Source: Liolophura sinensis
Taxonomy: Eukaryota; Mollusca; Polyplacophora; Chitonida; Chitonidae
Length of the DNA stretch: 64,000 nucleotides
NCBI RefSeq assembly: GCF_032854445.1
Contig: NC_088302.1
Coordinates: forward strand, 29,791,979-29,855,978
Direction of reading: 5' to 3'
Shown here: positions 1 to 64,000 of the stretch, piece after piece
Layout: every line of letters begins with the position of its first letter
How positions within the stretch are numbered: the stretch's first letter is position 1
The notes under the pieces: generated by a model
Databases searched by the model: none
Told to the model about the DNA's origin: nothing
The model's input: only the letters and a program-made list of their open reading frames with translations
Translations under genes and position numbers: made by a program

Positions 1-1437
1 AGGCCAACTGAGTCACAAGGCCAAGACGAAGGTTCTATTGATGGCATATGCCATATCGCCTAAAGCTACAAACCCGGGACAGGGGTAGGCTGAAACAACC
101 TGAACAAATATTGCACATGTGTGTTCTCCTTCCACTGGGATCTTATCATTGGCGTAGTAGAAATAGGATTTGGGGTTCAAATATGAAAACTCATTGTAGT
201 TTCATATCTTTTTTCCCTTCCTCCGAAGACCAAATTGTGCTCAGTCTAGTAGCATTGGCTGGCCATTATGTACTTAATTCCACAGCTCATTCGAAGAAAA
301 GCTCAATCCTGAAAGGTCCACGTCTGTTGTGTTATAGCTTGGAACATTCTGTCCACTGCCACGTGTCAAAAGACGTGACTTCACAAAACAATAACATTAA
401 AAACAAATCCTAGAAAATCCTGTCTAGAGACGAGTGGCGCTAATACAAGGCAAGCTACGTGCAATAACTCCCAGTTAACTGTGTTTTTTGGCTGTCAGAT
501 GAAATCATACGGTTTATCAATAACGAAAGCCCATTTTAGTCCAGTCAAGGAATCATGTCTAAGACCCGCTGTCCAAGATGAGCAAAATCACATTATACGC
601 ACTTTTCTTGAAACCTGTCAATCAGCCGGAAAATTTCTATAGCTGAATTCACCGGAGAGCTATTCTAGATTGCGTGGCTCAACTAAAGTATCCCAGAACA
701 GCAGTTAAGCACAAGTTCGCTATGCAGTTTTGAATACGACTAATTCAATAAAGACTTGTGGCAGCACGATGTTTCGGGGAAAGCGGTCAAAGGATGGCCG
801 ATTGGCCGTATTTAAACATCCGTTCCGATTGTCATCTAACAAAACGGGATTATTTCACTATTCACCAGATTCGCTAACGTTCTCTCTCGGTCTTGTGTGT
901 AATGTTTCCCAGGGAACCTTGAAAAGACATCAACATGACCCTTAGACGTACAGCAATGTACATGAAATAAAATCAACGATTATACTTCACTTCGTTTAAA
1001 TTTCACTGGACCTAGTATTAATAGTTCAATCCAAGCGTCAACGTCCGACATTCGTATATTGCTCGTAGCCCAATCCAGTTTAACCTACAACCCCTAACTA
1101 TTACAACGACATTCTTTGTTTTTCATATATTTTTCCAGAATCTTTTTTTGCCATTATAAAGCTTTTCTCTCATATGTATGGTAGTAATGATTGTCTGTTC
1201 TGTAGACATTTCTCTCTACATCTCTCTCAGTTTTGATATCGTTTCAAGGTAATCACTAAAACTACTCTTCACGAGCTATGTATAATTACATTTTTATAAT
1301 GTTATTGTATGTTAAATGTGATGACGACACAGCATTTTGAGGAATTCTAGACCAGTGACGTCTACTATATTGCAATTAACATCAGTGCATTTTTTTTTTA
1401 CCTAATTTTGCTTAAGCTATGGTGCAAGGGGACGTGT

Positions 1438-1575
1438 AATTTGCGACTATTTATGCGTTTACATGAACATGAATAAAACCCTGACTGAGCTAAATTGACC
1501 AGAGGACGTATTTCATCTGTTACGCATGACCCTTTGCCAGCCATAACATTGTCGTCGCTGCTCTGGATTTACTCT
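1438..1575 (-). repeat. Fragment of the TIR element also at 7170-7634
   Basis: The stretch resembles 7501-7634: a shared TTTGCGACTATTTATGCGTTTACAT-like part, then GTCGTCGCTGCTCTGG in place of the TIR core. It is a decayed copy of the family described at 7170-7634. Confidence 0.45.
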
Positions 1576-2931
1576 TTATGCTGAACGTCTTTAATTATAT
1601 TAATATATTGAAGTAAGACAATGTTGCTTATGGATACGCAAATCCTTACTAAAGTTGGCAAACTTCGTAAACCATTGCCTCGTTCTAGTTATCTATAACA
1701 ACGTCTAAATTCCTCTGTAAGAGAAGTGTATTGCTTTGTCAGTGCAGCTCATCAGTGGATATTTAAAATATACAGTACCTAAATTGTTTACTGCTGATGT
1801 ATATTGGACTGATGTTTCATCTTTGTGTAACTCTCCCATGCGCCAAACTATACATGGCAATGTGAGTAATACACCTGACAACAGATGAAGTCAAGGTTAA
1901 TCAAGTGACGTAGTGAAAGCACATACCGTTAATAAGTATTCAGCCGTTCATGTTGTAGAGATTCTTGGGACGTATCAAGAATCCTGCCAAGCTCTTAGCT
2001 CGAGTGGTGAGCCCCTGTCATTCTGTCAGGAAGAATTTGGATTCATACGAACAATTTCAAGCACGACCAGGCCTTTTTTCGGCTCCTGGCAAACCCTCTT
2101 GCGAACATTGATTCTTGCAATACGAGTCAATACCAAACTTTGTTCGCTGACCACAAGGCTGCTAACAGCGCATTCCCAAAAGGATAAGAGATCCATGAGT
2201 CTGTGGTGTATATGTAATGACCAGATTTAAGACAGAAATTGTTAATTGTACTGCATCGGCCTTACTATTTCATTTTGATATGTATATCTTTTAGTTAATT
2301 AAGTTTTCGTTCTAGGCACTATAAGGTATATCCGTGCAGCCACTATCCGTGTTTGCGTGTACTTTCATATGGCTGACTTCCTCTGAGAGAAAACAATATC
2401 CCATGCACGATGCTGGTACACTGTACTTAGAAAGCTATCACTTAAGAGTTGTAATATAATAGTCAGATTTCCTTTACTCTGTGTACCAACTGAAGCCATA
2501 AGGCAATGGATGTCTTAGACCATACAGGATGGACGTTCCCCGGTGCCAGGCATGCCTTGCAGTTCATTGTAACCTTCCTAGATCTTATGTCTGTGTCAAT
2601 GTATTTTGGAACGGGGTGAAACGAAAATGAATATGGGAATCTCTGACCACAGTGACAGCCCTTTTCAAATAAAGGCTTCCCGAGACACGAACTGACATGA
2701 GAAAATTGCACTCGGCTTACAAACTAATATAGATTCGAATGCAGCTCTTGGGTGTTTCCAGCAGACTGTAAACTATTGCTTCCAATAGCATGACTCCGCC
2801 CCAATTTCTTATAGTTTCCCTTAGTTCTTCATTTCTGTTGACCATAGTTTTGGTCTGGAGCGCCCAGTAAGGCTACCGATTTTTGTTACAACGCTTTTCG
2901 CCACCCCTTAAACTGGCTGTCCTGATATACG

Positions 2932-2978
2932 GGAATATTCTTGAGTACGGCATAAAACTTCAGTCAAATAAATAAATA
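2932..2978 (+). repeat. SINE 3' tail fragment
   Basis: Matches only the last part of the common SINE: AATATTCTTGAGTACGGC, a CATAAAAC block, then TCAAATAAATAAATAA. The 5' part is missing. Confidence 0.7.
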
Positions 2979-5778
2979 ATACTCATGGGGCGACAACTGT
3001 AATCAAAGTCTCGATAAATCTAAAAAAAGGTAAATTTTTCAGTGCTCTCCTTGGTGACACTTTAATTGTGAGCATGTTCCCGTTTAAACAGAAACGTCAT
3101 TACTTACACCTGTCAGTAAGAGTTTGATATTAAGTACAAATCGTTGCCAGTCGTTGGGATGGAGATCTGCCGTTGAAATATATTTACTCAGTTGCATTAC
3201 GTCAGTGATTAACCCTAAAAGTTTCCAACCCGATATAACTGTCTAATGCGTAGGTCGTACAGAATGCAGCGCGACACACAGCGAGCTTGGTTTCGAGAAG
3301 CTTCACCTGTTACTTCAATTAATTACTCCCACGGTATGTAATTAATTTTGTCACCTTGCCAGGATTGCCGGGTGACACCAGATTGCGTTACGTAAGTCTT
3401 ACACGTATTTAATCACTGCTCAGTGACACCGCACGTGATGAAGATGGTGGGTGCATGGCAGAAACCAACAACCCCTGGGTCTGCCAAAATTAATTATTCT
3501 GCAAAATGATGGAATGTGATAGGATTAATATAAATGCCTATACATGGAAACGTGAAAATATACATGGGATTTGTCAAATCCAGATATTGTGAAACATATG
3601 AAGTTATTACTTGTTAAATTTCTTGCATGGTTGTTATACGAACTTTCAGAGCAGTAAATTGTAAATTAGTGTTTTGTTTATGACCGGCAAGTGAAACTTG
3701 GTAATTTTATAATTCTCTAGGAATTTGGGATCACATTAAGCTGCAAAATGAATACGGTTCTATTTGAGCATTCAATCTTACAATGGCAGGGTGCATGGTA
3801 TTAGTATTTTTATTGTTTTCTGTACATAGTCCTACATTTGTTCACCCACAGTAATATCTGTTCAAGAATTTTTTAGAAATCGATCAACGGACAGCTCTGT
3901 TTTAATAGCCATTTGGCGATAAGATATTCAACTTTCAAATAATGGGCTTTCAACGCGACTTCCGGCAAGAGAATTGATTCGGTGCAACAGTGCGATTTTT
4001 TTTCCTTCCTGGTGGTGTTCCATATTTCATGAGGTCTATCTGGAAATAAATCTCAAATTTAAACATCCTAGTGTCCCTGCTGCACGCCACGCCTCCATCT
4101 CTCTAGACACAACACGCGAGACACAAGTTTGGCCCATGTCAGCACTGTTTCCCGTTAGTTTCGTGTTCAAGCAGCTGCGTACTCCAAGTATCGCGAACAA
4201 CGGTCGAATTAACGACCCAGCCATTGCCTTGTCCTTCCTCTAAATCCGCCATCAGTATGCAAAGGTGGTATCTCAAAATCGTCTCCAACGTGCCCATATG
4301 TTCGGTAGGGGCTAGCAGCTAGAATCTGTCACTCCCATCTCGGCAGGTGACGGTCCCCGACTTGAACTCTCTATTTGCTCAGCTCGCCAATTGCAAATTA
4401 AGCTGAACAGTTCCGTAGTTCTCCACTCGTTAGTAGCCTTAAGGAATACTTTTAGCGACTTCTGTGCAATCTCGGGTTCGGTAATTGCGAGGTTTTATCA
4501 AAACCGGAAATCTTTCGATCGATATGTTACAGGCCTCTTTTGAAATATTCCAACTCTTCTTTCCTTGAGGGTATGGTTTTTCCAGCGTTTGACATTTAAT
4601 CTCACTGTCTCGTATTGCGGTAGAGGTTCCCCCCAAAACCTATGTCTAAATATTCTCGTTTCCATAGAAACGAAAGTTAACCACTCTTGAGCCAATGAGA
4701 TCGCATTGAGGAATTGCTTGAAGGGTAGTTAAGATTAAGGCTGTGGTTGTACGGGTCGGGCAATAGAGTGCTTATATCGACCGTTACCTGATCCTTGCCT
4801 CACCCCCAGGGAACGGCATCTCCAACATCTGGTCGGAATAACCGTCCACTACCCACGGGGATAACGCCAGGGTTTTATCTGAAACCTCCGCCTAATCAAC
4901 CATGAAACACCAATGATGTCAGGCCACGTTGATATTTGCTGATAAACAACGTAAGTCGTAAAAAGTAAGCGGTATCATCTAAAAGATAGAGTGTTATGTG
5001 GCATTTCATTATGTGGTAATTGATTAAAGCTTGAACAGTTCATGTGTGCTAGATGTGAAAGCGAAGGTCCTCGGAGGCCAAACCACGTGGTCGGCTGAAA
5101 AGGCCTATACATTCTGTTGGAGAGCGTGGTGAATGTGCTTTAAGTCGTTGACTGTTTTCAGCTCAGAGCGCAGAAAGAGCGCGTATTGGTCTGGCTGGCG
5201 TTCGATCTACTCGGTGAACGAGTGCCGTTGGTTAGATAATGAGCGACGTGGCCTGAAGGCAGCTAACCGTCCTTAGCCGGGTCTCGGGCGGCCTTTTAAT
5301 CTCACTCTTCATCAATTACCTCTACAACTCCTTGGATACGGGAAGCAATGAGCGTCGATTCTTAGCCATTCGCGCAAAGGGAAATTTCATTTTCTGCTTT
5401 GATTTGCAGAAGTCGTATTTAATGAGGTGAATGAAGCCATTGAAAGGCCTTGAGGAAGTTGGCCACTCATATTACAACCGTTGCCAGACGCACGCGACAG
5501 GCTGAGGAACGCGGGCCAACTTTTCCATGCCTGCATAATTGCAAATTCTCTTTTTAGTTTAGGTGTTGTCATGACAAAGAGAGCCGGCGTGGGATCAGCG
5601 GTCTGTCCGTGTGTCAAGAGTGGCTATGACACCGTACCGGCCCTCCTCACCTAGCCGCTCTGGATTGCCGTATGTTGTTAACTTCCTGTGCTATATTCAC
5701 CTGGAGTATACTAAGAAAGGGTGAAGTTCTCGGAAAACTTGAAGATATGTTTGTTACACCTGTGGAGAGTAGACTGCG

Positions 5779-6206
5779 ATGAGGACCACGTCTGACTACA
5801 CGCTCGCCGACATGAGGAAGCCTGTGTGGTCGGGACGGATGGAAGGGATGCCGTCCCATCACGGGGAAGTGTCTCCATACGCCTCGGTGGAGCCAAGAAT
5901 TTGTGACCCGTACCTTCTTGAGAAGGACAGCGGGATGGACACGGAGAGCGAGAGGGACCGACGGGTGCTATCCCGTTCCGAGGTCCACGCCCTTCTACAG
6001 AAACTACGCAGTGATATTCATACCCTTCGAGACAGCGTTAGCTCCAGGGTGGACGACGAAGATGCCATGTACCAAAAAATAGAAAATAAACATAGAATAA
6101 AAGAAAAAAGACGGACTGCCGGGGATTACTTGCGGAGGCAGGCTCAAGATAGGGGATTACACCGGCTGGGATGTTTGTTTAACCAGAACATTCCATTATG
6201 TTGCAG
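5779..6206 (+). CDS. DEG/ENaC exon 1: cytosolic N terminus
   Basis: Residues 1-142 plus two bases of an Arg codon. ATG at 5779 follows an in-frame TAG nine bases upstream and has G at -3. The exon ends TGTTGCAG/GTAAGA and joins in phase to the TM1 exon, giving ...PLCCR-LIWVLIV. The tail is long, with a helical, probably coiled-coil stretch near 66-95 and a very basic stretch near 100-115. The juxtamembrane block QAQDRGLHRLG fits the family's pre-TM1 region, but the usual His-Gly gating pair reads Arg-Gly. The reading frame runs on 4 bases past the splice site to a chance stop, so the unspliced frame is not the protein end. Confidence 0.85.
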
Positions 6207-9200
6207 GTAAGATGATCTATCTGAACTATGCTAAAACTCTATAGAAAAAAGCACAAATAATGTTCTCTGTAGTTCTAAGAGGAATTCCAGTTTAAAGAGG
6301 ACTTAATCTGAAGCAAAATATGATGTTTAATACATTGAATGTAGGTGTAGAAACAGATTGTCGTACGCCAGTCGTCAACCATAATGAGCGTTGGAGACCA
6401 ATACGCACAGGACAAATCCCCAAAAAACGTTCATCCTAAACCACCACATAACTAAGGAAATATGTAAAGTAAGAAATAAGCATGAACTTTTTCCAAATTT
6501 TATTTGTATATTTATTTAGTGGCAAAGCCATGATCGGAAGTGAAGAAAATAAAAATACTAATAACTAAATGTTATTTCGCCGTGGTTTCGTCGGACGGGA
6601 AATATTTGAACCAACAGGTAAGGCAATGTGGAGTAAAAGTTGAATGCGCATGTACAAAAAAATATGCAGTGGTAGTGATTGCTTGTGTCTAAGCAAACCG
6701 GCACGTCCAAGCAAGCTGCCATGTCCAAGCAAGCTGCCATGTCCAAGCAAGCTGCATATCCAAGCAAGCCCACCAGGTGTTCTTAGCACAATTTCGACAA
6801 TCACATATGCACTAAATGAAATTAGTTTCAATTCTTTGTTGGAAAACTGTAAACCACCGAATGCCCAAAATAGTCCTAACCATGTATGACCGATAAATCT
6901 ATATGACTACAACACTACAAAACCAAAATCAGGGCAGCGACGATAGTGTGACAGTCTAAGATTCTTTTCTCAATTTACTTCAGTTAAGGTTTTATTTTAA
7001 CTTTATGTAAATGCTTGGATTGTAGCAACTTATATGTATATCCTAGAATTACTGTTAATGCTGGATTCATGTTCCATAAACAATGCCGCGAAACAATGCG
7101 ATGAAACCAGTCCTCCAGCAAAACTCTGGTTTATACTGTCATCCAGAGAAGAATACTGCAGCACAGAGAGTAAAACCAGAGCAGCGAGGACAGTGTGATA
7201 GCTGATAGTTTACAGCTGGGTATATGTAACAGGTATGATAACATCGAATGCATTTCATTTTTCCACAAAACAACTGCATGAATCTGTTTGCTGCGTGAAA
7301 CAAAGCTGTCGAATTTGACCGTCACCTACAGTAGCGCCTATATATTGAAGGATTTTGTCACAATACTATAAATTTCATAAAATTTGCTGATGTTCCTTTT
7401 TTAACCGTAAGTGTAAACAAAACCATTTTACAAAATTTTGCTATTTCTGTTGAATATATATAGACGAGGAAATTAGCACTTGTAATGGCGTTAGGGGCTG
7501 TTTAAATTGCGACCATTTAGGCATTTACATAAAGAGTTGGCGTAAAACCTTAACTGAGGTAAAATGTCCGGAATTCACCAGTTACCTGTTTCCATTTACC
7601 AGTTGTCACACTGTCATCACTGACTTGGTTTTACTGTAAGTCGTCTGCATTATTCTATATGTTATTCCTCTTTAATACTTACTGTGAAATAAACATCCAT
7701 TATACTTTTGTAGCTACTCGTAACCATATGCTACATGCTTTTGAGGTAATTATGACGTAAGAGAGGATTGCATTTCCATTTCCATTTTATTTAATGACAC
7801 ACGTATGCAACACTAATGAAGTGAAACATGATATCACGCAATGCAACCAGCCCGTGTAATTTAATCTCTTATACTCACGATAAATCTGCACGATATGAAA
7901 GCATTGTAGTTAATTGTCTCTGGACAATGTCAAATTATGTATCTTTTCATGTTTAAACCTTTCAAATAATGTGGAAATTGGTGTGAGACAAAAAAACAAA
8001 TGAAGCAAGTAAAACTAAACATATAGTAATTCGCAGTATATGTACTTATATATATATATATATACACACACACACGTTAGTGATATGTATACATGTATAT
8101 GTATACACGTCATTGATATCATCAAAGGGAAATAATCGATGACTTCCCCAATACCCTCAGGAAGTACAACAATGGAGTCAATTCTTATCGTTTGTGGGGT
8201 AATTTTCGAACATTGCTGCCAAACGCATGAAGTGAACAGGGGAGATTTGGAGGTGGAAGGAAGTAATATACAAAAGTGCACAACATTCAGGCAGTATAAT
8301 TATGATAAATGGCCGAACAATGCTAGGTTGTCAAATAAAAATAACGATGGATACGGAAAGAAATGGGCATGGACGGCGAATCAGATAAACCAGTCTTTCA
8401 TTGCCTATCACCAGTCATCATGGAGCTGCCATATTCTTCACCGCAGTTTTTTTCCGAAGCGGAGCGTGCCCCCCTCCATCATAGTGAACATCAGAACGTC
8501 ACACTATGACAAAGCGCTGTAATAAACCTGATCGCATAATCTTGAGTTGCCAATTATGTTTGGTAAATGGCCGTAGTCGGGCCGCTGTTGCTGTTCTAAT
8601 AGCAGAGGCGGGTAACGGAGATGGGCGATCAAGGGAATTTGGCAGGACCGGCTATGTATACAGGCCTACAAGTGAGCTGATCTCGGGGTAAAGAAAACAT
8701 CTATACACACAGATAGATTGCTACAAACACAACAGAAATTTGTGTACAGCCCAAAGATGGCTTTTAGCCAATATACACGGAGAAAATGAATTTAGTACTT
8801 CACAGCTCAACCATTTTCATTCATAAAGTGGCATGTAGGTGATTTGTTGTCTGTAATCAACCCACATAAAGCAGAAGTGGTATCTCATTTGTTTGAAATA
8901 AAGGATGCACAGTTTATAATGAGGTCGAATAATTGAAAGTACAAGTAAATTTCTTAAATTTTACGAACATCACAATAACGCGTTGATAAAACGTATATAT
9001 AGAATATTAATGTTCTGGTTATTTCATACAGAAATTGTATTGATGCATACTATATTTTCAAATATAGTGTAGATTAATAAATCTAAACCTCAAACCTGGC
9101 ATCCTTATACCACTCGTAGACCGTAAACGGTGCGTCACATGTCAGGTAATGGCAAGAAACATTTGTAAAACAAGGTAAAGCACATGTTAATAGAGGAATA

Positions 9201-12200
9201 TGTAAGACATAATGTGTAAATAGTAAATAAAGCTGGTAACATTTAAGCGAGAAGTCAACAGGTTTCATTCAGGATAAACTGTAAGTATAATATCCAATTC
9301 AGACTCGCAGTCCATGGATAATTTCCAAGTTAAAACACATATACATATACAGGCTTATAGTCAAGGATTCCCATGAAGAATAGATACGGACTCTAAATTA
9401 GCCGATGCAAATATGGATAGTCAACAGTTCAAAATAATCACACATGTAAAGTCTAATTAAGCCGTTGTCAATAGGTATAGCTGCCGACACGACGATAACA
9501 GTTCAAAATAAGCATTTAAATGCATGGCGAATTTACAGACGAATGTAAGAAGTGACTCGGTTCGCATCTATTTTGTGTTCGACGTGGGCAGTCAGATTCG
9601 ATACTGACGTGGCCTTACTGATTCTGTTTGGAACTATTCCTTTACATGTGTATATTCCAAGAAGTACATGCATGTATTTTGGCAAGAGAATTGGCTTTAA
9701 TCTTTGTATATGAATTAGGTTGTTCTATCATATTTAAAAAGAAAACAAGGCATATTCCAGTTCGTGGTGTTACGCCTCTAAATTACGATTATACAAATGT
9801 TAATAATTGAATAATTCAATCTGAAATGAACGTGAATCTAGTTACGAAGCATTCGGAAACTTGCACTAAAATTTGCCAGTCGGTTTCCACACATTTGACT
9901 ATTTATAAATCAGGACTAAAATTTATCTGTGTATGGTTTTCTTCATCAGTGGTATCGATAAATTACTTATCTAATTAATTATAACAGGTGAAAACACGGC
10001 TTTGTATTGCTGCAGGCCTAATTGTAGATGAAGGCATTGTTAACTTAAACTCGACCTCGTTGAAATATTTAAGAATGCATTGAATAACTCACATTCCGTT
10101 TTGTTCTTAATTTATAATATGTCCAACATCCTGTCTTAATGCTCACAAACTACATTGTTGACGAGTTTGAACAGTATTGATATTTACTGGAACAAAACCG
10201 CAGCCATTGTTATTGTTTGGAACATCCACAGTAATATCACAGAGCACGTATTTACACGTCAGCCTATAGCTCGCCATGTTTACTGAAAAGCAAGGGTATT
10301 AAGATTAGCCTTAAATCTGAGGACGTTATTGAAATCAGGATTTATAGCAGACTAATATTGTGAACTGCAACATTTACGCGTAGATGTCGACAATCTTTAT
10401 AAATGCAATTCGTACAGGTCTTACAATAGACTTTTAAAGCAAGAATCAAATAATAATTTCTCAAAATACACCACACAACGCTTCCTGTATGATAGGTCTT
10501 TATCATATTTAAATGATATTTATATGTGCGATAATATAATATTGTAAAATAAAATACTTTAAACACAAGATACTAAAACTAATACCTAAATGCTCATTGT
10601 GTATATTTATTACGATATGACCTTATTGTCTAGATTTCTAACTACAAAACCATTCAGCATCATATTTACTTTGCACAATTTATACCTTTCTTTTTGATTT
10701 ACTTAATGTAATAAGTTTTTAGATTAAACTTGAATTTTAGAACTGACATTTAATTTACTGTATTACAATTTTCACAGGCTATATCAATGTTCACATTGAC
10801 AGAAGGTTTATCACACACACATATAATGTACGGAATAGTAACAGTTTGAAAGTATCTAGGCCTACATGCGTATAGAAATCTATTACAGCATTATAATTAA
10901 TATGCAACATAGATCTTAATCCATAAAAACATTGCAAAGGTTTTTTTATATAAAGAGTCCTATCCGGCCGTGCGTGGGAAGGTCTGGCAGGTACCTGCGG
11001 ATGGTCGTGGGGTTTCCCTCGGGCTCTGCCTGGTTTCCTCACACCATAATGCTGGCCGCCGTCGTATAAGTGAAATATTCTGGAGTATGGCCTGAAACAC
11101 CAATCAAATAAATAAATAAATAAATAAATTTATAATGAGAGTAGCCTATAAATAAAATATGTGTACATGGAATGCCCAAGTCAGTCATAAATTCCGATAT
11201 AAAATTAAATATGAAATTTATAATTGAGCCTCCCTGAAACCTTACAATGGGAAAGATGCAGATCAAGTGCAAATGCATGTGCAGGTAAATATTAATAAAT
11301 AATTGAAATTATTTCAACAGCCTGTTCTAAATCATGTTAGCTTTGTTCTGTTTGACGGCTGTGATTCGGGCAAAGATAATAAATGGTTCTCATAAATGTA
11401 TCGAATGTATGCATTTATTTGTGTATGTGTCACTGCTGACTTTTATTTAAATTTGAGACCAAAAGATGTGATATTAATAAAGATAAATCCTAGTAAAATG
11501 CAGCCTGGTAAATTTAATTTTATACTATATATTTTGCCGGTACAAGTCATTTAGTTTATACTTGCATGGAGGTATAACGCCATGATGCATTTCATCTAAG
11601 GGTAGAGATGCATTTAAGCATTATACACGCTGAAGAATTTTCGGGCTTAGCATTCTGCTTGCTATATGCAAATACATGGTTTACTTTCAGTATTAATGTA
11701 GAAAGAACTAACTGGTTTGGAATCTTAGGGTATGACAAAATTTATATATTAATAGCCGGATACCAAATTCAAGACATCCCATACAAAATTGAGAGGTAAA
11801 TTACTTCACCATTTAAAGTACCTAAGAGTGAATATTTTGTTGATAATAACTGCTATATGTTAACGGAAATTTATCATACAAAAAGACCATTCGTTATTAC
11901 AGATCTGAAGAATATGTGAGCACGCGTGTCCTGTTCGTATATACAATACTGTTTACACTTATCATGTCTCCTGAATTTTCGAGACACATTGCTTCCATTT
12001 ACTGTATTTAGTCTAAAATTTAAAACGTGACTAAGATACTCATCTTACCTAATTCTGAGAGTTTTGTTCGTCGTAGAAAGCTTATGTTTCTTTGGACTCT
12101 ATTTTACTGGAAACATGAATGTTTCAACTCCAAAAGTAATATTTATCACCTGTATAAAAATTCATTTAGGCAAATTTTTAAGTAAATACAATGTGTTATC

Positions 12201-15200
12201 TTCTAAAGCTTTAACCCCCTTGATTAGAAATGAAATAGCTCAAGGCAATATTGTATAACGGTTTTATCACCTAGAACACTTTTTGGTATATATGTCGATA
12301 TCTATATATCTGTAGCCAGTTTTCTTTCACATAGTTTTATTCTCAGGCTAATGTAGTGAGGTTCATATTTACCACTTTTATTTCACCTTTTTTATTCTCC
12401 GGTTGATATGAGTATTGATATTGGGGTCTAAATATATGTGATACCAATTGTTTTACACTTTGGTGCAGTTTCAAGTAGATATGGGTATTGATATTGGGGT
12501 CTATATATGTGTGATACCAGTTTTCTTACCCGTTAGTGCACTTTCAAGTAGATATATGTATTGATTTTGGGGTCTATATATATCTGAAACCAGTTTTCTT
12601 ACACTTTGGTGCACTTTCAAGTAGATATGGGCATTGATATTGAGGCCTACATATATCTGTAACAATTTTCTTGTACTATCTTGTATTTTCAGGTGGATAT
12701 GGGTATTGATATTGAGGTCTACATATAGCTGATACTAATTTTTCTCCACCTTGATGTACTTTCAGGTTGATATGGGTATTGATAGTGGGCGCTCTGCTGG
12801 CACTGGCTGCCTATCAACTACGGGACAGGATTCTCAAATTCATCAACTTTCGTACCTACAGTAGTGTTCAAATTTACCAGCTTGATTCCATGCCTTTTCC
12901 TGCCGTCACAATTTGTAATTTAAATCCTTTCAGGTAAGTCACTGTAACTCATTGCTGATATTAAGTAAATATGTGACTTTACAAACTATGCCTAGTTTTA
13001 TCTCGGGACAATGGATAAAAAAAAATGAAGAAATGAATATGATTCTCAAGGGTAGCAATGAATAATACTGTGAGTTAAATTTTAAATAAATTATAATACT
13101 TAATTCTAATACAAATTAGAAATGTCTCCAACAGGCTGATAACCTTTGAACAAGGTTTTCGTCAGAAGCACAAAGCCAGAGTAGACAGTGTAATATTTTT
13201 ATTCAGAATGTCATTACTGTTACAAATAAAAGAACATTTTTCATCGTAGATTCACAAATGTAAACAATTTATCTTAGATAAATGTTGAATTAGTAACATT
13301 TCATAAAGACTCACACGGACAATATCTATTATTCCTTATAGATATTAAGCCGCAATCCGTTCTAATATTAAAGTTCACATTGATTAAATCTGAGAAGTGT
13401 AACGTCCTCAACGTTGACCTAACATGCACTACCCTCACCACCACCCTCCACCCGTCACACACACACAACCCACAATTCTCTCCTATACCCCACGCCCAAA
13501 AAAAAAAAAACAAGAGATCAAGTGAATCAATTGCGCTGGTGATACGGCTTTAATATTACATTCTCTAATACTGGAAATACATTTTATGCGTCAGAAATAT
13601 TTCAATTTTCTGTATATAAATATCTAAAAACAAAAAAAAAAAGAAAGGCTCAAAATGAGGGTGATAAGAACACGGCAAGTGATAAACATGACAATTTAAT
13701 GGAATACATGTAAACTCACGGTCGCTATTGGATCGTAGCCAGGAGAATCATCTGCGTCCCCTGTTTGGTGATATATACACAAAGTGTAGCTAACGTCTCC
13801 GCGAGTATAATACGTATAGGACATTGTAGACTTCTTGTAGTCTCTGACTGGTCATTTATATGACTTATAGGAAACTTTACCAGATTTATACCACCAAGGT
13901 GGTATAAATCAATCATGCTGTCTGTAATGTCATTTATACAACACGTCCCCGAGTTTACGTTATGTAGAACATTGCCAGTTTTATACTGTCTCTCCTGTAT
14001 AACCATGCACACAGTGGTATAGGCGTTTGTGTAATGCCTATTTACAGTATCATTTAGGCTCACTGTGCATACCGCAATTCACATAACATATATAGGGGTT
14101 TCACTCATATATTATCCAGCGCATAGAGTTCTATGTAGGCTCAATTTTTGGCCTTTTGTCTATACAACACAAGCGATATCTCTGCATATATGTCATCAAA
14201 ATATAATTGATTTAACCAAAAGTAAAATTTTGGTTACTATGGGTTACTAAGACACGAAATGTACGAGAAAGGCAAACGAGCGCTCGAAATGCAGGAACAG
14301 TTCTCATTATTAATATGTACATATAGTAATTAGGTGGAGTTCATCTAATCGGCGTGGTAGTTTTGCACTATTATAACTATAGCGATGTGTTACCAACCAT
14401 GGGCATTTAACTGACAGAGAAAGTAATAATCAGTGAATAACTAAACAAATATATAAAATCACAACATGTTACAACGGTCAGCAAAAATCAGACCGGCCGT
14501 AGGTGGGAAGGTCTGCCAACAACCTGCGGATGGTCTTGGGTTTCCACCGGACTCCTCCCGCAGTAATGCTGGCCGTTGTATAAGTGAAATATTCTTGAGT
14601 ATGGCGTAAAACACCAATCAAATAAATAAATAAATCAAAAATCAGAACACAGACCAAGAGGTATTAAAATAAACCCTAAATCTGAAACCATACTACATTT
14701 GAATCTATAGTACAAGCAATTATTCTTGGTTATTTACTTTCACACCGTAGTTTATGTGGTAATATAAAACGTTAAGTTGATGTTTTTTTTTCAAACTTTG
14801 AAATCTTAGCATTAAAATCTGAGATTATGATAGATATAGAATGATATTCTGAAGATCTTTTTAGAGATAAAAACAACATGTACATGTATTTCTAAAGACA
14901 AACGACGTTTTGGGGGAATGATTGTCGTCATGCTTTACAACGATGGTATAGTATCTCCACGAAAACTTTGATTTTGCAGAATATATGAAGTTTATCCACG
15001 ACACATTGTCTTGTTCATGTTACAGCTGAGCTCTGATTCAAATCACTAACAATGCATACACATGTGGCGTTATTGTTTGCGGCTAATATCATGTGATTTC
15101 TTGTTGGTTTTATCTTAAAGGAAGAGTTGACATGTTATGCAAATATGTATTATGGTGACGTCTTCCTGTCCGGAACTATTGCCTCATTGATATCCCTGTA

Positions 15201-18200
15201 GAGTTGATGATAAAATGTTCAATTAAAATGGGATAATTTCCTGGATGACAAATTCTGTTAAATTCCCGTATTCGATGATCCAGGACTATAACCCATCTTG
15301 ACATGTATTGTCCAAGTTTTAATCATTCCTACTCCCTTCCACGTATTTTAAGGGTGTGTGTGTGTTTTTTTTTTTTTCATGCTACCCAGTATTGATCCAT
15401 ATGACTTCCGATGGAAAGAGAGATTAAAGGATTCTATCTGAAATTAAAACTGTGAAATCCCTCCCAGTGACTTGTTGTTTTCGGAAATCAAAAACCCCAA
15501 ATCCTGACCCTGTGGACCCTTTCTGCTAGAAAAAAAAGAAGTAAAGATTATAATCAAAATCGACATTTTTTCCATGATTTTACTGTGGCCGGCTGGAGGT
15601 CATCAACAGAAGTTTGCTCGCCTTTTATATTCCTTTCTATCTCGCTTTTTATGAGAAATAACCACCCTTTATTTACTGATAAGAAAGCCAAAATTGAAGT
15701 TCACTTGGGCATTTCGGCCATGTTTGCACACTACTAGATATGAAGGCTCTGTTACCTCGCGGTAAAAGACGTGGCTTTATCTAGCAGCCGGCTTGGGTGT
15801 GCCGGGTGGTCCAGTGGGAAGTAAGTCTGCTTTCATCAAGCTCTCCTTCGCCGCGTTCCTGAGACAACTAGGAAAATCCAAATCGAAGAAAAATCTCCCC
15901 AGAAGTAAATAGGATTCTGATGATTCGATCCTCATTCATATTTTCTCAAAGTCCACATTTTTGAGTCAGTGTAATCGAATAGGTAATGTCACAGGGGCAC
16001 AGTTCATACATTCTGTATTGAAGCCAATGAGACTGGCGACCTCTGATGAATGGAAGAGGGTCAAGGGACGCAACTAATGGATTAAGGGGAACTTGCGCGT
16101 AGGCTAGTGCTCAATCTTAGCCAGGGGAGGAATAAAAGACGCGGTCGTGCACGTGACAGGGTCGCGAACTGAGACCGGACTATGTCACTCAGAGCAGCTG
16201 TTTAGAAGTCACGGCCAATTTAGTTCAATTTGAAGGGATCCTGGTGTGATCAATCTCTGGTGCTCTTCTGAGAACATGACTTTAGCATTGAGCTACATAA
16301 ACATACCTAGCACGAGTGTAAGACCAGTGAAATACAGCCCACAGCTGAAAACATCAGGATAGTTTTAGCAGTTGGACCGCTTCCAAAATATCGTTAACAA
16401 TGGACTACACCGTCAGTGTTTACAAAAATAAGATAATTGATTTAAAGCAGACCAGGAAATTGGTCGCAGATTACCTATTAAGATAAGCAAATGACTTGAC
16501 ACAACGGTAGATGACACTATCAAGACTAACAGATAACGCACTTTTACAGCACATTCTCAAAACGGCGCTCAAATATGTCACCCAAGACAAATGTATAGAT
16601 ATCAGTTTCTTCATTGTGTGATTATTTGTAAACATTAAAAACGTTCACAGTCGTCGCTCTCTTTTGTTGTAGATGGCAGGTACCGTGTTCAAATCCAGCT
16701 TCCGTTGCTTTGGCTGAGAACTTTTTTTTATCATAAAAAGAAATGAAGTCTACAACGCCTAAAATATAGATAATCAGACATGTAAAGCAATGTCTTTTAC
16801 AAATGCTTCACAATACTAGAATACACTGTGCTGTAGTAAAACTATAATTTGAATTTTGACCCGTTTAGCTCATGGTTTTGGCATCTAGTAATTAATGAGT
16901 CATCACTATGGGAATTAGTCTGGCTTCTCTTCTCTTCAGCTATACCGTGAAAACAGCTGGATAACGCCAACCTGTCAAAACATTTAGGCGAATGTCTAAA
17001 CAATATGCTGGAGAGACATCACAAATAACATCCACAATACATGGCACTGTCAAAACCGCTGTCTTTGTTTCTATGTATGTCCACGCGTCGGCATGACACG
17101 GTATGTCACGATCGTAATCTCCAATACTCGGTTCAGAAATGAATATTGAATAATTAAAACAGCATGCACAGACAGACGGGGAGACACGTAGTGGCTAATG
17201 ATGACCATCAGCAAAGCCCCTCTGCCCTGTTAACATTAAAGATGTCTCTGTTCAGACAGTACCAAGACTGTATTACCCTCAGAGAATTCTAAAAACACAG
17301 TTACCACTGACTAACTGTTGAATAAAGTTATAATATTTCTACTCCATGTGCTCTCAGAAACTTAAATCTCGTTTTATGAAAGTGTGTATTTGTGTATATA
17401 GTAGGCATGTAAGCAATATACCAGAGAAATGACAGTCGCGAAATAATCGCATGGTGATAAGATGTAGGCCTATCACTTTTTTGTTCATCCAGATAAACTG
17501 TCTGGTTTGAACAAAGCAGTGAGGCTTATATTGCGATCACCAGATTATTATGAATGTGTGCACTTGCGTGAAATAAAATTTTGACGATTTCCGAAACTCC
17601 ATACATATCTCCAAACAAGGCTTTATAATACGTGTATATCAAATACTCATAATTCGTTCAATATTTACTGCATTTTTTTTTTACTATTTGTCAAGAAAAT
17701 TTAACATACGAAGAAGCCTTTCAAAATTTTATGTGATGTCGTCAACAGATTTAATAAATTAGTCATGTGTGAAGGCATTTGATACAGCTGTTTGTACCTG
17801 TTTTACAGTACAACCATATTCCACCGTAGTTACAGGTGGGTTAGATATGTACAGACCATAGTAGCTCTCTTAGCCTTGACAAAAATCGGGATAACACCTG
17901 TTGTTGTTGTGTATAGTCCTACTGCAGTCCTGTTTAATCGGGGGTTTATCTTGGTTGGTGGGGAATGAAAGAGGACCTAGGTACGAGCAAATCAGGACTG
18001 TAGTAGGACTACGGGAAGATACTGCCACGACTTATTCCCGACTAGCCCCGACCTTTCTACGACCAGACCAGAGTGAAGTAAGAGTGTAGTATAAGAGAGG
18101 CACGACCTGTACGACTCTGCATGAGTAGTAGGACTTCTCAACGATATTAATCTTTTGATCATCTTTATTCAAAATGGCTACTATTAACATGTTGACAGAA

Positions 18201-21200
18201 TCAGGTGAGGAAGAAATTATTTTGTATGGTGCCCTAGCTGCAACACTATATGCAGGAAACAGTAGAGACAGACACACGAGTATTGTACGACAACAATACA
18301 TGACGACGACAACAGCGAGACTAATCCACGAGTGTTCAGCGAGTATAGAGGAGTGAAACGACTTTCCAAGTCTAACGTACCAGTCTAACACGAGCTCCGC
18401 CCCCCCCCCCCCCCCCCACCCCCCGATCGAGAAACGATTTCGACAACTGCAGCTCGACTTGTACAACGAGTATAACGACTGCTCTACGACTACACCACGA
18501 TATATTTACGACTTAGAACGAGTGCTCAAAATTTTCAACATGTTAAAAAAAAACCCGACTCATCAGGATTGGGCCCTATCAGCACGACCTTGCCAGAAAT
18601 AAGTCAGGACAACTCCACGACCTTTCGTCGACAACGCCCGAGTTTCCCCGACACTTCACGAATTTAACACATGGCGCAGTCGGCCGAGCTCGGCTCCGTG
18701 TGAGAGCCCCACATAACTATTTTGATTTTATTCCACATTTGGACTTCTCTTTTGTCTCCGTTCAGTTTAGAAGCAATGGAACATGAGATGCTGCATTCTC
18801 TTGCAATAATGTGATTCTTGTAAGAACGTACACTGTGTTTTGATACTTTAATCAATTTAAACGTTTTATCCCGGAACAAGGAATTCTCAGTACATCATTT
18901 TGAAATGTATACGAACAGTCAATTCAATTAGTAAATTTCCCATCCCCACAGTTCGTTTGACATTTGTGACAATAAATGATCGACGGCGCTCCTGGGGCTA
19001 TTTGTTGAAGATTGATTATTGTTGTTGTTGTTGTTTTCAGCAATATGGTGTACGTATCTGTACGTCACACATCAGTAATTTGCCAAAGGTCGGTGGTTTA
19101 TCCCAAATATTCCGGTTTCTTGCACTCGTGAAAATGACCGCCATCGTATAAGTGAAAGGATCTGTAGTATGGGTCTTCAATAAAGAACAATGATCAAATA
19201 AATAAATACTGTTTCTGTTTCAGACTGTCCAAAGCTGTAGAGACGGGACAATACGATAGTTTACAGAGAGTCACCCAAGGCTCAGTGCCCAGCGCTGACA
19301 TTCTGGCAACAGCGCCATTGGGAAATGATAGCTATGCAGACTTCCTCAAAAATGTGTCACACCAAAGAGAAGACTTTATATTAAGGTAAACATATACGGC
19401 TATTATCATGAGTTCAGTTCGTTCATCCGAGATTTCAAATGGTTAATCGCATAAACTGCCTTAACATTTATTTATTTTATTTACATGTATACTGGTTTTC
19501 TTGAACATTTGAGTGTAGTTCGTTGTCTGAAGGTTACAAGATGCTTGTGTCCTTTTCTCTACCAACATGAGGTATAGGCTCAATCGTGGCCTGGAACATT
19601 CTACATTCCCTCATTGTCAAGAATGAAAAATTTTTGAGTATAGCTATATATTTTCACTCAAACCCGTAAAACACGAAACATGCTGTAAGTTTATTTTATC
19701 AAGGTCATTGCCGGTATTGAGTCTCATGATGATTTCTTCTGGAAGCAAATACAACCCATGGAAACCTGAATTTTGGAAAATGATGCAGTATCCTAAAACT
19801 ATTCGCGAGCTCGCTTTCCAAATCACGGTTTTTCCGTTAGTAGCGTTGTTTTATGCTTTCATGCACTCTTCAAGAAAATAATTAAAAGAAATCCTTCAGA
19901 CGAGGAGTAAGAAGTAAACCTTATTGCGTCTCTTTCAACATTCGTATTCTACTGAGAAATGTCTTCTCGAACCAGTAATAGAATTAAAATATAATTTGCT
20001 GCCAAACGCCAAATTACGCCAAATGCTGGACGTGGGATTTAAACGAATCACTTGGAAGACTTGCTTGGGTACACTTGCTGTGTATCTGAAGACATTGCAA
20101 GTTCTAGAATCTTTCCCTTCTTGGTCGTCAGTCGTTTTTGTGAAGCCTGAGTCATTGACCCTACTGTGTAACTGAGACACTCAACTGTGCTCCCTCAATT
20201 GCTCTATTAATATTCTAGACACAAGGTTGGGCCAAGTGCCTTTGGGTGCTTTTAAGCCACCGGCTGTTTCTCAAGTGCGAGAGTTAATATGCCCTTGGTG
20301 CTACTTTAATACAGATTTTTCTTCGCCAGAGTTTGGTTTGTTGTTGAAAACAACATATGGCTGGAGCCAGTCGTCTTTTCGACCCCAGCATAAGCGTTGC
20401 ACAAAATTTATCTGAGATTCGACAATTAATCTAGACACCCGAAAAAATCGAAACTCACAGGAAAAGTTAAACCACTTGAATACAATATGGAGTCCCGTAT
20501 TCAGGTCCCGGAGCCAAAGGGTGTGAAGAAAGAAAGAAAGGCACGGCTGTTGGTAGGAGCATTGTCAGGGTTCCCAATTATCCGCGCAAGATTCTGCTGA
20601 ATTTAAAGTCGACGTTCGGCCAAGTGAAATCGTGCTCCAGGGAGCGTTGCTTCGCCTGAATCCCAACTTTTCGCGTGATGGGGGAAACTGCACGATGACA
20701 GAGTCCGCTGAAAGCCCCTGGAGCATAGAACCTTTGTCTGCTCGTTACCACATGGCTTAATTATCGTGTCCAAGTATTGATCTGGCCGGACTTGACTCTG
20801 TTCAAGGAGTCGGCCTTCACAGACGGATAGGTCGGTCGGTTAACGATTACAGGCTCAAGACATGCCCATTGAAATGTGATCGATACGTGCACTATTTTAC
20901 CTAGCGGTTGTATTTTCTGGCCCCCCTAGTCCTTCTTCCATGCCCTTTCCTCTTACTTAAGCTCTCCGTTAACTCCTTTTCTTCCCTTGCCTTAAGACAA
21001 CTCTAGTTTTTCAGATACTGTCATCAATTTTTTGGGGGTATTTCTGCAGATGATCGAAATAAAAGCTGTGACAAAGAAATCTAAAAAAATAACATTTTCC
21101 TTATTTAAGGAAAACACCTAGAAATTGAAACGTGTAGCAATGAAAAGTTTTTGTCCAGAAACATTACTAATAAAGCAAGCATTTGGGACAAATAATATTA

Positions 21201-24200
21201 GTGAAAGTAAGATATTAATATACAAAAACCAGACCAAATGAAACGAGGACTAATTATACTGTGGATTAGGCTAGAGAAGAGTTGTTATTCTTCTCTCTTT
21301 GGTATGGGGAAATCGATATACATACAACGAAGTATAACTGCGTGTGTTCAAAGCGTAGCTATAAGCATATTCCACGGTGTAACCTGAAGCGAAAGTAGTG
21401 GAGAGCAAATGGCAAGCAAATGTATTAATAAGTGTTGTTGACTTACTCATACTGGTCTGAATCACAACTGAACTTGTCGTGGCTGAGCGGTTAAGACATT
21501 TGCCTTTCTCGGGCGAGGACACACGGGATGCGTGTCCATTCCCGACCTTGCATTTGTAGATCCTCTTCTCACCAGTTTATCACCACGAAACCATCATACA
21601 CTTAAGTCAAAATTTTAATCATTAAATTTGACATGTTCCTTTCCGTTGTTTTAGCTGAAATTTCTTGTACAATAACTTACCCAGAATTTACGGTGTCAAA
21701 CGATATTTTGACCTGGTTACATGTGAAATAATAATTTTAAAGTGATTTTAAATTCTGATTTATTATGAAATCGTTTTGTAATAAATCATTTATTTATTGT
21801 AATTCACAAAAGACGATGATTTTCCCTAGACGCTCCAGTTTCCAGCACCATGAAACTTCACTGTCATGGTTAAACTATATAATCAAATAAATAAATGTAT
21901 AAATTGTTGCTTCCACAATAATACAATACACTGCCTACACCGAGAAGGTTATCTTTACCTTCATCTATCAGTTCATCCTAGAAACAGGTCAGGCCTCAAC
22001 AGGTCACAAGTTTGACGATACTGTCAACTACAGTATGGCCATTGGCCTTATTTTAATCCTTAAACCTACCCTCTGGTCTCATATTAACCTTAGGAATCCA
22101 TTATTTGTGAGTGTAAAAGTTGAGATCAGGAAAGAATTTTTGATCCGGAGCGGTGAGGCTGTAGTTAAGATCTCTCTGTACAAAACACAGGAAAGTGCAA
22201 ATCTGATGTCAGGTTATGGAATGGCCTTTTCGCCCACACCGTCTGTGATATTTTCATAAAACATTACTTGAAAAGTGTTCCAACACTCGGTGTTATAATC
22301 GTTGTTACATCGTTTCATCATTTATTTCATTGATTTTATTTATCTAGTTGATTGGTGTTTTAGGCCTTAGGCCTACTCAAGAATATTTCACTTATAAGAC
22401 GGCACTCAGCATTATTGTGGGAGGAAACCGAGCAGAGGATTTGGGAAACCCACAACCATCCGCAGGTTGCCGGTAGACTTTGACACGTACAGAGAGAAAG
22501 CCAGCATGAATTGGACTTGAATTCACAACGACCGCCTTGATGACAAGCTCTTGTGTCATTGCGCCGCGCTGGCACGCTAATGGCCTAGGCCACTGAGGCC
22601 CCCTAGTTTCATCGATGTTGATGAAATGGTTGCCTTATACGATGATGGTCAGTTGCAGTCAAAGTCATATCAAGGAATATTTTGGATAATTATACGTCTG
22701 ACTTCTTAGCCATAAGTATTAGGAGGGTAAGGAACTATTTGTCATCAAGGCTTTTAGCATTTTTTAGTAGCCAAGATGTGGTTGAAATACCGCCAATGTG
22801 CGTGACGTTATACCTCAACTAGTCATTCACTCATCTGGCATGATATCATTTGATAAGATATCAGTTGGCATCATATCGTTTTGCATGATATGGTGTTATA
22901 TGATTAAAAACTGTATGATTGGAACCGAACTTGGTTAAACCTAATATACACTATAACCAACAATTGGACGAAAGGACTAAGATGGTGTCACTTTCAGCCA
23001 CATGGTTTTCTTTTCCTTTCACGTCCTTTTTTCCTTTCTTTTTTCGACTGACTCTATGGTTCGTTGTTGCAGGTGTCAATGGCGGGACAGATGGTGTGGT
23101 CCTGCCAATTTCTCACTGTCCTTCACGGACACAGGGCTCTGCTACACCTTCCAGCCCGACCCAGCCTCGGCCGGTGTGGACAGGCCAGGTGAGTTACAGG
23201 CGGTAACGGATGCAGCATCTAGTTGTCTGCTATGACCTTACTGCATTGTCATGCATAATACAAAAAAGGGCTAAAAATGAAATTATTTGCACAGAATTTT
23301 TACATACATGTAGATTAAGCCCTTAAAAATGACCTCTCTTAATAGGGGAGTTTTGAGTACCAACTCTTTTATCGATGAAGATAGAAAAAGTCCAACTGTA
23401 TCATGTAACCTGCCAAAAATGTTAGGCAACTATTTTTGGATCACGTTCACTATAACACGGACGTCTGAAAAAAGTTTCATAGAACGTAGTTCATATAGAA
23501 CGAATGACAGAGAAAATTTGTGACAGGTGATCAGTAAATTAATGTCAAAAAAAGTTGCCTAACACTGCAAATGACACATAAGGACTGTTTTTACCATTGA
23601 CGACAAAACTCTCCAACTCTGAATTTGCCGTTACTTACTTACAGCAGCAGGAACTGACGGCTACAAATATTACGAACAAACATTATCTTAATTTTATAGC
23701 ACCCTGCGGATGGTCATGAGTTTCCCCCGGGGGTCTGCCCGTTTTACACCGACAATAATACTGACGGTGGTCGTACAAGTGGAATGTTGCTCAGTACGGC
23801 GTAAAACACCAACCAGATAAATAAATCAATCTTATTTTTATAACGTTCATTTTTATAATAAAATAGAAATATGTCTTAGAATGATTTGGGATGTCGTGTC
23901 AAAAAGAAAGGTTTGGAGAAAAAAAAAAACGAATGTGTCATTACTTTTTACAGGTCCGTCAACAGGCCTGTCTCTATTGCTAAATGTAGAACAATACGAA
24001 TATCTGCCCGGTAACAAACGAGGTGTGGGTGCTAAGGTAACTATCCATGAACCGGGCCACCTGACAGAGGTCAATCAGCAGGGCATCAATGTACCCGTGG
24101 GGAAACATACAGCCATGGAAATTAAACAAATAAAGGTAGGTCATGAAAGCGTGCTTCATGGTACAGTGGTGCAGCCCAGAGCGTTATTACAAGATACTGG

Positions 24201-27200
24201 TACGCTCCAGTTGTTCAAAAATGTATTAACAATTTATAAAGTTTGTGAATAGATTTAGGCTGGATTAGGTTCAATTTGTTAGAAATTTTGACAAAACTTG
24301 TATTAAGGTTTATCACATACTTAACCATTAGTACACTTTAGGGCCCAGTTGTCTTGAGACTTAACACCAGATTTCAGTTTAAGCCAAGTATTCAGCTTTG
24401 TACTTTGCCTCATAATGAATGCGTAACAGTATGTTAAATATGAATTAAGTCTTCTGCTGTTACACTTTGGCTTTAGATAACTGCAATGGCTGCTAAGTTT
24501 CACTAAAATTATAAATATATAATATGACTTTAATACCAGTATTAGCCAGTAAACGTTTGAACAACACGGCCCTGAACAACCTGTTCGTGATCTAACTTTG
24601 CCACACAGACGAATGAAAGGCTATAAATGTCAATATAAATGTTACTGTCGACGACTTAGCAAAATATTGTATAACTGTTTCATTTCATCTCATTTATTCA
24701 CCATAAATCTTAAAAATAAATGCATTGATATACATGTGGAATACAATTGGGGAGGGGGGGGGGGGGGGAATAAAGCTCTTATTTGCTCTATCCCATGGAA
24801 ACTAGAATGAGTATACAGGGAATATTTGCCTGCGGTGATAATATTAGAGTGTGTTATATATAAACATACATGGGAAGAAAACAAATTAACACAAACAGTA
24901 ATAATATAAGATGTCAGAAACTTTATAGACATCTTTGTGTGAATTTTGTTTTACGTGTTTTTTTTATATTTGTCAGTTAGCCTATATAACTGTTGAAATC
25001 TATAGCTGGCCTTCATTCAGTTTCGGGTTAAGTTCAAGTTTTGGACTCTGTTTTGGACTCTGACATAACTGTCAAACAGTTGATGAAATATGAATGAACG
25101 TATATGATATCTTTTCAATTTATACATCGTGGTGAATGCTAAATTTCATTTTTAAAAAATACGACTAATACCAACATTGGTTTGAGACAAGAAAATTCGA
25201 AAGCCAGAGGCATTCAAGTTAACAGTATCCGGAGCCCTAAGTGTTTCCTCTCAAAGTCAGTGGGCATACTAAAAGCTCTCTGTGAGACGTATCTGGTCAC
25301 CATTAGTGTTTGTTATTGTCCCGTTTAAGACTACTTTTCCGGGTTGGTGGTAGCCGATATTCTTCGCGACAGCGTCTGGGGCGGATGCTTTAAACCCTTT
25401 CTTAGCGACTGGGTGCAGTGCATTATTGTGGGCACGGCAAAACCATGCTGCTTATTGGTCTCATTAGGCACCTTGACAAGCTCAAATGGATCCCTTCCCA
25501 ACTGTTCGACTTCCTCTTTAGTTCAATCAAATGCCGCCTTATTGTAGATCATTGGAGAATTAAGCTTATTTCAACATCCGGTATCTCAATCTTTTTTGTT
25601 CATATTTCAGCACATGCGCCTTCAGCCTCCCCTCGGCAAGTGTCGGAGTTTAACCACCTTTAATGGTAGTTCTGCGCAAGTGCAGTACACTAGAGACCTA
25701 TGTGAGCGACGTTGTAAAACAAGGGAGATAATATCGGAGTGTAATTGCTCGCCCCCGTCAAGCCCTGAATTTCACCGTACGTATTCAATTTAACCGCATT
25801 TTTTTTTTGGTGCGGATAGTTACATTTTCAAATGTCACGGTATTTTGTTGTCTGCAGTTTAAAACTGTATTAACATATTCAATTATTACAGGTTTTGTAC
25901 TGATTTGGTGTCAGATGACTGCACTTGTTTGAATACCGGTATTAATTAAGAGTAGGTTTGGAGTAAGTCGATTTCAAAAATTTGAGTCGAACTTAAAATC
26001 AGATAAGTAAAACTTGTGCGATCAATAACGATTTCGAATAGCCTTGAACCTAGGCATCAGCAAAATGGAAGTAACTTATACATCAGATTGTTAAGGAAGA
26101 TGTCATTATATAATTAATCAAATGTTGACTCTTTGTTAAGAAATGTATGTACTTCATTTATGTATAAATCCATGTATTAAAGTTTGCAATGCTTTGTTGC
26201 TTTCAGCTAATGTTAAAAAGTGCGATGTAAGGCAGTACTTCTCCTGCGCTGTAAAGGTCAATGGTGAGTTCATAAATAACTGATAATTTCTTTCCTCAGT
26301 CATCTTTGGTTTGATTTTTCACAGAATTACCACACTCGATAACTAGGACTCCTGCATTACAGCAATTTTCCCAAATAATTTAACCCAACGATATGCACTG
26401 GAGTTCCGATTAACGACAAGTAGGAATATTAGCATTGGAATGGTATAGAACACTTGGGACATAGGGTATCCAATTCAAGATGAATGTTTGTGTATTTAAA
26501 CAAGAAGTGAAAACAAAAATACGTGAATTCGAACGCCTACTAAATGTTTGATGCTACACACTTATATACAGAAAAAAACAGATCCACTGTATTTACACGT
26601 GTTAAATGTTTAATGCAATTTTGTAGGTTTCACCGGTCGAAACCAGAAGGAGTGTGGCTGTGAACTGGAATGTGACAGAACGGAATTTGATATATTTGCC
26701 TCGCACGCCACATTGGCGTCCTACGGCGAAGTGAACTGGAGAAGGGAATTTAAAAATCTCGCCGCTTTAGAAGAACGTGTTAGAAACGCTCGCGACACTT
26801 TCCAAAAGGAGGATGTGTCTATAAAGAATCACGATCGTGAGCAGCTCTTGTCCCTCAAACAGTCTTTGGAGGATAGCTCTGTTCAGGCGGATTCGTTTCT
26901 GACCTACGTCAATCAGTACGACAAAGAGCATACGAATGCCTCTAATAATCTTTTGGAGGCTGTCGGAGAACTAAATAAAAGCGTTCTGTCCAACTACGAC
27001 TTTTTCCAAGCAACAGGTCACACGGCTTTTAACTTGTTTGTACAGAACCTTAGAAAAGAGCTTAACGGTATTTCGTCGAAAGCTAAAGAGTTTTATCCGG
27101 GCAAGATGAACAGTCAAGGTCGACCAGAGCAAATGTCTTTACAAAGCGTGGATGAAATGCTGAGAAACTTAAGCAAACTGGTGCCAACGGGAAAGCAAGA

Positions 27201-30200
27201 TTGGTCCCAGAGTACGCCAGTCATGGTGGAAATACAGGACGGAATCCGGACATTCCAAGATGAATTGTTATACGGTTACGGTCAAAATTACAGAGAATTC
27301 AACAAGTCCAGGCGGTATTACGAGATCAGTACGCGTGGCTTGTTGGATACGGCTCAAAAACTCTCAGCTGTTCTTCTGAAAAGTTATTGGCTACTAGGCA
27401 ACACTAGTGCTGCGGCCAGGGGACGTAACCATGTCAGAGCTAACACTCTGTATAGTGCCTTTTTGAACACCATTAAAGAGGCAGAGAGAAGCCAAGTGAA
27501 ACTGTCCCAAGAGCTAGAAGAGTTATTCCAGCGATATATAGAAAACCGTCGGGGAGTTGTGTCGCTGTATAAAACGTTAATGAGTATCGGGGCCAACACA
27601 ACAACGGATTCTTGGAGTTTGTGTAAAGATGTGAAACAAATGAAATCCCTCGCGGAGAGACTAAAAATCAAGATGTCATACCTCCAGGATTCCATGGATT
27701 CTGTAGTTAGAGGATATCTCAAAAATGACTTCAATAAAACAGCTATGGGAAATCGGCTGAAAGATGACAAAATATTCAAAGAAATGAATGAGGTTGAGGT
27801 AGGTATAAATATATGATGGGAAAGTTTATTATCATATAAACGAATATCAAGTGAACCAAAATGAAATCTTTAGACACAGATTGTTATGTGAAGGTCATGA
27901 CATCGTATCTGGTATTTCTAACTGTGCCAACGTGATCATGGTTGTCTGAATATAAAGATTGCTGAATAGCCAAGGAGATGTAAAAGTAATAAAGTCAAAT
28001 GGTAAGGTTGCTATTGGGTATAGTACCATCCATTTGCAGTTTGATCAACCGTATACACACTTCCAATACGTGTTGTGAAATTACTTTTAAAGATCCACCC
28101 ACGGGAACAAGGCAATACATTTGTTCTGTGCGTTTAAAATAGGATGACAAATCGAACACCCTTACTTCACAGTCAAGTCTCAAATCTGACATACGACCTG
28201 TGACGTGACACATCTAATCCTCGACGATACCATGATTGCTGAGTCGCAATTTGTTACCGAAGTAAGCTTATTAAAAGAAGCCCATTGAAAGCAAAAACAG
28301 CATATATGTATGTATATATGTATATGTATTCTGCTGGTTATAATATGTATTGGAGGGGGGTGCCGTGGCTCAGTTGCTTAGCGCCCTAGCGCGGCGTAAT
28401 GACCCAGGAGCCTCTCACTCGCTGTGAGTTCAAGTCCAGCTCATGCTGGCTTCATCTCCGGCCGTAAGTGAAAATGTCTTCAGCAACCTGCGGATGGTCG
28501 AGGGTTTCCCCCGCGCTCTGCCCGGTTTCCTCCCACCATAATGCTGGCCGCCGTCGTATGAGTGAAATATTCTTGAGTACAGCGTAAAACACCAATCAAA
28601 TAAACAAATAAATAATTTGTTTCAGACAATATTCTTGTGGTATTCTTGTGATAAAAATCGTGGCTGTGGTCATTTAAAACAAACCCATTGTCAGATTCCT
28701 CTATCTTCAGAAATATAGCCGAGTATGTTTCGCTGCCTGTGTGTTGTCAAGTTGTTCACTGAGTCGGTTTTATAAGCCCATACCGAAGGAGGTGGCTCCA
28801 GTGTATGGTGTATCCACTTACCCATCACTGGACAAAAGAACTAGCCATAATCGTGGGCATGCAAATTGCACCTCTAGGTCAGCTTTTCACTTTTTGGTTT
28901 ATCCACTCAATCAGCTAACAAAACATAGCCTATATCAAACAAGACTATAGTAAACAGACTAAAGCCAGACCAGTCACGACAGTGTGATAGTTGGCAAATC
29001 ATCACATGAAATCCGGTAGCTTGTCAGTTCGCCTCATTTAGGGTTTCATTCTAGCTATTCATGAAAATGGCTAAAGAGAAGGAACTTACTTCACCTCTAG
29101 CATCATGGCTTCAGTAGATAAAAAATAATGCAGTTATGTTATTAGCGATACATATGTAGATAGTAGCATGTGTCAGTCACTGTACAGGGAAACATATGAC
29201 ATGAGTAATATTATTTATGACAAATGTGGTAACCGCCTCAAATACCCTTTTCCTGTTTCTTTCGGGGATTAAAACATGAGTGTACCTAAATCATGCAAGT
29301 CAGGAGAAAGCCTGTTGCTGTATAGATATTTAGATCTATTCATAGATATTATTATGATTAACTGAATCTTTGGCCGAACAAGATTTTGATCGTCTGACGC
29401 ATTTCCTTGACGCTCAACTCTCCCTTGGTTGCCTGAACACATATACTGGATATATTCACAAAGACTAAGATACATGATCCTGATTTACCTAGCACAATAT
29501 TAAGAGTCATTATGTTTGGCCGGAAGACCGAGCAATTCGCCTCAGTTAATAACGTCGAACTAACTTAAAGGTTATCTCGTCTTCTACATCATAAAAAGGG
29601 GAACATGGATGTAGTTATCGATGCTATGTTTAAATACCGATGTCTTTAATGAATCTAATCAGGCTATTCATTAGAAGCGTGACAGAGTTGCCGTGCCTTT
29701 ACAGGCCGGAACTGAAGGCTCTAATTGGTGGAGAACCAGTAATACGACCCACCATCCTTTGCCTATTCACTGTGATAATGATCAATAGGCTGTCCGCCAT
29801 ATGATTTTCCCAGCTCTAAAAACTGTCCCGACTGCAACCGTAGTCGGTAAATCAAGAGCACCGTTGCCATGTCAACGAGCGGGTATTTTCGCAAAACGGG
29901 CAGTTGCCGGCAATAATTAGCGTCTGCTTCACGACTAACAAGGGACATTATCAAGCGGTTTGATGCACGTGGTTGTCCATTGTCTCCCTAGCTAAAGGTC
30001 GCATGACATGTGATGTGGAAAAAACTTGGCGAGGTGGCGAGGTAATGATGTTCTGACATGCACACCTTATTCCAAGCCGCGTCCAGCACCGTACAACCTT
30101 GTCCGTGGTGCTTGCGGCATAGTACATAGAACAATACATACACTATAGACAGAAGTATGCCATAACAACCGTTTGCAATAACACTTTTTACCTCAGGAAT

Positions 30201-33200
30201 TGCAGACTATACCAATTAAGTATAGATCATGCGTTTAATCATAGATATAGCAAAAGTTAATCATCATTTAACCGAAAATGCCGCTGTTTGGCCCAGCCTA
30301 GAGGGTTAATCAATGTAAAATTTATATCCCGCTTGTATCTAGCGCTGCGATCGGTAGTTAGCGCTGCCACAATGGCCTATGACCTTGTGCGGAGTTTCAG
30401 TCATGCCTGCATAGATAACATGCGTGAAGATAGAGTAGCCACAACGCTGTTTTGACTTTCTGCAAATATGGGACCATTTGATTGCCTGTTCTAGCCGTCG
30501 ATGATTTTCGGTACAAGAGAGAGCGGCAACAGTGCCTTTATGTAAAACTTGTTACATCGGATATTCACATAGCTGCAGTGTTTGAGCATTATTGGATTTG
30601 AGCGGGTATAGTTTTCCATTATCATTAAAATCGGTTGCCTGAATATAAGGTTGAATATGTATTTGGATTCGACTGTGAAGTGGTAACGGTATCTAAGATC
30701 TTAAGAAGAAATAGATGTTCGACATTTTGTTGTTGTTTTTGTTGAGGTCTATTTTTTGGTGTGAAATTGATTTCACACGAAATCACGCTTCAGCACTCGA
30801 GATTTGCTTGTTACGTGTTCACATATATGTTTTCAAAGAAAATTCACGTGAAGAGGTGGTATTTAGCAGTATATCACCTGTATCTCCCGACACCCTTCCC
30901 TTATTTTCCCAAAGCTCCTGTATAAGTCCGCTCAAATGTGTTGACTTAGCTCATCTCATGGCAAGGACGTATGCTGCTATGGTGATTAGACAGGTCATTA
31001 GACATGGTGCATGTCACGAGACCGCCATCGTGCCTTTCCATATAGTAATATTAAGCCTACATATAGCCTGAAGGGTTATCGTACCTGGCCCTACAGGACA
31101 ATTTCACGTTCATGTACCTTTCCAACTCCAGTCCGTCCTAATACCTGGTATACACTAGATCCCACAAGTTAGGTTAGGCTTGAGATTAATGAGTGTGAAA
31201 TTTAGCACTCGTCGGTTTGACTTCTCCACACAAAAGTTTTAATGGCTGGATTATTCTTGCAAGAGGGTTTGCCGGTGTAGGTTTTGACATCTTTTAATCC
31301 CGTATTATATTGAGTCTCTATGAAACTTGAGCAGTAGGTTTGGAAAAGAAACTACAGGTGCGTATAGCCTGGCTCGCTGGGTCTGGCATAATGGTGCTGT
31401 AGGAAGCGGTGGGGCAGGCGGCGGTTGAGGCTGTACTACTGCACTTTCAAAAGTGGGGTAGCCAGCATATGCTCTATATCTAAAAACTAAATTTGTGCCA
31501 AAATGTGCAGCATAGGCCTTCTTCATCATAACCTTGAGCATGGATATTTTTGTCTCATAAAACACGTTCAAACGCGCGTTCGGTAACAGACGCACATAAA
31601 TAGGCTTTGCATACAAGTATTAAACCTTACATATAAGCAATCCTCTGGTTCAGACTGTCCACACAGCCCCATATCAATGATCAACCCGTAGAGTGTTCGG
31701 ATAAAGCCATTCTAGCATTTCATAAAAAGGTATCATTTCATTTTTAACTCGTGATTACTTCGCGAATTCCTTTCTGTTCCGAATATTTCATTCAAATGAC
31801 CTCGGTTAGTTGGGTGGGTGAAAGAAACTCGACACAGCCATGAGAAACCGCTGCACCTCGACAGTTGTCTGATAAACCACCTGACGTAAGGCAGTAACCC
31901 AGCGATCTGAAGCTTGCTTGGAAAGTTTAACCTTATTCTTAGGTGAACTGAGACAGCGTAGCGCTGCCTGCGATGGTCTTCATTTCACTCATTTTATATA
32001 ATATTTGTATCAATTTAACCAATAAATCAATTAACGAACCTCTCACCAATACGGCCACTGTGGGTTCAAGCCCCAGGTCTTCCTAGCTTCCTCCCCTGCA
32101 GTACACGGGATAGCCTGCAACCATCTGCGGATGGTCGTGGGTTTTTCCCCGGTTCTCCGATCATAACGTTGGCTGCCGTCGTATAAGTGAAATATTCTTG
32201 AGTACAGCGTAAAACACAAATCAAATAAATGAATAAAATCATAAATCTATTAATCAGCACTGCTATTGACCTTTCATTACAGTCCATCGTACGCAGTATC
32301 TTATCCATGACAAACCGAATGCAGCTGGATGGGTGGAATCTGGTGAACCCGATTAAACCTATATCTGCTCGTCTCAGCGAGTTCGGACTGATGGAACCAA
32401 CTAAGGTCCAGCTTATCTTTGACCGGCTTACCTTTTCCTTGCTGAGCAAAGAGGTGAAACATCTGAACGACGAGATCCAGACGAGCCTGAGCATAATACG
32501 GTCGTACCAGGAGGAACTATCCGACTACACTCGATCTAACAGGATCAACGAGGATTTCTATAAGTAAGTCAGACACGGCTAAATTCTACCTGACAACCCT
32601 AATCAGTCTGTCTAGGATTTTCTGTACATGTAACTAACTACGAGTCTGTTCCAATTTTCATACACAACGTTTAATTCGTTGCAGACAAGAGCTTCAAGTC
32701 GATAATGCCGGGCTCCAGATTTTAGAAAAACAATATGGACCAACACACTGCAACACTACGCCAAAAGATTATACATGTAAATAGTAGGAAAGGCCGATAT
32801 GATGTGAGTCAGAGGCCATTGCCAGCTTTCACTTAGTTCAGAAATACGGCATGAGATCACTACAGTGTACGCGGCTCTGAGTGACAGCCAGGATTAAATG
32901 TAACGCTCGTCCCTTATATATATTTTTTTTCATACGCGGCCATCACAGTTCATAGTGTATTTTCATATTTTCTGCTAGGAAGACTTGAACTGGATAATTG
33001 CGACTTAAATTATTTGATTGTCGTAAAACACTATGAGCCATGGAGTGTGTGGGGGAATCGGGAAGCGAAGAAATAAAGGGTGAAACTATAGGGATGACAC
33101 TCGCATACAGGTCTATACCGTGCCCTTATAAAGGGTATTTCTGTAGGGAGAATGACTGTGGGTCTAGAGAAAGGATTAAAGAACAGGACTTCCACGCTAT

Positions 33201-36200
33201 TTTTATTAGTACCTAAAAGAAGAAAGGCGAGAGATTCTCAGACATGTCAATCTGTTTTATGAACAAAAAAATGCTGTGCTGCCAATAACGCCAGCATATC
33301 ATTGTAAGTGTTGGAAGTGCACTGTTTCTAGCCAAAGTTAGCATGGTACCCGGCTGATGTTGATTGTTCCAAATCCATTGACTTCGTTGAACTCCCCTGT
33401 CTTGTAAAATGGTAGAAGTATGTACTGCAGCGAATCTTTTAGACATACCCGCGCAGGTTTTCCATATCGCTGGCTCAGTCGATTGAAGCGTTGTTCTAAT
33501 TCAGGTTCGAATCCATTTCCCGGCTGCAGATTTATGTGAACAGGTTTGTCAAGTATACCTGGCAAAGGGAGATGTTTCTTCCCCTATTTTATCCTCCCAT
33601 AAATCTAAAAAGTTAAATATTCTTCAGTACAGCGTTAAACATTTATCAAATATAAATAAATCAGTATTCAAGTGCTTGACAGGCAATAAATAAAATGCAC
33701 ACTCGTGGGAATGAGAAATGGGCTGCACTATCACAAAAACAATTTTAAAAAAAAGATATCCAGTGGTCAATTTTTAGTGAGTATTAAGCACTCAATAGAT
33801 TATGCTTAAGACATGGCTGTCAGCACTGCGCGAAGAATGAGTGATTGATAAAACGTCAAGAACGATTATGCATAAATAATATACCTTGAGTTAAGGCGTC
33901 CCAAGTGGATAAAGGTTGACGCGCAGCACCGAGGTAAACAGGCGTCAGCAGTGCTGTAGATAACTGCCTACCTCATCAAAGATTCCCAGTCAATGGACCA
34001 TCTCTATTTAAATCATGTCGTGCTGTATTGTCTTGTAAATGCTGTTTATCGATTTACCATGGAGAGATGCCTCCTTCAGTACGATAGGTAAACCCTCAGC
34101 CTACCTGGCTCGACCGATAACCCAGCATAATTAGAGGAAATTACCTTTCAAGCAAGGCGTCCGAACATTGATTTGAATCTCTCTTCATCGGAGAGAAACG
34201 GGTGCTTGATAAGCACTGGTTTTCTGCACAAAGGAAACTCGTTCTTCTCGCACGTAATTGTCGGTGATTTCCATCGGGGGCAGTGCGTGCTGGTGGAAAG
34301 ACTTGTGATCTGCCGACCGGAGAGATTAGCATGTCGAGCACACAGAAGGAAAAAACTTAATTGTCCCTTGCACAGCAAAATAAAAAAAATGCTGGTTAAG
34401 ACTGCCATCCATCTTCACGAACACATATCATAGATTTTTTCACTACGTGTTATTGCCTTGAATCTGCACGTGTTTAAGTGCCATTACGTAGTGTTTTACC
34501 GTCTGCTATCCTCGCATTTCATCATTCAATGTCGGGCTGAAATACAACCATGAGCCATTTCTTTCCTCAGCGGCTGTACCTTACTTACAGTTTAAATCAA
34601 ACGTTGTCGTATGTTTCGTGCTCGACTGGCTGTAAAATGGCCTTATGTCATCGCAGAATCGATCAATGTATGTAATTGTAACCCTGCTATACAGCCCTTA
34701 ACTAAGTAGACTGTGATAAGTGTACATTACAGGGCATATCTCGCAATGCGCATATAATATACTGGACGTATCTTGCAGTCGAAGAGAAATAACGAAAGCA
34801 AAAGTCTTAAACAAGGACTGTATCACTATATATAAACATACTCAAATTTAAACATAAAGAATGGCATGGGGTATTAACTCACGTCAAGTCTCTTTAGAAT
34901 TCACTCGGCTTGTGTATACTCAAAAGTTAAACAAGGAGTCCATTTTTGACGGACACGATAATACAATGCCACATGTCAAAAAACGAATGTCATCCAAAGT
35001 TTTTTTGACCATGGGGTGGAACTTAAGGTGGATCGCTTTCATTTTGCTTCCGCACAATAGGCGTGATCGCTGAACATTTCACACCCTCCTACACAAGCCG
35101 GTTCAAAACTGTAAAAAAAACTCAGTCGTATAACTTAATCTGCATTACACGTAAACATCATGATGCTTGCCGCTGTCGTATAACTTAATCTGCAGTACAC
35201 GTAAACATCATGATGCTTGCCGCTGTCATATAAATTAATCTGCAGTACACGTAAACACCATGATGCTTGCCACTGTCGTATAACTTAATCTGCAGTAGAC
35301 GTAAACACCATGATGCTTGCCGCAGTCGTATAACTTAATCTGCAGTAGACGTAAACACCATGACGCTTGCCGCTGTCGTATAACTTAATCTGCAGTAGAC
35401 GTAAACACCATGGCGCTTGTCGCTGTCGTATAAATTAATCTGCAGTAGACGTAAACACCATGATGCTTGCCGCTGTCGTATAACTTAATCTGCAGTAGAC
35501 GTAAACACCATGATGCTTGCCGCTGTCGTATAACTTAATCTGCAGTAGACGTAAACACCATGACGCTTGTCGCTGTCGTATAAATTAATTTGCAGTACAC
35601 GTAAACACCATGATGTTTGCCACTGTCGTATAAATTAATCTGCAGTAGACGTAAACATCATGATGCTTGCCGCTGTCGTATAAATTAATCTGCAGTACAC
35701 GTAAACACCATGATGCTTGCCGCTGTCGTATAACTTAATCTGCAGTAGACGTAAACACCATGATGATTGTGTTTACGAAATTTACAAAACTTGAAACGCC
35801 TAGAACATACCTTGCGTCTTTCCAAAATCATTGGAAACTGTTGGCTGATCCTCTTTGCATGATTCCGCCCTATTTTCGTACTTTCTTAGTTCTGTCATGG
35901 TTTGTTATATGCGTCGTTTTGGGAATTGGTCTTGCCATTATTGATCTGGTTGACGGTTGGTATACGAATGTCTGTTTCGACGCACAGATCCAATCAGATA
36001 TGATATGAGTATAGAAGAACTGTTTTTTTTCTGCTTCAGAGCCAATCTATTACAGCTGGAGTTGTACTTTCCTGACCTAACCGAGACTCGCATCACGCAG
36101 AGAATCGCATACGGCTTATTTGATCTGGCTTGTAAGTTCCCTGGCTTGTTTACATTCTGTGATATTACAATCCTTTCTGAACAATGTAACATTGTTGTAA

Positions 36201-36829
36201 AGCAGAAACGAAGATCCATTTTTTTTATAAGTTAACATTAACAATATAGAGGATAGGAGGTGCATTAGTCTGTATACATGTACCTATATAGTATTGCAGT
36301 TATGTAACCGTAGTTCTACTTTTGATCCAGTTTTCTTTGATTACATCAAATAGAGAAATGACCTTGAATTATTACCCCGTTGGTAAAGTACATTTGTTCA
36401 AAACTTAGGCTACCTTATATATAGCTATTCTTCAGTTCCTAATAAGGACAATAATAGACAGTCAATGGGAGATAATCCTTCCTTACTTTGCAGATATTTA
36501 GAAGTCTTTTGTGTGGTTTGGCATTAAACATTTCTTTTCCAAATGAAAGACTCATTATTGTTACTTGAGAGCTAATTGTAATGGTGATTTACTCGTAAGT
36601 CTAAGTAAGGTAATTGTTTATCTAAAAAAAAGACGCAAACCGTTTTGGTTATATTTTTCCATTATTATACATGTATTTCTTCAGCTTTTTAATTGTGATT
36701 CTTTCTTCTCCAGGCGATGTCGGTGGAACCTTCGCGCTTTATCTGGGATTTAGTCTGTTAACAGCATTTGACATCTTGGATTTTCTCGGAGCCTTTTGCA
36801 AATGGTGCGCGTATCCATCCAGGCAGTGA
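5779..36829 (+). CDS. DEG/ENaC-family cation channel with a large extracellular insertion (gene span)
   Basis: Predicted amiloride-sensitive-type sodium channel subunit: a plasma-membrane protein with cytosolic ends, two membrane segments and a large ectodomain, expected to work as a trimer. Twelve exons were placed by reading splice sites: 5779-6206, 12766-12933, 19224-19385, 23073-23188, 23954-24135, 25611-25776, 26207-26263, 26627-27798, 32283-32563, 32685-32776, 36040-36131 and 36714-36829. Phases agree everywhere except exon 10 (ends phase 1) to exon 11 (needs phase 2), so one exon may be unfound there. Family marks in order are TM1 (from residue 144), FPAVTICNLNPFR (187-199), GLCYTF (274-279), GLSLLLNVEQYEY (296-308), CGCELEC, then GDVGG and the GFS selectivity-filter motif in TM2. 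Total length is about 1,010 residues against roughly 500-650 for typical ASICs. The excess is about 480 residues inserted before the TM2-proximal strand. The ligand and subfamily cannot be told from sequence alone. Confidence 0.9.
6687..6772 (+). repeat. 18-bp tandem repeat, about 4.7 copies
   Basis: The unit GTCCAAGCAAGCTGCCAT is repeated at 6687, 6705, 6723 and 6741, with a partial fifth unit. Because 18 is a multiple of three it leaves open frames on both strands that look like repetitive peptides; I do not believe they are coding. Confidence 0.9.
6920..7018 (+). repeat. Fragment of the 7170-7634 TIR family
   Basis: Contains an AAAACCAAAATCAGGGCAGC-like left end, then the ACGATAGTGTGACAGTC core and a TTTTATTTTAACTTTATG internal block. 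Related fragments occur near 13165, 28955-29075 and 41455-41560. Confidence 0.5.
7170..7634. mobile_element. Short non-autonomous DNA transposon with about 35-bp TIRs
   Basis: The left arm 7170-7204 starts GTAAAACCAGAGCAGCGAGG. The right arm 7600-7634, reverse complemented, starts GTAAAACCAAGTCAGTGATG, and both arms go on into GACAGTGTGA. The interior has no transposase frame, so this is MITE- or foldback-like. Decayed relatives elsewhere in the window support a dispersed family. Confidence 0.65.
8043..8077. repeat. TA/CA microsatellite
   Basis: A run of TA dinucleotides passes directly into a run of CA dinucleotides. Confidence 0.95.
10963..11130 (+). repeat. SINE, lacking the tRNA head
   Basis: Begins CCGGCCGTGCGTGGGAAGG and runs through the core (CCTGCGGATGGTCGTGG, CTGGCCGCCGTCGTATAAG) to a TAAATAAATAAA tail. 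The tRNA-like head seen at 28355 is absent. Confidence 0.9.
12402..12795 (+). repeat. 73-bp minisatellite spanning the TM1-exon splice acceptor
   Basis: Six copies begin at 12402, 12475, 12548, 12621, 12693 and 12766. Each starts with a variant of GTTGATATGGGTATTGATA, which in the last copy is the first 19 bases of exon 2, and ends in a pyrimidine-rich TTTCAAG or TTTCAG. The last copy is the real junction (CTTTCAG/GTTGATA). Similarity runs about 30 bases into the exon. Copy 5 also has an intact TTTTCAG acceptor, but using it would read into TGA. Confidence 0.9.
12766..12933 (+). CDS. DEG/ENaC exon 2: TM1 and the FPAVTICN motif
   Basis: Encodes TM1 (LIWVLIVGALLALAAYQL, from residue 144) and then the signature FPAVTICNLNPFR at 187-199, the most diagnostic element of the superfamily. 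Acceptor CTTTCAG, donor TTTCAG/GTAAGT; enters and leaves in phase 2. The start of the exon is the last unit of the 73-bp array. Confidence 0.95.
13883..13910. repeat. Near-perfect palindrome, 13-bp arms
   Basis: GATTTATACCACC and its exact reverse complement GGTGGTATAAATC are separated by AA. Confidence 0.9.
14493..14635 (+). repeat. SINE, headless, with 11-bp target duplication
   Basis: Starts CCGGCCGTAGGTGGGAAGG and ends in TAAATAAATAAAT. It is flanked by CAAAAATCAGA at 14482-14492 and again at 14636-14646, a perfect target-site duplication, as expected for LINE-assisted insertion. Confidence 0.92.
17914..18665. repeat. Unclassified ACGA/CGACT-rich stretch with an internal inverted repeat
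   Basis: GTCCTACTGCAGTCCTG near 17919 is answered by CAGGACTGTAGTAGGAC near 17994, an inverted pair. From there to about 18665 the DNA is unusually rich in ACGAC, CGACT and ACGAG words and includes a poly-C run (18399-18420). A 60-codon frame (18174-18356, with an ATG) lies inside, but I recognise nothing in it. It may be a decayed transposon; that is a guess. Confidence 0.4.
19131..19207 (+). repeat. Decayed SINE tail next to the exon 3 acceptor
   Basis: Reads GACCGCCATCGTATAAGTGA and then a diverged body ending TCAAATAAATAAATA. The pyrimidine tract and acceptor of exon 3 follow immediately, so the 3' end of this intron is largely SINE-derived. Confidence 0.7.
19224..19385 (+). CDS. DEG/ENaC exon 3: early ectodomain
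   Basis: Residues 200-252, in phase with both neighbours (acceptor TTTCTGTTTCAG, donor TTAAG/GTAAAC). It carries sequons NDS (233) and NVS (242), as expected for an extracellular segment. It corresponds to the variable stretch between the FPAVTICN block and the first conserved Cys pair. Confidence 0.85.
21476..21548 (+). repeat. tRNA-Ser-like pseudogene or SINE head
   Basis: GTCGTGGCTGAGCGGTTAAG resembles the 5' half and A box of a tRNA-Ser. The downstream part has no good GGTTCGAATCC B box and does not fold cleanly, so this is not called a functional tRNA. Confidence 0.5.
22331..22603 (-). repeat. SINE, full length, reverse orientation
   Basis: Reading the minus strand there is a tRNA-like head (GTGGCCTAGGCCATTAGCG), the middle part and the ATTCTTGAGTAGGCC tail. 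Possible target duplication TTTCATTGAT (22325-22334) and TTTCATCGAT (22607-22616), one mismatch. Confidence 0.88.
23073..23188 (+). CDS. DEG/ENaC exon 4: first Cys-rich segment with GLCYTF
   Basis: Residues 254-291. Opens with CQWRDRWC, Cys 254 and 261, matching the family's C-x-W...C block, and continues to FTDTGLCYTF (270-279), a superfamily hallmark. Acceptor GTTGCAG, donor CCAG/GTGAGT; phases 2 in and 1 out. Confidence 0.93.
23699..23827 (+). repeat. SINE, 5'-truncated
   Basis: Begins within the core (CACCCTGCGGATGGTCATG) and ends GATAAATAAATC; diverged. Lies in the intron between exons 4 and 5. Confidence 0.85.
23954..24135 (+). CDS. DEG/ENaC exon 5: GLSLLLNVEQYEY segment
   Basis: Residues 293-352. 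GLSLLLNVEQYEY, then GVGAKVTIHEPG, then GINVPVGKHTAMEIKQIK. This matches the family's G-L-x-L-x-L-N-x-E-Q-x-E-Y / V-x-I-H / G-x-x-V-P-x-G order in the beta-ball and finger-adjacent region. Acceptor TTTACAG, donor AAAG/GTAGGT. Confidence 0.95.
24136..25610 (+). other. DEG/ENaC intron 5
   Basis: Contains a MITE (24341-24572) and a G-rich run (24750-24768). No other feature recognised. Confidence 0.7.
24341..24572. mobile_element. MITE, GGGCCC-ended, copy 1
   Basis: Starts GGGCCCAGTTGTC and ends GAACAACACGGCCC, so the ends are inverted repeats. The interior (GACTTAACACCAGA ... AATACCAGTATTAGC) closely matches the copy at 62993-63233 along its whole length. No coding capacity. Confidence 0.75.
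25611..25776 (+). CDS. DEG/ENaC exon 6: Cys-rich palm/thumb segment
   Basis: Residues 353-407 plus one base. HMRLQPPLGKC continues the KIKxLPPPYGxC block from exon 5, then YTRDLCERRCKTREIISECNC gives four closely spaced cysteines typical of the disulfide-rich thumb. Acceptor TTTCAG, donor TTCACC/GTACGT. Joined to exon 7 it reads EFHPNVKKC. Confidence 0.93.
26207..26263 (+). CDS. DEG/ENaC exon 7: 57-base micro-exon
   Basis: Two bases, 18 codons and one base: NVKKCDVRQYFSCAVKVN. The two Cys continue the thumb disulfide ladder. Acceptor TGCTTTCAG, donor AATG/GTGAGT. It is too short to show as an open frame, but its phases lock it between exons 6 and 8. Confidence 0.88.
26627..27798 (+). CDS. 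DEG/ENaC exon 8: C-x-C-x3-C strand plus large helical insertion
   Basis: Encodes 390 codons. The first 31 (to ...SHATLAS) are standard family sequence: ECGCELEC followed by FDIFASHATLAS, equivalent to the CxCxxxC...S-x-A strand of ASICs. The other roughly 360 residues match no DEG/ENaC segment I know. They are rich in Leu, Glu, Lys, Ser, Asn and Gln, look helical with coiled-coil-like spacing (for example LSQELEELFQRYIENRR), and hold one Cys only. Seven N-glycosylation sequons (NAS, NKS twice, NLS, NTS, NTT, NKT) agree with an extracellular position. Acceptor TTTTGTAG, donor GTTGAG/GTAGGT. An apparent start near 26713 is only a TTG inside the exon. Confidence 0.92.
28355..28614 (+). repeat. 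SINE, full length, reference copy
   Basis: Best complete copy in the window. The tRNA-like head has an A box (GTGGCTCAGTTGCTTAGCG) and a B box (GAGTTCAAGTCC). Then GCTCATGCTGGCTTC, the conserved core (AACCTGCGGATGGTCG, GCTGGCCGCCGTCGTATG) and the tail ATTCTTGAGTACAGCGTAAA ending CAAATAAACAAATAAATAA. Transcription would be by RNA polymerase III. Confidence 0.93.
32038..32238 (+). repeat. SINE ending 44 bases before the exon 9 acceptor
   Basis: Begins at the B-box region (CTCTCACCAATACGGCC, GGGTTCAAGCCC) and runs to AATAAATGAATAAAATC. Its tail forms part of the 3' end of intron 8. Confidence 0.88.
32283..32563 (+). CDS. DEG/ENaC exon 9: helical insertion, continued
   Basis: 93 codons plus two bases, in phase with exon 8 (...MNEVE-SIVRS...). 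Acceptor CATTACAG, donor CTATAA/GTAAGT. The sequence is again helical (LLSKEVKHLNDEIQTSLSII, then RSYQEELSDYTRSNRI), with no Cys. Not a family-conserved segment. Confidence 0.82.
32685..32776 (+). CDS. DEG/ENaC exon 10 (probable): end of helical insertion
   Basis: Acceptor TTCGTTGCAG. Joined to exon 9 it reads YKQELQVDNAGLQILEKQYG, then THCNTTPKDYT. It has one Cys and one sequon. The end at 32776 uses a fair donor, ACAT/GTAAAT, leaving phase 1, while exon 11 needs phase 2. Either an exon is missing between them, or the frame runs on to a TAG at 32782-32784 and makes a form without TM2. Confidence 0.6.
33455..33661 (+). repeat. SINE of a different tRNA-headed type
   Basis: TGGCTCAGTCGATTGAAGCG (A-box-like) and CAGGTTCGAATCC (B box) begin it. 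The body differs from the common SINE, but the end ATTCTTCAGTACAGCGTTAA ... ATAAATAAATC shares its tail. A shared tail suggests that both depend on the same partner LINE. Confidence 0.65.
35122..35772 (+). repeat. 50-bp satellite derived from the SINE tail, 13 copies
   Basis: The word CATGATGCTTGCCGC recurs every 50 bases from 35159 to 35759 with no length change. The unit (CATGATGCTTGCCGCTGTCG, TATAACTTAATCTGCAG, TAGACGTAAACAC) aligns with the SINE segment CATAATGCTGGCCGCCGTCG, TATAAGTGAA..., GAGTACGGCGTAAAACAC minus a few bases. This is a SINE tail amplified in tandem. Confidence 0.85.
35760..36008 (+). other. Unexplained 82-codon open frame at the end of the 50-bp satellite
   Basis: Starts at ATGATG inside the last satellite unit and encodes a basic N-terminal part followed by a strongly hydrophobic segment (FLVLSWFVICVVLGIGLAII) and DLVDGWYTN. 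The hydrophobic part is TM1-like in character, but the frame lies where the ectodomain should be encoded and does not join exon 11: the donor TTG/GTATAC would create a TGA. It could be an alternative first exon, a decayed duplicate or chance. I do not call it a gene. Confidence 0.25.
36040..36131 (+). CDS. DEG/ENaC exon 11: strand leading to TM2
   Basis: Acceptor CTGTTTTTTTTCTGCTTCAG, donor GGCTT/GTAAGT. Reads ANLLQLELYFPDLTETRI and then TQRIAYGLFDLA, equivalent to the family's N-x-L-x-x-x-x-x-F-x-x-L...Q-x-x-x-Y stretch just before TM2. Must be entered in phase 2; the other frames contain stops. Confidence 0.92.
36714..36829 (+). CDS. DEG/ENaC exon 12: TM2, selectivity filter and C terminus
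   Basis: Joined to exon 11 it reads LACDVGG, then TFALYLGFSLLTAFDILDFL and AFCKWCAYPSRQ-stop. GDVGG and the GFS (G/S-x-S) filter are the TM2 hallmarks. The acidic residue usually Glu after the filter helix is Asp here. The cytosolic tail is very short. Acceptor CTTCTCCAG. Confidence 0.93.
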
Positions 36830-38832
36830 CAACGGACAAGTCTGTCCTCAAGCTAAAGTACGAGCTACGGCTTCTCACGGCAAAGTATACCGGCAGTGCG
36901 AAAACTTACACTTTGCTTTGAATAGGACGGAAAGAAACATTCGTTGGTACAAGACGAGAACACACATAAACACGTGACTTTCTTCACCCAGAAAACTGTG
37001 TTAACATGCGTGATTGGTTGGTAGGTAGGATTACATTACTGTTGCAGCCTTTCAAATGGCACAAACAGTCTGTGTGGGAGATGTTACCATGGTGATAAAC
37101 ACTTCAATCATTTGGACATGTGATCAGGTTTTGCTCACCACTTGGATGGTTTTACAATTGTCAAAATGACCCGCACCTCAACAGGTCGGGTATTCGTGCC
37201 GCATCAGTGCTATATAGTGAAAAATCAAGGTTAAAATGCTAAACGAAAGTTCCTCGCTGTGCCATGTTTTTTGTTCTGGTATAGGAATACATTTGAAGTC
37301 AGCAGTGGCGTTATTGACGAAAGCGGCGGAGCAGCTGTCTCTCATATATAGGTATGGTGATACTGTGCATATCACACACCGGACCTTTCGCAGCAGGAAG
37401 ATAGGCCACGTTACGAAGGAATGTTATAAATGATTTTTTTTTTAACAAAGCAACGGTATCACGGCGTATTTTGTGGAATTTTGCGAAAAAGACTTATTTC
37501 AGACTCATAAAATGGAGTAAATAACACTGGCTATAATCAATGCAACAATGATTCTACAAAACAGACGGATGTAACAACTTTGTTATATCGTAGCGAATAT
37601 ACCTGGAGACGCATGAATATGCCTGGAGACGAAGAGGACGTGTAGGTCATAGACGTTGACGTCATGAGGCTTGATGTTATGCTAGGTCACATGACGAACT
37701 TGATGTGAACTTCCGATATTGTCTCATGACGCCACACAGAGTTGGACTGGCTCTCGCACATATACTTGAAGCAATGCGTTCATGGCCTCTACTTGGATGT
37801 AACGATCAAACTTTGAGTACAATCATGAGCACACCATTCTTTGATGATAGAGATCAGAGAACTAAAATATATTTTACAAATATTCCCAGTGACATACCTT
37901 AGTTAATGGTGTGTTATATAGGCCTGCAGAGCCGCGGCGTTGACAATATGACGTTCTCCGTGTGCTTAGTGAGGATTCTACCAAGGAGGCTTGGCAGCGT
38001 GGTGGGTAACATATAAATCAGCTTGTTTGAATATACATCGATAAACATGTAATCATTTTTTTCAATCATGCCTACAGAGCATCTTTGAAAATTAACGATA
38101 AATTTATTTTTCTTCCTTTAAAATGTTCGCATATCACTGGATTTTGGCGGTGTATTTGGTCGTCATTTCTGTTGGGACAGTGTCCTAAAATCATTTCGTT
38201 ATCATCAAATCACGGAGAATGATGTGACAGTTACAACAAATATGTACTCACTCAAGAATGTCGCCAGGATTCACTCTCAGTTTCAAAATACTTCTGAACA
38301 TGTATGTATGCTCGAGCGTTGGAGAATTATATATATATCTATATACCAATATATACGTATGACGTCAGTGAATCTTGCTTACAGTTTCGAGTGTTCATCA
38401 GAGCCGATATTCTCTGAACCCATGAATGAATAACTAAACTGTAAATAAGTGGCAGAAATTTCCATGAAATGGATATTACGATATACGTCGGAGTCTCCCT
38501 GCAAGCTATATACATGTATATGGGAACATTCCAAGTTATACTGTGAATATATTCAGGACCAATGTTTGTATAAAAAGTGTGTGTAAAATAATAATGATTT
38601 CAGTACTTGTCAAATGCATAAATATTTCCGTATTTATTGCACTTTTGAATTTATTATTTCAAACCAGGCTTCAAACCCTACCTTTCCGATGTTGACAAGT
38701 CTCCGTCATAGAGCTTATCAACAGTTATGTTTTCGTTTAAATTATTCAAAGCTAGAAGGGATTATTTCTTTCATATCTATTGGTGAATAAACAACTTTAT
38801 CCGAACTGCTTTCATGTCTCTTTCTTGAAATA

Positions 38833-39110
38833 AGTGGGGTCTCAGTGGCCTATATGTTTAATTTGCTGGGACAGAACAATGACCGGGAACCCCTCACCAA
38901 TGCGATTACTGTGGGTTCAAGTCCATCTCACCCTGGTATCCTCTCCAGTCTGACAACAATCTGCGGATGGTTCTGGATTTCCATACCCGGTTTTCTAACG
39001 CCATAATGCTGACCGCCGCCGTAAAAGTGAAACATTCTTGAGTGCGGCGTAAAAGTCAGATCAAATATATAATTTAATAAATAAAATAAAATTAAATTTT
39101 AATAAATAAA
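38833..39110 (+). repeat. SINE, nearly full length
   Basis: Diverged tRNA-like head (GGGGTCTCAGTGGCCTATAT, then GGGTTCAAGTCC), core (CTGCGGATGGTTCTGG) and tail ending in ATTTAATAAATAAAATAAA. Confidence 0.85.
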
Positions 39111-39596
39111 TACGTATGCATGTTACAGTTCTTCATATTCTAATATATATCCACATTGTCAGTAATTAGAATTCTCCTGTGCGAATTATTAGCTGTACTC
39201 TCAAGAGTTCGAAACAGCCATATGTCTCGCTCATTGAACAATATGTATACAGTGGTCCGCGTTGTGCAGATATAGACAGATCTGAAACCTGACATTTTTT
39301 TTTCGCTACACTGACTGAAAAAAGATGAATCTTTGATTATATTATATGGTTCCCTAGAATGACTTGCGCCGGGAGATTTGGGTCCTTCTTTCTGACGATA
39401 GATACATTTATTATCCCCTATTATATAAACCATATACTGTAGTTAAACAAACTGTAGAACAGACCAATATGTTGACTTAGCAGGTGTCCAATGAGTCTAT
39501 ATAGAAGCTACGACAATGACGGCGATTTAAAGTGAAATGAAAAGATGTGTTCATTTGTTTATGAACAAGAAAACGGTGACGATTTGAGAGAGCATG

Positions 39597-40050
39597 GAAT
39601 GACAAGCCAGCCAACAATGCATTCACACATGTAAAACCCATGGTATGACTGTCCCACGAAGAATCAACAGGTGTAAAACCAATGGAATGACTGTGAAATT
39701 AACAGTACATCCATACATGTAAATCCCATAGAATGACTGTCCAATCAACAGTACATCCATACTTGTAAAACCCATAGAATGACTGTCCAATCAACAGTAC
39801 ATCCAAACTTATAAATCCCATAGAATGACTGTCCAATAAACAGTACATCCATACTTGTAAAACCCATAGAATGACTGTCTAATTAACAGTACATCCACAC
39901 ATATAACACAAATGGAATGACTGAACCGATGTAAAACCCATATAGGAATTACTATCGAAACAAACAATTTATGTACATCGATAAAACGATAGTCCAGTCA
40001 GCAATTTATCCACACAAGGAAAACTCACAGAATGACTGCGCAATCTGCAA
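39597..40050 (+). repeat. 46-bp minisatellite
   Basis: GAATGACTGT starts recur at 39685, 39731, 39777, 39823, 39869 and 39915, exactly 46 apart, with decayed units on both sides. The unit includes CAACAGTACATCCATAC and TTGTAAAACCCATA. Confidence 0.92.
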
Positions 40051-40500
40051 TCCTTCAAAAGATAGACAAGAGAAAAATTCGTGAGCACCCGTACAACTAA
40101 AAGACATTTAGAATATTCGGAGCTGCCTGTCCTCTTAATTCCACTTTAACCTCAGAAAGAAAGTATATATATTCCAAGGTTATGCTTCTAACATTTTTGA
40201 TAAATCTAAAGTGATGTCGCCGACGTTTAAAAGGAGACAATGAGTGGTACTTGCCAGTAGGTAGGAAGTGGCAATGGCCAACGTATAGTGTTGCAGTGAA
40301 GTAGGGGAGACAACTTCTATAAAAGCTGAGTTGATTTTTTTCTGAAAGAGTTTGATTTATTTATTTAACTGGTCTATACACCGTACTCTATAATATTTCA
40401 CTTATTTCGTAGTTTGATGTTGGTGCTTGTTTACTATAACTCTGCCACACTTGGTATTTGTATAATAAAAAATTTAAATTTAAATTTAACTTCAGATCTG

Positions 40501-40630
40501 GTTTCCTCTCTGGCCGTACGTGGGAAGGTCTGTAAGCAACCTGCGGATGGTCGTGGGTTTCTCCCGGGCACTGCCCGATTTCCTCCCATCTTAATACTGG
40601 CCGCCTTCGTATAAGCGAAATATTCTTGAA
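40501..40630 (+). repeat. SINE, truncated at both ends
   Basis: From GTTTCCTCTCTGGCCGTACG to AAATATTCTTGAAG; loses the terminal A-rich tail. Lies directly upstream of another copy. Confidence 0.88.
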
Positions 40631-40661
40631 GTATTCAGGAGTGCCCTCAGTTAGTCTGTTG

Positions 40662-40852
40662 TCGCTGTGAGTTCAAGCTCATGCTGGCTTCCTCTCCGGC
40701 CGAAAGTGGAAAGGTCTGCCAGCAACCTGCGGATGGTCGTGGGTTTCCCCCCGGCTCTGCCCGGTCTCCAACCACCATAACGCTGGCCGCCGTCGTATAA
40801 GTGAAATATTCTTGAGTACGGCGTAAAACACCAATCAAATAAATCAATAAAT
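40662..40852 (+). repeat. SINE with perfect 14-bp target duplication
   Basis: Begins at the B-box area (TCGCTGTGAGTTCAAGCTC) and ends CAAATAAATCAATAAAT. CAGTTAGTCTGTTG occurs at 40648-40661 and again at 40853-40866, a perfect 14-bp duplication, so this is a fairly recent insertion. Confidence 0.93.
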
Positions 40853-41160
40853 CAGTTAGTCTGTTGGCGCCACCCATTAGCACAGTTGGAAGCGTGAAGC
40901 AAAGAGACTAGGGTTTGATAGTGTCTCTCAACGACAGACCATTCGAATGTAAGTACAGAAAGCTACGGAGATAAAACCTCTGATAAAAATCGTCACTATC
41001 ACTGAAAAATAAAACCATCTAACCTTACCCAACATGTGTGCTACTCACTCCTAACGCAACTTGAAAACGTCATTACAAGCTTTTGAACGCCAGAAATTTT
41101 ATGTTAACATTTAAGAGATGACCTGACCAAAGATTAAGTCTATAGGTTTAAACATTGTCC

Positions 41161-41363
41161 CTGTGAGCTCTAGTCAAGCCCATGTTGGCTTCCTCTCTGG
41201 TCGTATACGTGGGGAGGTCTGCCATCTAGCAACCTGTGCAGGGATGGGCGTGGGTTTCCTCCAGGCTCTGTCCTCCAACCATTATGCTGGAGGCCCTCCT
41301 ATAAGGGAAATATTGTTGAGTACGACGTAGCACACAAATCAAGTAAAGAAATTATAAATAAAT
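41161..41363 (+). repeat. SINE, diverged
   Basis: CTGTGAGCTCTAGTCAAGCC to AAATTATAAATAAA, with a short insertion in the core (CCATCTAGCAACCTGTGCAG). Confidence 0.85.
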
Positions 41364-41997
41364 TGTTATAGTTGATTCTTTGAATACGATTTTCTTCTTG
41401 CCTTTCTTAAATAACCCCTGCGAAGTCTAGCGTGAAACAATTTTCACTATAGAGCAGAGAAGACAATTGACAGTTGACAAAAAGTCACACGTAACCGATG
41501 AAATCCGGTCTCTTGTCAGTTAACCTTAACTTTATTCAAAATGCATATAAACCCTTAAAAAGTAGCAACTTAGACGCCTCCTGGCTGACATAAGTAGGTT
41601 AAGGCGACAAAAATATTTTGTCACGTCCTCAGTATCGGGGGCCTGTTAAATTTTTAATTAGTGGCCTCTACCGACTCATCTGTAAAATTGCTGCACATAC
41701 ATTACCTTGATTTTCTTCACTTTCAGTTGATTTTATGTCACCAACAATTTGCATACAGCGTAAGGATAGATTTATGGTAATCAGCAGTGAGACTAAAGCT
41801 GGATTGTTTTATATATATCCCGAGAACTGGTGATGTTTACATAAGTTTAATAGTTCGAATATAATTTGACCGTCGGCAGCTGTTTCCAATACCCTACAGA
41901 GAAAAACCCTTCACCCTGAACTTGACAGAGGTCACAATATGGAATCATTTAGAAATTACGGTTATGGTACTTGATACCGATGCCCTTGCCAAGCTTC

Positions 41998-42002
41998 TGC
42001 AT

Positions 42003-42053
<51 letters not shown>

Positions 42054-42056
42054 TTC
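41998..42056. repeat. TTTA microsatellite
   Basis: Uninterrupted ATTT/TTTA repeats over almost 60 bases. Confidence 0.97.
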
Positions 42057-43559
42057 ATTTGCTTGTAGCTGAACGCTGTTCTCCAGAATTTTTCACTAGC
42101 ACCACGGTCGCCAGGTGTAGACATATTGTGGAGACAACAGGAGTGCGCATGTCCGGAATACACCGCACGATGTATTCACCAGGTAGGTGATAGAGGCCCT
42201 GACGTAAGGCCGCAGTTGAGGCAGTGACAGCTGGGAGACTATGACTTCACTTGGCAAGAGCCTGAAGGCTGGGGCGAGAACAATGTACATATACACTATT
42301 CCAGATGTGACCCACTATCAACAAGCAGAAGAACTGTCCTGTCGTGTAGAGGGCTGTTTATCTGTCCTACGCGGAAAATTTCACCGACCTTCACAACAGG
42401 AACCTGCCCTTACATTTGGTATACAAGGATTTTGCTAGTTATTCTAAGTGTAGATATGCCAAAGCCAGAATCGCTAAACCATGTTTGAACAGTAATCCAA
42501 CCATTTAAACATTTGAATCGAACATCTCGAAACAACGTCAGCCAATTTTGGAGTTTTCTTCCACTGGTATTTTGGTTGGAATTAATTTGGCTTTTACATT
42601 TTTTTGGGCGGGGGAGTGGGGGGGTGTCAAGAAGATGGGAGCTCTAGTCATTGGATTTTGCTGTCAACAATTTATCTTGCAAGGAGCCAGAGCGCGTGCC
42701 TTGGCTGAGGTATGTACATAAAATGTGGCGGACGTCAGTTGCACTTCTCGATTCAAAATTCTCAACAGGTGGATTGTTGAGAAAAGAGGGTTTACTTGTG
42801 CATGTTTGACGTATTATACGTCATATAAGTACCCTTATAAAGTATATAAAAAATAAAGAAATTAAAAAAGGCAATAAAAAAAAGAAATAAATTGGTAACG
42901 AAAAGTTAGGTTAGATTAAGAAATTATATGCATAAATATAAAAGTTTTCTTTTCCTAGTTAACATCGTCCACTGTATAATTTAAAAACACCTCTCCAAAC
43001 ATAAGTGTGCATAAAGCATTTTTTGAAAATGTTCTGAGAAAATCATAGGCCTACAACTGACTGGTTTCAGGCAACAGACAAACAAAATTGTCAGCTTACA
43101 GAATAGTCCAAAACACGATAAAATATGTGGTACCTTTGTGGGTTAATTGTACCCTTGCGTCATTATTCACGACATGAAGACGGCCAGTGCACGTCTTCAA
43201 GGTTCCCAGATTGCTAAAAGCTCAGAAACGATAAATGAAAATTCTTATAATTTTTTGGTGTGTGAATGAATAGTAAATTCACCCATACATGAGATATCAG
43301 TTCTCTCTCATCGATGTTGTTAGGTTGAAAGGTAAACTGAGGAATAATCGGACCGAACAGTACTATTTATCAGTGCATGGGGACGGGCTAGAGAGGGGAA
43401 CCGATTGAGCAGATGGGAAGAAGTTGGAGTGTGTTGGGGTGGGGGGGGGGGGGGGCAGTGGTTTTCGTTTGGCCGTGTGTCCTTTCCGACTTTCGTTGGG
43501 GAAGACAATTTGTAGGCTCTATTCCACCAACTTAGAGAGCTTATCGGTTGATTTACGTG

Positions 43560-43683
43560 TCACGTGGGAAGGTTCCTCAGTAGCTAATAAAAGATCCGAG
43601 GTTTAAATTATCCGGTTTTCTCCACCGCTGGAACTGACCGTGATCGTACAAGGACAACTTTAAACAACAATTAAATAAATCAA
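43560..43683 (+). repeat. Highly decayed SINE
   Basis: CACGTGGGAAGGTTCCTCAG and CTGACCGTGATCGTACAAGG fit the SINE core weakly; ends TTAAATAAATC. Confidence 0.55.
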
Positions 43684-44498
43684 TTGAGAGATGAGAGATT
43701 CAAAAAGAATTTGCGCATTTTCCCCCCTATACATAAAACTGACATATTATTTAAACTGCCCAGTTTTCACGGCAACGTGCCGCTCAGCTCATCAATACCT
43801 GTAGAATACATGTAGCCTATAACCCTGTAGGCCTGTATGGTGAAAATGGTGAAATCAGGGCCATTTGGGCCAATGAAAAAAAAAAAAAATGCCAGGGGCT
43901 GAAAATGTCATGCACTTGCAGAAATAAGAATATAACAACGGCAGTAAATAGTAGAACATTCATGTACAATAGTCCTAATGAAACTATGAAACCATTTCGT
44001 GACTAAGCTATACCTGATTATACAAGCAATCCAACGATTTTACAAGTTTCTTTTAGAAAGAGCCAGTTAATGCTCTTCACCGGTTTATCCGAAAGCAGAC
44101 TACGCGCTGTACGCCGAGGCCCAGGTTTGTCCATGAGTTATGGTCCCTGAATAAGGAGCTCTTTAAGGTGATTCCCCTGTTGAGGTAGAAACAGTGCTGG
44201 GTATCCCAGCTGGGTGACAAATTGTATTCAGACAGAAACGATGAAGATAGAAATAGGATGAAAACAAAAGAACATCTGGGATTTTAGGGTCCCCGAAAGC
44301 TTGTGTGCAGACATGAGTTCCTTGGTCGCTCATTTTTACGAAGCCAGTGGTGGTGGTGGTAGTATGACAAAGGTAAATTATCCAAGACTCTTTATCGTTT
44401 TGTTCTTGTGCTTTTGTTCAACTGTCCATGAATCCGCAACGTCGTGTTGTTTCTTGCCTTCACTAAACACACTGTACATGCAGGCCTGCTAGTAATCT

Positions 44499-44702
44499 GG
44501 GCTCGTATTTATTAAGCTACGGAACCATTAGTCCTAAACTGCAAGCCCTTAAAAAGGCAAACAAAGAACAGGATAGAGCTCAAATTGTGGTTATTAGGTC
44601 TACATTGTTCTCCTGTAAAAAAAAATCAGTGTACAAACATTTTATTTGCAGCTGTGTTTGAATTTTTGACTTAGGTCTTAAGATGCTTGATGAATATGGG
44701 CC
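44499..44702. mobile_element. MITE, GGGC-ended, second type
   Basis: The left end GGGCTCGTATTTATTAAGC and the right end, reverse complemented, GGGCCCATATTCATCAAGC match at most positions. The short interior has no frame. A distinct family from the copies at 24341 and 62993. Confidence 0.7.
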
Positions 44703-46079
44703 CAGCACACCCGTCGGTTATAAGGCACTGTCCGTGATATATTTGAAGTGCAGCTCTATGTAATAAAGACATTCCTTCACTAAATTTTCATTTAAGAATC
44801 ACGCAAGATGCCTGCAGTCCATGTCCGAAAGTGAGGGGGATGAGGACTTAGGAAATGGACTCCATGAGTGTAGTGTTATGAAAATGGGGTTTGCACAATT
44901 AAACACTCCCATTTGAGTATATGTCAGCTACAAAGTAAGAGCAAAATTCCCACAAAATCATACACTGTTCATATGTGTCCACACTTCCAACTCTATTGTA
45001 CTATTGTACATATTAAATGCTTATCATTTAATCAGAAAGCATGAAATGCATGACACAGATTATAATCAAGTGAAGAATTCAAAGAGGCCAGCCCAAAGAC
45101 TGGAATAACGAACCAGCCGTGTAAAGACCGAACTAGAGGGGTGGGAGTGGGGGGTTGTCAGGTGCATATAAGTACACGTTACATGGAAAAGAAAAACATG
45201 ACTGCTTGGAAGCTATATTGGCCAGACAAATAGGGGAGATAATCGAGTCACCTGGAAGAAAGAGAATTTAAAAAAAGATGCCTAAAGAAAATAGCTTAAC
45301 ACACGCAAACCAAAAAAAAAACTTTTTTTTTCTCTAAACTTATCCGTCTTCTTTACCTGTTAATAGGTTTCATTCATTGGATTTTTTGCAAAGATCTGCA
45401 TTCTTTGCACTCTTATTTACTTTTGTTTAAGTTTTAACTTGTTTTAATTATTTTTTTCTGCACTAACATCATTGAGCAATATATATGTATATTTTTTATG
45501 TTTCTCATCTTATGCTCTTCCTTATTGTTATAACTGTTTTTATACACACGTTTATATTTAGTTATTTGTAAACAGTTGATCAGTTCTTTATAGACTTGTT
45601 CATTTAAACATCATATTTTGCAGTTAAATAATACAGGGCTAAAAAATTTTTGTTGCGGATAACAAACCCTGTTTTTTAAGTCAGGTCGGTCTTCAGCATT
45701 TTTTTTTTTTTTTTTTTTGATTAAATTGAAAGTAATTTTCGGCCCTCATAACCTGAATGCCAGTTGAATTATCGCGGGTCCAATTTTCCTCACCTGCTTC
45801 AGTTAATACATTTCCGATTTTAAATGCTCTTTAAAAACTTTGTTGTTTTTGTAACACCGGATATATATATATGAGGGAATGAGGCAGCTCATACACAAGC
45901 CACTGGATGTACAGGACATCGTATATGGACTCGCTCTGGAAATACTTGCAACAGCAATATTTCCGGTAAAGAAACAGAGAAGGCAAAGCCACATTAAGTG
46001 TTCCTTCCGAAATCAGTGTCCGGCGAGTGCCGAAAATATTTATTAAAGATTAAAAAATTTTAATCAAAGTAGTGACACA

Positions 46080-47150
46080 ATACGAACATAACGGGTTTCT
46101 GAAATTGATGGTCGTCTAAAGCATATTGAAAAAAGCCACGGTGCAACTGCTTCACCAGACAGTACTTCACATCGAAAGTCAAGTAGAAGAAAGAACAGCA
46201 AGTTACAGAATCCAGATTGTCCTAAATGCAAACCAGCTGGTGAAGGAGAGTCTTGCTCTCAATGTTTTGAGTGTGGGAGTGTAGAACATTTTGCCAGAGG
46301 TTGCAGAGTTATAGACAAGGGAAACCAGGGAAGCTGGTTGCAGCTAAGGGTCCAGTTGCAACCTATGGATCACAAGAGACCCACTATCAAGGACATGTCG
46401 TTAGAGTGCAAACTCCAGTGAAAGTGTGTCAGCCAACGAGATTGCAGGAATTCAAGGGTGGGATAGGACACATTCGTCGTGGGAACAGTGTGGCACAATT
46501 GAATGGACGCAAATGTCTGTTGAACTGCATTTTGGATGGACTATCAACCAAGATTCTGTGGGACACTGGTTCCCAGGTGTGTATAGTTCCCTACAATTGG
46601 CTGATACAGAGTTTCCCAGGTCGCAAATTGCAAGACCTCTCTGAACTTATTAGCGAGGAGTTCCAGCTAATAAGTTCAACTATTACCTACAAGGGCTGGG
46701 TTGAAGTGGATTTCAGATTTGCTTGTGATAAGGACTGCATTAGCTCACTGAAAATACCAGTGTTGGTGACTAATGAACCTGGACTGACCACACCTACATG
46801 TGTAGTTGGTTTCAATGCCATCAAGGAGTACTTTAAGAGCAGTAGCGATCCTGGAAATGTGTTTTGTCCTTTAGTATCTTTGATCCAGATGGCACTTCTG
46901 GAATCTCTCAAGAAGAAAGCAACAAAGGTTGTCAAACTGTTGAGAGAAGGCGATCAAGACATGGAATGTGTAGTAAAGACCCCATGACGTAGGATAAGGT
47001 CCCATCTAGGAGTTCGGTGGTTGTCAGGTGTAATGTGCCAAATGGACTGATCAACGAGGGTGAACTCACTACAACACTACCTTACACTTTCATAACCAAG
47101 TACTTTCACACTGATGTCAAATATTCCTTCTTGATTCTGGATCCAACATA
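46080..47150 (+). mobile_element. LTR-retrotransposon remnant: Gag zinc knuckle and aspartic protease
   Basis: Near 46264-46308 one frame encodes a CCHC zinc knuckle (C-x2-C-x4-H-x4-C), the mark of a Gag nucleocapsid. A frame offset from it, open until 46987, encodes a retropepsin-like domain with a DTGS active-site motif (46562-46573) followed by QVCIVPYNW. No reverse transcriptase, integrase or LTR is visible, so it is a fragment. Ty3/Gypsy-like is my best guess from knuckle plus protease order. Whether the frame offset is a programmed shift or decay cannot be decided from one copy. Confidence 0.75.
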
Positions 47151-47669
47151 AAATTTGAGTAAATTTACGAACTAAGTAGATAATCTGAGTCTTACAATGA
47201 ATTGGGGCTGTTTCTTTGTGTTTTGTTTTTTTTTATCTTTTTTTTTTTCTTTTTTTGACGTACATGTAAAGGGCACTTAGAGGGAACGGCAGCATCCGGT
47301 AATCGAACGCTGAGAAGGGCTGGATTAGGCCCTGGATAGTAGTTACCAGTGGTTTTACAGAGCCTGTGCTGAAATGCTTGGGAATTTTATGCAAATACAT
47401 GAACATGCATGGAAGTAAATAACTTTGTGGTTTACTTGTATACATTTTTTGACAGTGAGGTTGTGGTCATGCATTAAGCTGTGAATATGGTAAAATGCAG
47501 CCGTTTCTTGTGAATGGAGTGAAACAGGTAGCATCATTTTTTTTGGCACCCTAAGATCTGATGAAAGTGTTGACTTCATATTAAAGTCAAGTTGTCAACA
47601 CGCTTTCTATTTGATCACTTTATGTATTTCTTTTTTTCAGGTAGATTGATATAATGTGTGTCTGTCTGA

Positions 47670-47936
47670 TTTGATTTGATTTGATTTGATTTGATTGGTG
47701 TTTTACGCCATACTCAAGAATATTTCACTTATACGATGGCAGCCAGCATTATGGTGGGAGGAAACCGAGCATAGTCAGGGGGAAACCCACGACCATCCAC
47801 AGGTTGCTGACAGACCTTCCACATACAGCCGGAGAGGAAGCCAGCATGAGCTGCACTTGAACTCACAGCAACCGCTTTAGTGAGAGACTCCTGGGTCATT
47901 ACGCTGCGCTATCGCGCTAACCAACTGAGTGATGTG
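47670..47936 (-). repeat. SINE, full length, reverse, with GATTT tail repeat
   Basis: On the minus strand: head (TTGGTTAGCGCGATAGCGCA), B box (GAGTTCAAGTGC), core and tail. The tail here is a short AATCA repeat, seen on the plus strand as TGATTTGATTTGATTTGATT. Confidence 0.9.
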
Positions 47937-48659
47937 AATGAAAATGTTAGTAACACAGATGAAAACTAAGAATCTAGAAATATGAATGTGTCAAAATCAA
48001 CAATGTCAGACATGAGGATCTTTCTATGATAATGTTTGCTGAATGCTTTGCTATGCTTGCAAATGATCACATTAATATAAGTAGGCTGTGGTAATTCTAA
48101 TTTATAACCTAAGCCTCTGTTCCTATAGGCCTAGCCAGCTTAAACAAAACATATGGTTAAAATCCCAGTTTAAACACCCTATTCTTGGAAATAATGTAAG
48201 AAGAAAAATGAAAGGTGAAATTTTTGGCTTCTACTTTATGTGACACATGCCCAGATTGATCTTTGATAGATGTCTGGGATGGAATTGACATGCAGTATAT
48301 ATGGTGATGATTGTTCCCGTCATTTATATATACATGTATGTTCATGCTCCTATGCTTATTCTTGTCCAGACTCCAGATTAAAACAGCTGAGTCACTCTTG
48401 CAAGACCCAAGATGAAAGAGCAGGTAATTTTTAGCAGTTTTCATTTTGAGTGTAGGTATGCACTATGACAGCAGTTTACTGATTCTCAAAGTGCGGAGAC
48501 AAGACATCATAAAGTTTCCTGATCCAATACTGTGTTGTGACAGATATACAATAAGAGTACATGCAAGGTTCCTCACAGGTACCTCTATACATGCAACCAG
48601 CTCGCTCCGAGTCTCTCATTCAACTGACTTTTCGATGTCCGTGCAACGCTCCTAGTATT

Positions 48660-48762
48660 GTATGCTCTGCCCGGTTTACACCCACCATAATGCTAGGCGC
48701 CCTCATATGAGTGAAATATTCTTGAGTACAGCGTAAAACACCAATGAAATAAATAAATAAAC
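48660..48762 (+). repeat. SINE 3' part
   Basis: TGCTCTGCCCGGTTTACACC to GAAATAAATAAATAAA. TATTGTA on both sides may be a short target duplication. Confidence 0.85.
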
Positions 48763-49368
48763 TATTGTACAGGTGTTGATACGCAGAAACATATATACAT
48801 GTAGTTTCATATTTATATATACATAGATCAGCATGGATCAGTGTTATCACATGTATACACCATAATGTATACTCTGAGCTCACAAGGTTCCTCTGGTGTG
48901 TGTGGATAAAATATACTTGAACATTAAACGCCAATCGATCAGTCCCTAAATCAGTAGTTTACTCATTCAGTAAGGATGCTATTGCTTTAATAAGTAACAG
49001 TCTGTTACATAATAGATATAATTATTTGATAATGGCTGACGGTATAAAATATGATGTACACGTATTTGGCCTGGAGAATATGTATCGCTAGTCAATTTTG
49101 TGTACTAGTATTGGATTTGTTAGATTGTTCGATAATTGTCATTTTGCCATTTTTATTTTTTAAGGAATATACATTGTGAGTTATGCCTGAAAGCAAATAA
49201 TCTTTTCAGATTGGCTATATTAGGGGATCAAACATGTATGTGCATAAATGTACACATGATTTTGAACCATTTCCATTGGTACAATTCGCCCCTGACTATG
49301 TATGTAGGTGTTGCATATATAGTTTTCCATCCTTCTCCTCTCTTCAGCTTCCTTTCTGGAACCCTGTC

Positions 49369-49439
49369 ATGCCTGTAGAGAAGAGATCCCAAGGGTTCAA
49401 AGCTCAAGGTCTTCTCTGGCAGATGATGCTGCTGTTTGG
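49369..49439 (+). CDS. SLC35A4: SLC35A4 coding exon 1
   Basis: The exon itself begins at 49348 (acceptor TCTCCTCTCTTCAG) and ends CTGTTTGG/GTAAGG, phase 2. It encodes MPVEKRSQGFKAQGLLWQMM and the start of TM1. G at -3 supports the ATG moderately. Confidence 0.75.
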
Positions 49440-52400
49440 GTAAGGCTCTTGCTTTATATAGACGTATGTCTGCATGCACATTGTATATGCTCTCTCAAAG
49501 GGTGCAATTCCTTATAATGCTCTTAGTAACAATAGTACTGTTTTAATACAAACAGATTTTTTTGTGTTTTCCTGATTGGTGCACACTTGTAGTGCTTGTA
49601 AGTTGTTTGTTGTAAAGCAAGCATGAACAAGGAGATTTGATGAAGTAGCCATCATTGATCACCCTGGGGGAGTTCACACATTGTTATAAATACATTTGTA
49701 CATAAACACAAGTTCAGTATAACATACAAATAGTGTGACGTACAGTGTACATTACAACAAATGTGTACATAGGTCATGATGCATGTAATGAGGAGGTGAC
49801 ATATTTTTTAATCCCATGAGGTGGCACATCGTGGACTTCGAGCCACTGTTTTGTCCGAAATAGATTGTAGCATAACTTCCACACCATGACAATGTATCAC
49901 TTTATATGGTAACGTCATCATGTCTTTATTGTGATGTCATTATGATGAGCTGGGAAAGGAACATTTGACGTTAATAAAATGGTACCATGGTTGTCCTGAT
50001 GGGGGGATTGTCCCTTAATTGTGTGCATTTGATTGGGTTTTTTTTATTATTATTTTCCTGGTTGATCAAATGGCATGATGAATAATACATGTATAGTGGC
50101 TGCCTTCTTCAAAAACATGCAAGCAATGTGACCATCGTGCCTCTCTTTTTCACTTTAAACAGAGTCATTTGGCCGTGGAAAAGAAAATAAGATTACCCTT
50201 GTGAAATTATTTTTAGTCAGCTAATCATTGGATTGCTTCAATTGAAATAAATGTATGAACATGTAGGGATGTAGATATTATTATGGATAAACACTGGAAA
50301 ATGTATTTTTAAGCCATCTTTTGATCAAAGTACCTGAAAGGAATTTGAATAAAAAAACATTTTATTTTTAAAATAAAGCAAAATTTGCTTTGAGATTTCA
50401 CATTCACTTTAAAGAGCACCAACATGGAAAGGATCCAAATCTCACATCCATATCCATGGAGATGTAAGCTGGTTTATATTTTCAGTCTGACCATATAACT
50501 CTTGACATCACATCTTATGGGCCCAGACCCATCATGATGACATCCATCCTCTTCAGGGAGTACTTTAAAGGCACTTAACATGACCCAATTACGTCTGTAA
50601 CCATAAAGGTTATTTCAAGCAAAAACAATATATATTGACTGTGACAAATATAACCTATATATACTACATGTGTATTAGTTGCAGATATTAGTAAGCACTC
50701 TGCTAGTCTCAGTTTTCATCAGATGAAAATCTTTTAACGTTGTAAAAACTATGTGAGTGGTCCATTAATTTGACCGTTTCGTGATTGAATCTGCTGCAGT
50801 GTGTTTGTGTACGGGTCATACACCATACTGGTTCATCTGTGTGAAGAAGATGGCCAGATCCCATTCAGCTCGTCCTCAGCTGTCCTGTTGATTGAGGTGA
50901 CAAAGGTAAGAAAAAACACAGGGTAATACTGATGTTTCATTGATATCTATCCTGATTTGTTCTTTCCTTCCTGAGGATGTCTAGCAAGTTTGTTCCAAGA
51001 TTTTTCTTGACACTCGATCTGCAACATGTATTTCATACGAATAATCAGTTCTACCAGCTTTTACAAATTAAACTGTTAATGATTTTGTTTCCTACACTAG
51101 GTGTCTTCACTTAATTTTCAATACAGTTGTTGAATTCAGCTGTTGTTGATTTTTTTATTTAATTATTTATTTGATTGGTGTTTTACGCCGTACTCTAGAA
51201 TATTCAACTTTTATTGTGCATTCCATTGATTAAACTGCTGTCACACAGTTATGGTCTGCAGATGTGCGTGCAGTAGTTATTGTTTGATTAGAGCGGGTTT
51301 CTATCCTTTTTGCATAATAATAGCAGCTTTTCATTTTTGTTGGTTATAATGATGATTTCCTGCTGTTTTCATGGTATATTTGTAACAGTACTGTTCTATT
51401 AAAGCTAACAATCTTTTTGACCCATCAAATGTGTAAAACTTAATACAGAACCACTGCTGAAAATCTCCTTGCTTAGATTTTAATATATGTGTGGTTCAAA
51501 TTGTTCCAAATATTTATCAGTTAGGTATTTAGTTTAATTAAATTGTTGTATCAGTTCAGTCCATCTCTGTCAACACCAGCCTGTTTTAATCAAAGACAGC
51601 CTAATCATCCAGGGGCCTTATGTGCCGTATATGTTGATGCGATATTTACAGTGTACATGTACATGTGCTGCTTAAGTGTGTTCATCAATGGTTGTGTCTT
51701 ATTTGTAGATGATTCTTTCACTGATTATGCACAGTCCCCAGCTGATCAGAGAGGGGCTTCTCCTTCCTAAACCCAAGATCTGTTTGCTCTTCCTGGTGCC
51801 AGCCATGCTCTACTGTATCAACAACAACATTGCTGTCCACATGCAGCTTCATATGGACCCCACCACTTATCAGGTACATGTATGTAGGTGTTAAGTGACT
51901 TCATCACATAGACCCCACCGCTTATCAGGTACATATATGTAGGTGTTAAGTGACTTCCTCACATAGATCCCATTACTTGTCAGAGACATGTAGGCTATTA
52001 GTGTACATTTATTGGGCATAGCCGCTTCACCACATAGACCCCATCACTTATCAGGCACATATAGCTAAGGCTACACAACATAAATCTCACATCTTGTCAG
52101 GTACATGTAGGTGAAAATATTGTGTACTGTTTATTGTGTACTGTACATGTACAGTAGCCTCACCACACAGACTCCACCACTTATCCAGTACATGTATGAT
52201 GAGGGTGCTTCATGTAAAGTGTTGATTTATTGTGGAGCTTCACCACATGGACCCCCACCACGTGCCCAGTATGTGCTGAGTGGGCCTTGCCGGCCATAAA
52301 TCATCAACATTATCTCATAATGCATAGATGGTTTTGCATAAGTTTGTAGTAGGTCACCTTTAACCAGTATGACATACATGTCCTTGTATGTGCACGTCTT

Positions 52401-55400
52401 GATCTCACCCTGCGGATGTGACACGTGCGAGAATTCGTCAGTTTGCTGGTGGGTTTGCCCTGGCATTCCTCCACACACATCACCATGGTCACTGACAACC
52501 CATATCTGTTATAGGTAAACCTTTGCAATTATTTGACAACAAATATTTTACATGTGCACAACTTACAGTTAACACTGTTGTTATATGCGTGATAGAGCCA
52601 CCCTGGGATTTGAACCAGTGACCTTAGGGTTTCAAGTCCATGCTTCTACCACTAGGTTAAAGAAAATTCTCTTCAGCACAACCACTGATGTATTAAAGAC
52701 TTTTCTTAAGGATGTAGTAAATATTGTTTCTGTTCTTCTCTCATTACAGGTTCTAGGAAATATGAAAATTGCCACCACTGCTGTATTATATAGAATGATT
52801 ATAAAAAGGTAAGAAGGATCCGTATCTGAACAATATTAAACACGCTTAAAATCATATGTCATTCTAAATTAAATTGTTATTTATATTTAATGTTACATGC
52901 ATTTGTAATACATTGTTCCTTAGAAATTCTTTTATTAATCATCAGATTTGAACAGCAGGTTCTATTTATGTTACAGACACCTCACCAGGGTCCAGTGGTT
53001 CTCTCTGTTCCTGCTAACTCTAGCTGGTATTTGTGACAGGTGAGTTCAAGTATCTCACCATTTCTGATCAGAGATAAAACCAGTTTGGTCATATGTTGGA
53101 GCCAAGCTCCTAATACATGAGCTGTAAGGCTTGTAAGCCTACATGAAGCAAAATGAAAATTTCCACTGATGCCACTGTAGTCATGAAAAATCTTGTTTAT
53201 AACATAATAAATGCAATTAAAATAAAAAAATTTTAATGCAATTGGGATGCAATTGTTAGCTAAGTACTAGTAACAGATTTTTTTCTTCCTGCACTTTTGT
53301 TCTACTAAAGTACCGCAGAACAGATGAGGTATTGGACAGGTTGGATATGGTTCAATGTTTTACGTTTTCATTTTTGTATTTTGTGTGTTTATTGACAAAG
53401 ACCTGGTACTTTTTTCTCTTAACACCTGAGTGAAGTTTGTACTATTTCTCTTCCCATTCTTTATTCTTGTAGCTATGGTGGTTACGGCATCAAGGGAAAC
53501 AACTCTGCCATGGAGATGCACATCACGCCAGCTGGCCTGGCTCTCATCTTTACTTACTGTGTAATCTCAGGGTTTTCAGGGGTCTATACAGAATTTGTCA
53601 TGAAAAAGTATTTCCAGGTACATGAAGACAAATCTTTTCAACTATATTAAAAGCATTGATTGTAATAGCAGGAAAGACCTGATATAATTTATTTTGGTGA
53701 GGTGGAGAGTGTACAATATCAACTTTTCTGACCTCTTTACTGGTACCTTTAAATAGTTTTGTGTATATTTACAGTCTGTATTCTCTGTGTATCCATTTTC
53801 TTTGATGTTTTGCATCCAAGAATTTGTAACTGTAAAAAGGAAATATTTTTTATTCTTTCATTCATTACATAACCAGACAGGAACAAGTCAGATACAGAAC
53901 TACAGTTACTCATTAGTCTTCTTAAAAACACTTGACCTTGTCATTTCAGCTGTCACTCCATGTCCAGAACATTTTACTCTACTCCTTTGGAATAGTGCTT
54001 AACTTTGTAACCTGGATGGCCCAAGCTTCTCAGTCTTCCTCGACAGGTATAAAACGCTCAACTCGTGCCTACAAATTCTACAGGAATCAGGATAAATATG
54101 ATCTTCTCTTACCATAAGTGTCCAATTGGCCTCCATGCAGGTGACACTCTCAGGATGGTGCTAGTTTTTCTTCAGAAACTGAATACATGTACGATATTAG
54201 TTACATGGTTACTCAGTGATATGCAGATATATGGTGTCAATAATGCTCATATATATTGAGGATTAATGACACCATGTATTTGCGTATTCTATCACCGAGT
54301 CACCATGTAATGAATTTAAGCTGCAAAGACCCATCAATTCAGTGCAGAACACCAATGTATACATGTAGGTGGATAGCTTCAATGATGTGACCATTGATGG
54401 ACCACAATAAAGGGAGATAACCTAGTAAGCAGTCACATTTGACGTCATCTGCAGGATTCGAGAATATATCCATACATATGTATACACCACATGTATGTAT
54501 CAATTTGCTGTTATTTATTTTGAGTTTAGTGTACATTTTAAACAAGACTTTGCTACCTGTACGTGGCAAGCTGTATATGTAATTATTTGCAGTATTACGT
54601 GTTAGAAATGTTAATTCAATTTTTTACATCCACCATTGCAGAGTGTGAAGATTCGGGGGAAATTGTTGTCACAAAGATTTACAAAGTGTTTGGTCTATGA
54701 TATTAAAAGAGTGGGAGAAGGTTAATGCCTGTCTTTGGTTAAGACGGTTGTACATTTATTTCATGATTGACATGCTACATGTAGTTTCATTGTATTGATC
54801 CTCAAGAATGTGTGTATTTAATTTCCTTTCAGGTGAAAGTTTCAACATTTTTAAAGGATACTCATTTTACACTTGGATTATAATTTTAACTCAGGTGAGT
54901 GTTGTTGATAAATAAACCTCTGATTACCCTACATATGTTACCCAACATTGATGTAAAAACTACAAAAAGTTCATAGGAAAGAGGGCGAAAAGTTAGTGGT
55001 AAATGCAGTCTTCAATATTGTTTTTGACTATTATTAAAGAGAAAAAGGCACCTGAAAATAATTCCTGTATGGAGGATATTTGGGACAAGCCTTTGGTATA
55101 TATAGTCTCTGTGTAATGATGCTATAAATGAAGATGTAGCACATTGTGTAATAAATATATTAGCACCTGGATTTTGTCTTTATTTGGGACATCATTATGC
55201 AGTGATAATAAATACCAAAAGGTAGTCCCATATACACACCATACAAAAATATTTTCAAAAACCCTTTTCTCCTAAAAGAGAAATTGAACAAAATATGGTG
55301 GAAAAAATCATATTTGCAAATAAGTTTTGTCACTCTTTCATCTGATTTCGCATCATTATTATGTTTTGTTCTTTAAAGAGGTCACTTTTTTACTTTATAA

Positions 55401-57440
55401 TATTACCTAGCACATAAGATCAGAAGATAACAGTAGATACTTGGACCACTGATGGCCTGAAAATAGACAACACAGTGAATGTGATTGGACAACTCAACCT
55501 AAAAGTTGTCAACTGAGGGAATGTGATTGGACAACTCAACCTGAAAGTTGTCAACAGAGGGAATGTGATTGGACCATTGGCAGTCATACAACACAGTGGG
55601 CATACATTGTGATATAAATTTTCAGTGTTTTTCTAGATCTGATAATATACATTGTGTTTTTTTCTGAATGTTCAGATCATATACCATGTTCATGTACATA
55701 TGTTTTCTGGCTGTCAATGATCCACTGTTTCTCTATATGTGGACCTCCAATCTTGTTTTATTATGTCAGAATGGCTCATATATTTCTCAGTCTTTGTCAG
55801 TGGTTTTTCTTCATTATTCCACTGTCCATGGCCTAATATCAACAATACATTATACTATTTTTCCGGCTACCTGTGTTCTGGTGCTTGTAATTTCCAGGCT
55901 ATAGACTGCATAGTTTCTATTTCAAAGACAGTCAGTGTCTTGAAGTACATCTGCATTTAGTTGTTGTCTATTTCCAGGCTGCCAATGGACTGATTATTTC
56001 TACATTTAGTTGTTGTCTGTTTCCAGGCTGCCAATGGCCTGATCATGTCTGTATTCAGTTGGTGTCTATTTTCAGGTTGCCAATGGACTGATCATTTCTA
56101 CATTTAGTTGTTGTCTATTTCCAGGCTGTCAATGGCCTGATCATGTCTATATTCAGTTGGTGTCTATTTTCAGGTTTCCAATGGACTGATCATTTCTACA
56201 TTTAGTTGTTGTCTGTTTCCAGGCTGCCAATGGCCTGATCATGTCTGTATTCAGTTGGTGTCTATTTTCAGGTTGCCAATGGACTGATCATACCTACATT
56301 CAGTTGTTGTCTATTTCCAGGCTGTCAATGGCCTGATCATGTCTGTATTCAGTTGGTGTCTATTTTCAGGTTACCAATGGACTGATCATTTCTACATTTA
56401 GTTGTTGTCTGTTTCCAGGCTGCCAATGGTCTGATCATTTCTACATTTAGTTGGTGTCTATTTTCAGGTTGCCAATGGCCTGATCATACCTACATTTAGT
56501 TGTTGTCTATTTCCAGGCTGCCAATGGTCTGATCATTTCTACATTTAGTTGGTGTCTATTTTCAGGTTGCCAATGGCCTGATCATACCTACATTCAGTTT
56601 TTGTCTATTTCCAGGCTGCCAATGGCCTGATTATGCCTACATTCAGTTTTTGTCTATTTCCAGGCTGTCAGTGGTATGATCATACCTACATTCAGTTTTT
56701 GTCTATTTCCAGGCTGCCAATGGCCTGATCATGTCTGCATTCAGTTTTTGTCTATTTCCAGGCTGCCAATGGTCTGATCATGTATGCATTCAGTTTTTGT
56801 CTATTTCCAGGCTGCCAATGGTCTGATCATACCTACATTTAGTTGTTGTCTATTTCCAGGCTGCCAATGGCCTGATTATGCCTACATTCAGTTTTTGTCT
56901 ATTTCCAGGCTGCCAATGGTCTGATCATACCTACATTCAGTTTTTGTCTATTTCCAGGCTGCCAATGGCCTGATTATGCCTACATTCAGTTTTTGTCTAT
57001 TTTCAGGCTGCCAATGGCCTGATTATGCCTACATTCAGTTTTTGTCTATTTTCAGGCTGCCAATGGTCTGATCATACCTACATTCAGTTTTTGTCTATTT
57101 CCAGGCTGCCAATGGCCTGATTATGTCTACATTCAGTTTTTGTCTATTTCCAGGCTGCCAATGGTCTGATCATACCTACATTCAGTTTTTGTCTATTTCC
57201 AGGCTGCCAATGGCCTGATTATGCCTACATTCAGTTTTTGTCTATTTTCAGGCTGCCAATGGCCTGATCATGTCAGCCGTGATGAAGCATGCAAGTAACA
57301 TCACCCGGCTGTTCATCATCTCCTGTGCCATGCTCGTCACTACAGTCTTGTCAGTTCTAGTCTTCCACATAACACTCAATGTCTGGTTTGTTATGGCATT
57401 TATATTGGTGCTAACATCTGTTAGTCTCTATCACAGATAA
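49369..57440 (+). CDS. SLC35A4: SLC35A4-type nucleotide-sugar transporter (gene span, nine coding exons)
   Basis: Golgi-type nucleotide-sugar transporter of the SLC35A family, a multi-pass membrane antiporter; the mammalian relative has been linked to CDP-ribitol transport. Coding exons: 49369-49439, 50800-50905, 51709-51873, 52750-52808, 52977-53039, 53473-53617, 53950-54046, 54833-54894 and 57252-57440; all splice phases agree. The product is 318 residues, close to human SLC35A4. Shared marks are SSAVLLIEVTK, NNN in TM3, HMDPTTYQVLGNMKIATTAV, HITPAGLALIF, SGFSGVYTE and NGLIMSAVMKH. I chose ATG 49369 because MPVEKRSQGFKA lies at the right distance from the first membrane segment. The open frame extends upstream to the acceptor at 49348 and could take an extra exon with ATG at 48412 (MKEQ). 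Introns 3 and 8 contain arrays built on their own splice junctions. Confidence 0.93.
50800..50905 (+). CDS. SLC35A4: SLC35A4 coding exon 2
   Basis: GVFVYGSYTILVHLCEEDGQ, then IPFSSSSAVLLIEVTK. The SSAVLL-x-E-x-TK block is diagnostic of this SLC35A group. Acceptor CTGCTGCAG, donor ACAAAG/GTAAGA. Confidence 0.95.
51155..51215 (-). repeat. SINE tail fragment, reverse
   Basis: TTATTTGATTGGTGTTTTAC, then GCCGTACTCTAGAATATTCA; only the terminal part remains. Lies in SLC35A4 intron 2. Confidence 0.8.
51709..51873 (+). CDS. SLC35A4: SLC35A4 coding exon 3
   Basis: 55 codons: MILSLIMHSPQLIREGLLLP, a membrane segment (ICLLFLVPAMLYCINNNIAV), and HMQLHMDPTTYQ. Acceptor CTTATTTGTAG, donor TATCAG/GTACAT. 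Its last codons are repeated downstream in the intron. Confidence 0.95.
51847..52280 (+). repeat. Minisatellite spanning the SLC35A4 exon 3 splice donor
   Basis: About seven diverged copies start near 51847 (the real exon end), 51899, 51954, 52025, 52075, 52158 and 52238. Each resembles CTTCATATGGACCCCACCAC followed by TTATCAG and a GTACATGTATGTAGG intron start. Copies 2 and 5 keep an intact CAG/GTACAT; the others have lost the GT. Spacing varies, unlike the acceptor arrays. Confidence 0.85.
52597..52666 (-). repeat. tRNA-like pseudogene or SINE head
   Basis: On the minus strand CCTAGTGGTAGAAGCATGG resembles an A box and ACTGGTTCAAATCCCAG a B box with T-stem pairing. The acceptor stem does not pair properly, so not a functional tRNA. 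Confidence 0.45.
52750..52808 (+). CDS. SLC35A4: SLC35A4 coding exon 4
   Basis: VLGNMKIATTAVLYRMIIK plus two bases; the conserved N-x-KI-x-x-TAVLY block. Acceptor TCATTACAG, donor AAAAG/GTAAGA. Confidence 0.95.
52977..53039 (+). CDS. SLC35A4: SLC35A4 coding exon 5
   Basis: RHLTRVQWFSLFLLTLAGIC, then D and a split Ser; a membrane helix following a positively charged loop. Acceptor TGTTACAG, donor GACAG/GTGAGT. Confidence 0.92.
53473..53617 (+). CDS. SLC35A4: SLC35A4 coding exon 6
   Basis: YGGYGIKGNNSAMEMHITPA, then GLALIFTYCVISGFSGVYTE and FVMKKYFQ. Contains the HITPxGL and ISGxSxVYTE marks. Donor TTCCAG/GTACAT. Confidence 0.95.
53950..54046 (+). CDS. SLC35A4: SLC35A4 coding exon 7
   Basis: LSLHVQNILLYSFGIVLNFV, then TWMAQASQSSST. 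QN-x-x-LYSFG-x-x-LN matches the family helix. Acceptor GTCATTTCAG, donor GACAG/GTATAA. Confidence 0.93.
54201..54310. repeat. Long imperfect hairpin in SLC35A4 intron 7
   Basis: The left arm begins TTACATGGTTACTCAGTGAT and the right arm, reverse complemented, TTACATGGTGACTCGGTGAT. Both go on to ATGGTGTCA. Arms are about 45 bases with a loop under 20. In RNA this would be a strong stem. Confidence 0.85.
54833..54894 (+). CDS. SLC35A4: SLC35A4 coding exon 8
   Basis: Two bases then ESFNIFKGYSFYTWIIILTQ: loop plus the start of the penultimate helix. Acceptor TTTCCTTTCAG, donor ACTCAG/GTGAGT. Confidence 0.9.
54895..57251 (+). other. SLC35A4 intron 8, largely a minisatellite
   Basis: About 2.4 kb; its last 1.3 kb is the 49-bp array. 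A 42-bp repeat lies at 55477-55580. Open frames around 55654-55960 are intronic and show no splice logic. Confidence 0.8.
55477..55580 (+). repeat. 42-bp tandem repeat, about 2.5 copies
   Basis: GAATGTGATTGGACAACTCA recurs at 55477, 55519 and 55561. Each complete unit contains GACAACT ... AGTTGTC, a small inverted repeat. Confidence 0.9.
55978..57273 (+). repeat. 49-bp minisatellite spanning the last SLC35A4 splice acceptor, 27 copies
   Basis: The exon-start word GCTGCCAATGGCCTGATCAT (variants GTTGCCAATGGACTG, GCTGCCAATGGTCTG) recurs every 49 bases from 55978 to 57252 with no insertion or deletion. Each copy is preceded by a pyrimidine-rich GTCTATTTCCAG or GTCTATTTTCAG. Copy 27 is the real exon start, and the array ends about 22 bases into the exon. 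A partial, decayed unit precedes it near 55893. The first half alternates two variants, a 98-bp higher-order period. Confidence 0.97.
57252..57440 (+). CDS. SLC35A4: SLC35A4 coding exon 9, C terminus
   Basis: AANGLIMSAVMKHASNITRL, then FIISCAMLVTTVLSVLVFHI and the last helix to ...SVSLYHR-stop. NGL-x-MSAVMKH-x-S-x-ITRLF is nearly identical to vertebrate SLC35A4. Enters in phase 0. Confidence 0.96.
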   Translation, partial: AANGLIMSAVMKHASNITRLFIISCAMLVTTVLSVLVFHITLNVWFVMAFILVLTSVSLYHR

Positions 57441-59137
57441 ACAGGACAGAAGTAATTTACACAAGGACACTTTATATCATTACAGAGTACAAATACTTTG
57501 TTTCATGTATCTGTACATCTGTGGGTCATTATTGGGAAAATCATTCATTTGGGAAGAATTAGCCCTGTTGCATACATATCTTATCATCTGGAGTTTATAT
57601 ACATGGAAATCACTTTTTGGCTTTAATATTAAATGATCTCTTAATTACTGGAGATAAAAGATAGATATGTTTATACTGTGGTTGTAATTGTATATGTTTT
57701 CTAGGAGAAAAGCTCCAGAGATTAAAAGGCTTTTGTATGATACTCTGATGGACTCTATATGGACTGGTAGAAGTATGGATTTTTGTTTTCAGAAGTCATT
57801 TTTAAGTACATGTGTATCTGTATTTAAAGTAACAATTCTAGTCTGTTTCACACTGTATGTTATATATACTGTATTTTGCCCAAAATATATTTTAACATTA
57901 TACATTTTGAGTGTGTTCCATGAAAGAACAGAAATAATGTGCATCATTTATAAACAGATACTAGTCTTATGCATATCGGTATAACAGAATAAGAATGCAC
58001 AGTTTTGATTTATGCCAGTTTTTCCTAACTTAAATGGAGAGCACATGGTTTATGTTTTGAAAGGTTATATTTGTGAATGATCATTTGTTTTTAGTTTTCT
58101 TTTGGTTAAATGTGCTCTATTTCCTCATGCATTTAGAAACATCTGTTACAAGTACTGTATTTTCACCTATATACATGTATATACTGAAAGATTCATTTGC
58201 AATAGGGTACAGGGTACAAATGCTTCTGCAGCCTGAAGGTAGTAAGTTTGTGGTTCAAATCCCAAGAGAGTCACATAAAAGGCAATTATTTTGTATTTTG
58301 TATTATATGTGTAATGTAAAGAAGTTAAAGCTCTTGTACTCGTCTATTGAAAGATACATATAACTGGAATGGGGTAAAAGATTATGCAAATTTATGCTCA
58401 GCACATGTAACCCATTGTTACAGCAACCATAGCCCATTCCCTACACTCACCTGATGCAGATGTATTCAGTAACCTGCCAAAAGTTAATTAATTACCTAAA
58501 AATTTGCCTGAAAAATTGGATTTTTAGAAGCAAATAAACGTTGTGTAATGCTGAAACTTACATTTTTCTGGTAGGATATCTTCCCACATTTCCAACAAAC
58601 CTCAAAACACTAAAATCATTAGAACTCTCAGATTCAGGTTAGATGTGCAAAGACAGTCCTGGTACGTGAAGTTATGTTTGTAACAAGTGACGGGTAGAAA
58701 TGAAGTGCATCCTGAAGGCAGGAATTTGGCCAGTTTAAGTCTTAATATGGTAACACCATTACAAATACAGCATCATTTACACAGCGTTTACAATATCACA
58801 CCTGTATTTGTGCTTCATTATAAAACGATGTACCTCATGCACTTCTGACAAACCTACCTTCCCATACAAGTTTTACTCATCGTTTAAGCACAGTGCCATT
58901 GAAAGATGCCAAATATTATTTATTTATTAATTTATTTTTCTTCTTGTTCTATTGCAAGAAATCCACATCATTGATTCCTGCTTTACTCTTTGTTCCTGTT
59001 AAGTTATGCCTTTCCTGTTTTAACTCTGTACAGTGTTAATGATATGGCATGTTACAGCAAGTGAAGTAATCACCTTACATGTACTATTACTGTGAAAAGC
59101 CTCCATTGCATAGATGCTGATTTAACACTGTTTTGGA

Positions 59138-59374
59138 GGTCGGTGCAACCAGCATGCCAGCCCAACCACAATGACCCAGGCGCCTGTCACTAATGGGATT
59201 GCTGTGAGTTCAAATCCAGCTCATTCTGGCTTCCTCTCCGGCCATACCCGTTCGTGGGAAGGTCTTTCAGCAACCTGTGGATGCTTGTGAGTTTCCCCCA
59301 GGCTTTGCCCGGTCTCCTCTCACTATAATGCTGGCCGTATTCTTAAAAGTGAAATATTCTTGAGTACAAATGTG
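59138..59374 (+). repeat. SINE, nearly full length, tail lost
   Basis: Decayed head (GCATGCCAGCCCAACC), B box (GAGTTCAAATCC), core, and ATTCTTGAGTACAAATGTG; lacks the AAATAAATA tail. Confidence 0.87.
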
Positions 59375-60055
59375 AAAGCATAGACTTTCTGAATGACCTG
59401 AAGTGTCTCATGTTTGATATTTCAATAACTTTAGTACAATATTGTTTGCCTTCTTTATTTGGCATTTCTTAACTACAGCAAATAGTTTTGTGTCAAAGTA
59501 CTGAAAAGTATTTGCTTTTTGGAGTGTATACGAATGACTTTTCCCTTTTTGTATCGGCCCACATGTGTCAACAAGATTTGACAGTATTAGAAAACAATAC
59601 CCGCATGTAATACATGACATGCAGCTTGGGCATAATTTTATTATTATTTTTATTTTTACTTTTTATAGTTTTATTTGTTATTTTAAACTTTGCAGCATTT
59701 AATTCGTTTTAGAACACATTCTACATATTGGTGTTCATTTTTTTATAAACTTTTCCATACTATCAAGATTGTGAGAGACACTTTGAGCCATTACAGACTC
59801 ATCCATATTTGAAACATGAGCAGTTTTCTTGTATGGTATTTTTCTGAAAGAATAGACCCAATTTAACATTATCATGATTCATTTTCAGTGCCACTGTACA
59901 AGAGGCTGTTAAAACCAGCATTCAAGTTTAATTGTGAAAATAAAAGATAATTTTGAAACATCGCGTAGGCAGTATTTCTATAGCAATACCAAAATAGCTT
60001 TTTCACAAATATGATTAACTATCCAACTATGTCATATATATATATATATGATAGT

Positions 60056-60209
60056 TGTACGTGGGAAGGTCTGACAGCAACCTGTGGATGGTCGTGGGTT
60101 TCCTCAGGGCTCTGCCCGGTTTCCTCCCACCATAATGCTGGCTGCCGTCGTATAAGTGAAATATTCTTGAGTGTGCCGTAAAACACCAGTCAAATAAATA
60201 AATAAATAA
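60056..60209 (+). repeat. SINE, headless, with 12-bp target duplication
   Basis: Starts TGTACGTGGGAAGGTCTG and ends CAAATAAATAAATAAA. ATATATGATAGT at 60044-60055 recurs at 60210-60221. Confidence 0.92.
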
Positions 60210-61613
60210 ATATATGATAGTAACATGTCTGAATATTGTAAATTAAACATGTACCGGTACTTAATTTTTGTGAGGTACATCAATATGTACTCTAGTCATT
60301 GTCATATTGTTTTTTTTCATGTAAAGTAGGCATATTTTTATAGCACCAAACTATCTGGAATTTGAGAATAGAAGTGGATATCCTCTAATAAACATGTCCT
60401 CTGACATCTCTCCATATTGTTTACATTTCTTAAAATGTTTAAACGTTTTCCTGTTGCTGATGTGATGTCAATTAAAACCTTGAATCAACACTTGATTTTT
60501 AAACTTACATTTTCATTTGTTTATTGTTGCGTTTTTCATATTCTTTTAATTCCTTGAACATGGGAATCTGCATATAGTACTGACTGCCATGACTCCTGTA
60601 AGTGTTCCAACCATAGACACCAGCATAGACACCGGCATAGACATAATCTGAGGGGTTTTTTGTAACAATAATATGTAACTCCAACATATCAGTGTGTAGA
60701 GCTCAAGGTGTTAACTGTCACAAAAGGTATTTTTGATTGTCAATACGAGTGATTTTACACAGAGCTGAATACAGGAGACAAGTTAAAAGAAACAACATAG
60801 TGAAGGTTGTTTTTCTTTCACCCAGGTTTTTCCAAGCATGTATAAATCTGTCTATGCTTGTGTAATGAAAATGTCTTCTTATACCCCTGCCCATATGAAA
60901 TAAGCCATAGTATTTACTATGCAGTAATTCTAGTTAATATGTTTCCTTGTATGAATCTTATGTGCAAAGATTTACCATTATTATGAACGATTTTCATAAT
61001 TCTGCAAACTAAACCTGTATAAAACAGGTGTCTATTAATACCTAACTTTGAACTTTTCAAAATGTGACGAATGCTCGAAGGACTGACAGAAATAGTAGTC
61101 AGGGAAATTACCAATTGAACTTTGCAGCATAACGCATGCGTCTTGTCTCCTCACATCGCATTTAAAAAAAACATGTCCCATTTAATTTAGTTAAATGAAC
61201 TGAAAGTGTGTTGTCTGAATAAGGCTAGAATGTGTTTTGCTTTCGTGGCAGATTGTTGCGTTAATTTTAGTGCAAACATTTTATTAAATCAACATAAAGA
61301 TTGTATTAGGCTAACACAGTACAATGTTGAGTGTAACAGTATTATGTTATGATAACAGAGCAATCCTATAAGGTTTGTCAGATGACGTCTGGCAAACTCA
61401 ATATACCGTTAATATGTTGGAAACTAGCAAGAGTGGACAAATGATCTTATATCTCGCAGTTACCTTTACCTTTAGTATCTTCATTCACTCTGGTAAGTAA
61501 AGTCTAGTCTAATTATCAAGACTTGAGACATCCTAATACACATTCGTATACAACAAAAAAAACACCGTTGCCATAATGTAAACGAAAGATTTGTGCATAA
61601 GTGTGAACAACGT

Positions 61614-62786
61614 TTATGAATGCGTGTGGATTGTTTCCCAGATGTCCCCGTATTGCCACAGACCAACATAATTCTGGATCTCTAGCTCAGAGTACGTCAA
61701 GAGCAGACAACTCATGGAAGAGACCGTAAAGCCCTGGCTCCAGGGTGACGGATCTATACGGAGGCTGGTCCCTACCTTTCTTCTCCAGTTTGCACAAAAC
61801 TCTTTAACGGACTGAAGAATTTTCTTGAAGAAACGTACCTCGTCTTGAAAGTCTTCGCCGCTGTGGTCAATGATTGAGTCGAGCTTTGCTGAAAAGTGAG
61901 CGTAGAGGACGTAATCAAATCGTGATATACGCTCATGGCGTATTTTGTCGGCTGCGTTGAGATGCCCTCTTGGATAGAGGTGGTTGACGTTACGTGGAAT
62001 GTAGATAATGTCCTCAAGATTCCAGCATAACAGTCGCTTCATTAAAACCAGCGACTCGTCCATTCTTTCCATAATCAGTATTAATTTGAAATCTTTATCC
62101 AACTGAAATAGTCTGTCCTTAAATCCTTTCATCGAATCGGCTGTATCGTTGGCAGTTGGCAGTATGGACAACCATTCGGAAACCGGATTTGACAATATTT
62201 TGGTTGCGTGCTTTTCTGGATGTTTCAAGAACTTTCGCACTATATCGGTTTCTGGAGACTGTTGCAAGTTGAGGTAGGCTAAGTGATAATAGTAGAGGTA
62301 ACTCCTAAGATGAGAACCGGGTTCCCTGATGATGGCGATACGGGATGTGTCATTGTGTGTAAACCTGAGCATGTCGCTTCTGTTGTATCGAATGTGATTG
62401 CAGAGAATATCAAACGGTTGACCTGCATGATTTGGGAATATATCATCTCTGTCGATAATCCTACTTTTACTAAGCCAGTTGTCGCGTTTTGGCAGCATAA
62501 ACTTTACGTCTCTCGATAGTCCAAACCGGAAGAAAATATTCTGTAAAGTGGTACTTCCAGATTTCGGCACCTTCATGAAGACAACATGACGGTCACCACG
62601 GCACGACTTCTGCGTGGGTGTGTAGTACTGTATCACATTTCTGGGTAGAGGGCAAAATTCCGTTAAATATTTTAGTAATAAACTGCTTAGAAGAAAGCTG
62701 GATAAAATTCCAGTACAAAGAAGAATGAACTGTCGATGAGCCTGACTGAAACAAGAAAAAGATAAAAACCGATCAAAGGTCTGCAT
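61614..62786 (-). CDS. Galactose 3-O-sulfotransferase family (Gal3ST-like)
   Basis: Type II Golgi membrane sulfotransferase, predicted to move sulfate from PAPS to the 3-OH of galactose on glycolipids or glycans. 390 codons. Membrane anchor FILLCTGILSSFLLSSLLLK near 20-40; 5'-phosphosulfate loop FMKVPKSGSTTLQNIFFRFG at 70-89 (Lys75 the likely catalytic/PAPS residue); 3'-phosphate site IAIIREPGSHLRSYLYYY at 150-167; then the Gal3ST-type order with ERMDESLVLMKRLLCW and CANW. Several sequons. Length and domain order fit the family. The first 13 or so codons read through a sequence that looks like a splice acceptor on this strand (TTTTTCTTGTTTCAG), so the true N terminus may come from an upstream exon. 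The acceptor sugar cannot be told. Confidence 0.88.
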   Translation of the reverse strand: MQTFDRFLSFSCFSQAHRQFILLCTGILSSFLLSSLLLKYLTEFCPLPRNVIQYYTPTQKSCRGDRHVVFMKVPKSGSTTLQNIFFRFGLSRDVKFMLPKRDNWLSKSRIIDRDDIFPNHAGQPFDILCNHIRYNRSDMLRFTHNDTSRIAIIREPGSHLRSYLYYYHLAYLNLQQSPETDIVRKFLKHPEKHATKILSNPVSEWLSILPTANDTADSMKGFKDRLFQLDKDFKLILIMERMDESLVLMKRLLCWNLEDIIYIPRNVNHLYPRGHLNAADKIRHERISRFDYVLYAHFSAKLDSIIDHSGEDFQDEVRFFKKILQSVKEFCANWRRKVGTSLRIDPSPWSQGFTVSSMSCLLLTYSELEIQNYVGLWQYGDIWETIHTHS

Positions 62787-62992
62787 TATTCAAAAATGTG
62801 TCGTTTAACTTAAATATAACTTAAACACTGTCACAGTGATATGCAAAGGTATATGAAACAAGTAATATACGTGGACGTACTACAGGTGAATAATCTCGCG
62901 ATGCAATGGTAATCTTTTTCGCTGATAAAATACTTCTGGCCCATGCAAGATGTATATAGTTTTGTTCATCCCTGTCTTTGCTATGGCGATCA

Positions 62993-63233
62993 GGGCCCGG
63001 TCGTTCAAAACTGGTTTAAGACTTAATACCAGATCTAACATAAATTCGAGTTTTCAGTTTTGTACTTAGCCTCAAAACAATAGTGTGCCAGTATATTAAA
63101 TATGAACTAAAACTGTTGCTGTTATACTTTGACTTTGGAGAACAGTATTGGCTGTTGAGTTTGGCTAAAATTTTAAGTATAAAATATGACTTGATACCAG
63201 TATTAGCTAACACACTTTCGAACAACTGGTCCC
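62993..63233. mobile_element. MITE, GGGCCC-ended, copy 2
   Basis: Starts GGGCCCGGTCGTTCAAAAC and ends TTTCGAACAACTGGTCCC, an inverted pair. Same family and orientation as 24341-24572. Both contain GACTTAATACCAGAT-like and GATACCAGTATTAGCTAA-like subterminal blocks. Confidence 0.8.
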
Positions 63234-63823
63234 ATTGGGCAAAGTATAGTAGCGCAGTATTCTTACATTGCAACAGAAAAATTAGACCCTTGTCATCATT
63301 GAGCGGGAAAATGTAGCAAATTATTGATCAAAGTGTTGCTAATGACTGGTGCTCAATCTAGCAGGAACTCTCTCTGAGAGCGTATTAAGGGCTATATATT
63401 CATACACAGTAGTAGCACTATACATGATAGATGCATACGCAAAGGGCTATATGCTACATGTATGAATAGCATACATCCTGAATTCGTTTTACCTGATATG
63501 ATATCGTGACATCCTACAGCTGTAGCCTGGTTGGCCATCCCTCGGGTAGAAACAGTTACTAACCTGCGGTGTAGCCAGTGTTAACAATGAGTATACAGTG
63601 GTAGAGAGGCTAGTCTGAGTGAGAAAAAAGGTCAACAGAGCTCGCAAAACCGGCTTGAGTCAACATGAGCACTAAATGCAAAAATAACTGTAAAACAATT
63701 AAGATAGTTTGAATGTCTTCCAACAGATGATCCTTTGAAATCCTTCGGTCAATATATGGGCTCGTGGCCGACAATAATATATAGCATGTAAAGCCAGTAG
63801 TTTGCAAATATAATTACAGATTG

Positions 63824-63960
63824 GGTCTGTCAGTAACGTGCGGATCGTCGGAGGTTTCCCCGGGGATCTGCCAGGTGTCCAACCACCATAATGATGGCCG
63901 CCGTCGTATAAGTGAAATAATATAAGTACGGCGTAAAACACCGTATTAATAAATTAATAA
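63824..63960 (+). repeat. SINE, headless, with perfect 14-bp target duplication
   Basis: Starts GGTCTGTCAGTAACGTGCGG and ends TTAATAAATTAATAA. ATAATTACAGATTG at 63810-63823 recurs at 63961-63974. Confidence 0.92.
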
Positions 63961-63974
63961 ATAATTACAGATTG

Positions 63975-64000
63975 TATGTGGGAAGGTCTACAATCAACTT
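63975..64000 (+). repeat. Start of another SINE, cut by the window edge
   Basis: TATGTGGGAAGGTCTACAAT, then CAACTT, matches the headless SINE start, directly after the target duplication of the previous copy. Confidence 0.75.

What the first reader, a model, noticed from the sequence alone, without database searches (positions are those of the whole stretch)
26720..32776. DEG/ENaC channel with about 480 extra extracellular residues at the knuckle position
Seen: normal family sequence up to ECGCELEC...SHATLAS, then about 360 residues in the same exon and about 120 more in exons 9-10, then normal family sequence from ANLLQLELYF into TM2. In ASIC1 this interval is one short helix (alpha-6, knuckle) of about 25 residues. 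I know of no DEG/ENaC with a domain of this size there. Inference: the helical domain could tether the channel to matrix or a partner, or sense force or ligand.
Basis: partly seen in the sequence, partly recalled or inferred. Interest (0 to 1): 0.85.

Follow-up and report, generated by a model that had tools for sequence, protein, structure and literature searches.

The report
Sodium channels with giant helical extension
A chiton gene encodes a DEG/ENaC sodium channel with about 450 extra, probably sugar-coated helical residues on its outer face, and about a dozen sister genes in the same genome carry related or similarly placed extensions, so this looks like a channel branch that grew a new sensor or tether rather than a one-off oddity.

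Summary
The main observation holds. Ten window exons, joined at GT-AG sites with matching phases, give one 836-residue DEG/ENaC frame. It has 453 residues between SHATLAS and ANLLQLELYF; the ASIC5 alignment leaves 13 residues there.

It is not a single-gene oddity. The domain recurs at 8 other loci on the same scaffold, with exon 9 behind it at 8 of 8, two weakly. One copy is decayed; one has a late frame slip. Four further genes carry 472-477 residues in one exon at the same site, distantly homologous to the first kind. Another has a 235-residue insert with no detectable similarity.

The domain looks extracellular and helical: 3.6-residue periodicity and two sequons kept in 7 of 8 genes at 26% mean identity. 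No Pfam family reached cut-off. How it affects gating is unproven; I favour a force or contact antenna over ligand binding. No transcript evidence was available.

The parts
12766..12933 (+). Exon with TM1 and start of the extracellular domain (LIWVLIVGALLALAAYQLRDR..FPAVTICNLNPF)
   Evidence: Pfam ASC E 2.1e-12; in the 836-residue frame
19224..19385 (+). Exon, finger region
   Evidence: In the 836-residue frame, GT-AG, matching phase; aligned to ASIC5
23073..23188 (+). Exon, extracellular domain
   Evidence: aligned to ASIC5
23954..24135 (+). Exon, palm (GLSLLLNVEQYEY)
   Evidence: Pfam ASC E 2.5e-10
25611..25776 (+). Exon, thumb/cysteine-rich region
   Evidence: aligned to ASIC5
26207..26263 (+). 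Exon (PNVKKCDVRQYFSCAVKVN)
   Evidence: aligned to ASIC5
26627..27798 (+). Exon 8: last family segment (ECGCELEC..SHATLAS, to 26721), then 359 insert residues (26722-27798)
   Evidence: matches 8 other loci; alignment of 7; donor in the same place and phase 0 in 6 of the 7 aligned, L005 differing by a frame slip
32283..32563 (+). Exon 9: last 94 insert residues (with the first base of exon 11)
   Evidence: Matches downstream of the insert exon at 8 of 8 other loci, two weakly; donor phase 2 in window and 7 of 7
32685..32776 (+).
   Evidence: TAG at join with exon 11; no match better than E 5.2 in 7 paralog loci; exon 9 to 11 phases agree without it
36040..36131 (+). Exon 11: channel sequence resumes (ANLLQLELYFPDLTETRITQRIAYGLFDLA)
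   Evidence: 52-69% identical exon found in 7 of 7 paralog loci
36714..36829 (+). Exon 12: TM2 with GFS at the GxS position, and stop
   Evidence: TM2 exon found in 7 of 7 paralog loci

Best explanation
The gene encodes a DEG/ENaC channel subunit whose alpha-6/knuckle loop has grown into a folded, helical, N-glycosylated extracellular domain of about 450 residues. It is one of 13 non-decayed genes with a large insert at this site seen in this chiton (8 type A including one with a late frame slip, 4 type B, 1 type C). Shown or strongly supported: one continuous frame, the position, conservation across paralogs, helical periodicity, conserved sequons. Inferred: in the trimer three such domains stand on the outer corners of the extracellular cap as antennae. 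The mechanism I think most likely is mechanical or contact gating: helices and glycans engage matrix, mucus or a partner protein, and displacement at the knuckle is passed to the neighbouring subunit's finger, then thumb and gate.
For: Continuous 836-residue frame over 9 junctions. Site matched against ASIC5. Domain at 9 loci counting the window, each with DEG/ENaC exons upstream on the same strand. Type B carries a distantly homologous insert: profile score 39.2 against a maximum of 23.2 in 100 column shuffles and 19.1 reversed. Helical periodicity 0.137 against at most 0.062 in 200 shuffles. Two sequon columns in 7 of 8 genes, control motifs at most 4 of 8. In alpha-ENaC a knuckle asparagine is important for shear response, and a knuckle sequon added to delta-ENaC raised shear response in a matrix-dependent way (PMC7958617, abstract and passages). 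The outer corner is called important for gating and a proposed matrix-tether site (PMC11026163, passages).
Against: No transcript, structure or recording. In FaNaC1 alpha-6 (the knuckle) is described as relatively static during ligand gating (PMC11026163), which argues against knuckle movement as such being the trigger. The insert diverges fast (26% mean identity against 57% for the exon 11-12 segment), which fits recognition of varied partners as well as a tether. The structure model is too weak to show a stalk (mean pLDDT 46.1). The sequon excess is not significant in every gene (window gene p 0.198).
Confidence: 0.42

Rival explanations
1. Same structure, but the helical domain is a ligand-recognition module: the paralogs are a chemoreceptor-like repertoire in which each domain binds a different peptide, protein or environmental cue and opens or tunes the channel through the finger and knuckle.
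For: Divergent, partly clustered family with decayed members, insert evolving faster than the pore end. In FaNaC1 the peptide pocket is formed by finger helices together with alpha-6 (PMC11026163).
Against: No known ligand-binding fold found; several motifs such as GYGQ.Y.EF are kept in all 7 aligned genes, which a freely varying binding site need not keep, though a scaffold would.
Confidence: 0.3
2. The domain serves assembly, subunit pairing or shielding of the trimer cap (a helical collar or lid), not sensing.
For: Helical periodicity typical of bundles; three subfamilies could pair with each other selectively (inference).
Against: DEG/ENaCs without the insert assemble; the insert diverges much faster than the pore end.
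Confidence: 0.15
3. Splicing or annotation artefact: exon 8 is cut short in the real transcript, or the insert belongs to another gene.
For: No cDNA was available. A GT at 26718 (GTCCTA) is in the phase that would join exon 11; a GTGAGC at 26837 looks like a donor.
Against: GTCCTA is a poor donor; the GTGAGC at 26837 is in phase 1 by my count, which fits neither exon 9 nor exon 11. The domain follows channel exons at 9 of 9 type-A loci, is in the same exon as the channel CxC segment in types A, B and C (the 19.28 Mb gene has an intron within it), and 4 protein queries found it only at DEG/ENaC loci.
Confidence: 0.04

Closest known systems
ASIC5/BASIC and ASIC1 (DEG/ENaC, PF00858), solved chains
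   Same: Channel core from TM1 to the CxC segment and from beta-12 to TM2 aligns (ASIC5 E 7.1e-38, ASIC1 E 6.3e-33)
   Different: ASIC5 has 13 residues where this protein has 447 between aligned ends; gating and selectivity unknown here
FMRFamide-gated channels (FaNaC)
   Same: Mollusc FaNaC is the next best solved relative (7yvb, E 1.2e-34); its alpha-6/knuckle borders the peptide pocket (PMC11026163)
   Different: No solved FaNaC aligns through the insert; peptide pocket not examined
Types B and C of this genome
   Same: Type B: 4 genes with 472-477 residues at the same site, insert distantly homologous to type A; type C: one gene with 235 residues
   Different: Type B has the insert in one exon. 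Type C shows no similarity above shuffles. A C7 gene has profile matches 305-391 and 382-455 47 bp apart, hence no large insert, though it reads in more than one frame; L020 showed no such exon
alpha-ENaC knuckle glycan (shear sensing)
   Same: A sugar on the knuckle as candidate matrix tether (PMC7958617)
   Different: There a single glycan on a short loop; here a whole glycosylated domain, force sensing untested

Membership tests
DEG/ENaC (PF00858) | Pfam ASC profile match over its cut-off | tested here: met
   245.9 bits against 23.6, E 1.2e-72 on the spliced protein
DEG/ENaC (PF00858) | TM1 and TM2 either side of a cysteine-rich extracellular domain, GxS in TM2 | tested here: met
   TM1 exon and TM2 exon with GFS read in one frame and aligned to ASIC5; that GxS is the filter motif is recalled, GIS in FaNaC1
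DEG/ENaC (PF00858) | N-terminal cytosolic HG motif (recalled) | tested here: inconclusive
   No convincing exon in window 1-12765; it may lie before the window
DEG/ENaC (PF00858) | Trimer conducting amiloride-sensitive cation current | not testable with these tools
   Needs expression and recording
ASIC/BASIC subfamily | Groups with ASIC/BASIC in a tree | not tested
   Only best phmmer hit (ASIC5); no tree built
FaNaC/WaNaC subfamily | Peptide gating through the finger/knuckle pocket | not tested
   Pocket residues not compared
Any known domain family for the insert | Match over a curated Pfam cut-off | tested here: not met
   None reaches its cut-off for window exons 8 and 9 and 3 paralog exons
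Any known domain family for the insert | Specific solved relative | tested here: not met
   46 chains at E <= 1, mostly coiled coils and long-helix proteins, best E 2.7e-4; Foldseek 0 at E <= 0.001 from a weak model

The most novel reading that the evidence does not exclude
Chitons, and perhaps other molluscs, evolved a class of receptor channels in which the DEG/ENaC knuckle became the docking site for large evolvable extracellular sensor domains; three versions (A about 450, B about 475, C about 235 residues) form a repertoire for external chemo- or mechanosensation.
Probability: 0.35. Interest if true: 0.88.

Novelty: new variant of a known kind. Interest (0 to 1): 0.72.

Why it matters
The extracellular part of DEG/ENaC channels is usually described as one hand-and-ball plan that varies mainly in the finger. 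Here a large new domain is built into the knuckle and kept across a gene family, a natural experiment on how force or ligand at the outer corner reaches the gate. The force-from-filament idea for these channels lacks a defined extracellular tether; this is a concrete candidate that can be deleted and tested. The insert is also a helical domain for which these searches found no specific relative.

Tried and rejected
Rejected: that the insert is a single-gene accident.

Led nowhere: Foldseek against the PDB gave 0 matches at E <= 0.001 from a model of mean pLDDT 46.1; I draw nothing from its listing. Pfam and PDB sequence matches to the insert are scattered helical families below cut-off, taken as compositional. 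A-C and B-C inserts show no similarity above shuffles, so type C is linked only by position. No N-terminal exon was found. No tree and no dN/dS were attempted. Whether other chitons or molluscs have the domain could not be tested; no eukaryote collection beyond G000 was available to me. The sequon excess is not significant in every gene: shuffle p 0.198 (window), 0.094 (C), 0.054 and 0.050. The control motifs are also rarer than sequons in total (26-38 against 58), which weakens that comparison somewhat. The periodicity of type B was computed without shuffles. The A1-A2 match includes the channel segment before the insert and proves little.
Full report
Origin. The window lies in G000 contig C8; G000 has 632 contigs and 609,464,459 bases. 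The chiton assembly first published as Liolophura japonica has 632 scaffolds, 609,495,693 bases, N50 37,343,639 and a scaffold_13 of 19,479,325 (PMC11068029, passages); contigs C9 and C5 have exactly those last two lengths. A correction renames the species Liolophura sinensis (PMC12441733, whole text).

Gene model. Ten exons from 12766 to 36829 join at GT-AG sites with matching phases and read 836 residues with one terminal stop. Pfam finds only ASC on it at E <= 0.001 (245.9 bits). The best solved relatives are ASIC5 (E 7.1e-38), a FMRFamide-gated channel (1.2e-34) and ASIC1 (6.3e-33). ASIC5 aligns to residues 2-315 and again to 763-829; 13 ASIC5 residues lie between, against 447 here. Counted from SHATLAS to ANLLQLELYF the insert is residues 316-768, that is 453: 359 from exon 8, 94 from exon 9. 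A first coding exon with the HG motif was not found in the window.

Its 92 nt put a TAG at the join to exon 11. In the 7 paralog downstream loci fetched, exons 9, 11 and 12 match in order on the same strand in 7 of 7, while exon 10 has no match better than E 5.2. Exon 9 ends and exon 11 begins in phase 2 in 7 of 7 and in the window. Exon 10 could keep the frame only through a two-base shift within the CAGAG acceptor of exon 11; nothing supports that, and nothing excludes it.

Type A. With the exon 8 insert as query, 9 places match at E <= 1, one of them the window; the 8 others are 20-27% identical with frames listed as 388-430 residues. Two other queries find the same loci and, for the C8 19.28 Mb gene, a separate first piece of the exon. 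Exon 9 matches at 8 of 8 of those loci, downstream on the same strand, two of them weakly (E 0.14 and 0.44). All 9 loci have DEG/ENaC exons upstream on the same strand, and all lie on C8. The 19.17 Mb copy (L008) is decayed: its pieces lie in different frames with stops between, so the 388-residue frame listed for it is not an intact insert. The 29.73 Mb copy (L005) has a frame slip near the end of exon 8 relative to its sisters: a young pseudogene or an assembly error. That leaves 8 genes including the window, 7 of them without a visible defect in the exons read.

Types B and C. I fetched 6 further DEG/ENaC loci, picked for a similar exon pattern. Four carry an exon with 472-477 insert residues at the same site (type B: C5 13.25, C9 10.40, C9 25.69, C11 10.10 Mb). 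One carries 235 residues (type C, C8 12.52 Mb), and a search with it finds only itself at E <= 1. One (L020) showed no such exon. Behind the insert the resuming channel exon was found in 3 of the 3 type-B loci fetched that far and in type C; TM2 was found in 2 of those 3 and in type C, not within the L016 stretch. A B query also finds decayed fragments at C9 10.414-10.416 Mb. The other DEG/ENaC loci (76 exon matches in all, a lower bound) were not examined, except a C7 gene taken as a control: its profile matches 305-391 and 382-455 lie 47 bp apart, so no large insert; but it reads in more than one frame and may itself be broken.

Homology of the inserts. With the channel segment before the insert included, A and B profiles match over 59 columns (E 1.3e-7), which proves little. 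With that segment removed and exon 9 added, A and B score 39.2 over 136 columns, against a maximum of 23.2 in 100 column shuffles and 19.1 for the reversed profile; the match crosses the A exon 8/9 junction. So A exons 8 and 9 together correspond to one exon in B, independent evidence that they belong together. A-C (16.6, shuffle maximum 22.6) and B-C (12.6, shuffle maximum 20.8) show nothing.

Nature of the domain. Averaged hydrophobicity of the A alignment peaks at 100 degrees per residue (0.137; 200 shuffles reach at most 0.062); B peaks at the same angle, without a shuffle control. AlphaFold2 without an alignment gives helices up to 67 residues long and no strand of 3 or more, at mean pLDDT 46.1. 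The eight A inserts hold 58 sequons; two alignment columns hold one in 7 of 8 genes, while four control motifs, themselves rarer (26-38 in all), reach at most 4 in any column. Over 13 inserts sequons number 96 against 43.8 expected from shuffles, above the mean in 13 of 13 but not significant in each. In type B one sequon (N192/T194) is invariant in 4 of 4. Cysteines number 0-2 per A or B insert. This reads as an extracellular helical bundle or stalk without a disulfide framework. It diverges faster than the pore end: 26% mean pairwise identity against 57% for the beta-12 and TM2 segment and 33% for the 30 residues before the insert. No Pfam family reaches its cut-off, and PDB sequence matches are mostly coiled coils and long-helix proteins, best E 2.7e-4.

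How it may work. In FaNaC1 alpha-6 is the knuckle and borders the peptide pocket at the outer corner; that corner is called important for gating in the superfamily and a proposed matrix-tether site, but alpha-6 itself is described as relatively static during gating (PMC11026163, passages). In alpha-ENaC a knuckle asparagine is important for shear response, and adding a knuckle sequon to delta-ENaC raised shear response in a matrix-dependent manner (PMC7958617, abstract and passages). A glycosylated helical domain on that spot is well placed for force or contact sensing. Fast divergence, partial clustering and decayed copies fit a recognition repertoire too. I put 0.42 on a force or contact antenna, 0.30 on ligand recognition, 0.15 on assembly or shielding, 0.04 on an artefact of splicing.

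Known or not. The rows listed by paper searches named no large knuckle insertion, and the passages found in three family papers mentioned none (PMC10507113, PMC9822975, PMC10148893). These are open-licence papers, only the top rows were seen, and no eukaryotic protein collection was available, so absence from other molluscs is not shown. The channel is a DEG/ENaC; the insert makes it a new variant of that kind.

Noticed in passing
12405-12789: A 73-bp tandem array (5.3 copies) runs into the TM1 exon, which starts at 12766: the units look like copies of the intron end and exon start.
   Followed up: no
35125-35769 and 55950-57274: Minisatellites of 50 bp x 12.9 (in the intron before exon 11) and 49 bp x 27.
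   Followed up: no
L008 (C8 19.17 Mb) and C9 10.414-10.416 Mb: Decayed type-A copy and decayed type-B fragments: members are being lost as well as kept.
   Followed up: partly
L005, 3' end of the insert exon (C8 29.73 Mb): Frame slip relative to the sister genes shortly before the conserved donor: young pseudogene or assembly error.
   Followed up: partly
L021:2935-3711 (C8 12.52 Mb): A DEG/ENaC with a 235-residue insert at the same site, 4 cysteines, no detectable similarity to types A and B.
   Followed up: partly
L019:3746-7212: Open frames that look like a retroelement (zinc-knuckle and reverse-transcriptase-like stretches, by eye) in the intron before the insert exon of the C11 gene.
   Followed up: no
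about 14480-14640, 28355-28610, 32030-32240, 40500-40870: Copies of one interspersed repeat with a shared 3' part; looks like a tRNA-derived SINE (name recalled, not tested; seen by eye).
   Followed up: no
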